From the NCBI GenBank assembly GCA_011033025.1, contig WFMF01000641.1, positions 1 through 64,000 on the forward strand: a stretch of DNA of 64,000 nt, read 5' to 3'. The notes beneath the pieces were generated by a model. The model ran no database searches. It was not told the DNA's origin and worked only from the letters and a program-made list of their open reading frames with translations. Both the position numbers and the translations under genes were made by a program. Below, piece after piece: positions 1-64,000 of this stretch (position 1 is the first letter of the stretch; every line of letters begins with the position of its first letter). The DNA comes from Beroe forskalii (taxonomy: Eukaryota; Ctenophora; Nuda; Beroida; Beroidae).

Positions 1-3000
1 ATCTGGATTTGTGACAGCCGTCACATAAAACACCATATTTAGTACCTCTCACATCTGAGCTTTGACTTCCTCCTGCTCCTACCTCTCCCACACACCTTCC
101 TAAGTAGAACACCCCGCGGAGACAGGGATCTGAGAATGACGTTTCCCATCTCACGGTACATATCTGATCACATACGGTATCTCACCGTGTTTCCTGCCGC
201 ACCCGCCCCCACTCCCCAGCTACTCTCTGCCGCACCCGCCCCCACTCCTCAGCTACTCTGCATTTAACCACCCTCTCTCTCCTCGACATGAGATTATAAC
301 GTACACAGTATAACTTTATGACGCGGGCTATATCCTGTACTCAACCACAGATTTAGCAACTACTACCATATCAGGTAGGAGTAGGGTGACGTGGGTAGAC
401 CATCCTTTTGCATTGTGCAACCGTCACACGCTTCATTTATATGCGTATTCCTGTGTCTGCGAATAGTTTTCTATACTCGACATTTTCTGCTGATCTTCTG
501 ATTTGTTTTCTATACTCGACGTTTTCTGCTGATCTTCTGATTTGTTTTTGCAATAGAGCTATTCAAGTGAGCAGTGTAGTAGTTGTTGCTGATATTTGTC
601 GGATTTGTGCAAAATACCACTCCATCAAAGCATCAGTGTTCTCCTTCACTTTCACAAAGATTCTTGATATACAGATAAAGAAAACCTGCCCGCCCGTTGC
701 TAGTTACACAACCTCCATCTGATGAAAAGACCCGGCCAGTATAAAGTTCTCTCTAGCCCTCTGCTACAAATTGACGCTTTCTCTTACTACTTGTCGCTGA
801 AATGTCGCTCCTACTCTTACAGGTTTAATATACCTACGAGCTTGTTATGAGCATCGTATGAGCATGATAATGAATACCTTTCTTCATTATTATTTTTCTC
901 CTATTAACTATAGAGGCATGGATTGATCAGAGTATCAGAGTACAGCACTGTACAGTATTGTGGTTAGTAGGTAAAAATACTCGGCCCGCAGTGAATTAGT
1001 AGATAGGTGCACGTTTTCTTGACCCTGCCCGCAAGTCATAATCTTCCTACTCTGAGCTGTGAAATTGACGCATTACAGATACCAGTAGACACACTAATAG
1101 AGCTAACAGTTGATATGCCTGGTGCTCTCCACTCGCCCATCTTTCATTGCACATTCTGTGACGAAGTCTGCAACGGGTATTATTCGCTTAATTTTATGCT
1201 TCTTTTTTAACGTGAAACGTCTCGCGCTTTGCTACCTTTTGTGTGACCTGATGACGTTGTTGGTGTCAATCAATGAACAACCTGTGATGCAAGGAATATT
1301 ACCTGCTGTTATCAACGGCTTATAAGCTTACCCAGAGGTCCATGCGACATTGGCCAATCTGCGCGCGAGTTGACCGTCAACTTGCGCAATGCGCATTGCA
1401 CAATGATATTGGTCATTGTCAGGACGATTTTAGGATCTTATTTTAAGGATACGCTGCCGTTTTAGGATACAATGAAAAATATTGCACGCAGGTCCTAAAT
1501 AGCGCTGATACACACACAGACGCACGAACACTTTGAATTATTAATATAGATTAGCAGCTGCAACTGCCACATTAACAGTCAAAACGCTTTTAACATCGGG
1601 AGAGAGAGAGGTGTTGTCTCTTTCTGTGAGATGTGTCACGTGATACTGTATAACACTTCTTGTGTGTAACTGTGTGTTTGTGTGTGTGTTTGTGAGTCTG
1701 TTAGTTTGTCTTCATATGAGACACATTTAACATATCTCATGTTGTGTGTTATTCGAGACATATTTAACATGTGTTATCTTACACAGATGGGAGTGTAAGG
1801 AAACACGTTCAATTAAACAACATAAGATTGTAAATGGCGGAAGTGTATGGGGCGTGGTTCTGACTTCCTACCAGCCCTCCAACTGTTGCACTACAGCAGT
1901 AATATGTTAAAGTAGGATAGGAAATCAGTAATATATGTTAAAGAAGTGCAGTAGGAACTTGTGGTGCTGCCTCTAACACCAGGCGTCGCCTTGTCTCCCT
2001 TCTTTCACGTATAATAAGTGTACAAGTGTCACTTCGTGTGTGAGTGAGCACTTCCAGTACTTACCCGTCCTTTATCACTTGTCTTAGTGCTCGTCTTTGG
2101 TCCCTGCCTCCGGAAACAAGTGTGGCCCAAGGCCCAAACTTAAAATTGCCTTGTTTTTTCTTCCTCAAACTGTAGCGCTTTCTAACCGCCCTTTTTGCTA
2201 CCCTGTCGCTGAGTTCCTCTTAACTGATGAACGCACATAGCATTCATGATCAGTTGACTAAATCGAACTACCTACATTTTATGCACAACCTATTGAATAT
2301 CTTTTCATTTTCCAAGCCTGAGGTAGATGCCCGTCCCACTGCAATATGTTGTTTAGAAACTGCTTAGCCCGAACTAAGAAGTACAGGAAATACTTACGGT
2401 AAGTATTAACTTGGCGTCAGTACTGATAACTACTGTTATTATAAAACCGAGGTGGTTTTGGTATTGTTTTGTCAATTCCAATCCTACCTGGTTTACCAGC
2501 ACGATATTTGAACAAGAGATCATCTGTTCTCTAGCTATCTATTGACTGTTCGGAAATGGTATCCAGCGGACTGCTGGTGTCAATTAATCAACTCTTCAAC
2601 TTGTGTCAAGCACTAGTCTAGAATCAACTGTCAAGCAATGAACAGTGAACTGGTGTCAAGCAAGCAGATGGTGTCAAGCAGCCATGATACTATCATGTTC
2701 TGAAGAACAAGCCGTTATCTTAGGAACAAATAAATCTGAGTGCTACTGAAGCCTCAGCGCACTATGAATCAGTTATCCCCAAGACTTTGGACTCCCTTAA
2801 GTCTTCAAATGAATGATGCACGACTTAAAGGTGCTAATTTTCGCAAATTTTGAGCCGTATTCACCGCTATTCATGCGCGGCGTTCGTTAACTGGTGATCA
2901 CACGTGAAACCTACGCGCCTCCACAAAGTTATGCGGATACGGTACAAGGAACTTTAATTAGCTGTTATTCATCTTCGTAACTTCTTATTTTGTTATTATG

Positions 3001-6000
3001 ACGGGGAGGGAAATTAAGCGCCCGCATACGGAAACAGTGAACAAGAATTTTGCCGTCAGGCACAATTCTTGTTTTAGAACAATTCTAATTTTATTGATCA
3101 ATATTCTTCGTTAATTTTTGTCTTTATCAGAATTTTAAGCCAATCAACTTTGACTAATGACTTCAAGGTTTTAAGTAGCAGTCAACAGTGTCTCGTATTG
3201 AGTCATGTATTTCTATTTATGGTATTTTATTTCGACTGCACTTGTAAAGGCTCGTTTGTTGCAGCCTCCTGATTTGGTACTAGTCACAGGGTGGTCCTAG
3301 TCTCCATTACATCACCCCAACGTGTAGCTCAGCATTTACCGGCTCATTTTAAGAGACTTGCTGATATGTCACTGTTTATATAACATCAACAATGTACCGA
3401 AAAGAGGCTTTTCAAGTTGCCAGTTCCGTTGTATGGTCTGAGAAGACAGAGAACCGATGGAATTTTATAAATCTAAATCGTTGATGATTTTACTTTGTCG
3501 ATGATTTCATTTGTAGCACAATACCGGTTTGTCCATTTCTTGAAAATGTAGACAATTAACAATGTATGTATATTGTATAGAATTTTTAATGTATATGGGA
3601 TGTATTTGATTCCAGAATATAATAAAAATTAAGAGGCTATAAATAAGGTTCATAAACTTAAGATTTTGCATTGGCGACTTAAAGTAGTTTTGCAGGCCTA
3701 AATATTGTCTTCCCTCAATATAAGCTGTAATAATTTAAGATTGATTTTTGTTGGTCTATTTGAGTGTGTGGTGAAAATGACAATTAAATAGGTGAGTGGA
3801 CCTGGTTTTCATTAACTGTTTTTGTTCATGAAATAATTGAAATTTCGCTGATTTATGCTAGTCAGACCATCGCTTATCCAAGTTTATAAGCAAATTACAG
3901 AAACATATAGATGAAAAAGAACAAAAAATGGCAGTTTCTGAGTAGATTAAATTTTTCAGAATCGTTCAAACGGGGAGAGTGCTTTTTAAGTGTACCTGGC
4001 CCTACTGCTATTTCTTTGAAAATTACTACCATTTTCACCCCCCTCATATACTGCATGGAGCAACCGTGTGTCTCACCATTGATCTGGTGATCTGGTCATG
4101 AAACAAACGTTCACGCCGTTATCACTGGAAATCATTACACTGATACCTACATTCTTGTGTGTATGATACTCTGTGTCACATTTCACGGACGACCACTGCC
4201 TTGCCCGAACAGGAGACAACTCTGAAAATGACATCATTGTAACGGTTCAAAGTGATAAGTTGTCCTGGTCAATCCTGCCATATATTTCTCCAGCCTGACG
4301 ACGTGGTGAACTCATCATGATTATCATTATGTAGTACCCATTATCTAATGCAATTAATTAGCAGCGACTGCAGATCAAAGGTCCTCCCTGCCGCTTCACG
4401 GGCAGTACCCCTCACGCAGCGCGATCTCTCCGGGTTGCTAATTAGCGGGTTTCTTTTACTGGCGCGCGGGTTTTTACGTAAAATACGCATACACTGGAGG
4501 TTGGCAAGCTGACAACATCTCTTGTCTGTCTTAGAACGTGATAATTACGTTATTTTCAAACGCCTGATGTTGGTAGATGACATTAAGTTCCCCAGCCCAT
4601 CACTCGCCCTGTGCAGCAGACAGAGTTACACTTTATTACATTGATGACGTCAGATCCTATTTTCAGCGGGAACACCCTTCCACACACACACAAAATGTAT
4701 TACATTTTGTTTTAGATCTCTGCAGAATGTTCTCGTTTTGTTAGCGATATACAACGAAACATATCGTCTTTGGTAAAGCGTCGTCATAGCCACGCCCTGA
4801 ACTCAGTAAATAATTGTATTTCAGTACTGTGCTAGTTGATATCCGAGCTGTATTTTAACTCGGATGATCTGAGAGTGTTTTCCGGGTGCTTTTCAATGTA
4901 CATTTCTGACAGGTAATGCTTCCACCATATGATTCGTATTGTATAGTATGTTGAGACAGATTTCATATCCCGCGATAAGAATGTACCTTATTACATCGAT
5001 TGAATACCATCTAGAACGATTGAATACCATCTAGAACGATTATGGCAATGATTTCCGGGTGTTCGCGATTCCCACGGCTCCCTTCGACCTCTCAATGGTG
5101 ATGTAAGGGATCCCTCACTCAAACACATTACCTACACTTAACGTTATGATCAAATACAACAGGTGACATCATTTGTTGTGGTTTGAATGGTAATTCAGAC
5201 TCTATTGTTGGCTGCTCGACATGACAATATGATATGTGAATGTAAGCTGAACTTCAAGGTAGATGAGGTAATGTATATGGAGGACTTTGTGATGATGAGC
5301 GTCACATCATATCCCATCCCTAATGGGTTGATGTTGAGGCCTGATGACAACACTACGTAAACACAGGGTAATGTACAAAGTACATTGTACATGCTGGATG
5401 TATTATGTACGTGTATAGTGTATAAAGTGTGTGGAAGATCCTTTAAAAAGTTTTGTGAAGTAGAGCCTTGTTGCGAGTAAGGATGGTGAGGTGATTCACT
5501 CCAGTCTTTTAGTAAATTACATCTAGATGCTGCGTGATGATTACCTCATCACGAGCATCTTGTTTTAATTTCATTACATTCCGAGATGTTTCATCATCTC
5601 GGTACTACATGATTCAACTCACAGACTGACATCTGGTGTAGGAAGGATTCCGGAATGTGTATATTAGCGTTCATATTAATGAGTCGGTAGTCGGTGTCAA
5701 CATGCCCATATTTTGCAAGATAATTAGGCCTAGTGAAGTCAATATAGCTGGTTGAAGCGTTTCATCACGGTATTTCGTAACTTATGAAATCTAGCATATA
5801 ATTCGAATCATGATCATATCTGAGATAGTAAACATTATTCCCGGTTACTTTTAAACACATTGTCATATCCGCATGATCATTGAATATTTATGTTTCACTG
5901 TCGATCTGTACGTAATTACACTCACTTACACTCGATGAGTAATGATGTTGTCATCGTGAAATTGTGTAACTTTATCATGAAATGGAGTACTGCGTTACCA

Positions 6001-6267
6001 ACCAACGTTTAAAACATAGGTCTTAGACGTTTAAAAATTATAATGTGTAAAATTTCCTTATCCAGCCGATATTTAACATTCACGAACACAATAGAACATT
6101 AAAATTTACGATCAATTGCCATCAGTTAATTCTACGGGTTATCAAATGGTCAGCATACATTGCGACAATCTGGAAGGAACGCTCAACCAAATTATCACAT
6201 TTCTCTTTTTCTGTGAAATCTAGCCAAATTACACTGGCCATTCCCCTTTTTGTGAGTGCCGTATCTT
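1..6267. other. Non-coding upstream region without a recognisable gene
   Basis: I see no convincing coding exon. Only short ORFs occur, without family resemblance or splice context. Small tandem duplications are visible: a C-rich ~40-bp unit twice near 195-265, a 41-bp unit twice at about 467-549, and a 20-bp unit twice at about 4999-5038. The first coding or 5'UTR exon of the tensin gene may lie here, because the first exon I can identify starts inside a codon, but I could not find it. Confidence 0.6.
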
Positions 6268-7122
6268 AAGCCGCTCTTTTCAGCTACATCTCGCCCCGGA
6301 TTATCCTAACCCTCTCTTTTCAGCAACATCTCGCCCCGGATTATCTTAACCCTCTCTTTTCAGCTACATCTCGCCCCAAATTATCTTAACCCTCTGTTTT
6401 CAGCTACATCTCGCCCCGGATTATCCTAACCCCCGCTTTTCAGCTACATCTCACCCGGATTATCTTAACCCTCTCTTTTCAGCTACATCTCGCCCCGGAT
6501 TATCCTAACCCGCTCTTTTCAGCTACATCTCGCCCCGGATTATCTTAACCCTCTCTTTTCAGCTACATCTCGCCCCGGATTATCTTAACCCTCTCTTTTC
6601 AGCTACATCTCGCCCCGGATTATCTTAACCCTCTCTTTTCAGCTACATCTCGCCCCGGATTATCTTAACCCTCTCTTTTCAGCTACATCTCGCCCCGGAT
6701 TATCCTAACCCTCTCTTTTCAGCTACATTTCACCCCGGATCATCTTAACCCTCTCTTTTCAGCTACATCTCGCCCCGGATTAGCCTAACCCTCTCTTTTC
6801 AGCTACATCTCGCCCCGGATTATCTTAACCCTCTCTTTTCAGCTACATCTCGCCCCGGATTATCCTAACCCTCTCTTTTCAGCTACATCTCGCCCCGGAT
6901 TATCTTAACCCTCTCTTTTCAGCTACATCTCGCCCCGGATTATCTTAACCCTCTCTTTCCAGCTACATCTCGCCCCGGATTATCTTTAATCCTCTCTTTC
7001 AGCTACATCTCGCCCCGGATTATCTTAACCCTCTCTTTCCAGCTACATCTCGCCCCGGATTATCCTAACCCTCTCTTTTCAGCTACATTTCGCCCTTGAT
7101 TATCCTAACCCTCTCTTTTCAG
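6268..7122 (+). repeat. 40-bp tandem array, 22 copies, built from the tensin 3' splice site
   Basis: The unit has four parts in order: a CTAAC/TTAAC branch-point-like motif, the tract CCTCTCTTTTCAG, then CTACATCTCGCCCC, then GGATTATC. The period is 40 bp from about 6281 to 7121. The 22nd copy is the true 3' splice site of the tensin exon at 7123, so the part after CAG in every copy duplicates the first 22 bases of coding sequence. Copies are nearly identical, with scattered point changes at about 6323, 6378 and 6730. The period is not a multiple of three, so using an upstream copy would change the reading frame. Confidence 0.93.
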
Positions 7123-7295
7123 CTACATCTCGCCCCGGATTATCGCCATGAGTTTCCCGGCCTCAGGGGGTTGAGTCCGCCTACCGGAACAAGCTTCACG
7201 ACGTGGCGGAGCTGCTGGAGTCCAAACACCGCGACAACTACCTGATCATCAACGTGAGCGACAGGAGCTACGATACCAGCCTCTTCAAGAACCAG
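7123..7295 (+). CDS. Tensin exon: start of the PTP domain, with a +1 frame break
   Basis: The exon starts after CTCTTTTCAG and reads [14 protein letters not shown], then, after the G5 run at 7166-7170, [20 protein letters not shown] and onward to SLFKNQ before a GTCAG donor. Read literally, the frame meets TGA at 7172-7174. Removing one G restores one frame through the exon and gives the correct phase for the next one. The start is phase 2 (one base completes the previous codon) and the end is phase 0. It matches the segment of vertebrate tensin from RIIAVSFP to about residue 70. Confidence 0.85.
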
Positions 7296-10200
7296 GTCAG
7301 TTGGTGAGCTTATAAAAGTCAAGAGATTGATATAGGAACCAGGTCAAGAACCAGGTCAGTTGGTGCTGATAAAGGTTAAGAGATTGAAGTTTAAACGATA
7401 TAAGAACCAGGTCAAGAACCAGGTCAGTTGTTGAGCTTATAAGAGATTATGTGCCATTTGGATGCATCATTTGAATCATACTGTAGGTTGTCTTCGTAAT
7501 TCGTCGTTTGAATGTCTGTATAACCTCAGGTGCTGGAGTTCGGGTGGCCGGATCACCACGCCCCACCCATGTCACTTCTCTGCCAGATTGTCAAGACCAT
7601 AGACTCCTGGCTGCGACAGGTACAGTCCCTCGCTGTGTGTTTTGTAATAATGTGGTCGGGTAATATTCCCGCGGAACGTATCAATTCAAGGAAAGCTGTG
7701 TATGCTGCGGGTGATAAGCTCTTCAGTCCTTCCATGACATCATTACCATGGTTTAGAATGGTCTACTGATAACATCGTCCGCTGTGGGCCTCTTTGCAGG
7801 ACGCGCAGTTCTCCCCTGTTTTCCCTGCTGTGACTTAGTGCATAGTCTGAAGGAAGGAAGCCTGTCAGCAGTTAATTTCACACTGAATTACTAACGTTTG
7901 TAGCCACGGGGGATGTGAAGTTAACACGATAATTACGTGTAATAAGAGATGAGCTCCACCTCTTCCACACCCACCTTCAGTACACATTGTGTACTTTAAC
8001 CTTTTACAAACAGAACTTTGCGTGTACAAGTACTTGATCCTCTCTCAACCCTTTCTGAGCTTATCTTCTGTGATGCGAACTATAAACCTTAGACGGCGGA
8101 CCCACTGAGACAATTCAATAAGCCAGATTGGCTCCTGGGTCCTGGCCTCCTGGACGAGGTCCCTGTCATTTGAACTATTCCACCTTTTCCTCACTTCCTC
8201 TCTTATCGTACCTCCGGACCTCCCCCGCCCTAAACCCTCTTTTCTCCAATCTCCACGCTTACCCCTCACTTCTCCACGCTAAAGCGCTAACCCCTCTCTT
8301 CTCCACGCCAACCCCCACTTCTCCACGCCAACCCCCACTTCTCCACGCCAACCCCCACTTCTCCACGCCAACCCCCACTTCTCCACGCCAACCCCCACTT
8401 CTCCGCCAACCCCCACTTCTGTCAACCCCCACGCTACCCCCCACTTCTCCACGCCAACCCCTCACTTCTCCACGCTAACCCCACTTCTTCACTCTAACCC
8501 CTCACGCTAACCCCCACTTCTCCACGCTACCCCCCCCACTTCTCCACGCCAACCCCCACTTCTCCACACCAACCCCCACTTCTCCACGCTAACCCCTCAC
8601 TTCTCCACGCTAACCCCCCACTTCTCAACGCTACTCTCCACGCCAACCCCCACTTCTCCATGCTAACCCCTCTCTTCTCCACGCTAACCCCTCTCTTCTC
8701 CACGCTAACCCCCCACTTCTCCACGCTACCCCCCCACTTCTCCACGCCAACCCCTCACTTCTTCACGCTAACCCCCACTTCTTTACGCTAACCCCTCACT
8801 TCTTCACGCTAACCCCTCACTTCTTTGCTGGTTTATCTTCTTGCTAACCCCACTTCTTCATAACCCTCACTTCTTCACTAACCCTCACCTCCACGCTAAC
8901 CCCTCACTTCTTCACGCTAACCCTCACTTCTTCACGCTAACCCCACTTCTTTACGCTAACTTCACTTCTTCACGCTAACCCCTCACTTCTTCACGCTAAC
9001 CACTTCTCCACGCTAACCCCTCACTTCTTCACGCTAACCCCCACTTCTTCACGCTAACCCCTCACTTCTTCACGCTAACCCCTCACTTCTCCACGCTAAC
9101 CCCTCACTTCTTCACGCTAACCCCCCACTTCTTCACGCTAACCCCTCACTTCTTCACGCTAACCCCTCACTTCTCCACGCTAACCCCTCACTTCTTCACG
9201 CTAACCCCACTTCTTCACGCTTTTAACCCCTCACTTCTCCACGCTAACCCCTCACTTCTTCACGCTAACCCTCACTTCTTCGCCCCACTTCTTTACGCTA
9301 ACCCCTCACTTCTCCACGCTAACCCCTCACTTCTCCACGCTAACCCCTCACTTCTTCACGCTAACCCCTCACTTCTTCACGCTAACCCCTCACTTCTTCA
9401 CGCTAACCCCTCACTCCTCCATACTTACCCCCACCCTCCGTCAGGACCCGCATCACGTGATAGTGTGTCACTGCAAGGGCGGCAAAGGCCGGACTGGCGT
9501 GGTTATCGCGGCCTACATCCAGTTCAGTAACCGCTACCTGACGGCGGAGGAGGCCCTGGGCAAGTTCGCAGACAAGCGCTTCTACGACGAGTCACTGGGC
9601 GGAGTGACGCAGCCCTCGCAACGCCGCATCGTGCACTACTTCAGCTCCCTGATCAAGAACGAGATCCAGCTGGAGAACCGGCAGGTGATCCTGAACACGG
9701 TCATTCTGTTCGGGTGCCCTCAGATAGATGGGAAGCATGGCGCTAAGATCTGCTTCTGCATCTACGAGGGCTTCAAGCTGATCCACACCACCAAAGTCTA
9801 CGGCGTGACACCTGACAGGGAACACGTGTACATCAGCCTCGACAACGTCAAGGTGCAATCCGACGTCATGATCAAAGCCTTCCACATCGGCAAAACGGGG
9901 AAAACCTGCATTCTCCGCACCCAATTCCACACTGCGTTCATCAAGGGGGACTACAACATGGTGTTCAGGAAGAAGGACATCGACATCGCGTGCAGGGACG
10001 ATCGCTTTCCCGAGGATGGGGTGTTGCAGGTCATCTTCAAACCGCAAGCCAGTGTCGTTACTGACAACAGTGACAGGATAGCACACACTGCCTTGGTTAC
10101 AGATCAGCAGGAAGCCAAGGAGATTGAGGAGATGACTAAGGAGATCTCCTGATGAGCTTTGACTCGGATTACGCTGATTTCTCCTCCTTTTTCTCGGACA

Positions 10201-12146
10201 ATCCTCTGAGTGAGACGAAGCAGAACGAGATGTTGGACGGTATCCTGACACTTCATGAGGATTACAAGCTCATCACTCCCCTCCTGCCGTTCCTTAACAG
10301 CCCACCCTCCCACACTTCGGACCAGGACAGTGGGAAGGGAGATAGTCCTCCCTGTGGGGCGCCACCCCCTCTCCCTCCCAAGGGGAAGACTAAAGACCGG
10401 GGCGAGTCCCCCTCCACCTCCAGCTGCTCCGTCTCTGAGAACGGTCCCCTCCTCCCTCCCCGTAAAGGCAAACCTCCCCCAGTGGAGAACCCCAACATCC
10501 TGACAAGTTACCTGGTGGAGAGCAAGGAGGAGGCGGACTACCTCTCCTTCGAGATCGCGACCCCTGTCAAGAACCTGGTGCAGCAGTTCGAGGGAGACGA
10601 GCAGCACCCCACCTTCACCAACTGGGTCCGCTTTGACGAAGACAAAGGACGGGATTGCGATGACCGGGACCCTCTCCTCGGGATCGCCTCGCCCCCACAA
10701 CTCGACGATAAGAGGAAGTGTGCTACTTTGGGCAGTGCTGTGAAGAGCAAGGTGTCAGTCACCCGGTCAGAGCCTGGCGAGGAGTCCGTAGTGAGACGGC
10801 GGGGCAGCACCCTGGAACGAGATCATGAGAGTGTGCGCAGGAAGACCAAGTCCATGGAGGTGAAGTCTAATAACGTGGAGATGGACAGGGGCAAGAAGAA
10901 GATGGAGAGGAAGTCCTGCTACATTCCTTACTTGCAGAGGAAGGAGTCCGTAAAGAAAGAGGACGGGGGCAAGAAGAGGTACGTTCCGTACAAGATGCGG
11001 ACCGACAGCTTCGGGACCAACTCTCGTTCTGGCTCGGAGAGTTCTATGGGCGTCCTCTCGCCCCCTCCCCTTCCCCCTCGCGGGGACAAGGCTGCTCCTG
11101 GTCCGAGTGGGCGCCTCCCCACTCCATCCACCCTGAAACCTGAACCCATGATGTCCGGAGAGTCAGGAGAGGCTCTGACTCTGCCACCCCGGCGCCTGGG
11201 CTCCCTTTCCAAGAGCATGGACAACCTACCATGCAGCAACCAGGTGTCCATGAACATGGAGGGTCCGGAGACCTCAAACCCTGACTCCGTGGAGTACAGC
11301 CTCAAGAACTGGGAGCGTGCTCAGAAGAGGAAGGTCATCCAGCAGACCAAGAAGATCTGGTTCCAGCCAGACATCAGCCGTCAGGAGTCTCAAGCCACCC
11401 TGGTCACCCAGTGCCCTGGTGCCTTCATCATTCGGAGAAGCCAGACACTCCACGACTCCTTCGGTTTGACAATAAGGCTAGAAGACGGGAAGAAACACGA
11501 GGACTTCAACCTCCATCCCGGGTCTCACAAAGTCAGCAACTTCCTCATCCAACGCAAGGACAACGGCAAGTTCTTCATCAACGGCTTCGGGAGCGTTGAC
11601 TTCACGAATCTGGAGGACCTGGTGGAGTACTTCACTAACCACACCGGGGGTCTGCCGCACCCGCTGTGTGTCCCCACACAGCCCTACGCAGACCGCATAG
11701 ACAAGGTGATCCCCATGCTCCTGCGTAACGTCTCCTTCCCCGTCTACATCTTGGAGAAACGCTGCATCCGCTACCTGCCTCTAGACAGCTTCGCGGAGGA
11801 TAACGTTAAGACCCTCCTCACAGAGACACTGTCTCAGCTGGAGGCAGAGGATGTCCGGCTGATCTCAATGTCCGTCACCAAACACGGCATCTCGCTGACG
11901 GACCCGGACTGCGTGCTCTTCGACACGTACAGCATCCCGTACAAGCAGATCAAGAACTGCGAGATAGGGTCACGTGACCAGGCGATCGCGCTCCCAAACA
12001 CTCAGACACTCAAGACAGCGCCGACCTTCGGGCTCATACACAGAGACAAGGAGGGCGAGATCATATACATCGCCCTGGCAGAGTACGAGGACAAGGGACT
12101 CTCAATCACCAAAACCATCAACAAGTTTAGATCTTATCTGGTGTGA
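7123..12146 (+). CDS. Tensin-like protein (PTP-C2-SH2-PTB), visible exons 7123-7295, 7530-7619, 9445-12146
   Basis: Tensins link integrin tails and actin at focal adhesions and recruit phosphotyrosine partners. The domain order here is the tensin order: PTEN-like phosphatase, C2, a long proline-rich linker, SH2, then C-terminal PTB. All visible junctions are GT-AG with matching phase. The first visible exon opens at the residues equivalent to YVTERIIAVSFP of vertebrate tensins, so only a short N-terminus is missing. The P-loop reads [10 protein letters not shown], with catalytic Cys and Arg present. Two single-base frame breaks interrupt the reading, at the G5 run 7166-7170 and near 10149-10152; with both healed the product is roughly 990 residues plus the N-terminus. 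Coding sequence is clearly GC-richer than its surroundings. A pseudogene is possible but unlikely, given 664 uninterrupted downstream codons with conserved domains. Confidence 0.9.
7296..7440 (+). repeat. Tandem copies of the tensin exon donor site
   Basis: The exon end AAGAACCAG|GTCAGTTGG (7287-7304) is repeated in the following intron at about 7346-7362 and 7407-7424. Each copy is followed by a diverged version of the same TGAGCTTATAA / AAGAGATTG text. The period is roughly 60 bp. All three copies keep CAG|GTCAG, so there are three candidate 5' splice sites in a row. Only the first leaves the frame in phase with the exon at 7530. Confidence 0.85.
7530..7619 (+). CDS. Tensin exon: middle of the PTP domain
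   Basis: Ninety bases, 30 codons, from [20 protein letters not shown] to SWLRQ, between TAACCTCAG and CAG|GTACAG. It matches tensin [20 protein letters not shown]. The WPD-loop residues W-P-D are present. Phase is 0 at both ends, so it joins directly to the P-loop exon at 9445. Confidence 0.93.
8251..9432 (+). repeat. ~21-bp pyrimidine-rich minisatellite in the tensin intron
   Basis: About 55 imperfect copies of a unit close to CACGCTAACCCCTCACTTCT fill most of the intron before the exon at 9445. Each unit holds GCTAAC, which resembles a branch point, and a pyrimidine run. The array stops a few bases before the real acceptor CACCCTCCGTCAG, so it may have grown from the branch point and polypyrimidine tract of that acceptor. 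The long ORFs across it on both strands are repeat artefacts. Confidence 0.9.
9445..10152 (+). CDS. Tensin exon, first part: P-loop and C2 domain
   Basis: This part starts after CTCCGTCAG with [20 protein letters not shown]; the catalytic-type Cys codon is at 9472-9474 and the Arg codon at 9490-9492. It continues with [19 protein letters not shown] and [14 protein letters not shown], which match tensin, then a C2 domain up to DDRFPEDG and a short acidic tail. Vertebrate tensin-1 has Asn in place of the catalytic Cys, so this protein keeps a residue that several relatives lost. The frame ends at TGA 10150-10152, overlapping the ATG that opens the next frame. Confidence 0.92.
   Translation, partial: DPHHVIVCHCKGGKGRTGVVIAAYIQFSNRYLTAEEALGKFADKRFYDESLGGVTQPSQRRIVHYFSSLIKNEIQLENRQVILNTVILFGCPQIDGKHGAKICFCIYEGFKLIHTTKVYGVTPDREHVYISLDNVKVQSDVMIKAFHIGKTGKTCILRTQFHTAFIKGDYNMVFRKKDIDIACRDDRFPEDGVLQVIFKPQASVVTDNSDRIAHTALVTDQQEAKEIEEMTKEIS
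10152..12146 (+). CDS. Tensin exon, second part: proline-rich linker, SH2 and PTB
   Basis: There are 664 codons in the frame beginning [14 protein letters not shown]. Residues 1-400 are low-complexity, rich in Pro, Ser and Lys, with class II SH3-ligand motifs PPPLPPK (71-77) and PPPLPPR (304-310). An SH2 domain covers about 402-507; its FLVR motif is FIIR at 425-428, keeping the phosphotyrosine-binding Arg. A PTB domain covers about 527-664 and ends close to the C-terminus, as in tensins. This frame is shifted relative to 9445-10152. One added C at TCC|TGATG would join the two as ..EISLMSFD.., so I read it as one exon with an indel. The alternative is true reinitiation at TGATG. Confidence 0.9.
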   Translation: MSFDSDYADFSSFFSDNPLSETKQNEMLDGILTLHEDYKLITPLLPFLNSPPSHTSDQDSGKGDSPPCGAPPPLPPKGKTKDRGESPSTSSCSVSENGPLLPPRKGKPPPVENPNILTSYLVESKEEADYLSFEIATPVKNLVQQFEGDEQHPTFTNWVRFDEDKGRDCDDRDPLLGIASPPQLDDKRKCATLGSAVKSKVSVTRSEPGEESVVRRRGSTLERDHESVRRKTKSMEVKSNNVEMDRGKKKMERKSCYIPYLQRKESVKKEDGGKKRYVPYKMRTDSFGTNSRSGSESSMGVLSPPPLPPRGDKAAPGPSGRLPTPSTLKPEPMMSGESGEALTLPPRRLGSLSKSMDNLPCSNQVSMNMEGPETSNPDSVEYSLKNWERAQKRKVIQQTKKIWFQPDISRQESQATLVTQCPGAFIIRRSQTLHDSFGLTIRLEDGKKHEDFNLHPGSHKVSNFLIQRKDNGKFFINGFGSVDFTNLEDLVEYFTNHTGGLPHPLCVPTQPYADRIDKVIPMLLRNVSFPVYILEKRCIRYLPLDSFAEDNVKTLLTETLSQLEAEDVRLISMSVTKHGISLTDPDCVLFDTYSIPYKQIKNCEIGSRDQAIALPNTQTLKTAPTFGLIHRDKEGEIIYIALAEYEDKGLSITKTINKFRSYLV

Positions 12147-12177
12147 TAGTATTTGCATCGTATGTGATTTGAATGAT

Positions 12178-12183
12178 AATAAA
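12178..12183 (+). terminator. Polyadenylation signal of the tensin gene
   Basis: AATAAA lies 32 bases after the tensin stop codon. It fits a very short 3'UTR. Confidence 0.7.
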
Positions 12184-12199
12184 CTCAAGCTTTTTATCC

Positions 12200-14650
12200 T
12201 CTGGTGATCATGTGAAGATGAGTTCGATTGTTTTTAAAATCGTTATCTAACATGTTTTCCACCTGTATTATTCATTTTTATTTGTATAGATACTAATGGG
12301 TGTAATATATTAAACCGATCTATGTTATTTTCTGATTATATAGTTAAAACAATAATTGCATGATCTTCATAATTCCTATACAGTTTCTGCCCTGTTATAA
12401 TCGGTCGTTTCATGTTGCTTCTGTAACATACAGATTGAACAGATTAAAGTTGCATAAATTTAAGGCATCTGTCTCAAATCAGCGAAATGAAACATTCTGT
12501 CTTTTCATCATTTAGATTTATCAATGAACATTATTATTGCAAAATATCTAAAATGTTTTACTATGAAAAACTTCCAAAATTATTTGAAAATCAAGTCGTA
12601 CAAAAATTAAGCAAGCATGACGTGACTAAGCACAAAGAAATTAAGCGCTTTTTGAGGCATTGGTGCTTAAATTTCTGAGTGCTCAATTTCCTGCTATAAG
12701 GTATATCACAAATGTGACTCAAAATTTGTGCGTTGTAAGTTACGGAGGCATTTGTGCTGGTCAATGCATAGATTTTTTCTTGAAAAGTTGATGCAGAGGT
12801 TTTCTCAATTTGAGTCCGTTTGGATATCACATTTCACTTCCCTTTGGCGTGACCCTATTATTTTGTAAATAAAACTTTCGGCTATTGTGATAATTTTCTT
12901 TCGATCTACTCATTAAAACTCCCTATAGATTCTGTCAATTATTAAATTCTTTACACAATGGAAAAGCCGCGTGTGGTGCACTTTGTGCCGCACAATCACC
13001 CTGCCTAACTGATGACCCGTTTTTAGCCCAGACTCCCAGAGCATCTCTGATCTTTTTGGCCTTGAATTATTATTAAAGTCATGAAATTTGCCTGTGTGGT
13101 GAATGTATGAACTATGAATGATCTTAAATTGTAAACGAATTTGCATAAATGTCCATATTCATACATTTATTTCAAAATTTATTCAGAAACACAGAGGCAT
13201 GAGTTGATCGAATCACTGCAATTTTGTACTGTGTTTTGTAGATTAAGATACATACAATTGCACAGTGTCCAAGTTTTAATCAGTTTATTAATGTCACGAA
13301 CCCTAATAATTACCACTAATATCACTTAAATATCATTTCTTATATCAAATATTAGCAAATATTAGACGATTGATAAATATGATAAACTCCCGTATTTTTA
13401 TCATTGGAGGGCATCGTTTTTATTCGAGTGTGCCGTGATGTATTACCAATGTATGTTTTGGAATTTTTACGTTTGAATACTATGGGATTAAAGTTTTACA
13501 CGATTTAGTTTTTTTGAAATAAATTTAAAACCCTTTAAAATACTTTGATTTATTATCATTAGATGCAAAAAATTGCATGATTCTTAATGTGCTAAAATGG
13601 TGCTTTTTACAATAACAAAATTATTGTAAAATTATCTGATAATTTATTGTACTATGTTTTTCATGTAACAATTACTTACAATAAGAACGGTTAATCAATT
13701 TGATTTAAATCTCAAGTTAAATTTTACTGATGGTTGAGTCACTGATCCGTTGGGTGGTTCCAATAATACGTAGTTCATTAGACCACAAATTATATGAGTA
13801 TATGGACGGATCAGACTACAGCAATTCTGTACTGTAGTCTGTAGATTATAATATCCTACCTTTGATATCATCATTCATTCATAGTCCTTTCTGTCATTTT
13901 TTGCAAGCTTTACATTGCACAGATCATATTGGCAACAGGAATAACCATGGCAGTAAAAGTGTACAAATCAAAGTACACAAGATCATAAAATATATACACA
14001 TTATACAAATACATGGGATACACATACATTTGACATTCCAGCGTGAACTATCAACTACTCGAGCATACTATCTTGTAATGTGACATTCTCTCACATACTT
14101 ACTTCGCTTGAGAGTGTCAATAAAACATAATATGTAATTCATGTTTTGACTGGCACACTGAATACCATGGCACGCTGAACATCATGGCACATACCAAGTT
14201 GACTGGCACATTCTGAATGCGATGAAACTTACCGAATATTATGGAACATAATCTGTTCCATAATTTACCATAATGTTCTAGAGAATGGTCTGCGTTCCTG
14301 TGCCGCAGTCCATTTCATAACATATTTTCGTAACATATTTTCGTAACTGAAGAGTTATTTGACACATTCCCACTTCCCACACTTATTATGACTCCTGCGG
14401 TAGCACGTAATTACATACTTGCTACATTTCTTGGAAGGTACAGTTCTGACTTCTGAAACCCAACAAATGATTTGAATCCCGTCGACGGACGTTATAACGT
14501 TACTATAATCTGTGGTGTTAAGTCACAGAATGGCTTTATAAGGGGGCTAATGATCAGTAATATACAGAATTATATCATCAGTGAATTTTTGAGCACTTTT
14601 GTCCGCTCACCACCCTGGGCAGTGGTCTTACTGCTATGTGATCTTCGTTA
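12200..14650. other. AT-rich intergenic region
   Basis: Strongly AT-rich, with many short stop-limited ORFs and no splice-framed exon that I can recognise. No feature beyond poly-A/T runs. Confidence 0.6.
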
Positions 14651-14651
14651 A

Positions 14652-15191
14652 GGGAGCCGTCACATATTACGTCATCACTCGGCCCGGGGGAGGGGGTTTT
14701 CAAATGCTGACAGGTGATGACAGGGGGGAGGGAGGGGGTTTGAGGCTTGCTGAAGTCAGCAAAAATTTAGAATTTTTGAAATCCTTAGGGTACAATTTCC
14801 AAACTTTTTCGTTCACAATATTTTGTTTTGGAGTACCCATTTCATTTCTGCAATATGATATCTATATTTACAAACTAACTGGGCACGTTACAGGCTATTT
14901 AATGATTAAATGTGGTTCGTCTATAACATTTAGAAACAAATTTTGCTTGTTTATAACGAATTTAACAATATGAATCACACCACACGTACATGATTGATAA
15001 TTCATGTATGTTGTTTTGATTCCAAATAGTCAAATAATCAAAATTTGTTTTGAAAAAGGAGGGGGGTTTGGTCAATGATGACGTCAGCATGGGGGAGGGG
15101 GTCAGCCAATGATGACAAGTGATGACAGACGGGGGGGGGGAGGGGGTTGAAAATGGGCAAAAAAGTGATGACGTAATATGTGACGGCTCCC
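14652..15191. mobile_element. MITE with perfect 28-bp terminal inverted repeats
   Basis: The left end begins GGGAGCCGTCACATATTACG (14652) and the right end (15164-15191) is its exact reverse complement over 28 bp. Next to each end is a G-rich block of GGGGGAGGGGGT type containing TGATGAC motifs, so the arms continue imperfectly inward for about 100 bp. The middle is AT-rich and no transposase is encoded. This fits a ~540-bp non-autonomous DNA transposon. I see no clear target-site duplication. Confidence 0.85.
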
Positions 15192-15849
15192 TCAAAAGCA
15201 GGAATATTGTTGTCCCACTACTCCAGATATATGGAAACATTTTCCTGAGGTAAAATAGCTTGGCCTCCAGGCCCTTTTTACCACCTTTTTGAGGAGTTGC
15301 TCTTCGCTGATGACCACACCTACGGGTTGAAAACGTAGTAGGCTTCCCCTATTGTGCTATTGATGGAATATCAAATAACCATTCAGATAGGTTGTGTGAA
15401 CATGAAATTTGCTGTCTTGATTGTTTTCAGGCACATTGTAGCCCTTTCTGAGCCGCCAAAAAGCCACCTAGTCTTACCTTCAATTATGTTGAATTTCCAG
15501 CCGCTGTCAAAATTAGACCTCAAAGTTCATTTTCGTTGATGTTTTCTCTCTGAACAGAGTTGGAGTTTGTGACAAAACAACCTATGCGAAAATTAATTAC
15601 ATAATATACGTATTTATTGTTATTAAGCGCTTTGTGGCCCAGAATGTATGTCAACATTTTGCCAAAATTCAGTTTTTATTCGGTGAAACAAGTAGTAAGG
15701 GTCTTATGTGCCCAGAACTGTAACCAACTGTGAACTAAATAGTATAGTCGGTTTGAGAACGTTTTTCGGTAGTTCATAGGCCATAGATGCACCAGAAAAA
15801 AACTAACCAACTTCTGAGTTGGGCAACCCCCTTTTTTGGACCCCTTTTC

Positions 15850-16590
15850 TTTCAAAATGGGGCAAAAACTTTGAATGGCAATATCTCAGCTTCTGATTGA
15901 GATACGAAGCCAATGAATACACCAAACTATGCAGAATAAGCATATTATGGGGGGCAGAGCATAGTTTCTAGGTCGAAACCCCTTTAGTTTTCGAGTTATG
16001 GACGAAAAACCCCTTTTTAGCCCTACGTGTATGACAAAAATTACCCCTTTTCAAGTAATGAGAACAGAAGATCGTAGAGACCTCAATGAGTACACTAGGG
16101 TATGAAGAATGAGCACATTATGGGGGGTAGAGCATAGTTTCTATGTCGAAACCCCTTTAGTTTTCGAGTTATGGACGAAAAACCCCTTTTTAGCCCTACG
16201 CGTATGACCAAAATTGCCCCTTTTCAATAAATGAGAACAGAAGATCGTAGAGACCTCAACAAGTACACTAGGGTATGCAGAATGAGCACATTATGGTAGA
16301 GCATAGTTCTAAGTTGTAACCCCTTTAGTTTTCGAGTTATGAACGAAAAACGCCTTTTTAGGCATACGTGTATGACCATAATTGCACCTTTTCAATGAAT
16401 GAGAACAGAAGATCGTAGAGACCACAACAAGTACACTAGAGTACGCAGAATGAGCACATTATAGCATTATGGGGGGTAGAGCATAGTTTCAATGTCTTTA
16501 CCCCTTTCGTTTTCGAGTTATAGACGAAAAACCCCAATTTAGCCTTATGCGTATTACCAAAATTGTCCCTTTTCAACAAATGAGAAGAAC
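15850..16590 (+). repeat. ~173-bp satellite, about four copies
   Basis: The phrases CATTATGGGGGGTAGAGCAT, CCCTTTAGTTTTCGAGTTAT and GAACAGAAGATCGTAGAGAC recur at about 15945, 16115, 16288 and 16465. Similarity is high between the second and third copies and lower in the outer ones. No coding potential. Confidence 0.85.
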
Positions 16591-16683
16591 CGTAAAACTT
16601 GTAAAACTTCAGACAAATTGGACCTGGTCCTTTATTTCAACAGCATCAGGAATATCGTCAAGATTGAACTAACATCGCCAGGG

Positions 16684-16915
16684 GGGGTCAGTGGTGTAGT
16701 GGTATCGATTTTTGCACGGGATCGAAAGATCCTGAGATCGAATCCCTGGCCAGCATCACTGAGCTAAGGGTGAGAGATTTTTCTCGAGCCTATGCAGCTC
16801 GATGGTTTACTCAGCCGAGCGCACAGGAAACTGTGCGGGAGGGTAAATGAGTAAGCTGGCCATTGCAGTCTCGAGCGAAGTCTCGGGCAAATAAAGTATG
16901 GATTTCACTTCCTGT
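16684..16915 (+). mobile_element. tRNA-derived SINE, copy 1
   Basis: Box A TGGTGTAGTGG (16692-16702) and box B GATCGAATC (16736-16744) match the RNA polymerase III internal promoter consensus at the usual spacing. The tRNA-like head leads into a body (CTCGAGCCTATGCAGCTCG..., ACAGGAAACTGTGCGGGAGG) that is shared with a second copy at 51530-51830. The tail ends GGCAAATAAAGTATGGATTT. It is not a functional tRNA: the cloverleaf is not intact. Confidence 0.85.
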
Positions 16916-19900
16916 ACAGCAGTTGGAATAGAAGTAAAACCTTCAAGATGAAAAAGCAGAGAAAAATGACGGAGCATCGCCATCAAAAAATCTAAGTACG
17001 AGAAGCTAGCGGAAAATATTCATGAGGCTGGCACATGAAAGCCATTGACCTACTTACCGTAGAAGTTGGGACCAGAGGAGCATAGGGTATGTGGCAAAAC
17101 GGACAAACTATTTCTATAGGAAGCTTGGGCTGTCTTATCAGGATGGAAACAAGCTGTCAGAAAGATTCTCAAGGCTAACAATGCGGTGTTCCCATTTCAT
17201 CTGGCTGCAACACAGTGACCTGTGCATGACAAATATTCAGCGAAAGGGAAATTATGGCACTTGACAAGCGATACCCCATCAATTTTTCCTTCCCCAACAA
17301 ATTATTGTTAAAAATACAAAAAGGAAATTAGGTATGATTAGAAATGGAGAAGTTTTGAAAGTTTACTATTTTGATAAGCAAGATTTATACAATTTTCAAA
17401 GCACAATAGAATTACTGTTATTTCTGATGAAAGCCCAGGAAATATGCTCGTAAAATTTAAAATAGATGTTCTCACTTTGGAGGGAGATTGAGTACGTCAA
17501 CAATGAAACCATCAAATAGAGTTGCATAGCAACCCAAATGAGCGCGCGCAATTGGAAATTGTGCGCGCTTATCTACTCCGCAAGATTTACGTTTTCATCG
17601 TTCAATTCTTGTTGCATTTTGCGCGGCTCAGTGGCTTCAATATCAGGCGCGCTCGCTGCGGAAAATAAAATGTTTGAACCAACCGTTGCTGAATGCGACA
17701 CACAACAAAATATATTTTGTGATTCATAAGCTTGCACTTGAACTTCAAGTTGAAGAAAAATCACTCATTTTTGAAAAGTAGTTGGACATACACTGGACAG
17801 ATTTAACAACAGGCTCCAGATAGGATTAATTTCAAAAGTTTAGGACAAGTTCACACATTGGGATCACTGATATAAAGGATCACTGATACATAAAAATGCG
17901 TAGAACGTTATCCTATAACTGCAAGTCACAACATCTCAATCCTCCATCGCTGATTGGGACAAGCATGATTTGACGATGCACTACTTGTCATTACGAGGTA
18001 GTTCAAGATTTCGAGCCTCGAGAGAAAAGAAGCTACAAGACAATATAGGGATGTTTTGAATTAAAAATAAATTATCCGGGAGACACATGATCGAACAAGA
18101 TTTAAAAAAGTGGTTCATCATTTTTAAAAAATTGTATTGGTTTACCAACAAGCCCGTTTGACATTGACCCATCATCGTACTACTACAAGTTAGCGTTAAC
18201 TCGCGAACTGATTGGTCAATGTTATGAAGATGGGGGATGTCTAAACGTCTGAGATGTTAAAAATGTTCAACTTACATGAGGGCAATTAAAGTTCACTTAT
18301 AACCGATACCGAAAGGAGATTTGATCAATAATGCCGCAATGCCGCATCAGGTTTTCATTGAGAAAATATTCTTTCAACGGAAAAAGTACGGAAAAGGTCT
18401 GTTCTGGAAATGGCCTCGAAAAAATGGAGAAACTTAAACTAATTAACGCAGTGTACAATTACGAAAATATATCTCTAACGAAATTCATCAAGTCTATCGT
18501 AAAAGCGGCAAGTGACAAAATAAGGTTGGTGACGTCATTAATTTACCACTCGAAACCATGACAACGAAGTCTCTCTGAACCGCCTATAATTCAAACACAA
18601 CTTTACAAAATATTCCTTCAAATATATGCCGATATATCATTATTTATTTTTTCAAATTTACCACCTAAATTACATCGAATATTTTCTGCTGTAAACGGGG
18701 AGGTAGAAATTTTAAAATATTACACGGCAACGACACCACGTCATCAATTTGTGTTTATTAACCGTGGTTTGGGTATCATCGCACTGATACAGATATAAAG
18801 CGAGCAGATAAGATGGATAATTGAATAATTCCCGGTGTGAATTTCGGAATCATCCGATCAGAGATGTGAAGGGCGAGATACGAATGTGTGCTTATTTTCA
18901 AGAAATTGTCGGATGGTTTACAGCGCTGAGGACTTTTTGAAGCAAGAAAGTTGTTTCCCATGTAAAACCAAAAGTGTCAACGTTGAAGCAACAGAGTGTG
19001 AACTGGATATCGAATAACATATCATGAAACTTTCAATGGGGTGGAAAATGAAAGATAGATATGGAACCATTCCCTGGAGGCCTGTTATGACACATTTAAA
19101 AGATCACAAATGATAAATTCACAAAATCACAAAAATTCTGAGGCATTGTATTGACGCAGTTCCCTGTTAAAAACCATGACAAACGGTAGCAGTAAAATAG
19201 TGTGCAAATGTGAAAACTGCAGAACACCTTAGGCAACTGCGGGGCTCACCTCGCAACTGCGGGACAACTTAGGTAACTGTGGGACAAGTTAGGTAACTGT
19301 GGGAAACACAAGGTAACTGTGGGAAACACCAAACAAATGTTGGGACTGTCAGAAAGCCTCCCAAAAGACGCAAAGTGGAGTGACACACTGATAATTGATC
19401 TAAGTCTTACGCCTCGGGTAGAATTTCAAATATGTGTCCGCGATTATATCAAAGTGTGTACCACTACAAGTACCATTAGTATACATTATACGCTGATACA
19501 AGGATACAGCGTGATGTCATCATGTCACCATTGTTCACCGTGATTATGAAGTAATCAATAACCGCTGATTAAGAGTGGATGTTCTATGGCTTAATGGGGC
19601 AGTTTAACCAGCCTCGATTAGTAAAGGAAATACTATGCCATCCAACCCAATCAAATCAATCTAAGACTTTTAGTATTATCAGCGTATCAACAAGCCCCTT
19701 TGAAATTGACTAGTCAACAATATTTCAGAGTATATGGGTAACTTTATCCGCTAGTGAGATATATTTGGAACGAAAGAAGGAATATCATACATGCAAAATG
19801 AGGAAATTAATTACCATTTTAATTTGAAACCATCTGATGAATGGTGGAGTATCGGGGGACAAATTGAATTATTCGGTGCCGATTTTAGGTATTTAACAGA

Positions 19901-22560
19901 CAGCAGTGTCGGCAGGTACAGGGAAAAAAGGGTTCCTAAAATCGTCATCATTTCAACATTCTAAATCATGATAATGAAATCACTCTCAACTCTCTAATCT
20001 ATAAAAGTTGCCGGTGTATACTGTATATTCATCGACCATGAACCAATATCCAACCTCTGCTACAACACGCGTGCAGTTTGCAAACATATCCAATCACGTG
20101 ACCGATAAGGAGATCACGTGACCAATAAGGAGATCACGTGACTTGAAACTGATAAGATATTCATATTAAAACGCATGGACAAATATGCGACTGGGGTACT
20201 AGGGGCGATTCAAAAAGTGAGACAAAGCTCGATAAGTCACTCCGAAGCTCAAATCAAAATAAAACCATAGGGCATAATCAGGTCAGCATTACGAGGTATT
20301 TGTCAACCGCACAGGACAGCGTCATACATACGAGAAAATGCAAAAAACATATAATAATACGAAAAACACGGATTAATATAAAAACACATCAATTGGAGAG
20401 GGAAAGGATCAGGAATGTTTAAAATGACAACACTGACAGGTCACAACTGACAGCCTCACAGAAGTTCAAAAAATAATTTGCGCATGGCTGAATGATGGCC
20501 AGAAGATAAGTGAATTGGAAAGATTGAAAGGAATCGGATTTAACAGATCAAAGATAATCCGAATCGTTAACAATATTATAGGCTAAAGTCAGTAGGAACT
20601 TGCAAGTAAAACAAACAAAAAAGTAAAAACAAACAAAACAGCAAAAGCGATGGAACAAAACAGAAGAAAAACCGGAAACATCAACTGTTTGAACTTTTGG
20701 AATATAAACAGCTAACCACTTAAATTGATAACAATGACGTCACTATTTCACCTTAGAAATGAGAAAATCACAGAAGTAAGCTGGAACTACAGTAAAAACA
20801 AACGTACCAAGGGATAGTCCTACGAAGTCCAAGTTACCAGACTGAACTAGGATTTCAATATACCCGCTAACTATGTACACATTACACTATATACACCTCT
20901 AGCAATAGACACCTATGACGTCATCAATAGACCATTCTTACCCATAATAATCACGTCATCTCCCCGCGCTTATTTTTCCTATGCACCCCCTTGATATGTG
21001 CCCCAGTCGATAAACAGACACCTATGTTGCACCAATAGACCATTCTAACCCCTGATAATCACATCACTTTCCTCGCGCCTATTTTTCACATGCAACCCCC
21101 TTGATATATGTCTCCTCGGTCCTAAGTCAATGTGTATCCTAATATGCAGAGGAGAAGGGTTAATTTGATTAGCCGGACTTCCGTAACGTGAACTTGAGGA
21201 ATATATCCCATGTTTTCCAACAATTTACAATGTTTTATCCCCCACCGCAAACAATTTACTTGTGCTAACAACAGCAATTTACCTGTGTGTATGTCTTTGT
21301 CTGTCTGTGTGTGTCCTTGTCTGTCTCGACTGGCGTCAGGCGGGCGCCAAGGGAGGGGAAAGAGCGGTGTCAAAACTCAAAGAGCTATCAAGAGCTTAAA
21401 GTGCCCACGGAGCGATATAAGGGTGGCAAATGGCACTACCGATATGACTGGTATTCAGAATGGCATTGTCCAAATATGCCACCTCATCCCGGTTACTCGT
21501 ACCACAATCGTCTTTTGTGTGTTTCAGGGTACGGTACCGTAACTGGTTCTTTTTGTCGCACATCGGGACTGTCTGCACCCAGAGAGCAAGTGTCGCTGAG
21601 TCTGTCTGGGACACTCTCCTGTAATTGGAGATAAGTGTTCACAATTAATTAACCAGATATCTATTGCGTAATTCAGAATCCGGGGAAAAATAGCCAGAAA
21701 TACTCAGGATCACGCAGGTCGTGCTCGAAAATAGGCGGTGAAGATTTACGTCATTATCATGTGTTAAAATGATGAATCGAAGACAAAAATATCGCCTATT
21801 TTTAGACCGCTGCGTCATGATACGAATCCATATATTTCTGTGAGTATTTATATCGTTTAGTCCGAACATTAGTCCCACTCAGATCACTGTTTGTCTGGAA
21901 AGTAGACAAGTACCCCACATCATATGGATACAAAAAGGGAAACGAAATTATTTCCGAGGAAAAAGAAATTTTCAGTTGAAATAACCCGCATTTCTCAGCA
22001 GATTGATTGTCAGAGGGGATGCCAATTAATTCCGGAAATTTGGTAAACTCTCGATTAGTCAATAATTTTACTTACTATAAAGCTATAACTATACAATAAA
22101 ACCAGAACTTGTAAATTCTCTTCATCTCAGTTTTCAGTCTCATGTGAGATCGGTGTCGTGTCTGGACATTCTGGATCTTATCCTTGATGAAGATCTGCAG
22201 CCAGTCTGCTCTCTCCCATGCTCACTGTTCAAACATACTCCATTTCATGGGCTATCCTAGGGAGGTATTGAGATTTAAATTTATCATTTAAAAGAATCGA
22301 AATTAGATCCAATTACCGTGCAGTTGAATTGATCCTATCATTTTGAAAGAATTCTTCTGTCATTCAATTAAATAACTCTTAGGAGAGTGAAAAATAACAG
22401 AAAATTTATGCAGCGGCTGTTATTCCAAAAAGTAGCCAAATATACCAGACCTTTATGGAGATCATAAGGATCATAATCGGTGGAAACAAGTGAAATTGAG
22501 CAAATTTATTAATGATTACAATTTTATTAGAACATGATCTCGAATTATATCAATAGACAC
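16916..22560. other. Intergenic region, no gene recognised
   Basis: The ORFs are short and lack family resemblance or credible splice context. The region holds several copies of the dispersed TGACGTCA-bounded element (18530, 20735, about 20918) and a duplicated GATCACGTGACC motif near 20095-20130. A low-complexity stretch with CAACTGCGGGACAACTTAGG-type repeats lies at about 19220-19330. Confidence 0.55.
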
Positions 22561-22569
22561 TTCAAATAT

Positions 22570-22735
22570 ATATGTACTCTATGCCTGCAGATCGCTCGAA
22601 AGACGGAAGGCTCGATAAAGACGCGCAATTTTTTTCGATCGAATATTCATATCGAAAGTCGTGCGAAGAGTCAAATTGCGTGTCTTTATCGAGCCCTCCT
22701 CAATCGAAGATCTGCACACATAGACTTTACTTTCA
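22570..22735. mobile_element. Short foldback/MITE element
   Basis: The arms 22585-22629 and 22675-22723 are imperfect inverted repeats around GATCG..TCGAAAGACGG and CTCGATAAAGACGCGCAA. The outer ends carry TATATATG/ACACATAG. A related, more diverged copy lies at about 29245-29370, showing that this is a repeated family. Confidence 0.75.
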
Positions 22736-23521
22736 CAATACAACACTAAATATCCATCTGAATGTAAGGGGAATATCATATTTTCAATGTCGCAACAATA
22801 TACAATGTTTTTCCTCACTAATATTATACTTCATTCTTGACACTGGGTATACTATACCATGCTCGGAAAAAGGCATAGGAAAGAATCTTTACAGCCCAAA
22901 GAAAACGAAACATCTTTCAAGGCGATCAGTTCCCTTATTTCTAAAGTTGAAACTTTCTATATTGTGCCTCGAATTCTACCCTCTATAGCTCTAAAAAGGT
23001 GGGACTTTTGGCTAATCTAAAAGTACAAAAACGCTAAGGCAAGCAAGAAATTACCAGAGATCTCAAGCGATAACTCTTGCAAACCACGTAGGCAAGTTTT
23101 CTGCTCAATATACCAGGACATAATTGTCAGATTTCTAGCAAAATTTATGCCATAATCATAAAATATTAATCTTATAATTAGAACTCAATTAAAAGTAAAA
23201 TTAATAACTATATGATATCACATTATATATGTAAAACTCCTCTGAAATTTCTGGATTTCACGTTGCATTAAATCATAAATTTAAACTTTTTTGGAGGTCG
23301 AAAAGCAAGATTACGAAAGGCTTGGTCTAAAAAGGGCATCACGAAATAGCTAAGACAGTAAGTGGTCGAATAGGCTAGGTTTAAAGTGATCGATTTGCCA
23401 TTCACGATTTTATTCGTGATAATTATATTGGCTTCAGCCTTCACTCTTAATATAACATTGGTGGTATAGGAGTTTACCCATAAGATCCTAAAATGTCACG
23501 ATGATCTCGGAATTCTACTAG

Positions 23522-23580
23522 GAAACGACCGGTTAACCGAACCGTAACCGGATATATTGAGAAATGACAACCGGTCGTTT
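23522..23580. repeat. Short inverted repeat
   Basis: GAAACGACCGGTTAACCG near 23521 pairs with CAACCGGTCGTTTGC near 23568, giving an 11-12 bp stem. It is a likely hairpin or the remnant of a small foldback element. Confidence 0.6.
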
Positions 23581-24035
23581 GCTTGATCGTACGGGTTAGC
23601 TAGAACGGCCCCAATACTAAAGTATGCATTCGTGGCCTGCACACATTTACCCAGCAATATGAAAACGAAATACAAAATTACATATCAAATGGGCGGCGAG
23701 CCTCTAACTGAATCTGACATTCGCACAGGAAATAGAAAGACTGCAGCAACCACATTTCGTCCCTTCTTTCAGTCCTATTTTTGACATATGTGAGATGGAC
23801 CGATGGGTTGGGTGCACACATCAAAGAGGGGACAAGAAGGGGAAAAATGTGATAGCACCAGTCTTTACCCAGAATAGAACAACAAATCGCCAGGAACATT
23901 GCCATTAACATATATCACGAATTCATATAAAATAAGATGTGAAAAATGTGTGTTAAAAATGTTAAAAATACTCGAAAAAATATCTGAGCCATAACAGTTA
24001 ACACTTTCCAATACACACTGATATTTCTTATTACA

Positions 24036-24223
24036 GTGGTGTGCCGACCAAGTTTACGCCGGATAACGCCAAGCTGTAACGCAGCGTACTATGCTTTTCC
24101 GAGCTAACGATACGGCGCCAACTTTCGATTGACAACCAATGTGCCTCATTGTCACCACGGATAAAGAAAATACGCCGCGTTACACCTGGGCGTTACGCGG
24201 CGTAAACTAGGTTAGGACACCAC
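24036..24223. mobile_element. 188-bp MITE with ~47-bp imperfect terminal inverted repeats
   Basis: The left end is GTGGTGTGCCGACCAAGTTT and the right end, reverse-complemented, is GTGGTGTCCTAACCTAGTTT; the match continues inward through ACGCCG..TAACGCC to about 47 bp. The interior is short and unique and no ORF is present. This is a compact non-autonomous DNA transposon. Confidence 0.85.
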
Positions 24224-24666
24224 GGTTACTTACTAGAGCAATTCATTAAAAATAATCAAATTGACCTTTATTATTACTTTATTAGGGGGAAATATGAATA
24301 GACGCTCAGCCGATAACACTATTTTATGTCGAATATGCAAATTCTATCAATTTAAGGATACAATACAAAATTTGACGAGTCAACTCTATAACATGAATGA
24401 CTTTTCAAATTAAAGTTACGACGAAGATTTTAAATAATTATCACAAATCTAGGTCCTGTATTGCCTAGGTCCTATCTAGGTCCTATACTGACTATTCTAT
24501 TGTTTGAGGCAATATTTTTACTGAATTAAAGACCACGAATTCAAATGGATATATTAGAATGATATCAATGATAATTTTCTGTACGCAAGTCCACACATGG
24601 AACCACGGAGAGGTGCTGGTATCGGTGGCGTAGTAGTTTACCCGCAGGATCTTTAAATGTCATGAT

Positions 24667-24719
24667 ATTGACCAATCAGAACGCGAATTTACAGACAACT
24701 CGTGCGCTGATTGGTCAAT
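24667..24719. repeat. Dispersed palindrome with CCAAT arms (best copy)
   Basis: ATTGACCAATCAG at the left pairs with CTGATTGGTCAAT at the right, around a GCGCACGAGTT-type core. Related copies occur near 1349-1378, 18193-18222, 27645-27710, 27784-27832, 28316-28370 and 43693-43733. It is a small foldback element family or a repeated structured motif. Confidence 0.75.
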
Positions 24720-24996
24720 GTCAAATGAACCTGTGGGTAAGCTAATACGCCGTTGATATAGGTGTTGCTAGGAGTGAAGTCATTTATTTGCTAGGATTGG
24801 ACCGCCATTGGTTGCGATGGAGACGAATCATCTTTGGTTGCTACGGAAGCTTATCTTTGGTTAATAGGTGACACACGCGTGATAATGACGTAATCACGCG
24901 TTACATGGGACGCGTGAGAGGAATATACCATATTTTTCTCTGTACAAGTAACCCACTTCATAAAGGCGTTTTTTGAGTTTAAACCTAGGATGGAGT

Positions 24997-25275
24997 CTTG
25001 TGACGAGCTCACCTGAAGATGGAACATGTTAGTTCGTGTTCAAACTTTTAATCCTCAACTAAATTCCTTCAATATTCTTGAAAATTTGAAAAGGAGCAGA
25101 AAAAAGGTGAGAATGCAGCCTGCTGCCCATTGCCAAAACAGGACTGTTCGTATGTGATTTAAAAAAAATCAAAATCCTACCCCTCGGATTTTATGAGGAG
25201 TGCAAGTGATTTTCAAGACGTTCCCATGGTGTGTTTTCTACCGACTGATAAGAAATAACCTTGTGGCGAGCTCAC
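24997..25275 (-). other. Possible 3'UTR intron bounded by a 16-bp direct repeat (cyclin E)
   Basis: On the minus strand the stop region reads GATAG|GTGAGCTCGCCACAAG (to 25260). About 263 bp downstream is CATCTTCAG|GTGAGCTCGTCACAAG (24997-25012 holds the second copy). The copies match at 15 of 16 bases. If the first GT and second AG are used, the junction again reads GAT AGG TGA, so the protein is unchanged whether or not the intron is removed. Confidence 0.5.
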
Positions 25276-25382
25276 CTATCGTCTTTGGACTGAGAGGACG
25301 AGGTGGAGGGGGGAGTCAGGTAGTGGGCAACTTCAGCGTTCTCGTTTTCAGAGTCTGAGTCTGGCGTCAGGGGCTGGGATTC
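25272..25382 (-). CDS. Cyclin E exon 12 and stop, with C-terminal phosphodegron
   Basis: Thirty-six codons plus TGA: ESQPLTPDSDSENENAEVAH, then YLTPPSTSSSQSKDDR. LTPPST has Thr-Pro-Pro and a Ser/Thr at +4, the Fbw7-type degron of cyclin E (human LTPPQSG). The stop lies in AGGTGAGC, which is also a strong donor-like sequence. Confidence 0.92.
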   Translation of the reverse strand, partial: ESQPLTPDSDSENENAEVAHYLTPPSTSSSQSKDDR

Positions 25383-28300
25383 CTGAGGAGATGTAATGGT
25401 GAATTTTCTGGTGACAGTAATTGCAAAAGTGAATTGTTGGTGAAATGTCTGATTTAAAAATGGGTTGGTTTTTCGTTATTTTCAGGAGCTCCAATTTGTT
25501 AAAGAATTAAAGAGTCAGGGCGGAGTGGTGTCAGGGTGAAGTGATGTCAAGGCAGAGTGGTGTCAAGGCGGAGTGGTGTCAGGACGGGATGGTGTCAGAG
25601 CGGAGTGGTGTTAGGGTGGAGTGGTGACAGGGTGGAGTGGTGTCAGGGCGGAGTGGTATCAGGCTGGAGTGGTGTCAGGGCAGAGTGGTGTCAGGGTGGA
25701 GTGCAGGAGTGGTGTCAGGGCGGAGTGGTGTCAGGACGGAGTGGTGTCAAGGTGTAGTGGTGTCAAGGTGAAGTGGTGTCAGGGTGAAGTTGTGTCAAGG
25801 CGGAGTGGTGTCAGGACGGAGTGGTGTCAGGGTGAAGTGGTGTCAAGATGGAGTGGTGTCAAGGTGGTGTGGTGTCAGGCCTGGAGCGGTGTCAGGGCGG
25901 AGTGGTGTCAGGGTACAGTGGTGTCAGGGCACAGTGGTGTCAGGGTGGAGTGGTGTCAAGGTGGAGTGGTGTCAAGGAAAGATGAAATTCACCACAGTAT
26001 TTCCTCCTCACCTGTAAGTCGAAGACCTCCTGAAGGAGAGGTAAAGCGTTGAAGTGGGTCTGAATGTGGTGCCGATCTTTCTTCTTCACGTTGAAATCTT
26101 TCAACCGTTGGGCTGGGTAGTTCTTCAATACCTGAAGAAAATGGAATGATTCAATGGAGTGGGAAGAAATTGCAATTTTTAAACCAAATCTGCTAAATCT
26201 TGGAGGGGGATTCGGGACCAAATCAAAACGTTCTCGAAACGATATTTAAATGAAAATTCTGCATGAAAACCCGTATGTATTTCAAGTTATATTATCAACC
26301 TGCGCGTAAGGCTGCATCCAGTGCCGACACGAGATCAGGTCCTCCCAGTTATACCCCGTCACCTCCTTCAACTTGTAGGGTACTACCAACCACAACGCAC
26401 TGGCAGCTATCATACTCGGTCTAAACTGTACCGATTGGACGTCGAGCGAGCACAGGTCTATCAGCTGAAAGGAGTTGATTTAGATTATAGAATGTGATTG
26501 GTTAACTAATTGATAAGTATTCGAGTTGTCGAGATTGAGATTTCAGCATCAATACGACATAACATATTGAATAGTATACAGTGCGATGAATTTGAGAAAC
26601 AGATAGGTTCCTGTGATTGGACAAAAGTTAAGCTGGAATACGATATTTTGATGCTCTCAGCAGATTTTCAATTTCACATTTTTTCCTCGAAACACTCATG
26701 AGTGCTCTCAACTAACCTGGATAATTTTGACGAAGTCTGACTAACCTGGATGATTTTAACGAAGTCTGACTGGGAGTACTCTGCCCTCATAAACTGCCCA
26801 GTTGTACAGGTTGAGCCTCTGAAATACTCAATCTGGAGGTAGAGGTTCAGCCACGTGTTTACTGTGAGCGCTGCTAACTTCCAGTCTAACACCTGTAGGG
26901 AGTGCTGTTAGCGTGGAGTGGTGTCAAGGCAGAGTGGTGTCAGTGTGGAGTGGTGTCAAGATAGAGTGGTGTCAGTGTGAAGTGATGTCAAGGTCAGCGC
27001 TGCTTACTTCCAATCTAACACCTGTAGGGGGTGGTGTCAGCGCGGAGTGGTGTCAAAGTAGAGTAGTGTCAAGGTAGAGTGGTGTCAAGGAAAGGTGATG
27101 TCAGGGTGGAGTCGTGTCAAGATGGAGTGGTGTCAGCGTGACGTGGTGTCAAGGTAGAGTGGTGTCAGTGTGACGTGGTGTCAAGATAGAAGGGTGCCAG
27201 TGTGGAATGGTGTCAAGATAAAGTGGTGTCAGGGAAGAGTGATGTCAAGGTCAGCACTGGTAACTCCCAGTCTAATTCCCAACATGTAGGAGGGGTGTCA
27301 GTGTTAAGTGGTGAATTCTTTAAGTAAAAAGTGTTGTCAGGGCGGAGTGAAGTCAGAATGAAGTGGCGTCAGGGTGGAGTGGTGTCGAGGTGAAGTGGTG
27401 TCAGAGTATAAGTAGAGTGGTGTTAATGTGGACTGGTGCCAGAGAAGAGTGGTGTCAATGTGGAGTGGTGTCAGAGTAAAGTGGTGTTAAAACCCACCCC
27501 CTACCTTCATCATGTCCAGTTCCATCTGCCACATATCCTCCTTAGAACAAGCACCGTTAGTCACCTCAGAGAACATGACGCAACTCGGCGGGTAGATTTC
27601 CTGAAAAGGAATTATTATTGTTAGTTTACTCAAAGGTGCATTTGGTATTAACCAATCCACATTCCACACATGAGTTCACTGATAACTCGCGCGCTAATTG
27701 GATGGCTTATTGGATGGCTAATTGGATGCAGGCTATATTTCCTGAAAGGGAAGCAATTATTACCACCCAGAATTCCTTTTGTCATTGACCAATCAGCGCT
27801 CGAGTTAAATGAAAACTCGTGCGCTGATTGGGTGGATGGAGATCCTTAAAGGGAGGATTGAAAGCTTCATCCATTGTAAGATTAATTACTGAGATGAATC
27901 TACTGGAAGGTTCTCTGCATGAGGAGGTGGGGTTGAAGGGGAAAAGCTTATGATATTACACATAAATAAAGCATTTGATCTTAATGTACTGGTTGACGAA
28001 GGACCTGTTATTTTCCTCAAACAGCTACTTCCATGATTATGAACCACATACTTCGGAGGCCCTAAAAAGATGTGAATATGCTTGAATATCAATTCACAAA
28101 GTATATACCGGTTAGCTGGGGGCTTCGATGTTTCAACAGAATACTTTATCTCATGGATATTTAGTCTCAAAAGGAGCAGTAAATAGAGCTATATAATCGT
28201 TGCATGTTGCCCTCTTTTTTTCCGCAATGGGAGGTCTCTGTCTTGCAATAATTTCAGGGAAGCTCTAAGGATCTTGCTCACATACAGAGTCACGCTCAAA

Positions 28301-31300
28301 CAGACATAAACATGGGCCAATCAGGCACGAGATGTCTACGTCTGCAAACTCAGGCGTTGATTGGTCAATTCCTGGATCCTACTTAACTGCTTAGTGCAGC
28401 TATCACCATGGTCAGACAATGGCGAATGAATAACAAGAAATCGATTACTTTTTGTGTGGCCATTAAATACTCTGCATATTGTTTAAAAACAAAGCTGAAT
28501 GCCAATCTTTTGTCCCAAAATTCCATGTTAGTTTTTGTCCTAAATATCAATGCTGAATGGTAGCTTTTGTTCGCGAAGCTCAGGCTATAGATCTCGTATA
28601 AAAGAACATGAGAGGGCACGTGTTACAGGTTCAAATAGACTGAAACTTGCAGTGTGCACCATCATCACTGGAATTTATACAAAAACAAACTTCAGATTTT
28701 TTCAGCTTTGTTTTGAAGCCACCGTTTCTGCGCTTCGCGTACGTCTATTATTCAAAATAAATTCCATGATTCCATAGTATTGCCGTATCGTTTAAATTAA
28801 AACAGGAATTTAATTCCTGGCATTATAACGTATGATCTAACATAACAAAATTTAATGGATCCCCAGAGATCTGCATCGGAGATATGGATCGTGCACTTCA
28901 ATACTGTAGTAGATGATTGAAAATGACGGAATCATCATTGTTTATATGGTTAATTTACATAACGAATAATCACCTATTCCAAATGTTTAAGGTTGCACCC
29001 GATGCCCAAATAAAATAGCATGGGGCCAGCTTAGGCCAACTGATGAAGTAAGAGCGATGGTTTTACCGATTGTTCAATAGTTTGTCCCAATTATAATTGG
29101 TGATGTTCACGATATAGTAATATGTTCCGATAAATTACACAATTTTCATTCGGACTGGCTACGGTATGTATGTAGATGCGCTTCCGAAGATGCGCTGTGC
29201 CGAACGACTAGATATAGACTTCTCTAGTCGTAACGGCATTTGTTTTAGATAAGCGAGGGCTCCATAAAGACGCGCAAATAAAGACGGGCGTCAACTTTCG
29301 ATCTAGAAATTCTCTCGAAAGCCCTTAGCCCTCCGTCATGAATCGAGCGATCTGCATACACATATATATGCATATATATGCGTTATATTGAACTCGTCAA
29401 TCATGTGAAGAGTGATATTAAGTCAGATTCATTGTCGTTAGTCGTTAGTTTGTCGTTAGTTATGATAAGGGGACGGAGATCAAGGCGTATAAAAGCTCCA
29501 GCAGAAGCGGACGCAAATAACGTCATTATCAAGGTTGAAAATGGCGAATTGATGACAAAACGTTATTTTATTAGCAAGGTTTAAAGTGGTGAATGGTGAC
29601 GTTATTATCAAGGTTTAAAATGGTGAATTGATGACGCTGGTAACTAAGATTTGTGCGGGTTCAATATTTTAGATCTGCTCTTATCCCCATAACGATTGAC
29701 AATATTTCTGTGAAATGCTGAGGCTTTTCACAGAAATATTGATAACTCTAACATCGCATTATCACTAATATCACTCGCTAATCTCGACTACCTAATTCAT
29801 TTCTGCATAAGTCGATCTAAGGCCGGGGGCAGAGCAGTCTGGGGTGAGAGCCCTATCCATAGAGCCGTATCCACTCTGGCCTGGCGCTGGGCAGGGACGT
29901 ATGATTTTTGAAATTTTCGCCGGGTTCGGAACCAGTTGATTTTTCTTTGCTTGGCTCAAAGCTCTCATCTTAACAAATTTTTCACAAGCCCAAAACAGAT
30001 CTAGCGCTGGTCTTCTTCCATCAGACCCTGCCGCGGGTTCAGCGGTGACTGGCCCATGAAAGTCCAAGTCCATAAGACCTGCGCTGGTTTATTTAGATCT
30101 TCCAGACCTGCAAAATGGCACAAGGTTCTACAGCCAGGCCAACTTTTTCCGGTGATGCCGAGCACAGCTCGGTGACCTCCAGCAATTCCGAGTGTTGCGC
30201 GCTGGCGATGGGAGAAATCCATCTAGGTGGGGCAGCGCCAAGAGACGCTTCAAGTTCACTCACACTCACAGTCTCCACAAGAAACATTGGGCACACTTGC
30301 GTTTGTTGTAGTTTACTAGTTGGGATAAGATTCTGACTTGGCTGTGCTGAAATACGCGCAGTTGTCGTTTTTAGCATCTGAAGTGCTCACTCAGCTCAAA
30401 TCATTGACAGGCCACCCTGTTTAACCGTGGGAAATAGATCATTATGTGCGCAATTGTCGGTAGGTCCTCCCTGAAGGACTTTCAGTGAAGATCATGTCTG
30501 TAATACATACCTTACGAGGGACATTTATGAGGTTAATATAATTATGCTGAAATTTTGGCTGTAGGGCGAAATTATGTATGCCATGTGGATTTTATTCGGA
30601 AATCCGCTAAATTTAGTTTACAGTTGGTGAGCTTATTGGTGCATGCCGTGAAAATTTGTTTTTGGGTAAAAAACGTTCTCATATATCGTTTCATAATATT
30701 ATATTTATTCTGACATCTTATTGTTTTTACTTCGTTGCTTTTGCTGATAAAGTGGCCTTTATTAATTGGGTTATAAACCAAAGCCAAAGTGATCAAATAA
30801 TGATAAAATCAATGATCAAACGATATTATATCGTTATATCTTGTAGAAAAAGATATAGTTATATCTCTAAGATGATTTGATCATTGTTCTAGGTCTATGA
30901 ACAATGAACATTGACCTACTCGAATCTAAGAATAAACTAGTTTACTTGATCATCTGGCTTAGGTATTGTCACTTGAATGCTGTCAAACTCCTTGGACATC
31001 TCCAGCCAGAAGCAAGCGCCCAGCGGATATATTCGAGTTACAAATATTAGACTTTAACTGACGCCATTATCATAGTACAAAGTGGTGCATTGATGACGTT
31101 AACGGTAAAACCGCGAACCGTTTAATTAAAGTACATATCTTAATAGAATAACGCAGATATGACGCCAAACCGTTCTAATTTCTTTCTTTGAAATTCGTTC
31201 GGTTTAATTCAAAACGTTTTAAATCGTTCAGACGTTCATGCCTAAAATTGAATGCGGGATTTCGAACGGATAGTTTCAGCGGGCTCAATGCTCATATCAA

Positions 31301-34300
31301 AGTTGATAAAACTGAAAGTGGCCTCCTCCAAAACTTTTAGATTTTTCTTAAAAGTCGTACGTAATACTCCATCTTTCCTGTATCAGTCGCGTGCTCAACA
31401 CAACGGAAGACCTCACTTTGAGGTCAGCATTAGTAAGCATTTCACAATTCTGTAGTACATGTAAAATAAAAAGTTTAAAAACACTCTTTTCACACGTTCG
31501 CTGACCAGATGCTATCATATAACGCAGCAGTCGAAATTGTTTTGTGCTCAATTTACTTTTCGTCAGAAGGGTTATTTTTTATAAATTAGATCGATCTAAT
31601 AAAGAAATTTTATTTGTGCTGATAATCATTGCTGGTACAGTTTCACTTTTTCAATGAGGATGTCTTAGCGAAATAATTTAGATAGACACTCTGTATAGTA
31701 GACGGAAGGCAAAGCAAAGCTCCTCCAGTGCCCCCAACTCCCCAAAACACTGGATTTGAGACTATTCACGACCATATACTCACCAAAAATCCAGGACAGG
31801 GCACATTTACATCCTGCCATGCGCGCAGAGTTTTGAGCAATGTAGGAAAAGAGGGAGAGGTATAACAAATCAATACTTTTTCACTTTGAGAGCTTCGCCG
31901 AGACGAAGTCGAGGCTGTTGCACATCCCGAAAGTGTGGGGGCCCAGTGTGGTAGTTGCGCTTCATATGCAATCGAAGGAACCGAGAAATTTTGTTGAAAG
32001 CACCCGCGTAATTCATTATATGGAAAAATGATTTGAGGAGAGAATGTATAACAAATCCTTTGAGAATATCTCGATTTTTGGAGAGTAATTCATGATTTGA
32101 GCTCCTTTTAGAACGCATCCTCGAAATGGAGTAAATGGAGAGTAATTCATGATTTGAGCTCCTTCTTTGAGAATGCATCCTCGAAATGGAGTAAATGGAG
32201 AGTAATTCATGATTTGAGCTCCTTTGAGAATGCATCCTCGATTTATGGAGTAAATGGAGAGTAATTCATGATTTGAGCTCCTTTTAGAACGCATCCTCGA
32301 AATGGAGTAAATGGAGAGTAATTCATGATTTGAGCTCCTTCTTTGAGAATGTATCCTCGAAATGGAGTGTGACTTTTGAGAATGTATCCTCGAAATGGAG
32401 AGTAATTTATGATTTAGCTCCTTCTTTGAGAATGCATCCTCGAAATGGAGTAAATGGAGAGTAATTCATGATTTGAGCTGCTTCCTTGAGATGCATCCTC
32501 GAAATCTATCCTCCAAACGCATCCTCAAAAATTCAAAAGGCTCTTTTCATTGCATAACAATAGCAAGAAAACGTGATCTTTCGCGGCGAGACCATGATCT
32601 CAGTACTGAGTACAGCTCAACCATTAACCATTGAATAGGAGACTCACTGTCATAAATTTACCACTTTGAGCTATGATAATGACTCCAACAATACCGCATA
32701 GTATCATTTTGGACACAAAGTGTGAGCTGGTACGAAGTCCTTCACGACCTAAACCGAGCAATTTCACGGGGAGCAATACAGAGCATCCGAACAGGCTGCT
32801 TCGCGAAGGTGTGAATTAAGAATAGGTCCCACACTATCTTTTATTATGATGCTGCGAAATTCTGAGTAGTATTTTAATTGGTCATTATGAATATGATCAT
32901 GGTATTTCTTGTTGACCCACTAAGCAATAGGGGCTGAAAAGTCGCGTTTTGCTGTGGATTATTATTATTCATTAATATAGTTATTATGGCGAAGTCTAAG
33001 GCAACAAAGTGACTAATTTTGTTGCTTTGTACCTTGGCGCTTTGTAAGAGCTTGATTTAACAGGATAATGTATCCTTTCGCGGTTTGATTTAATATGCGA
33101 TTAACGATTTATCAGATTATTAACCCCCATAGTTTCATGTTCAGATCATGGTGGTGCTGCATGTACAACCATGGCCGACAGATGTTGATTCCAACCCCAC
33201 TTCACCCCCTCCTCCTCCTAACGCTCTCTCTGACCTCCCTCCGCCTAACATACCTGAGCATCCAATCCACACTCGATGAAAAGCCTCCTGGCATCATGCC
33301 AAATAATAAGCCTCCTCAGGCAAACTCAAACATGCCTCCACAATCCATGAGGCCACCTACTGCCAATCCCTCTACAGGAGCTGGAATTCTTTGGATTCCA
33401 GGATCTAGCCAGTGATTATTATCAGGTGGGTTCAGAAAAAAATGCTTTTCTGGAAGATTTTAAGATGACTTCTGTCTTGATTGGATGAAATAAGAGCTAC
33501 GGAAAATTGATAATTTAACTTGCAATCTGCCGTTGAAAATCTAAATCTTATCACACAAATTTTTCGGTTGAGGGGATTTACAAAAAAATAAAATGGTTCC
33601 AATCTTCCAGGTAATCCGAGTCCCTGGACGGCCCCGTTGGTGCCGTGCCATCTGGTTCATCGTCATCCTCTTCCTTTCCGGCTTCACTTTCTACATGGTC
33701 TATAGACTCCTCTACGCCTACTTCCAATACTCCTCCTACAATAAAGCCTCTGTGACATGGACAAACAATGTGACACTGCCTGCTATAACTATCTGTAATA
33801 TCAACCCGTTTAATTATTCCAGGTTTAGGGAGGTAGAGAATGGGTCGGGGAGGGTGGAGGACTTTGATACGATCATGGAAACGCTGATATTTGATAACGA
33901 GGATGCAAATGCGTGGGAGTTGATTGACAATTCCACGTGGGGTGATTTCTTGGCTTTTGAGCGGGAAAACGGGAGTTTGGCCCTCCGGTTTAGAGATTAT
34001 CTGATTAACACGATTTTCGGTTTCTACGACTACGAGTTTCAAGGCTTGGGCTACTACATCGATTTTAAAGACTATCATAAATTCAGTCAGATGACAGAAC
34101 TGGGTGTTTGCTTTGAGCTGAATGATAACGGATCTTTAAAGCAAAGTGCAGGTGGGGCGCGCGGTGGTCTTACAATCGATATGGATGCCAAACACGCTGA
34201 CTATCTCTTCTCCACACCAACCCAAGGCTTCAAGGTCTATATCAGGGATCAGGATGAAACTCTTATGTTAGACCACGGTGGCTACGTTGTATCCCCAGGG

Positions 34301-37300
34301 ACTGAAGTGTTTTTAAAAGTAACTGCTCAGGAAGTGAAGAGACTAGTGGAACCTCATGGGACATGTGAGGATAAAGCGAGCAGATTTGCGAAGTACGGTC
34401 TCCATTACGAGACAGTTAGGGAATGTGTTCAGAGGCAGAAGTTAGATGTTTTGATGGATAGGTGTGGGTGTGTGCCGTGGTATTTGGGTGATAGGTTGGT
34501 GACGCTCAACAAGACGGATATTCTGGATGAGTATATTGAGAGAATTGAGAGTTTGGAGGGGGATGATGAGAGGTTTGATATAGAGGGTGAGAGGAGAAAG
34601 AGGAACGTTAAAAATTATTCTCCATTTTATAAGCCTTGGGAAGATAGAGGAATATTTACGGATAGAAAAATGGATCATCAGAAGCTGAAGGAGAATTTGA
34701 AAGGAAAGAAACGGGTAGGAGAAGATAAAGAAGATGAAGGAGTTAATGAAGAGACAATGAGGAGATTTAAGAGAGATGAAGACAACGTAACAAGTACCCC
34801 GAGTCCATCTACCCCCACACCAGTTTACAAATCCTCCAAATATTCCCACCACATTTGCGGATACGTCGAACAGTATTACTGTCAGAGATCACTTGATACT
34901 CTCATCAGAGACGGAGATTTCACCTTCGAAGCCTGCCCGGAACCCTGCTTATACCACGAGTTTGAAGTGGAAACCTCCACCACGAAATTCCCGCCAACCC
35001 GCGAGTACTATGAGAGATTTATAAAGGAGCGGGTGTTTTTGTACTCGGGTTTACCATCGTATGAATACATCCAAGAAAACATGGCGAGACTGCATATTTA
35101 TTACGATGAACTGAAGGTCGAGAATGTGGAACAAACTAAAGCGTACGATGCCCAGAATTTCGTAGCGGAATTTGGTGGAGTCGTGGATTTGTTTATCGGG
35201 TTTTCTTTTTTCACGGTTTTTCAGCTGATAGAAATAAGTATAGCGTGGGTGATTAATAAGATAACGCCGAAGAAGAAGAGTAAGAATTCGTCGGAAAAGC
35301 CGCACAATGTGATGATGGAAGCTAATGGGCCAGGAACTATTATTGAGAATGAGGCAGCAGTGAAAATGAAGTATGATTTGGATGAAGATTTGTCAAATTC
35401 TTCGTTAACACCGCTGTGAATTGTGAAAAAGGAACTTATATGATTAAGGAATGTCCTAGAAGTAATTTCAACATAAATCCAAGATATATGATAATGAATC
35501 GAAAGAAAATTGCCCTGTTTTTGTGTTAAGCCAATAATCTTGCTAAAGCGACAGAAATGTGTACCGTTCATGATGACAAAATACATGAACCAGAGTTAGA
35601 TACAGATTATGTACGATCAATAATTTAATGAATTGATGCTTATATCTAAAACACAACCACTAGATTGTCTCTAGCCGTGTACTGCTCATATTGAATCTTG
35701 AATTAACAACTCCAGGTCCCTTTTTAAATGCCATGATTACAAGCTAAATTCGATTTATGCTATACCATGGCAGCCAAATAAAATGAACATAAGTTCATTC
35801 TGATGGTTAATAGGGAAAGGCAGACAAAGATCGTCTGAAGTCTGAATGAGAAGATTCTAGATCACCCTCCAAACTATATTTCAATCACAGATCGGGCTAT
35901 GGAATAACAACCAAATGGTTTGCCGCGTAAAATCTCAACTATTTTAACTTAATAGTGTTGAAATTATTCGAGATTGATAAGCATCATAATCGCGATAATA
36001 AGTGTTGAAATTTAAGGATGGGTATCGAGCGATCGAAAGTTTGCAACATAATCATTGTGTATATTGTATACACTGTAATGTATAAATTATACATCCAGGG
36101 TATTGTTTCAAGGGTATTGTTTCTAGAAATAGAAATATTTCATTTCAAGTAAATTTGGGAAATGGAATTTATTGCGTTCACTCAATGTCGAAATAGTTAT
36201 GGCGTGGAACGCGCGCGCGCGTTTGTGAAGAATCAAAATTTGATCAACTCGATTTTCGTGCTTTAAATTCGGTAATTCCTTATGACCAATTGTGAAGCAT
36301 AATGAAATCGTTCCTGATTTCCAAATAAATGACTAATTATTCAATTAATAGCAAAAAGTGGACCATTCGGTGGGTTCATTCATTCAATCAATTAATTCGA
36401 TTCGCGCCAATATTATTGCGAAATGCTCAAAAATCGTGCTCTACGCGCAACTTTAAAATTTGGCGTTCGCGCGCTACGTCAACGGGACAAAAGCCGTTGA
36501 TCTGCTGAATTATGTTCGCGCCAATTTCTGTAAAGCTACATTCTTATATATTTAGCATAGCCAGTGAGTTAACTAGTGCTGTGATAAATTCAAACGTGTA
36601 TAATATAGGAGATATGAGTACTTAAATCAATCACTGTAATGCGATAAAGGGTGATATACCTCCATTTAGTCAATCAATGGAAAATGGCTGAACGAAATAC
36701 AATACATATATCAGCATCTGGTAATAAATGCTATCATGTCACATTTCTTATAGGTGACTTAATTGCAAGAATGCATTATTACGTAACTTAATATGTACAT
36801 TTATGGGTTAAATGTGGACATAGCCTTATCTGACACAGAAGCATACTTACTGAAAATAACTTTATGGTTGAATGTACATGGAGTAAGAAGGCAGGATACA
36901 CATATGGTTGTTTCGGTCTATGGGTATAAATAGAAAGTACATTTTACATACCCAATGCCTTCCTTAGAGTGTATGATGGGCAAATAATGAACGTTGGGAA
37001 TGACAAAAGGGATTTTTGGCCATGTAAAATTAACCTAGGAGCAAATCATGGGTTTAAACAAAAATTACTGGCCAAAACTTGATAAGGGCGGGGCTAAAAA
37101 CCTAGGATCACGTAGGAACCATTGGAAGTCCTTGTAAGGGTCATCGGCACGAAAAAATTTAACATAATCAATGACGAAGTAATACGGAATCCTTCGTTTC
37201 CATAAACGGTTAGCACGGTTAGCAGTGCTAATGGGAGGAATTTTTTTGATACTGGGAGGATTTTGAAATTGCCAAAAATTAAAAAATTGTTTTAAAAATT

Positions 37301-40300
37301 TGCCAGAAAATTAACAATAAGTTACCTAACTAATACAGGTGTGAATGTTACTTCCATATTAGAACATGGGTAAGAAATTTAATTGTGCAATTTTTGTCTA
37401 CAAGTACAATTAAAAGTGAAAATCCTATCAAGGCTACAATTCAGTTTAAATTGTTTAAAATGGATGGCGTTTTGGGGCTTTGTTCTGCTCACTAGCTCAC
37501 TAGTTTTAATTTTCATCTCAGACATTTCTCATCATAAATTAGGTCAAATACTTTGGGATAAGACTTAAATAAGAGTCAAAATCTTATTGAGATGACAATT
37601 CTATTAGGTTGAAAACATTAGGCCGCCCCCAGATTACTGGATTTCAATATCATCTCTGTAAACATTTTTCATTTCAAATACGGCAGATGCTTTGAAATAA
37701 GACTATAAGAGTTAAAATCCTATTGATATGACAATTCTATTCGGTTAAAACGCCCCAGACCCCATGTTTACTGGATTTCATTCTCATCTTTGTGGAAATT
37801 CTTCATTTCAAAAAACGGGTTAAATACTTTGAAATTATTCAGAACTTTTGCATAAATATCCCCCTAATCAGAACTTTTAATAACCTATAAATGAGGGTGA
37901 AAATCCTATTGAGGTGAAAATTTAATCATTAGTATGTTGCAGCCCCAGACCCCTGCCTACTGGATTTCATTATCATCTCTGTAAACATTTTTTCCTTTCA
38001 AATACAGCCTACGGGGCTAAGCAAATGCTTTGAAATTAGACCGAAATAAGAGTTAAAAATCCCTATGGATATGACAATTCTATTCGGTTCAGACCCTGCT
38101 TACTGGATTTCATTCTCATCTTTGTGGAAATTCTTCATTTTAAAAACGGACTCAATACTTTAATACTTAAATGAGACTGAAAATCCTATTGAGGTGAAAA
38201 TTTAATATTATAAGCATCACCTGAATGGATTTATGCTTGTTTGAGATTCTAGACATTTTGCATTTGAAATACCCTGAAATTAGACGGAAGTATAAGTCCT
38301 GTTAGTTCTGAGGGGCTGCCTATTCCAAACAGAATTTCAATTATGGGATATTATGGGAGGAAAAACCTTTTTGGAAGGCAAGACGGAATCGCATAATTTA
38401 ACATGAACTTTATAACATGAATCTCCAGTAAAATTAGTAACTTCTGGATGTCGGTGGGTTTTTGATCCCGTAATTATTAGCACCCACTTCAAGTGGTAAA
38501 CGTCACTCCTAAAATTAGACCACATTACGTCATCATTTCACCATAGTAAACCCTGATAATGACGTCACTCTTAACCACCAATCACTTGCTAATCACGCTT
38601 CTTCTGGTGATTATGAGTTACAGGTGGTTGCATCGATATGTCATTATATATTTCTTAGTTTCCTAGCGATGATTCGCGCACTTGGAGCCAATGAGGCGAA
38701 ATGTTTCGAACATTTGTAATTATAACATCTGCGATACAATTTTGCTATTCCTCAGAATTTTAATTATATTATCATCCCATCGTGACAATAATTTGATTTA
38801 TTGCACTCGGCTACTCCTCGCAAAATGATTCCTTTTGTTGCGTCGATCTGTCACTGAACGAGGTCATATTTTCTCAATGTCCCTTTTGAAGACCTCAACT
38901 AGTGTATAAGTACAAAGATAGGGAAAATTTAATTCTATATTATTATCATATTTTGGACCAAAGTTTTCACTGCCCAATTCTTATGAAATATCACGAGATG
39001 TCCCAACATCTGTTTTTCTGGGTTTCTTTAAAACCAACCTCAACTTTAATCCAATGCAATAACTCATCCTTAACACTATCTAATCAATGATGCACTGAGT
39101 CCTCGGCCTCGGTATTTACCTAGGCTTAAAGTTTTACCGAAGCCTAGGTTACAAAAACTGCCCTCGGTCGATCAGTGTACTTAAAATAGAAGAAATGTGT
39201 TGCCCGAACTTCAGGCCATATTTCTTTTATTTGAAGTAGGCTTATATGAGTTGAAGATAAACATCCTTTTCCTCCCTAAATTGAAATTTCATCTTCGGTA
39301 CTCCGTATTTCATCTTACTTTGGTTTTTTTCAATTTTTGAGGTTAAAAAGTTACTCAACATAGGATTTGCATTTATGTCTCACGAACCATTTTACCAAAT
39401 TTGTCAAGAAAATTATAAAAAAGCATTCTCATTTAAATGATGCAATGCATCGAAAGCGTCAATTAAATGACAAATGTGCATTGAAATCAAGTTATTTCTG
39501 CACTGGTGGACGGCGGTAACGTAATTCTTTCAAAAGAGGTTTTTCCTCTCATTATCAGCATTTGAATTCTCCCATTTCTCAATTGTTATTTAGCTAAATT
39601 TATCAATAGGATTTTACCTTGATTTTAGTTTTATCAATGCTAAGAGTTAAAGGTATTTGACATAAAAATGTGACGCTTAGCGAATTTAAGTAAACATAAT
39701 ATCAAACTTCAAAAGATCATTGGGGTCTGGGGGCGGCAGCCCCCAGAATCCATACATAAGGATCAAATTGAATTGCTAACACAACAGGATTATTACCATC
39801 ATTCTATTCCAACTATATAACAGTTTGGTGTCACATAATAAACAATCAAAATCGCACTTTATCTTCGCTAAGTCCACGACAATTAGTTTATCAAATTTAC
39901 ACGAGAAGTGAAATTTGACGAGTGATGACCAAACCCTCCTACTACTAACACGCCTACCTTGATGAGTGATGGTCAGCCCTCCTACTCCTGCCAAACCTTC
40001 TTTGATGAATGATAACCAGCCCCTCCTTCTCCAACCACGCCTTCCATGACGAGTGATGACCAGCCCCTCCTACTCCTACCACGATTTCCTTGATGAGTGA
40101 TGACCAGTCACTTTTACTCCTACCACGCCTTCCTGGGCTGGTGATGACAAGTCGTTTTTACTCCTACCACGCCTTCCTTAACGAGTAATTACCAACCCCT
40201 CCTTCTCCTACCACGCCTTTCTTGACGAGTGATGATCAGCCCCTCCTAATCCTACCACGCCTTCCTTGACGAGCGATGACCAGCCCCTCCTACTGCTACC

Positions 40301-43300
40301 ACGCCTTCCTTAACGAGTAATTACCAACCCCTCCTTCTCCTACCACGCCTTTCTTGACGAGTGATGACCAGCCCTCCAACTCCCACCACACCTTCGTTCC
40401 TTGACGAGTGATGACCAGCTCCTCCTACTCCAACCGCGCCTTCCTTGACGAGTGATGACCAGACCCTCTTACTCCAACCACGCCTTCCTTGACGAGTGAT
40501 GACCAGCCCCTCCTACTTCTACTACGCCTTCCTTGACGAGTGATGACCAGCCCCTCCTACTCCTACTGCACCTTCCTTGACGAGTGATGACCAGCCCTCC
40601 TACTCCTACCACGCCTTCCTTGACGAGTGATGACCAGCCCCTCCTACTCCTACCACGCCTTCTTTGACGTGTGATGACCAGTCCCTCCTACTCCTACCAC
40701 GCCTTCCTTGACGAGTGACGAACAGCCCCTGCTCCTACCACGCCTTCTCAACGAGTGACTGATCAATGTGCCAATTTATAAAAGTTGAGTACCACCATTC
40801 ACCTGCTGAGATTCCGAACACCTGCTTCACGCCTGAATACACCCGTGAATATGCCACATATGTAGCATATGTATTAAACAATAAGACACATCTTAGTGAC
40901 ATCATTATCAGGGTTTAGAATGGTGAATTGATGACGTCACACAAGTCATGCCTGTGTAAATATAGTGCTTGGGGGACAGCCTGTGTAGCATATAACAACG
41001 TATTAAATATGTGTTTGATGACTTGTATTGTATTACTGTTTGAGTGTTCCCATATTTATGATTTCACGGATCAGGATGTCGTTCAATGAGAGTTGCATGA
41101 TTTTAATAAGGGAGTTGCTAATTAAGTCTCTAAATGGTGAAGACACCAGCAAAAAGCAAAAGTAGAAAGAACCGCATCGTATTTATTAGTACCAACTCCT
41201 CACAAAGACACAAAAGTTTCACATCACAGCGATCTTTTATAAATTGGCAACCAGTGAGTCGTGAAGGTTTTGGTGGCAATAAAATACGCATCGCGATGCG
41301 GTTTTCGGTAAAAACGTTCAAACTTCAGTACTTCAGTGTCTTGTCTAGGTTGTTTGTCTGGTTGAGGATCGTATCGGTTGTCGTGTCTAACAACTGATTG
41401 AACTGCGTAAGATGTTCCAGCAGCATTAGTCTTTCGAACAGGGGATTCAGACTTCTGATTTCTGGAGAACTCAGCTAGAAATTTCAGGCTTCTGATTTCT
41501 GGAGTACTCAGTTAGCAATTTCAGTGATTGAAACCGCTGTACTGATAAACCCCTGCACACAGGAAAAGACACTATGACGGCATCAATTCGTCATTCTATG
41601 CTATGATAATGACGTCATTCTAAACCACTTATTCCAACCCATCTCTAAGAAACAATCAGAGCGGCATTCCTTAAACCGTTCCGAAGAGGTTTTCCTCCGA
41701 AGAGCATCTTTTAAAGAAGGAAGAAGCTTCCTCCTATAAAAGCCACTGATAATGACATTCCATTCATATTTGACTTCCAATGGAAATGGTTTTTCATGCT
41801 GTATCGGCGGCCGTTGGTATACAGCAGTGATTTAATTTTCTCCTTCGAGAGTGGCCTTGTTTGGCCGAAAGGTTGAATTTGAATTTTGGTGTTTTGTTAG
41901 TTTTAGTTATAAGGCTATTCATTTCTTTCCATAAATTTCGATTTCATTTCATCAAACTTATATCCAAAGCAATCGACCAAAAATTTAATTCACGACATGA
42001 ACACGTTATCGGCATTGGTTGAATATGGGATAGGCCTTTGATACAATCATTCTAAGGAACAAGGTGAACGTGATCTTGATCAAAGAAATTAATTCAACTA
42101 ATTTCTCTGATCGCCATTAAATTCATCTAGGTGTGCAAACAGCTGAAAGCTGCAACCATTCCATTAGTTCATCGTAGGGGCAGATTTAATGATATATACG
42201 TGAGCGAATTATTTGTTCATAAGAAGCTTTCAAAAATCATATGATTATCGTCATAACCAGTTGGGTTAACTTGTTTAAGCTGCAAGTTTGCAACACGAGC
42301 CAACATATTACAAAATAATTCTTAAAGTTTATTTTTGTTACAATTGTTTTGTTGCGATTATTATTTTGACCTTCTGAGTTCATCAGGAGCTTTCAAAAAT
42401 CATGTGGTTTAATGGTTTGGTTATAAACTGACTAAAGTAGACCTGCAAGCTTGCAACACAACCTTACGACGACGACGACCCTTTTACCACGTGCATTAGA
42501 ATATAAAAGGTGTTCAAATATTATAATCATCGTCCACAGTTTCAATAATAATAATAAAATGTTTAAGTGACGTCATTATCATGGTTGAGAATGGTGAATA
42601 TAGGTAAATTTAACCGCCTTTTTTTATCAAGCACGGCAAGTCTAGATGCTTCAATTTTAGATTATAATTTGTAAGAGAGCTTTTGATTGGGTCCTGCTAT
42701 TGAATATAATATTAAATAACAAGTAACACACAATCGTCAATCACAACACCACTACGTCTGCTGCATTTTGGTAAGTTTTATTAGGGTCATGATATTTAAT
42801 TATTTAGTTCTGATGACAATTCATGAATATTCATCACGAATCATGTAACTTATATAAACATACGCTTAAAATTGAATTCAGTAAACCTATATTCATTTGT
42901 AGATTTTGACGCGTTTGGAATGACGATTGGTGATCATTTCATCTTAAACATAGGGTAGGGTTGAAAGGATTTTTTGGAAAAGGGCGGCAAGTTTCATTAA
43001 AAAGTCTTTTGCTACAAAATTTCCGGACAGCATCCAAAATAGAGGGGGTCTTCCCCTTGACTAGCTCCTTAGTTAAGGTAGGGGTTATGTTTAGGCTTTG
43101 GGTCAGCTTCCGAAGTGCTTTCGGGTTAGTTCAGGACTCAGGACAGAGGGATTAAGTGTCGTGAGGTCAAGATAAAAAAGTACGCTTTTCCGGAATCGCA
43201 TTCCATCGCCCTCACCCCACGGACTTTATCATTAAAGCCAAAGGCTAGCAGCATACTATAATCTACCTTTTTATTATTTAACATTGCATGCCAGTAACAT

Positions 43301-46300
43301 AGTAAAGTGTTAAACCTTAACTCATATAAATATTATAATTGTAACTACAAACAAGAAGCCTTAATCACGTAAAGTGAGTAAACTACTAAAGATTACAATT
43401 ACAATTATACTTGTTGACTTTGTGTTGTTGGTTCGAGCTTTGTAATTATAAAGTTTATGAGATATTCAATGATCTCTTATATGATGGTAGCTTTGTTAAA
43501 GTTTTTATTTCTTCCGTTCGACTGAGAATGAGGACACCTGTTGTAACTGCTTCTGACGACATCAAGTCTCCTTTCGAAACCCTGATAATGATGCCACTAA
43601 TTCACCATTTTAACCCATGATAAAGACGTCATTGATTCACCAAAAACGCGTGGTAGCGACCTTGTCAATCAGAGCAAAAACAGGGCCCCTTGAAATTGAC
43701 CAATCAGATCGTGAGTTGACCTTCAACTCGTACAGCCTGGTAAACCCACTTTAAAATCACAAGCTCAGTAGTTTGGTAATCATGGTGAATACCTAGTTGC
43801 CTGGTCCCTGCTTCTTACAGCAAGGCTCCAATTCCGATTGTGTTGACACCTTAATCTACTAATTAAAAGGGCACCTAGTCCAATCCTTGCCCTCAATTTC
43901 TTGATTAGGACACACCAGGTCACTCTCATTATGCTAATTATAATTATAACATAGGAATCATTACGCAAAACAGCAAAGTTTGAATGTGAATTGCCCCATT
44001 TCACCAGATTCGACAGCTGAACGTAGGGGTTTGGTTCCAGTTTTACCTTAGAGTTGAGACTTTTATGACTTATGTCTGCATATATCGAAAATTATTAGAA
44101 ACAATTGCTACATTAGGCCAGTCGGAGTTGACACTTTTGTCACTTTTAAATATATGAAACACACATAAAGAAATATAATTATAGATTCGTCCGGGTTATT
44201 GCGTGAGGATTTAGCCAGCGGGAGGGGATAAAAAATAGAGCGATAGACACGCTGGCATAATCCCTCTATCAAATACATTCACTGTCTCTATCACATAGTT
44301 TCAGTGTAATGTACTCCTTTCAAACAACACGCGCTCTTACTCGCAACATGTATACCAAATGTTTCGTTCCCACGAGAATCTCTCTAAACATGTAATTACC
44401 GTCCCGACTACGTGCCACTGTTACTGTACCAAATCAAGGTCACGTGTTGCGCGCGCGCACGTGCCACTGATTTCGGAGCAATATCCTTCAGCAAACGGTT
44501 TCTCATTCTCTCATACACAGTTTTTGCACTTATATTAATTTCTGTTTCGTTTCGCCGTTCTGGCTCTGCTTTACTTGTTAACACGGCGAGAAGAGGTCAA
44601 TTTACCTCTTTTGCATGCTCCTGCAGATTATCGTAATGCCCTAATTTCGTCGATATTGTGTTTGTTGTTTTGATTCTTTGATTGATATTGTTTTTGTTGT
44701 TGCATTTGTTATCGTACAATAGTCCTCTTTGAAACATACTCCTGTTTAATTCATAGACTTATTTCTATTCATTCATGAACCATCCTTCTCCTGCCATCCT
44801 CAAGTCGATTCTGCAAAGTTTCAAATCAACCAATCAAAGCAATGAATCTCTTGAAAAGCTGAAATGCTTGTTCTGCCAATTGTGTTATCAGTTATTTCCA
44901 TTAGTTGTGTTTTTAGACTCTCATGCAATAACCCGGACTCATCTATAATACATAGACACGGTGCTCTCAGAGTCTATTTAATGTAACCCTCGACTTCGTC
45001 TCGGGATTACACAAAAGCATTGCTGCGGCACTCATTATCATTTCAGATAGGGTTCTATAGATAATAATTATGCCACCTCATTACTAAAAGCATTACTGTA
45101 GCATTAGGGGATGATCACTACCTCGCTATAATTATACGCGTCGGCCGTCGTAATTACATTATATACAGTCAACATTATATATTGGCTGCTTCCAGATTCT
45201 AGAACCATAATAATAAGCAGGAACATTTCGAGCAAAATATGCGTTTTATTCGTCAGTGGTCTGAGTGGTTTCAATTTAGTGAAAGCTTTTTAATTGAGTT
45301 TTAATACCTTCCAGGTCAGTGGTGATTGAGTTATAATAATCGGTTTTATGGGGGCAACTGGTGTCCGTTAGCACTAAAAGTGGTCACATGATCGTTTTGT
45401 CACCGATAATTTTGCCGTCGTTTTATATAATCATTAATATGAATCATTACTTTGAAGTCTCGTGAGTATTTTGCTCGGATTTGGTGGTTTATATTTAAAC
45501 GGTTTTACGCCCCGTTGATGCGGCATCACTTGGAATTTGCAGCGGTCGTTGCTTTGTTCACAAATCCAACACTATAGCTATTTCTTTGTTATAACGCCGT
45601 CTTACTGCTTCACGGAAGACAACCCAGAAGGATTAACTGTGTTATTGTTCGCGTATAAGGTTCCAGTCTAAAAGCGTTTAATTGTGTTATTGTTCGAGTA
45701 TTTTGTTCCAGAACGGTTCCGTTCGATATAAAAGCGGTCAATGAACCGATTGTTCCTTATAACAGCCACAAGTTTTCCAGTTTTGCTACCATCTCACACA
45801 GCTGATTTATGTTATTCTGATACAACCATTTTTCAATCAAACGTGTCTGGTTTTGCACTTGTTAACTCTAAACCATCATCTCTCCCACCAGCTTTACCAT
45901 GGAAAACCAAACCTCCCTCTCGTCTTCTGACCCTGGTGACCCCTCCGAAATCCACTTCACTTCCTCCCAACTCATCCCACTCAGTATCTTCTGCTTCTTT
46001 GTAACAATCTTCGGAACTTTCGGCAACTGTACCGTTCTCTACTCCTCCATCCGTTACAATGCAATAAAACTCGATAAAGTCTCGGTTATCTTCGTGCAAA
46101 ACCTTGCTGTAGCTGACATTCTATACACCATCTGCGTCATTTTCCCACAAATGGTAACGTATTTTGCAGGAGGTTGGGTGTTAGGGAAAATCTGGTGCTT
46201 CATAAACGCTCAGATTAGCTTCATCCCTGGGTCTGTAAACGCTCTAACTGTCCTTCTCATAACCTCCTACAGGCTGAGACTCATCACTGATCCATTCTAC

Positions 46301-49300
46301 TCCATCTCAACTAATATTGCTAGAGCTGCTTCTCTCGTAACCTGGATTGTGGGTACAGCAGGGACTATCATTTCTCTGGCATACTCCAGTTCTTCCCAGT
46401 TTAGTCCCACTAACGCTAAGTGTATGACGAGTGTCTATGTGCATGATCAAGGTGCTATGATCCTGCAGATTGCTATCACTGTGATCGTCATGGTTCCTCT
46501 TGTTGTTATCACGGTAGAAAACGTGATTTTGTGTGTTTTTGCGGTTAAAAGTTCGAGGAAGCATTCAGAACATCACACCTTTGACAACTACAAAGCGCTG
46601 GTTTTAGTTTGTTCGCTCTCCGGGGTTTTCATTATTAGTTGGGTGCCCTATGTGCTGTTCAGCATCATGAAGATGAAACATATCAAGACATCGTTAGCTG
46701 TGGATCTTTTGTCAATTCACTGTATTTTTATCAATTCGGTGGCTAATCCAATCCTGTATTCGATTACCAACCGACGGTTTGGGAGCTACCTTAGGAAATC
46801 ACTGAGGGATTTGTTTTGTTGTGCTCAGCTGAAGGCTTCAGATTTGATTCTGTCTTCAGCAGCGGCAAGACATGCAGAAGATGTGGGTTATGAGGTGAAA
46901 TCTGGGGAGGTGAAGTCGAAGGAAGTGCAGAAGAAGGTGCCCATTTTCAAGTGAAAAACTAATCATCAAAGGGAAATCTGGGGAGGTGAAATCGAAGGAA
47001 GTGCAGAAAAAGGCCCCCATTTTCAAGTGAGAAACTAATAACAGAGCGAAAGCTGGGGAGTGAATTCTGGGAAAGAGAAGTCGAGAGAAGAGAGGAAGTG
47101 CAGAAGAAGGTCCTGATTTCCAAATGAGATAATCATTATCCACATTACTTCTCAGGAATGATAAACATACAACATCCCGAAAGAACCACCTACAAGATTT
47201 GAACGGTGGAAATTTGAACAGTGAAATACATTCGACGTCAGAAAATATGGCGTTTTGGGATGAACTTAGAAACAGTAACGATAACAGTTACGATTCAAAA
47301 GAATCCCTTTGTATTTGAATTTTTCGATAAGGACAAGTGGCCGATATTGTAGAATATTCCTTGAGAAACTGCTGGCCCTTCAAGTGCCAATAATTTGTTT
47401 GATTTTAAACTAAAACTTTGAAGATTATGTATCTTATAATGTTAAAGAATTGAACGTCTTTAATTAATCTGCTTTTGTGTCATTATTATTGTAGTTACAT
47501 TTAAAAAGTGATATCTGAATATTTTCTGTATTTTCAAGGGTTACTGATGATAAATCATATCAATTTATTGAAACATATATTCGATGTTTATCACTCACCT
47601 CGAGCTTGGCAGCCATATGTAGAGCAGTAACTCCCACCAGTTGAAGCTTGTCTTTAGTGATATCATGCCGCTTAGATAGAAACCTGAAATTTAATATAGT
47701 TTCGTTCATCTACTCCAGCTGAAAATTAATTAAATCATTAGGATTAAAATTACGGTAAATTTCAGACTAAGGATTTTGGTAGTTATTAATTGAGCAAGAT
47801 AATTGAAAATAATAGCCGTTTCTTGAGCTAATGAAATAATTTTGCGATAGTATCTATTACTTCAATTGGATAAGTAGTGATTGAATGGGTTATCTCAACG
47901 AAAACAAGAATGGCAATCCTTTTCACACAGGAAATTGGTTAACGGCGCGGGGGGGGGGGAATGGTAAGATAAAATAAGGAATCGTGAAATTAAATCAAAT
48001 TTCATTTCAAATTATTAAGAAAATATTAAAGTTCAAGATCATTTCAACATGATCATATGGCGTTATGGTCCCTGAAAATTAATTGACATAATCGATAAAC
48101 ATTACACAGCGGTCGCCTATTTCCCCTGCAGGTTGTATAAGATGGTAAGATTCATCATTGCACTAAATTTCAATTGAAAGCACTTCATTTGGAATCTTTG
48201 AAAAAAAAGGGGGGGGTGTAGTGTGTGATAAATGATCACATCAACATACAATACAACTAATGAAAAATATTTCCCAAGAGATCAGACAAAAACGTTGAAT
48301 TTGTAAGGAATAACAAGCTTTTCACACAGGAAATTGGTTGACGGCCGGGGGGGAATGGTAAGATATATCGCATAATACACCACTTATTGAATGTTAATCA
48401 ATTATCTTAAATAAGGAATCGTGAAATTAAATCAAACTTCATTTCAAAATAGTTAAAGATCATTTCAGAATGATCTACTTGCATCTGGCGATATTGTCCC
48501 TGAAAATTAATTGACATGATTGATAAAAATCGGTAACCTTTTTGCCCAGCAGGTTGTAAAAGATGATAAGATTCATCATTGCACTAAATTTCAACTGAAA
48601 GCATTTCAAAAAAAAAGGGGGGGGGTAGTGTGTGATAAATGGTCACATTTTACCAATTTAAATATTGATACCATTTTACATATTACATGGTTATAGTAAA
48701 ATCTTATCAGAATTAAAATATTTAACCATAGTTTCAAAATATGATTTTTTTACTTGTATCCAGTGTTTTATATGAATCATCCCGATCCATATAAATACTC
48801 CAGATTAAAACAACAACCATGCCATGCACGATTCAAGTGATGTCCTGTGACCCAGCCTCCACGGGGCTGGGTCCAGATCCTTTGAGCAGATTCCATTTCA
48901 TGGGGTGGAGCCCCTCTCTTCTTGCAATAGCAAATAACAATTACCTGTACCAATTACAGACTGCAATTACCTGTACACAGTCTACACACCTGTTATAGAC
49001 CCAGGCTATTTCAGGGATTACTATAATCATTACCTGTCTATATAGTCCATAGAAAGGTAGTAAGTCTCTCTATTCAGACAAGACTGTTCTGCAACCTGGA
49101 TAAAGTAAACGAATACAGTATACTCAACAGATCAATCATCAATGTAACTGTTTCCTCAAACAATGGAATCCCAAAATTGAATTGGAGATATGGGGCACTG
49201 AGATTGTGTAATTGCAGCAAAAAAGTTTTGAATTTATGTCGATAACAGCTACATTTCAAGATCTATATGGCTGTCTTATCTGATGATTTACCTCAACCAG

Positions 49301-51276
49301 CCAATCCAGTAACACTGCTCTGAAGTACTGCTTGATATGAGGATGGTTCATTACCCCCAACTTAGCAGGGTGTCTTACTTCTTCCTGTCACGAGAAGTTT
49401 CAAAGTTAAGATGAATTTGATAGCACCATTCTTCCTGAAACATTTTCTACTGATCAGTTCATTTGAGATCAGCTGAAAGCTATTCTACTTAATGCTATTA
49501 ATTCTAAACATTCAAGACAAACCTGCTGTTTGAGCCCTTCCCAAACTTTATCATTGGGAGCAAAGTCGAGAGAAGGTAGTGGAATGACAGGGCCAGGGAT
49601 CTCACTATTTCGTGATGGGGAGTCCTGATTTAGGGAGAAAATATACAATATTAACGATCATTGTTAACTTTGAAACAGCAACTTAGTTGACCGCAATACC
49701 ATTACTACCTGTTGTCAAAGAATCAAATATCAAACAAGTCTTATTTAAATTTAGGTGTAAACAATAATACAGGGTTTCAGGTTCATTCAGCATAAAACAT
49801 TAAATTAAAGCAATGAATAATGCTACCCAGAATCGCAAATTCAATATCACATACAAATATAAGAATTAGTGACTTGCAATAGAAATGATATGTTACACAA
49901 AGGGATCACATCATCAACATTGGTAAGGATGGTGAGTTGATGATGCTGAACTAAGTACTTATATTATGTAACACTACCTCTCCAAAAGGTGGAGTAGGAA
50001 GTTCAGGTCTGATTTTAGGGGTGTCCTCCCACGCACTTCCCACTGTGTGGTCAATGTACCTTCTCTTGGAATTCTGGGGTTTGAAGCATTAAAATAAGAA
50101 AACTGCCAAAATGAATTAACATTTTAAATACCTAGGTATACAAATCTGATGCCTCATATAACATATTCTGTTCTTTTGGTTGAAAGACGTTCCCCTGTGA
50201 AATCTGCATCACCATAACCTAGCATTTACAGCTAATCCAATGCCCCTGTGAACAAATTACATGGTCCTAATTTAAAGTCCAGAAAATTAGTTCATACTTT
50301 CATATACTGAACTACCTTATATACCCTAATGCAAGGGCGTAGCCAGGGGGAGGCGACACAGGTGGCTGCCTCCCCCTTTTCGGATGGAAAACGTGAAAAT
50401 TTTGTTAAGATAAGTGCTTTGACCCAAGCAAAATAGGAAATCAACAGGTTTTAATTCAACTTGCCACCCCCTCTTTAAAAATCTGGCTATGCCCCTGCCC
50501 CAATGAAACACAGTGCACTAGAAACATGTGAATTTGTTAAGCAAAGTCTACCAAATAAAGCTCTTTAATCATCTGTCAGATACTTTGCCGGATAAGAATT
50601 AATTATAGCCACCTTGACAAAAAATCATGACTGTATTTGTATCCCAAAGATAATCATAGTTCAAGTTATTCATGCAAGAAATGCCCAGAATTGACTGATA
50701 TCATTATGGAGGAAGCATCATAACATTTGTAAATTCCACACTTAATTGAATCAAAAGCAGTTACTTGCAACAAAAATGACTCACCGAACTGGTGGAAGGA
50801 GTTTGCTTGGTTTGCAAGGGTTTAAAGTGTGACTGCAATGTGGTTTGATGAGTGGGGACCAGGCTCCCACTACACTGTGTACCATCACGACCCAAAGATG
50901 AAGTACCAGAAGCACTGGCACCATTGGAGCGAATACTCGTGACACATTTCTTTTTAGACCCTTCCTGTGACATGCATTAATGGTAGAGAATTACTACATC
51001 AGTTTCAATTCCACCCTCTTAGTGCAAAGTGTATGGGTTTGATTTCATATTTGAGAATTTTTTTGTTTCACTGAAATGATCAATCACTTCAAACCCCTTA
51101 GTTTGTATATCAAGTCATGAATTAGGTCTTGGAAAATGCCACACACACTAGAATCAATAAAAATTTGGGGATAATTATCCAACATGCTCAACTTCTTAAC
51201 ACTGAATATAAAATATGAATAATACCTGAGCCAAGGCAGTAGACTTCCGCTTGGAAACTTTTCCTCCACGAATCAT
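25272..51276 (-). CDS. Cyclin E, 12 coding exons
   Basis: Cyclin E activates CDK2 at G1/S, in the nucleus. I joined 12 exons on the minus strand, all with AG acceptors, GT donors and consistent phase: 51276-51226, 50964-50785, 50073-49978, 49624-49523, 49384-49292, 49095-49034, 47683-47599, 27600-27505, 26892-26746, 26464-26300, 26131-26012, 25382-25272. They give 1,308 nt and 435 residues, close to human cyclin E1 (410). Diagnostic parts are a basic N-terminal stretch (KVSKRK), the cyclin box with FRAVLLDWLVE (the MRAIL patch region), LNRETYYLSMDYIDR, LQLVGVTALHMAAKLEEIYPP, SWLNLYLQ-like text (here TWLNLYLQ) and HHIQTH. The C-terminus carries LTPPST, matching the Fbw7 phosphodegron of cyclin E. 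A further 5' exon is possible. The ~20-kb intron contains two plus-strand genes. Confidence 0.93.
25505..25975 (-). repeat. ~16-bp minisatellite in a cyclin E intron
   Basis: About 29 copies of GGGCGGAGTGGTGTCA and variants (plus-strand reading) lie between the exons at 25382 and 26012. The ORFs across them are periodic (WCQGGVVSG-like) and not genes. Confidence 0.92.
26012..26131 (-). CDS. Cyclin E exon 11
   Basis: Forty codons, phase 0: VLKNYPAQRLKDFNVKKKDR then HHIQTHFNALPLLQEVFDLQ. It corresponds to human LKHFRGVADEDAHNIQTH, just after the cyclin fold. Confidence 0.92.
26300..26464 (-). CDS. Cyclin E exon 10
   Basis: Fifty-five codons, phase 0: LIDLCSLDVQSVQFRPSMIA through VTGYNWEDLISCRHWMQPYAQ. 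It matches human [20 protein letters not shown] and [20 protein letters not shown], the second cyclin fold. Confidence 0.95.
26712..26769 (-). repeat. 29-bp tandem duplication across the cyclin E exon 9 donor
   Basis: The units 26741-26769 and 26712-26740 are nearly identical (three mismatches) and each contains ATCCAG|GTTAG or ATTATCCAG|GTTAG on the minus strand. There are therefore two adjacent 5' splice sites. Because 29 is not a multiple of three, use of the distal site would shift the frame; the proximal site joins in phase to the exon at 26464. Confidence 0.92.
26746..26892 (-). CDS. Cyclin E exon 9
   Basis: Forty-nine codons, phase 0: VLDWKLAALTVNTWLNLYLQ through to QSDFVKIIQ. It matches the [20 protein letters not shown] region. 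Both edges of this exon are duplicated nearby (see the repeats at 26712-26769 and 26904-27290). Confidence 0.94.
26904..27485 (-). repeat. Mixed minisatellite carrying copies of the exon 9 acceptor
   Basis: GAGTGGTGTCA repeats of the same family as 25505-25975 fill the intron between exons 8 and 9. Embedded at about 26994-27030 and 27248-27290 are diverged copies of the exon 9 start with its acceptor (plus-strand CTTCCAGTCTAACACCTGTA at 26878). The array unit therefore once included the exon edge. Confidence 0.85.
27505..27600 (-). CDS. Cyclin E exon 8
   Basis: Thirty-two codons, phase 0: EIYPPSCVMFSEVTNGACSK then EDMWQMELDMMK. Human is [20 protein letters not shown]. Acceptor CCTTTTCAG, donor AAG|GTAGGG. 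Confidence 0.95.
27784..27832. repeat. CCAAT-arm palindrome, second good copy
   Basis: ATTGACCAATCAGCGCTCGA at the left is mirrored by ACTCGTGCGCTGATTGGG at the right. Same family as 24667-24719; it lies in the large cyclin E intron, with a diverged copy just upstream (27645-27710). Confidence 0.75.
29245..29370. mobile_element. Diverged copy of the 22570 foldback family
   Basis: GAGGGCTCCATAAAGACGCGCAA and, inverted, CGATCTGCATACACATATAT recur here in the same order as at 22570-22735. The internal arms are partly deleted. Confidence 0.6.
29810..30400 (-). other. GC-richer block with overlapping minus-strand ORFs, unidentified
   Basis: Base composition rises clearly above its surroundings, and three overlapping minus-strand ORFs of 73-94 residues run through it in different frames (for example one with PRWISPIASAQHSELLEVTE). 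I recognise no domain and the frames do not join through clear splice sites. It could be a decayed retroelement or an old pseudogene fragment. Confidence 0.35.
32045..32500 (-). repeat. ~58-bp tandem repeat
   Basis: About seven copies of a unit containing GAGTAATTCATGATTTGAGC, TCCTT, GAGAATGCATCCTCGAAATG and GAGTAAATG. Periodic peptides on the minus strand (SSNHELLSIYSISR) are repeat translation. Confidence 0.9.
33140..33425 (+). other. Possible 5' exon of the DEG/ENaC gene (proline-rich)
   Basis: This stretch has coding-like composition, with PPPPPNALSDLPPPNIPE in one frame and MPPQSMRPPTANPSTGAG in another, and ends in TATTATCAG|GTGGG, a donor-like site 185 bp before the channel's acceptor at 33610. 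DEG/ENaC subunits have a cytosolic N-terminus before TM1, which could be encoded here. The frames disagree, so this is only a candidate. Confidence 0.3.
33593..35419 (+). CDS. DEG/ENaC sodium channel subunit
   Basis: Trimeric, amiloride-type channel subunit of the plasma membrane. From the ATG at 33593 there are 608 residues. TM1 lies at about 20-42 (AIWFIVILFLSGFTFYMVYR), followed by the family motif LPAITICNINPFN (62-74). The extracellular Cys pattern includes RECVQRQKLDVLMDRCGCVP (276-295), CGYVEQYYC (422-430) and CPEPC (448-452). TM2 at about 531-555 carries the selectivity-filter triplet as GFS (536-538). A 57-residue charged insert (338-394) is flanked by furin-like RRKR (334-337) and RFKR (391-394). 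An acceptor CTTCCAG at 33604-33610 may start the exon at V7, with the true N-terminus upstream. The gene lies inside the large cyclin E intron, on the opposite strand. Gating ligand unknown. Confidence 0.92.
   Translation: MVPIFQVIRVPGRPRWCRAIWFIVILFLSGFTFYMVYRLLYAYFQYSSYNKASVTWTNNVTLPAITICNINPFNYSRFREVENGSGRVEDFDTIMETLIFDNEDANAWELIDNSTWGDFLAFERENGSLALRFRDYLINTIFGFYDYEFQGLGYYIDFKDYHKFSQMTELGVCFELNDNGSLKQSAGGARGGLTIDMDAKHADYLFSTPTQGFKVYIRDQDETLMLDHGGYVVSPGTEVFLKVTAQEVKRLVEPHGTCEDKASRFAKYGLHYETVRECVQRQKLDVLMDRCGCVPWYLGDRLVTLNKTDILDEYIERIESLEGDDERFDIEGERRKRNVKNYSPFYKPWEDRGIFTDRKMDHQKLKENLKGKKRVGEDKEDEGVNEETMRRFKRDEDNVTSTPSPSTPTPVYKSSKYSHHICGYVEQYYCQRSLDTLIRDGDFTFEACPEPCLYHEFEVETSTTKFPPTREYYERFIKERVFLYSGLPSYEYIQENMARLHIYYDELKVENVEQTKAYDAQNFVAEFGGVVDLFIGFSFFTVFQLIEISIAWVINKITPKKKSKNSSEKPHNVMMEANGPGTIIENEAAVKMKYDLDEDLSNSSLTPL
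37390..38260 (+). repeat. ~150-bp diverged tandem repeat, about five copies
   Basis: The phrases AAAATCCTATTGAGATGACA, TACTGGATTTCATTCTCATC and TTCATTTCAAATACGG recur in the same order, with indels, from 37415 to 38260. No coding potential. It lies in the large cyclin E intron. Confidence 0.8.
38526..38568. repeat. Dispersed TGACGTCA-bounded element (representative copy)
   Basis: TACGTCAT, then CATTTCACCATAGTAAACCC, then TGATAATGACGTCA: two palindromic ACGTCA boxes about 35 bp apart. The same arrangement, in either orientation, recurs near 18530, 20735, 20918, 29520, 29600, 31068, 40897, 41576, 42568, 43555, 43612, 49910 and 59651. Confidence 0.75.
39918..40755 (+). repeat. ~43-bp minisatellite, about 19 copies
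   Basis: The unit is close to CCTTGACGAGTGATGACCAG, CCCCTCCTACTCCTACCACG, CCTT. Central copies are the most alike; the edges are diverged. It lies in the large cyclin E intron. Confidence 0.9.
45899..46954 (+). CDS. Class A (rhodopsin-like) G protein-coupled receptor, intronless
   Basis: Seven-pass plasma-membrane receptor of 351 residues with its ATG in a good context (TACCATGG). Near the N-terminus is a glycosylation sequon, NQT (3-5). Visible landmarks: GN at 42-43 (TM1), LAVAD 69-73 (TM2), Cys100 and Cys175 for the TM3-ECL2 disulfide, SWVPY 247-251 (TM6), and NPILY 283-287 (TM7), followed by the helix-8-like RRFGSYLRKSLRDLFCC. The DRY motif is replaced by YRL (124-126), keeping the Arg. 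The C-tail is short and Lys/Glu-rich. Ligand and subfamily are not recognisable. The gene sits inside the large cyclin E intron on the opposite strand. The single-exon structure fits many invertebrate GPCR expansions or an old retrocopy. Confidence 0.92.
   Translation: MENQTSLSSSDPGDPSEIHFTSSQLIPLSIFCFFVTIFGTFGNCTVLYSSIRYNAIKLDKVSVIFVQNLAVADILYTICVIFPQMVTYFAGGWVLGKIWCFINAQISFIPGSVNALTVLLITSYRLRLITDPFYSISTNIARAASLVTWIVGTAGTIISLAYSSSSQFSPTNAKCMTSVYVHDQGAMILQIAITVIVMVPLVVITVENVILCVFAVKSSRKHSEHHTFDNYKALVLVCSLSGVFIISWVPYVLFSIMKMKHIKTSLAVDLLSIHCIFINSVANPILYSITNRRFGSYLRKSLRDLFCCAQLKASDLILSSAAARHAEDVGYEVKSGEVKSKEVQKKVPIFK
46898..47127 (+). repeat. GPCR C-terminal coding end repeated three times
   Basis: Copy 1 (46898-46954) encodes KSGEVKSKEVQKKVPIFK and the stop. 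Copy 2 (46974-47030), 76 bp later in the 3'UTR, still encodes KSGEVKSKEVQKKAPIFK and a stop in its own frame. Copy 3 (about 47040-47127) is diverged and partly expanded. The duplicated unit includes the stop codon. Confidence 0.9.
47599..47683 (-). CDS. Cyclin E exon 7
   Basis: One base plus 28 codons: FLSKRHDITKDKLQLVGVTA and LHMAAKLE, matching human KTLLQLIGVTSLFIAAKLE. The donor CTCGAG|GTGAGTG opens the ~20-kb intron. The next exon, at 27600, begins EIYPP, the exact continuation of AAKLE in cyclin E. Confidence 0.95.
47925..48650. repeat. ~370-bp tandem duplication in a cyclin E intron
   Basis: The first copy starts CACACAGGAAATTGGTTAAC near 47925 and the second CACACAGGAAATTGGTTGAC near 48312. 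Both run through a poly-G tract, GGAATCGTGAAATTAAATCA, CCCTGAAAATTAATTGACAT and a second A/G tract to GTAGTGTGTGATAAATG. They differ by several indels. Confidence 0.9.
49034..49095 (-). CDS. Cyclin E exon 6
   Basis: Sixty-two bases, VAEQSCLNRETYYLSMDYID plus two bases of an Arg codon. It matches human [20 protein letters not shown]. The split Arg codon (AG|G) is completed by the next exon. Confidence 0.93.
49292..49384 (-). CDS. Cyclin E exon 5: start of the cyclin box
   Basis: Thirty-one codons, phase 0, EEVRHPAKLGVMNHPHIKQY then FRAVLLDWLVE. FRAVL replaces the usual MRAIL hydrophobic patch that docks RxL substrates; the LLDWL that follows is intact. Confidence 0.93.
49523..49624 (-). CDS. 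Cyclin E exon 4
   Basis: Thirty-four codons, phase 0, from DSPSRNSEIPGP to DKVWEGLKQQ. The VW(E/K) segment matches the lead-in to the cyclin box (human EEVWKIMLNKE). Confidence 0.88.
49978..50073 (-). CDS. Cyclin E exon 3
   Basis: Thirty-two codons, phase 0, NSKRRYIDHTVGSAWEDTPK through to ELPTPPFGE. The LPTPP motif sits where vertebrate cyclin E has its N-terminal Thr-Pro degron (IPTP). The equivalence is inferred from position and motif only. Confidence 0.87.
50785..50964 (-). CDS. Cyclin E exon 2
   Basis: Sixty codons, phase 0 at both ends, from EGSKKKCVTSIRS to KQTPSTSS. It is a Ser/Thr-rich, probably disordered N-terminal region, as in other cyclin E proteins. Acceptor GTCACAG, donor AGTTCG|GTGAGTC. 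Confidence 0.85.
51226..51276 (-). CDS. Cyclin E exon 1 (start)
   Basis: It reads MIRGGKVSKRKSTALAQ up to the donor GGCTCAG|GTATTATTC. The basic cluster KVSKRK is a plausible nuclear localisation signal. This is the first ATG in the frame, but the frame stays open for a few codons upstream past a TAG|C acceptor-like site, so translation could begin in an earlier exon. Confidence 0.7.
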
Positions 51277-51529
51277 ACTTCTTCTACCAGCTAGTGATAC
51301 AATGATGATATTCAGGATAAAATAAAGATAAATGTTGGCATTAAATCAACATAACTATTCATATTAATCTTCTCATCAAAATTTTTCACTAGAATTAAGT
51401 ATCCTCAGGTCGACATAACTGCAATATATAACTTTCTCATTACACAACACATTCATGTGCATGTAACACAAATAATTAAAAACAGAAAACTGTGGGGTCC
51501 CCCTCATTCAATGATGTAAGCAAAAAGTG

Positions 51530-51830
51530 GTCAGTTGGTGTATTAGTATCTAGTCTAGCTCTTGATTGAAGATCCTGGGTTCCACTCCCTGCCGTTCCCA
51601 CTGAGCTATGGGTGAAAGATACCTGGGTATCTCAAGCCTATGCAGTCAGACAGTTCACTCAGCTGAGCATACAGGAAACTGTATGGGAGGGTTAAGTAAA
51701 CAAAGTTTTAAGTAAACAAAGTTTTTAAAGTTAAATGATATGAAGTGCTGATATGAAGTGCTGCCCATTGCAGTGAAGTCTCGGGAAAATAAAGTATGGA
51801 TTACACTTCCAAAACCACTACTGGCTTGAT
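51530..51830 (+). mobile_element. tRNA-derived SINE, copy 2
   Basis: Box A TGGTGTATTAG (51536-51546) and a box B-like GTTCCACTC (51579-51587) open a body shared with 16684-16915: CACTGAGCTATGGGTGAAAG, AAGCCTATGCAG, CAGGAAACTGTATGGGAGGG, then GTCTCGGGAAAATAAAGTAT. A short A-rich internal duplication interrupts it near 51690-51760. Confidence 0.82.
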
Positions 51831-52494
51831 TACACTTGAATCCTTTGATTCCTGTCATTGGCCATATGGCTGATGGAATAAAGTAAACCTTCAAAAAAGG
51901 GAAAATCAAAAAACAGAAATAAACCTTTCAATTATCTTCACTCTGTATTGCTACCAACATCTTAAGTTTACTTAAGTATCATGTGCCACTGGGATATTTG
52001 ATGATTCTTTAATTTTTGTATCAGAACTATGCTGAAATGTCATGATAAGATAAGGTAAGATAATATTTTTGACATAACATCAACTCAAATACTCAAACTC
52101 AGTTCACCATATTATATCACTACATTAAGCACCCTTATGTCGAGGTACCCACAATAAATTACTAAATGCATAAACTTCCAGTGATGAATTCAGAAGATTC
52201 ATTTGCCCTAACCAGGGCCCTGGTTACGCGCAAGACACCCTTGGTTAGGGGAAAAGATTCATATTCTGCATGCCTAAAATTAATATATCTGTATTAGGAC
52301 ATTTCTACTGCAACTGGGTCATCTTGATATTGGTTATTACCTTAATGAATTCGAATAAATAAATAGCTTGCAATATGGCTCACAAAAAACTTTCAAAATT
52401 AACTCTTTTGCAGATTTTCTAATTCTCTCTGATTGGTGTCTCGAAAAAAGTCTTCTTTTTGATTTGAATAAATTTTTGATTAAATAGGGAGTCA

Positions 52495-52970
52495 CACCAA
52501 TTTTAAGTGCGCGGCGCGTCGCGTCGTTAATTGCCCCTCAGCCCGGCCCCTGGTTAAGGGAAGCTGAGATGAGATTCAGTTGCTTAACACGTATATCTCG
52601 CTCTAACCAGCGTCCAGCGCCCTGGTTTCGTGTATAGCATGCGCGGCGCGACGCCGCCACAAGCGTATCGCTCGACACCCTTGGTTAGAGGAAACGAACG
52701 CGGACGCGGACGCATATATACTTAATATTCGTGTGGCACGGCGTTGCTAAACACGTATATCCCTGTTTGCGACGCAAACTTGCTAAACACGTATATCCCT
52801 GTCTGCGTTGCGCGGCGCGCTTCCTCAGGGTAGCGCCGCGCGCGTACACACACCTATGCGGGCTTAGGAAAACGCAAACAGGGATATACGCGTTGCGCGG
52901 CACGCTTCCTCTGCAGGGAAGCGCCGCGCGCGTACACACACCTATGCTGGCTTAGGAACCGCCATCCAGT
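52495..52970. promoter_or_regulatory. CpG-rich, internally repeated block between divergent genes
   Basis: This is the GC/CpG peak of the area, dense in GCGCGGCGCG and containing direct and inverted copies of AACACGTATATCCCTGT(C/T)TGCG and GCGCGCTTCCTC. A related phrase, CACCCTTGGTTAG, appears at 52227 and 52676. It lies between the cyclin E start (minus, 51276) and the coiled-coil gene start (plus, 53991), so it could be a bidirectional promoter; the internal repeats equally allow a mobile element. The short ORFs across it are repeat-derived. Confidence 0.45.
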
Positions 52971-53990
52971 CAGAAGAAATAAACGGGCAACGCTCGTCGA
53001 ATTAAGTCGTGTAATAAAAAATAAAATTGGTAAAAATTAATGAGCACTTAATTAAGACATCATAAGATCATGATGTTATCAAACATGGGATCTTTCTCAT
53101 TTATGGAAATTTTTAGTAGACACTTACAGTAACATAACATTTATCTTCAATTGTGCTGCTGTTTAATTGAAATTTTGTTTAATTATTTATATTGTGCATT
53201 GGTGATTGGTGATTGTGATTGGTGATTTGTTTCACATTAATTTTATTGATTTTCAAAGCTTTGATATATAAAAAAGTGTACACTACTGAATCATCTAGGT
53301 AGGTTTCTCCAGTCTGACATAATTTTGTTTTCCAAATTAAGGAGTTATAAAAATAAGGTCAGTAAAAATTAATGAGCACTTAATAAAGTGTGAAATTCCA
53401 GTTCATTGCCTTACTTTAGTGATACCTTTAAATTTCATGCATTTAGTTTTATCAAAGTTATATTATTAGACACTTTTCCAACTCGATACTTGAATACCAG
53501 CATGATCCCTTTACTTATAACACTTGGAGTAAACAGAGACCAAAGAGCAATTTTCAGTTTCATTCAGGCAGGTGGTTTCTGCACTTTACAGTGCTACATC
53601 CTTTTTCAAGGGAGTGACTGCAAGTTGGGGGGTGCTACCTCATAAATATCTCTCGCAATTTAAACACCCCAGAAGCTGAGGTAGGTATTGGACTGATGAT
53701 GCCTGTAGCACACAATCTTTGTGTGCCTCACATAGATCCTGCTACTCTCCACATTGAATTACCTAAAGGGATCATGTTGGTGTTCAAGTACAGAGTTGAA
53801 GAAAAGTCTTGCAAATTGATGTCTTGAAGAAAATTTTCTTTATGATTTTCATTTTTCATATTGCTATTATTAAACATTCAAATTCAAATCATAGCATACA
53901 CAAACTTTTCAAGACCTTCACATGAATTTTTTCTATAATGCTAAAAGCTATGCTTTGAAAAATGCAAACAATAAGCTGTTTTATAGGACC

Positions 53991-55034
53991 ATGGCTACTG
54001 GAGAAACTCTGCTCCCAAGCATATCTGGGGATAGCTCAGTCACAACATTCAAGGTCTTATCTCCCAGGGGCAAAGCATCTGACCCTTCTCCCTCTCAGCG
54101 AATGGTTATTGAGGTTAGAAATAAAATCCTGCAGATTATCTGATACTGCATATGTCTATGCAACCAATGCAGTTGGACATTTCATGATTTAAAAATTCTT
54201 ACAAGATTGATTCTGGCACTATAATGTAATGTTTGAATTTGATAATTTATGTCATGTTTGTTAGAGATGCTTTAGATAGCAGAGTTAGGTTTGAAGATAC
54301 TCTCTTTAATAAACTGTGAATTCTAGAGAACTATAAAGTGTATTGTAAGTATTTAACATCTATTTATTTATGTGATCTTATCCTCTTATCATTTCACTAG
54401 GTGAGTTTTGCATAGTTATATCAATTTTGTTTGCAGTTGACTGAGCAGCTGAAGACCCTCAAGTGTGAGCTAGATAGTAGGGAGAATGATATTGCTCTAC
54501 TCAGGTGAGATTATTGATGAAGCAACAGCAAAGATCATGAACCAAGTACCTACCATGTATATGATTATCATGGAAATGAATGAATGAATGAATATTTGGT
54601 AAGTATTTGTATTCCTAAACCATTTGCTAGCTGTCACAAAGCCACTACCTCACCATTCCAAATAAAAGCTAATATCTATTACTTATGATTCAAACCTGAT
54701 TGATCCCCTCATATGACAATTATCACTTTATAAAATGGAATTGAGACCTGTGATTCAGGGCTTAAAACTTCCACAATTAAACAGTAAAAATGATACAGAT
54801 ACAAGAATTCCTATTGACATATCATGAACTAATTATTAATCATGGATAAATACTTAAATAGACCTCCATTGGAATATTCTACTCCACAAGAATTGTGTTC
54901 ACACAAGGAGTTGATCATGAACCTATTTCTCATTTTGACTTTAAAATCATTGCCAATGTTTTGTCAGGTCATCTAACTTCTCACTGGAAAGTGAAGTCAA
55001 GTCCACAAGGAATCAAATAGCTGGACACGCTCAG
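53991..55034 (+). CDS. Coiled-coil protein, N-terminal exons (53991-54113, 54437-54504, 54968-55034)
   Basis: Three exons with clean phase: MATGETLLPSISGDSSVTTF through QRMVIE; then LTEQLKTLKCELDSRENDIA and LL; then, after a split Arg, SSNFSLESEVKSTRNQIAGH and AQ. From about residue 36 the heptad pattern suggests a coiled coil. I do not recognise the family and cannot find the remaining exons. The gene is head-to-head with cyclin E, 2.7 kb away. Exons 2 and 3 occur again at 57677 and 58220, inside a segmental duplication. Confidence 0.7.
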
Positions 55035-55065
55035 GTAAAATAGCATTATATGAGTATACGACCCT

Positions 55066-55490
55066 ATTCATGGGCATAGATCAGAACAGCAACACTACAA
55101 GGGTGTTGCAGCATCGCCACGGTAATGCCATGGTGATGCAACAGCAATGCCATGGTGAAGCCATGAGTACACCACCATGGCACCATGAGGAAGCTACCAA
55201 GGCGCCATGCCAGGGTGATGCTATGATGACACCACAAAAAAGCCACGACAATGCCACTGTGAAGCCACGAGGCGTTTCTCTTGCAGCCTTTCCAAGACAG
55301 CATCACAGTGGCCTTCTAGTGGCATCACTGTGGTTTCACCATGGCACAGCCCTGGCCCCATGGTAGTTTCCTCGTGGCTTCAAAGTGGTATTATCGTGGC
55401 TTCAGTGTGACATTACCATGGTGCTGCTGTGGCGCCCTCATGGCGTTGCTGTTTTTATCTATGCCCCTATTCATTAGTAGGTAGGTAGGT
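55066..55490. repeat. Foldback block built from GCCATGGTGA-like units, copy 1
   Basis: The left edge GGGCATAGATCAGAACAGCA and right edge TGCTGTTTTTATCTATGCCC are inverted relative to each other. Between them, short units such as GCCATGGTGATGC in one orientation turn into the reverse orientation near 55270. A long imperfect hairpin is likely. The ORFs here (both strands) reflect the repeat. Confidence 0.8.
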
Positions 55491-56151
55491 ACTCATCATT
55501 CTACCGAATGAATACTACTAGCGTATGTAAAAATCTTCCATTATCATTATTCATTCTAAGATGTTTACACAAGCTGTTCCACACTCCACAGCCACAGTTC
55601 ATAGCAGGCCGTCATGCTGACTGCAATTTGTACCTTCATGTAACTTGATATTCCTCTGGAGTTATTAAACTTGCAATAAGTGATATGTGTGTACGGTGAA
55701 AATTCAATATTCAGTGCTTTCATTTAAATTGAAATTACCTTATAAGCTTGTTCTCTTTTTATTCATTGATGTTTGGGTATGTTGTGAACACTGCTGTTGT
55801 CTGAGGCACTGCTGTGTTACTGTAATATTACAACCCTTTGTGACCCTTCATTCTCTATGTATGTTATGATCTCTATCATATATTTGCAAACAAATATATC
55901 ATATAAAATTATGAATATAGGAAATGCCTTATTATAGGCAAATAAATCAGGTTATTTGGGACTATAATTCTAACCAGTAACCAGTATCTTGGACTGAAGT
56001 TCTTCAAGATTTCAAGGGTTCTATGGACTGAAATATACACTAAAATCCATTGAACTGCAAATCTGACGTTTAAAGGTTTAAACTATAATCATCTTAAATA
56101 GCTTTATTTTCTATAGCAAAGTACAACCAGATATCATAGGAGAATCAGCAG

Positions 56152-57549
56152 ATGGCTTTGCAGGGTCCATCTACAAGTAGGGATGAGGAATCTGTATCTC
56201 AAGGGCAAGTCCCTCGTGTTCTTGTCAAAAAATCATTCATTGAGGAAAACAAGAAGATGAAACTGGATTTCTTGAATCAGTTTGAGGATTGCAGTATCAG
56301 CCATATTAGCATATTCTATGAAAGGCTGCTCCGTAAATATAGGGCGTGGTACAATGGCAATTGCGAAGGTGATCATCTTTGTTATTCATCTGAAGATAGT
56401 GACGAAGATGTTGAAAAGGAAAAAGAGAAACAGTTTAGAGAAACGGTACTAAAAAATTACATCCACCCTGACGATGATTGCGACAATAGTGATGATGGGT
56501 TGGACAATGCGAGGAGAACAGCAATGCACTGGAGGGAAACGTCTGGTGAAGCAGACAAATTAAGGCGTTTCAATTCATATAGCACACCTCTTATAAATTC
56601 ATTCATGGATGAGATCTCAAGTATTACTGATAACAGAGACGCCGTATTCACTCTAAGGATTGACCTTCTCAGCATAAAGCAGCAGATACAAAGGGTTGTC
56701 AGAGTTCCAGCGGCTTTGTCTTTGGCAACATTCCAAGAAAAGGTCCTTTCTCCTTTGTTTCAATACCGTCCAAGCAGTTATGTTTTTTACCTTGCTTCGA
56801 ACAAGTATGTTGACAGAGAAAAGCCTGATAATGACAAGGAGGACATTTGCATTGCATCTATTGAAAGGAACGATTTCCCCTCTGTCATTTTCAACCTTGA
56901 TAATGAGTTTGGAAAAAACAATCGTGGACGCGAAAACATTGTGGATGACCGGCAGGTAGCTCTTTTCCAAGTTCTTCATTGTATAGATGACTACTTTTAC
57001 TACAAACATGGTTGGGAAAGTGAGAGGGTTTTTTATGGTGGGTATAAAGAGAGTAGAATACCCTTCAAGATAACTGTGGTTAACATTGAAAAGAAGGCAT
57101 CTGGTACTGAGCTTAAAGATGTTAGAGTCCTAAGCGGGAGAGGTCCTATACCTGACCAACGTAGTGTCGCCACTTGGAGCGAAAAATATGAAGGAAGATT
57201 AATACAAGGTATGGAAGCCTTTTCTATGTTTATTGAATTCTGCAGATATCCAAGTAAATATTGTCCAAGACTCGTTGCGATAGCAAGACAGCATATGAGG
57301 CTTCAGGAAGGTGATGAACTTGATTTTGATAGATTTGATGTGAAAGCAGCAAATAAACGGATACGTGAAGCCTTATACAAAGAGCTTGAATCTCAAGAGC
57401 CATTGCCTTGTGTTCTTGTCAAACAATCATTTGTTGAAGAAAACGAGAAATTTAAAATGGCTTTCTTGAATCAGTTTGTCAATGGCAGTGTTGCACTTAG
57501 TAAAAAGTTCTATGAAAGGCTGCCCAAAATGATGAAAAGGAGCATTTAG
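56152..57549 (+). CDS. MYND-family paralogue lacking its zinc finger, likely truncated
   Basis: A single 465-residue frame beginning MALQGPSTSRDEESVSQGQV. It matches one ~470-residue unit of the gene at 60694: VLVK(Q/K)SF(V/I)EEN, the acidic DDDC(D/N)NSDDGLD segment, LRIDLLSIKQQIQRVVRVPA, YVFYLASNKYVD and VRVLSGRGPIPD. After ANKRIREALYK it jumps straight to CVLVKQSFVEENEKFKMAFL, the opening of the next unit, so the MYND finger is missing. It stops soon after at LPKMMKRSI. This looks like an internal deletion plus a truncation. The function is unknown. The upstream CTATAG acceptor suggests a 5'UTR exon. Confidence 0.8.
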   Translation: MALQGPSTSRDEESVSQGQVPRVLVKKSFIEENKKMKLDFLNQFEDCSISHISIFYERLLRKYRAWYNGNCEGDHLCYSSEDSDEDVEKEKEKQFRETVLKNYIHPDDDCDNSDDGLDNARRTAMHWRETSGEADKLRRFNSYSTPLINSFMDEISSITDNRDAVFTLRIDLLSIKQQIQRVVRVPAALSLATFQEKVLSPLFQYRPSSYVFYLASNKYVDREKPDNDKEDICIASIERNDFPSVIFNLDNEFGKNNRGRENIVDDRQVALFQVLHCIDDYFYYKHGWESERVFYGGYKESRIPFKITVVNIEKKASGTELKDVRVLSGRGPIPDQRSVATWSEKYEGRLIQGMEAFSMFIEFCRYPSKYCPRLVAIARQHMRLQEGDELDFDRFDVKAANKRIREALYKELESQEPLPCVLVKQSFVEENEKFKMAFLNQFVNGSVALSKKFYERLPKMMKRSI

Positions 57550-57676
57550 AAAACGGGGCTAAAAGAACATAGACCCCCGAGGTTTCAACAATGTGATGAG
57601 GGGGCTGGGGGCATATCTTATCCTCTTATCATTTCACTAGGTGAGTTTTGCATAGTTATATCAATTTTGTTTGCAG

Positions 57677-58286
57677 TTGACTGAGCAGCTGAAGACCCTC
57701 AAGTGTGAGCTGGATAGTAGGGAGAATGACATCGCTCTTCTCAGGTGAGATTCTTGATGAAGCAACAGCAAAGATCATGAACCAAGTCGCTAACATGCTA
57801 TATAATTTTCATGAAATGTGGTGGGAATTTGTATACCTAAACTCTTTGCTAGTTGCCACAAAGCCACTAGCTCACCATTCCATATCAAAGCTCATACCTT
57901 ACTTATGATTCAAACCTGATTGATCCCCTCATGTTGCAGTCCACATATGAGTATATGTCAATAATTAGTTTATAAAATTAAATTGAGATCTGTGATTCAA
58001 AGCTGAAAATTTCCACGATTAAACAGTAAAATGATATAGGTACAAGAATTCCTCTCATGAACTAATTATTATTCATGAACTAATTATTATTCATGAATAA
58101 ATACTTAAATAAACCTCCATTGAAATATTCCACTCCACAAGAATTGTGTCAACACAAGGAGTAAGTCATGAACCTATTTCTCATTTTGACCTTGAAAATC
58201 ATCCCCAATGTTTTTTCAGGTCATCTAACTTCTCACTGGAAAGTGAAGTCAAGTCCACAAGGAATCAAATAGCTGGACATGCTCAG
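57677..58286 (+). pseudogene. Duplicated coiled-coil exons 2' and 3' (57677-57744, 58220-58286)
   Basis: Both exons keep their frame, phase and splice sites: LTEQLKTLKCELDSRENDIA then LL, and SSNFSLESEVKSTRNQIAGH then AQ, identical in protein to the first copy. Exon 1 is not duplicated. They could be spliced into a longer coiled coil, since 68+67 bases add 45 whole codons, or be inactive. Confidence 0.7.
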
Positions 58287-58315
58287 GTAAAATAGCATTA
58301 TATGAGTATATGACC

Positions 58316-58720
58316 CTATTCATGGGCTTAGATCAGAACAGCAACACCACAAAGGTGCCACAGCATTGCCACATTAATGCCATGGTGATGCCACAGCAAC
58401 GCCATGGTGAAGTCATGAGGACACCACGGTTGCGCCACGACAAAGCTACCAAGGTGCCGTGCCAGGGTGATGCTATGGTGATGCCACGAAAAAGCCACGA
58501 CAATGCCACTGTGAAGCTACAAGGCGTTTCTCTCGTGGCCTTTCCAAGACAGCGTCACAGTGGCCTTCTCGTGGCATCACTGTGGTTTCCCCATGGCACT
58601 GCCCTGGCGCCTTGGTAGCTTCCTTGTGGCTTCAAAGTGGTATTATCATGGCTTCACCATGGCATTACCGTGGCGCCCTTGTGGCGCTGCTGTTCTGATC
58701 TTTGCCCCTATTCATTAATA
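58316..58720. repeat. Foldback block, copy 2
   Basis: It matches copy 1 with substitutions; its ends GATCAGAACAGCAACACCAC and GCGCTGCTGTTCTGATC pair better than those of copy 1. Flanked by CCTATTCAT on both sides, as in copy 1. Confidence 0.8.
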
Positions 58721-58913
58721 GGTAGGTAGGTACTCATCATTCTACTAAAAAACAATACTTTGTAAAAAATCTTCCATTATTATTATGCATTCTTAGACGT
58801 TTACACAAGCTGTTCCACAGTTCACTGTTCATAGCAGGCCGTCATGCTGACTGCAATTTGTACCTTCATGTAACTTGATATTCCTCTGGAGTTATTAAAC
58901 TTGCAATAAGTGA

Positions 58914-60236
58914 ATAAAACAAAAGTTCAGAATAAAACAAAAGTTTATTTCGCATTTCTTTATACACACCTAAATACTGAATATATACAAAATATGATAA
59001 AAATTCTGGTTTCAGGGTAATATTGAAATCAATATGATATTAGAATATTCTAATAGGGGGATTCTGGTTTCAGGGTGATAGGAAACTCTAACATTGTAGT
59101 TAATACAGATGATAGGTTCTGATATCAGGGTGTAGGGGAATTGTATAACATTGGGACATTCTAACAAAGTGATCAGGGAGTAAAATTTCTTTGATTTTGA
59201 CTTAGCCCACGCCTTTAGATGACCTCCTACCTAGTGAGGGAGAGCTTACAAGTGCTGGCGAAACGCAAGGTCGCAAGGTTGGAGGCTTATTAAGCTCTTT
59301 AAGTGTACCAGCACTTGAAGCTAGGGATAGTCTTTGTTTCTAGTATATATCATTATAAGAATATTTTATTGTGTTTGTATAATGTAGGCGAAGTCAATTT
59401 TCTTAAAATGGATGAGTTTCAAACTTTTTCAACATACTTAATGTTAAACTCATTAAGTTACATAATATCAACTTATTAAATAAACAACATTATGTCAACA
59501 AATGTAAAACATTTTATGAATTTGGCTGAATGTTTCAATGTAACAAGAGACTGGACATGGTTTTCATTTTATTGTGATTACAGATAACTTAATTATGTGT
59601 AACTGCTGCAAATTCTCAAATTAAACGCAGTGCACGAGAAATAGGCGGTATGACGTCATCAACTCACTACATCATGATATGATAATGGCTGTCATCTTTC
59701 CTGCCTACTTTTCATGCACAGGGTATAGTCTTTAATTTATGGAGGCTTCGAGATAAAGTTTAGTACTGATGATACTGCAGAGTGTTACAGGTCCCATGCT
59801 GCCAATCACATGGATCACCTTCGTTTTGGATTTTGAATTTTTTCTTTGATTTGTGATTTAGTAGGACCTATTTTGAATGAAAAATCATAAATTTTGATGA
59901 GTTCTCGACAACATTCCATATGAGGCTACCTATATAGAAAAAGCTATTAGATGGGGTAGGGAGTTAACAGTCTGGTTTCTTTTCCATTCCTTTTGGATAG
60001 TAAAAAGTTTTCGAACATACATATGGGGGTTCTAAATTTGAGTATTTTGAAAAATTTCGTTACCGCAGGTAGATGTGAAGGTTTCGGACATTCATTATAC
60101 CATTTTTATTAAAAGTGGTTTGCTGTTCTCCCTTTTGTAGAACTCAGGGCCAAGGCATTGGTTGTCAATATCTCTTGTCCTGGCACAGGTTTTAAATTTG
60201 TCAAGATAGGCTTCTTTATCTCCAAATAAAATTCTC
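58914..60236. other. ~1.3-kb segment present only in duplication unit 2
   Basis: The units match up to GTTATTAAACTTGCAATAAG and again from ATATGTGTGTACGGTGAAAA. The extra DNA starts with AATAAAACAAAAGTTCAG twice in tandem and contains one TGACGTCA element (59651). A minus-strand ORF (60095-60277) ends inside it with MRILFGDKEAYLDKFKTCAR-type text that I do not recognise. It is either an insertion in unit 2 or a deletion from unit 1. Confidence 0.6.
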
Positions 60237-60693
60237 ATATGTGTGTACGGTGAAAATTCAATATTCAGTGCTTTCATAATTGAAATTGCCTTGTTAGCTT
60301 GTTCTCTTTTTATTCATTGATGTTTGGGTATGTTGTGAACACTGCTGTTGTCTGAGGTACTGCTGTGTTACTGTAATATTACAACACTTTGTGACCCTTC
60401 ATTCGCTATGTATGTTATGATCATATATTTGCAAACAAATATATCATATAAAATTATCAATGTAGGAAATGACTTATCATATAGGCAAAAATCAGGTTAT
60501 TTGGGATTATAATTCTCACCAGTAACCACTCCCTGAGTCCCTTGGACTAAGTTCTTCAAGATTTCAAGGGTTCTATGGACTGAAATATACACTAAAATCC
60601 ATTGAACTGCAAATCTGACGTTAACTATAATCATCTTAAATAGCTTAATTCCCTATAGCAAAGTACAACAAGATATCATTGGAGAATCAGCAG

Positions 60694-63618
60694 ATGTCTT
60701 TGCAGGGTCCATCTTCTAGTAGAGATGAGGAATCTGTATCTCAAGGGCAAGTCCCTCGTGTTCTTGTCAAACAATCATTCGTTGAAGAAAACAAGAAGTT
60801 AAAACTGGATTTTTTGAATCGGCATGTCAGTACCAGGCTTAGTAAAAGTTACTATAGAAGGCTACTCAGTAAATACATGGCATGGTACAATAAGAATTGT
60901 GGAGGTGAACCTCTTTGGTATTCATTTGATGATAGTGACGAAGATCATGAAAAGGAGAAACAGTTCAGAGAAACGTTGCTCAAAGATTACATTGACCCTG
61001 ATGATGATTGCAACAACAGTGATGATGGCTTGGACAGTTCGAGGGCAGAAACACAACAATTTGACGAAGCTCCTGATGAATTATCAATAAGCTACGAAAA
61101 ATTTATTGCTGATAAAAATGGATGTCAAACACCTGCTACAGAATCATTCATGAACGAAATATCAAATATTACTGAAAACAGAAAAGCCATATTGACTCTT
61201 AGAATTGACCTTCTCAGCATAAAGCAGCAGATACAAAGGGTTGTCAAAGTTCCTGCAGCTTTGTCGTTGGCAATATTCCAGGAAAAGGTTATTTCTCCCT
61301 TGTTTGAATACCGTCCAAACAGATATGTTTTCTACCTAGCTTCCAACAAGTATGTTGACAAAGAAAAGCCTGAGAATTGCGATAAGGATATATGTATTAC
61401 ATCTATTGAAAGGAACGGTTTAGGGCTTGGTAGTTCTGTTGAAGGAAACAATCGTGGAGGTGAAAACATTGTTGACGACCGGCGGGTTGCTCTTTTCCAA
61501 GTTCTTCATTGTGTAGATGACTACATTCATTACAAACATGGTTGGGGATGTGAGAAAGAATATAATACGAGTAGAATTCCCTTCAAGATCACTGTGGTTA
61601 ACATCGAAAAGAAGGCATCTGACCCTGAGCTGAAAGATGTAAGAGTCGTAAGTGGGAGAGGTCCAATACCAGACGAACGTGGCGTTGCCACTGGGAGGGA
61701 TGATCTATATGAGGAAAGGATGATACTAGGTATGGAAGCCTTTTCTATGTCTATTGAATTTTGCCGAAATCCAAATAAATATTGCCCCAGAATCGTTGAG
61801 GTTGCAAGACAACATCTGAGGCTTCAAGCGGGCGAAGAACTAGATTTTGATAAATTTGATGTGAAAGCAGCAAATAAGCGGATTCGTGAGGCCTCATACG
61901 AAATGCCCATCATGAAAGGTACCATTACTTCAGCTGATTTAGAGTTTTGTGGGACTCTTGGTTCTGATCTTAATGAAATGAGTAAGGTGACCCGGATGGA
62001 AAAGTGCATGGCTTGTGGGAAACGGGAGCATGAGTTGGGAGCTGGAAGGAATCTAGCCCGCTGCGGCAAATGTAAAGCAGCCTACTATTGCGATTCTGAG
62101 TGTCAGACAAAAGACTGGCTTTCACACAAAGCTGTTTGTGTGAAGACCAAAATCAAGGGTCCCTCTACTAGCACAGATGAAGACTGTTCATCTGAAGAGC
62201 AAGTCCCTCGGGTTCTTGTCAAATCATTTGTTGAAGAAAATAAGGAGATAAAGCTGGAATTCTTGAGTCGATTCCGTGGAAAACAATATGAAGAAAGCAA
62301 GAAGACACCTGATCCTCACTGGAATAGTAAGTTATTTTTTGGAGAGCTGTACCATAAACACAGAGCGTGGTACCATGAGAATTGTGATGGTGAACTCAGT
62401 TGTTCCTCACCTGATAGTGATGATGTTGATGAAGAAGAATACGAAGTGATACATTCTCAAGAAATAAAATATTTCATTTCCCCTTGCGATGATAGCAACA
62501 ATAGTGATGATGGGTTGGAATTTTTGAGGCAATACACACGAGACCGTAACGACTTTGCTAATAATCGATCTCCTGAGGAAAAAATGATAATGGAATCAGA
62601 TGGTACACCTGTTACAAATTCATTCATGAACGAAATTTCAAACATCAATGCGAACAGAAATGCAATGCTGAATTTAAGAATTGATCTTCTCAGCATCGAC
62701 CAACAAATACAAAGAGTTGTCAGGGTTCCAGCGGCTTTGTCGTTGGCAAGTTTACAGGAAAATGTAATTTGTCCTTTGTTCGAATACCATTCAAAACCAA
62801 ACAGATACGTTTTCTACCTTCCTTCAAACAAGTATGTCGACAAGGAAAAGCCTGAGGATTACCGCGAGGATATTTGCATTGCATCTGTTGGTATGATGGA
62901 TTTTTCATTAGTGAATAAGAGAAGAGCTCAGGTTCGTGGAGGTGAAAACGTTGTAAACGACAGGCGAGTAGCTCTTTTCCAAGTTCTCCATTGTATAGAT
63001 GACTACCTTTACTACTATCATGGTGATGCAGATGATGATAGACTTCCCTTCAAAATAACTGTCGTTAGAATTGAAAAGAAGGCACATGGTGCTAAGTTGA
63101 ATGATGTAAGAGTGTTAAGTGGGAGAGGTCCTGTACCAGATGAAAGTATTGTTACCAAAATCCATGAGTGGGAAGATTCATATTCAAAAGACAGCCATAA
63201 TCTGTCAGGCATGGAAGCCTTCTGCTGGTTCATTGATGTATGTCAAAATCCAAATAACCATCATCTGAGTCTCGTTAGAGAAGCAAGACAAAATCTAAGA
63301 CTTCAGGAAGGCGAAGAACTCGACCTTGATAAATTTGATGTGAAAACAGCAAACACCCGGATTCATGAAGCTTTAAACAAAATGCCTTATATGAAAAGTA
63401 CTGTTGCTCCATTGTCTACGATTCATGGTATTAATGAACTGAGTAGTCAGACACAACCGAAAAGGTGTATGGCTTGTAGAATGAGCGAGATTTGGATCTG
63501 CAATGGTCTATCCCGTTGTAGTAGATGCAAAACAGTCTACTATTGCGATTCTCAGTGTCAAACAAAAGACTGGCCTATACACAAAGCTTTTTGTGCGAAG
63601 ATAAAGATCAAGAAATAA
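60694..63618 (+). CDS. Tandem-duplicated protein with two MYND zinc fingers
   Basis: From the ATG at 60694 the frame gives 974 residues in one exon; it is open 15 bases further upstream, but only from a TTG. It consists of two ~480-residue units. Each has VLVK..FVEEN, an acidic NNSDDGL(D/E) stretch, LRIDLLSI(K/D)QQIQRVV, YVFYL.SNKYVDKEKPE, VALFQVLHC(V/I)DDY, SGRGP(I/V)PDE and ends in a MYND finger. Finger 1 is KCMACGKRE..RCGKCKAAYYCDSECQTKDW..H..C; finger 2 is RCMACRMSE..RCSRCKTVYYCDSQCQTKDW..H..C; all eight Zn ligands are present in both. MYND fingers bind proline-rich peptides. I do not recognise the remaining ~400 residues of the unit. AATAAA follows at 63635. Confidence 0.88.
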   Translation: MSLQGPSSSRDEESVSQGQVPRVLVKQSFVEENKKLKLDFLNRHVSTRLSKSYYRRLLSKYMAWYNKNCGGEPLWYSFDDSDEDHEKEKQFRETLLKDYIDPDDDCNNSDDGLDSSRAETQQFDEAPDELSISYEKFIADKNGCQTPATESFMNEISNITENRKAILTLRIDLLSIKQQIQRVVKVPAALSLAIFQEKVISPLFEYRPNRYVFYLASNKYVDKEKPENCDKDICITSIERNGLGLGSSVEGNNRGGENIVDDRRVALFQVLHCVDDYIHYKHGWGCEKEYNTSRIPFKITVVNIEKKASDPELKDVRVVSGRGPIPDERGVATGRDDLYEERMILGMEAFSMSIEFCRNPNKYCPRIVEVARQHLRLQAGEELDFDKFDVKAANKRIREASYEMPIMKGTITSADLEFCGTLGSDLNEMSKVTRMEKCMACGKREHELGAGRNLARCGKCKAAYYCDSECQTKDWLSHKAVCVKTKIKGPSTSTDEDCSSEEQVPRVLVKSFVEENKEIKLEFLSRFRGKQYEESKKTPDPHWNSKLFFGELYHKHRAWYHENCDGELSCSSPDSDDVDEEEYEVIHSQEIKYFISPCDDSNNSDDGLEFLRQYTRDRNDFANNRSPEEKMIMESDGTPVTNSFMNEISNINANRNAMLNLRIDLLSIDQQIQRVVRVPAALSLASLQENVICPLFEYHSKPNRYVFYLPSNKYVDKEKPEDYREDICIASVGMMDFSLVNKRRAQVRGGENVVNDRRVALFQVLHCIDDYLYYYHGDADDDRLPFKITVVRIEKKAHGAKLNDVRVLSGRGPVPDESIVTKIHEWEDSYSKDSHNLSGMEAFCWFIDVCQNPNNHHLSLVREARQNLRLQEGEELDLDKFDVKTANTRIHEALNKMPYMKSTVAPLSTIHGINELSSQTQPKRCMACRMSEIWICNGLSRCSRCKTVYYCDSQCQTKDWPIHKAFCAKIKIKK

Positions 63619-63634
63619 GTTAGATTTCGATGAC

Positions 63635-63640
63635 AATAAA
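63635..63640 (+). terminator. Polyadenylation signal of the double-MYND gene
   Basis: AATAAA lies 17 bases after the TAA stop. Confidence 0.65.
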
Positions 63641-64000
63641 CAAATTTTGTGTATTTCTGTTTTTCGTATTTCTCTGTTGTATAATTTTGTCATTTTTGAT
63701 AAAAAAAATAACTAGATCAATGATCAGATATTCTAGCAGTCTGATGTTCATAAGTCGCATTGTTTAATAACCGATGATTGAAGTAAATTCTAATTTTCCT
63801 CTAATTGCGACGTACAAGGGAAATGAAAGGTTAATGGTCTTCAATTAAAATTCGATGTTCGACATCATCTTCAGTGCTGAAATTTTACAATACGAATATT
63901 TAAATTTTAATAAATTATGATATGCAAATCCCTAAAATAAGTAAAATGAGTAAAATAAAAGATGAACTAAAAGCTACGTTAAAATTATAACATAAAACTG
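63641..64000. other. AT-rich flank
   Basis: Nothing recognisable; A/T-rich with short repeats such as AAAATGAGTAAAATAAAAG. Confidence 0.6.

Follow-up and report, generated by a model that had tools for sequence, protein, structure and literature searches.

A minisatellite built of 22 copies of a 3' splice site and the start of its exon in a tensin-like gene

Which 3' splice site is used when a single intron ends in many almost equal ones? The question is raised by a stretch of 64,000 nucleotides (hereafter the window), in which a 40-bp unit spanning an intron-exon boundary is repeated in tandem, so that the array forms a natural competition among 22 almost equal acceptors in one intron. RNA from the host animal would reveal the deciding factor, either proximity across the intron or proximity across the exon. 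Repeats occur at three splice boundaries of this one gene. The array and the exons that follow it are these:

6262..7144, + strand: minisatellite, 22 copies of a 40-bp unit (TRF, CAG-anchored script, mismatch search)
7105..7122, + strand: acceptor half of the last copy, CTAACCCTCTCTTTTCAG, which alone runs directly into the exon (CAG-anchored script, unit alignment)
7123..7295, + strand: exon A, start of a PTEN/auxilin-like segment (...LFKNQ), with a single frame change after 7160 (phmmer, frame reading)
7530..7619, + strand: exon B (...SWLRQ), 90 nt (ORF list, phmmer)
9445..10152, + strand: exon C in its first frame, with a phosphatase signature and PTEN_C2 (ORF list, Pfam)
10140..12146, + strand: continuation in another frame, with an SH2 domain and the C-terminus, 668 aa from stop to stop (ORF list, Pfam, PDB search)

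The acceptor array and the gene that carries it

TRF, run on the array, returned positions 6262-7144 with a period of 40, 22.1 copies, a score of 1547 and 93% matches, and a script anchored on CAG followed by C[T/A]ACAT placed 22 acceptors, whose first exon bases run from 6284 to 7123. Both results confirm the 22-copy, 40-bp array of the original prediction. The unit consists of 18 nt of intron end (YTAAC, a pyrimidine tract and CAG) and the first 22 nt of the exon (YTAACCCTCTCTTTTCAG + CTACATCTCGCCCCGGATTATC), and is thus a full 3' splice site joined to an exon start, as had been proposed. The length of 40 bp ascribed to each unit holds for 20 of the 21 units that are bounded by a next copy, and fails for copy 5, which has 39 nt. 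The branch-point-like CTAAC or TTAAC that every unit was said to contain is likewise general, with two exceptions: copy 1 has TTAAG, and copy 19 has TTTAAT, in place of TTAAC. CAG is intact in all 22 copies, and the distance from the branch-like A to the G of the AG is 14 nt. Exon sequence continues after copy 22 only, in agreement with the earlier claim that the last copy alone runs into the exon. Recursive splicing was considered and rejected, since the base after CAG is C in 22 of 22 units and none has GT there.

The 18-nt acceptor half, searched for with up to 3 mismatches, had 21 matches in the window, all within the array (mean expected number 0.12; 21 was reached in 0 of 100 shuffles). 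The copy that this search left unmatched is copy 19, whose acceptor half is shifted. The commonest unit type is shared by seven identical copies of the 22 and the second type by three, and many copies carry private differences. Such differences are not expected from a simple assembly loop, and they argue against the view that the copy number, or the whole array, is an assembly artefact. Repeats are error-prone, and reports on lancelets contain parallels: the copy number of a repeat in PGBD5 differs between two genome versions (PMC3902484), and a globin 'mirage', a tandem repeat of an intron-exon boundary, appears misassembled in its draft version (PMC3087553). We nevertheless regard an artefact as extremely improbable here.

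The exons downstream of the array were used to identify the gene. The 87-aa product of exons A and B, read across the frame change, matched PTEN (8.9e-18, residues 1-86 of 87) and auxilin (1.8e-16) when compared with PDB by phmmer; of the 14 PDB sequences that passed E 0.001, not one bears the name tensin. Pfam returned no match for this 87-aa product at E 0.001. Further downstream, Pfam matched PTEN_C2 (5.7e-19) in the exon from 9445 and SH2 (1.4e-10) in the ORF from 10140. The SH2 ORF matched 105 PDB sequences, of which the best among the 60 listed were Src SH2 domains (7.7e-08); a tensin-like C1 domain-containing phosphatase (1.8e-06) was also among the listed matches. The C-terminal 165 aa matched nothing in Pfam at E 1, PTB included.

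Tensins possess a PTEN-like phosphatase, a C2 and an SH2 domain in that order, and are defined by a PTP-like domain, C2, SH2 and PTB in one gene. Because the phosphatase part, C2 and SH2 predicted here follow one another in tensin order, it is reasonable to call the gene tensin-like. Its exon A resembles PTEN and auxilin and its later exons would encode PTEN_C2 and SH2, which makes the original label of a tensin exon fair, though not proven. The phosphatase loop predicted from the ORF translation at 9469-9498 keeps the cysteine and the arginine of active phosphatases; vertebrate tensin 1 is not known to possess the phosphatase-loop cysteine. A narrow pattern (Asp, a Leu/Ile/Met/Phe-type codon, two bases and a donor, with at least 8 open codons) found no upstream exon in 1-6300, and neither a tRNA scan nor Rfam at gathering scores found a match.

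A spacing of 14 nt between branch A and AG would suit a minor (U12-type) intron, and this spacing, together with CTTAAC in many copies, would let the array suit that intron class as well. One of the introns of human PTEN is of the minor class (PMC3728624). A U12-type donor pattern had 11 matches in the window, 0 of them on the + strand upstream of the array, and a related ATATCCTG at 330, outside the pattern, was seen by eye; no exon was recognised there. The minor intron of PTEN is located near the position corresponding to the array.

Reading frames and the choice of acceptor

The number of nucleotides carried over from the upstream exon was deduced from homology as 2, the phase that gives the PTEN/auxilin-like reading of exon A. 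With 2 nt carried, copy 22 alone is open and in the right frame to 7160; of the 21 upstream copies, copy 21 gets there in another frame and the other 20 are closed by an earlier stop. A carry of 0 nt closes 21 of the 22 copies ahead of 7160, and a carry of 1 nt closes all 22. Judged by these translations, the upstream copies would be non-productive in the required phase. Because they lead to a stop (20) or to the wrong frame (copy 21), the 'many isoforms' that had been suggested as one outcome would not amount to full-length versions of the protein.

In the sequence as it stands, each of the 22 copies, whichever of the three phases is taken, runs into a stop in the array or in exon A. For copy 22 in the 2-nt phase the stop lies at 7172, owing to the frame change after 7160. 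A second frame change falls at 10140-10152, where two long ORFs overlap, one with the C2 part and one with the SH2 part. Each of these changes is either a sequence error or the mark of a damaged allele. In the second case the array may have broken the gene, or may sit on a decayed allele, with upstream acceptors capturing splicing and the tensin frame lost. The two coding frame changes (after 7160 and near 10140-10152) are consistent with this, as is the fact that no copy gives an open exon in the present sequence. However, both the 668-aa ORF and that of the phosphatase/C2 part are long, with recognisable domains, and sequencing errors often produce frame changes like these. An overall upstream bias of 3' site choice, reported from human data (PMC9225289), would favour capture by the upstream copies. 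On balance we consider a broken gene unlikely.

The same human genome-wide data bear on the choice in more than one way: the upstream of two 3' sites is favoured overall, this bias is reduced under exon definition, and the authors conclude that preference then goes to the 3' sites nearest across the exon (PMC9225289). Measured to the next donor, the exon is 173 nt long if the last acceptor is used and 213 to 1012 nt long with the other 21. The last copy is most likely the one used, because no other gives an exon of normal size whose donor lies close by on the far side, and because a junction at any other copy would lead to a stop or to the wrong frame. A probably long upstream intron, the 173-nt exon, the frame argument and the published accounts of mirages all point to the last copy. 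We therefore envisage a transcript that would be spliced to copy 22, while any transcripts joined to copies 1-21 would be removed by nonsense-mediated decay.

Origin of the array and repeats at the other splice boundaries

Three further features bear on how the array arose and on its setting in the gene:

6262..6265, + strand: left edge TATC, identical to the last four bases of copy 22 (7141-7144), a 4-bp direct repeat (edge comparison)
7296..7433, + strand: repeated donor side of exon A, AACCAG/GTCA, with GT at 7296, 7343, 7355, 7411 and 7423
8230..9434, + strand: second array, stopping 10 nt short of exon C (TRF, motif count)

The identity of TATC at the two array edges stops there, with neither the preceding nor the following base shared. 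Its presence at both edges fits a first duplication between short direct repeats, followed by expansion. One TATC would have lain in the intron end and the other would have ended 22 nt into the exon, such that the first 40-bp tandem duplication between them copied the whole acceptor; later slippage or unequal exchange could then have produced 22 copies.

To describe divergence among the copies we used 20 of the 22, omitting copies 5 and 19 as out of register. The mean difference between copies was 2.04 of 40 positions. Adjacent copies of these 20 resembled each other no more than in shuffled orders (in 2900 of 5000 shuffles the value equalled or fell below that observed), and no local copying history is therefore visible. 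Copies 12 and 21 have diverged further (4 differences each) than copy 1 (2). With the Y position omitted, changes affected 6 of 340 cells in the intron part and 10 of 440 in the exon part (Fisher P 0.80), and CAG was unchanged, with a probability of 0.29 for no change under a uniform rate. Across the 20 copies, intron versus exon change rates and CAG intactness thus gave no signal of selection for or against acceptors.

These rates bear on whether the array could act as a regulatory sink, in which the productive acceptor faces competition from 21 poison ones and copy number, together with the level of splicing factors, sets tensin output through nonsense-mediated decay. All 21 upstream copies are predicted to be non-productive in the required phase and CAG is kept in 22 of 22, as a sink would need. 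In the human ABCA7 repeat, moreover, splicing at a different unit yields a frameshifted transcript at about 2%, and with longer arrays expression is lower and exon 19 is skipped more often (PMC5954066). However, retention of a single unit in ABCA7 is described as independent of VNTR size (PMC5954066), the mirages studied to date are reported as silent (PMC3087553, PMC3902484), the intact CAG is expected from a uniform low rate of change (P 0.29 in the 20 copies) and the intron and exon parts changed at like rates (6/340 versus 10/440, Fisher P 0.80). A sink of this kind seems to us rather improbable.

Exon A ends at 7295, before GTCAGT, and its donor side is itself repeated; GTCAGT is present in 3 of the 5 repeats. 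Reading past the end of exon A gives GTC AGT TGG TGA, a stop. The second array terminates the intron between exons B and C. TRF reported it at 8285-9434, with a period of 21, 57.7 copies and the consensus CGCTAACCCCCACTTCTCCA, and the 1212 nt from 8230 to 9441 contain 38 CTAAC and 11 CCAAC. The sequence is AG-free from after 8283-8284 until the acceptor AG at 9443-9444, which leaves a very long run, 1.16 kb, without AG ahead of that acceptor. By its motifs, the second array appears to multiply branch-point-like and pyrimidine sequence without AG, a property that follows from the unit itself. Repeats are thus seen at 3 of the 5 intron ends in the gene, two of them made of splice-site sequence and one stopping 10 nt before its exon. 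The unusual points of this locus are the copy number, the repeated donor on the same exon and the AG-free array that ends the next intron but one. It is conceivable, if very improbable, that they work together as a rheostat, with copy number of the 21 poison acceptors setting tensin output, varying between individuals or tissues, and backed by the repeated donors on exon A and the AG-free array before a later exon.

The account that we think probable is as follows. The array would be a mirage-type minisatellite that was duplicated between TATC repeats and then expanded, with the last acceptor used and the products of the others decayed.

Other repeats and ORFs lie elsewhere in the window. A 16-bp unit, GTCAGGGTGGAGTGGT, forms arrays at 25514-27490 together with longer variants; on the minus strand this unit reads as CTGAC plus a pyrimidine-rich stretch. 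TRF also found a 44-bp minisatellite of 19.2 copies at 39915-40758. Uninterrupted ORFs encode a protein of the amiloride-sensitive sodium channel family (33572-35419, 615 aa) and a rhodopsin-family receptor (45872-46954, 360 aa). Two further ORFs, 56140-57549 (469 aa) and 60649-63618 (989 aa), look related by eye; the 989-aa ORF has two MYND and two PRiA4_ORF3-like stretches, and the only match of the 469-aa ORF is PRiA4_ORF3, below the curated cut-off.

Comparison with known boundary repeats

According to the original prediction, no named system of this kind was known. That was mistaken: tandem repeats of intron-exon boundaries, acceptor side included, are known in amphioxus as 'mirages' (PMC3087553, PMC3902484). 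The name was given for Adh3, and the globin gene BflGb6 has a minisatellite-like tandem duplication of an intron 3' end and the 5' part of the exon, while BflGb9 has a tandemly duplicated 3' exon boundary (PMC3087553). Troponin C and PGBD5 are also counted as mirages (PMC3902484). Many of the units, not all, bear AG/GT signals usable as cryptic sites; data on Adh3 and RT-PCR on globins suggest regular splicing of mirage genes (PMC3087553), and the Adh and troponin C mirages are stated to yield no aberrant mRNAs (PMC3902484).

The present array resembles these in that its unit spans the intron-exon boundary (18 nt of intron and 22 nt of exon), in the BflGb6 arrangement of intron 3' end plus exon 5' part (PMC3087553). 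As in the mirages described, its units hold splice signals (CAG in 22 of 22, GTCAGT in 3 of 5 donor-side repeats), and either end of an exon may be affected, here both the acceptor and donor sides of exon A. The 22 copies of 40 bp compare with 3 and 6 copies of 150-160 bp in two BflGb6 haplotypes (PMC3087553) and with 2-7 copies of 60 or 108 bp in PGBD5 (PMC3902484); the 40-bp length compares with Adh3 units of 10-72 bp (PMC3087553). Mirages are characterised as varying in length among haplotypes and somatically, and as homogenised inside with the edges excluded; here 7 of 22 copies are identical, yet copy 1, at the edge, is less diverged than copies 12 and 21. Unlike the mirages as those reports present them, this gene has repeats at the acceptor as well as the donor of a single exon, and again in the acceptor region of an intron further on.

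Two human repeats are parallels on the donor side. In the IFI6 (6-16) minisatellite the repeat units act as splice sites, as the units here may do; they differ in being donor sites, and use of two downstream units results in three mRNAs (PMC4526556, citing Turri 1995). The ABCA7 intron 18 VNTR has a 25-bp unit, the first two bases of which form the exon's donor, and 23.7 copies in the reference (PMC5954066). There too the use of another unit shifts the frame; it differs in lying on the donor side, and both exon 19 skipping and expression are tied to its length (PMC5954066).

Together, these comparisons indicate that the feature is real and of a kind already named, unusual in its copy number and in its three splice boundaries, and that the likeness is one of build. 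If the animal is not a lancelet, the acceptor-side mirage extends beyond cephalochordates.
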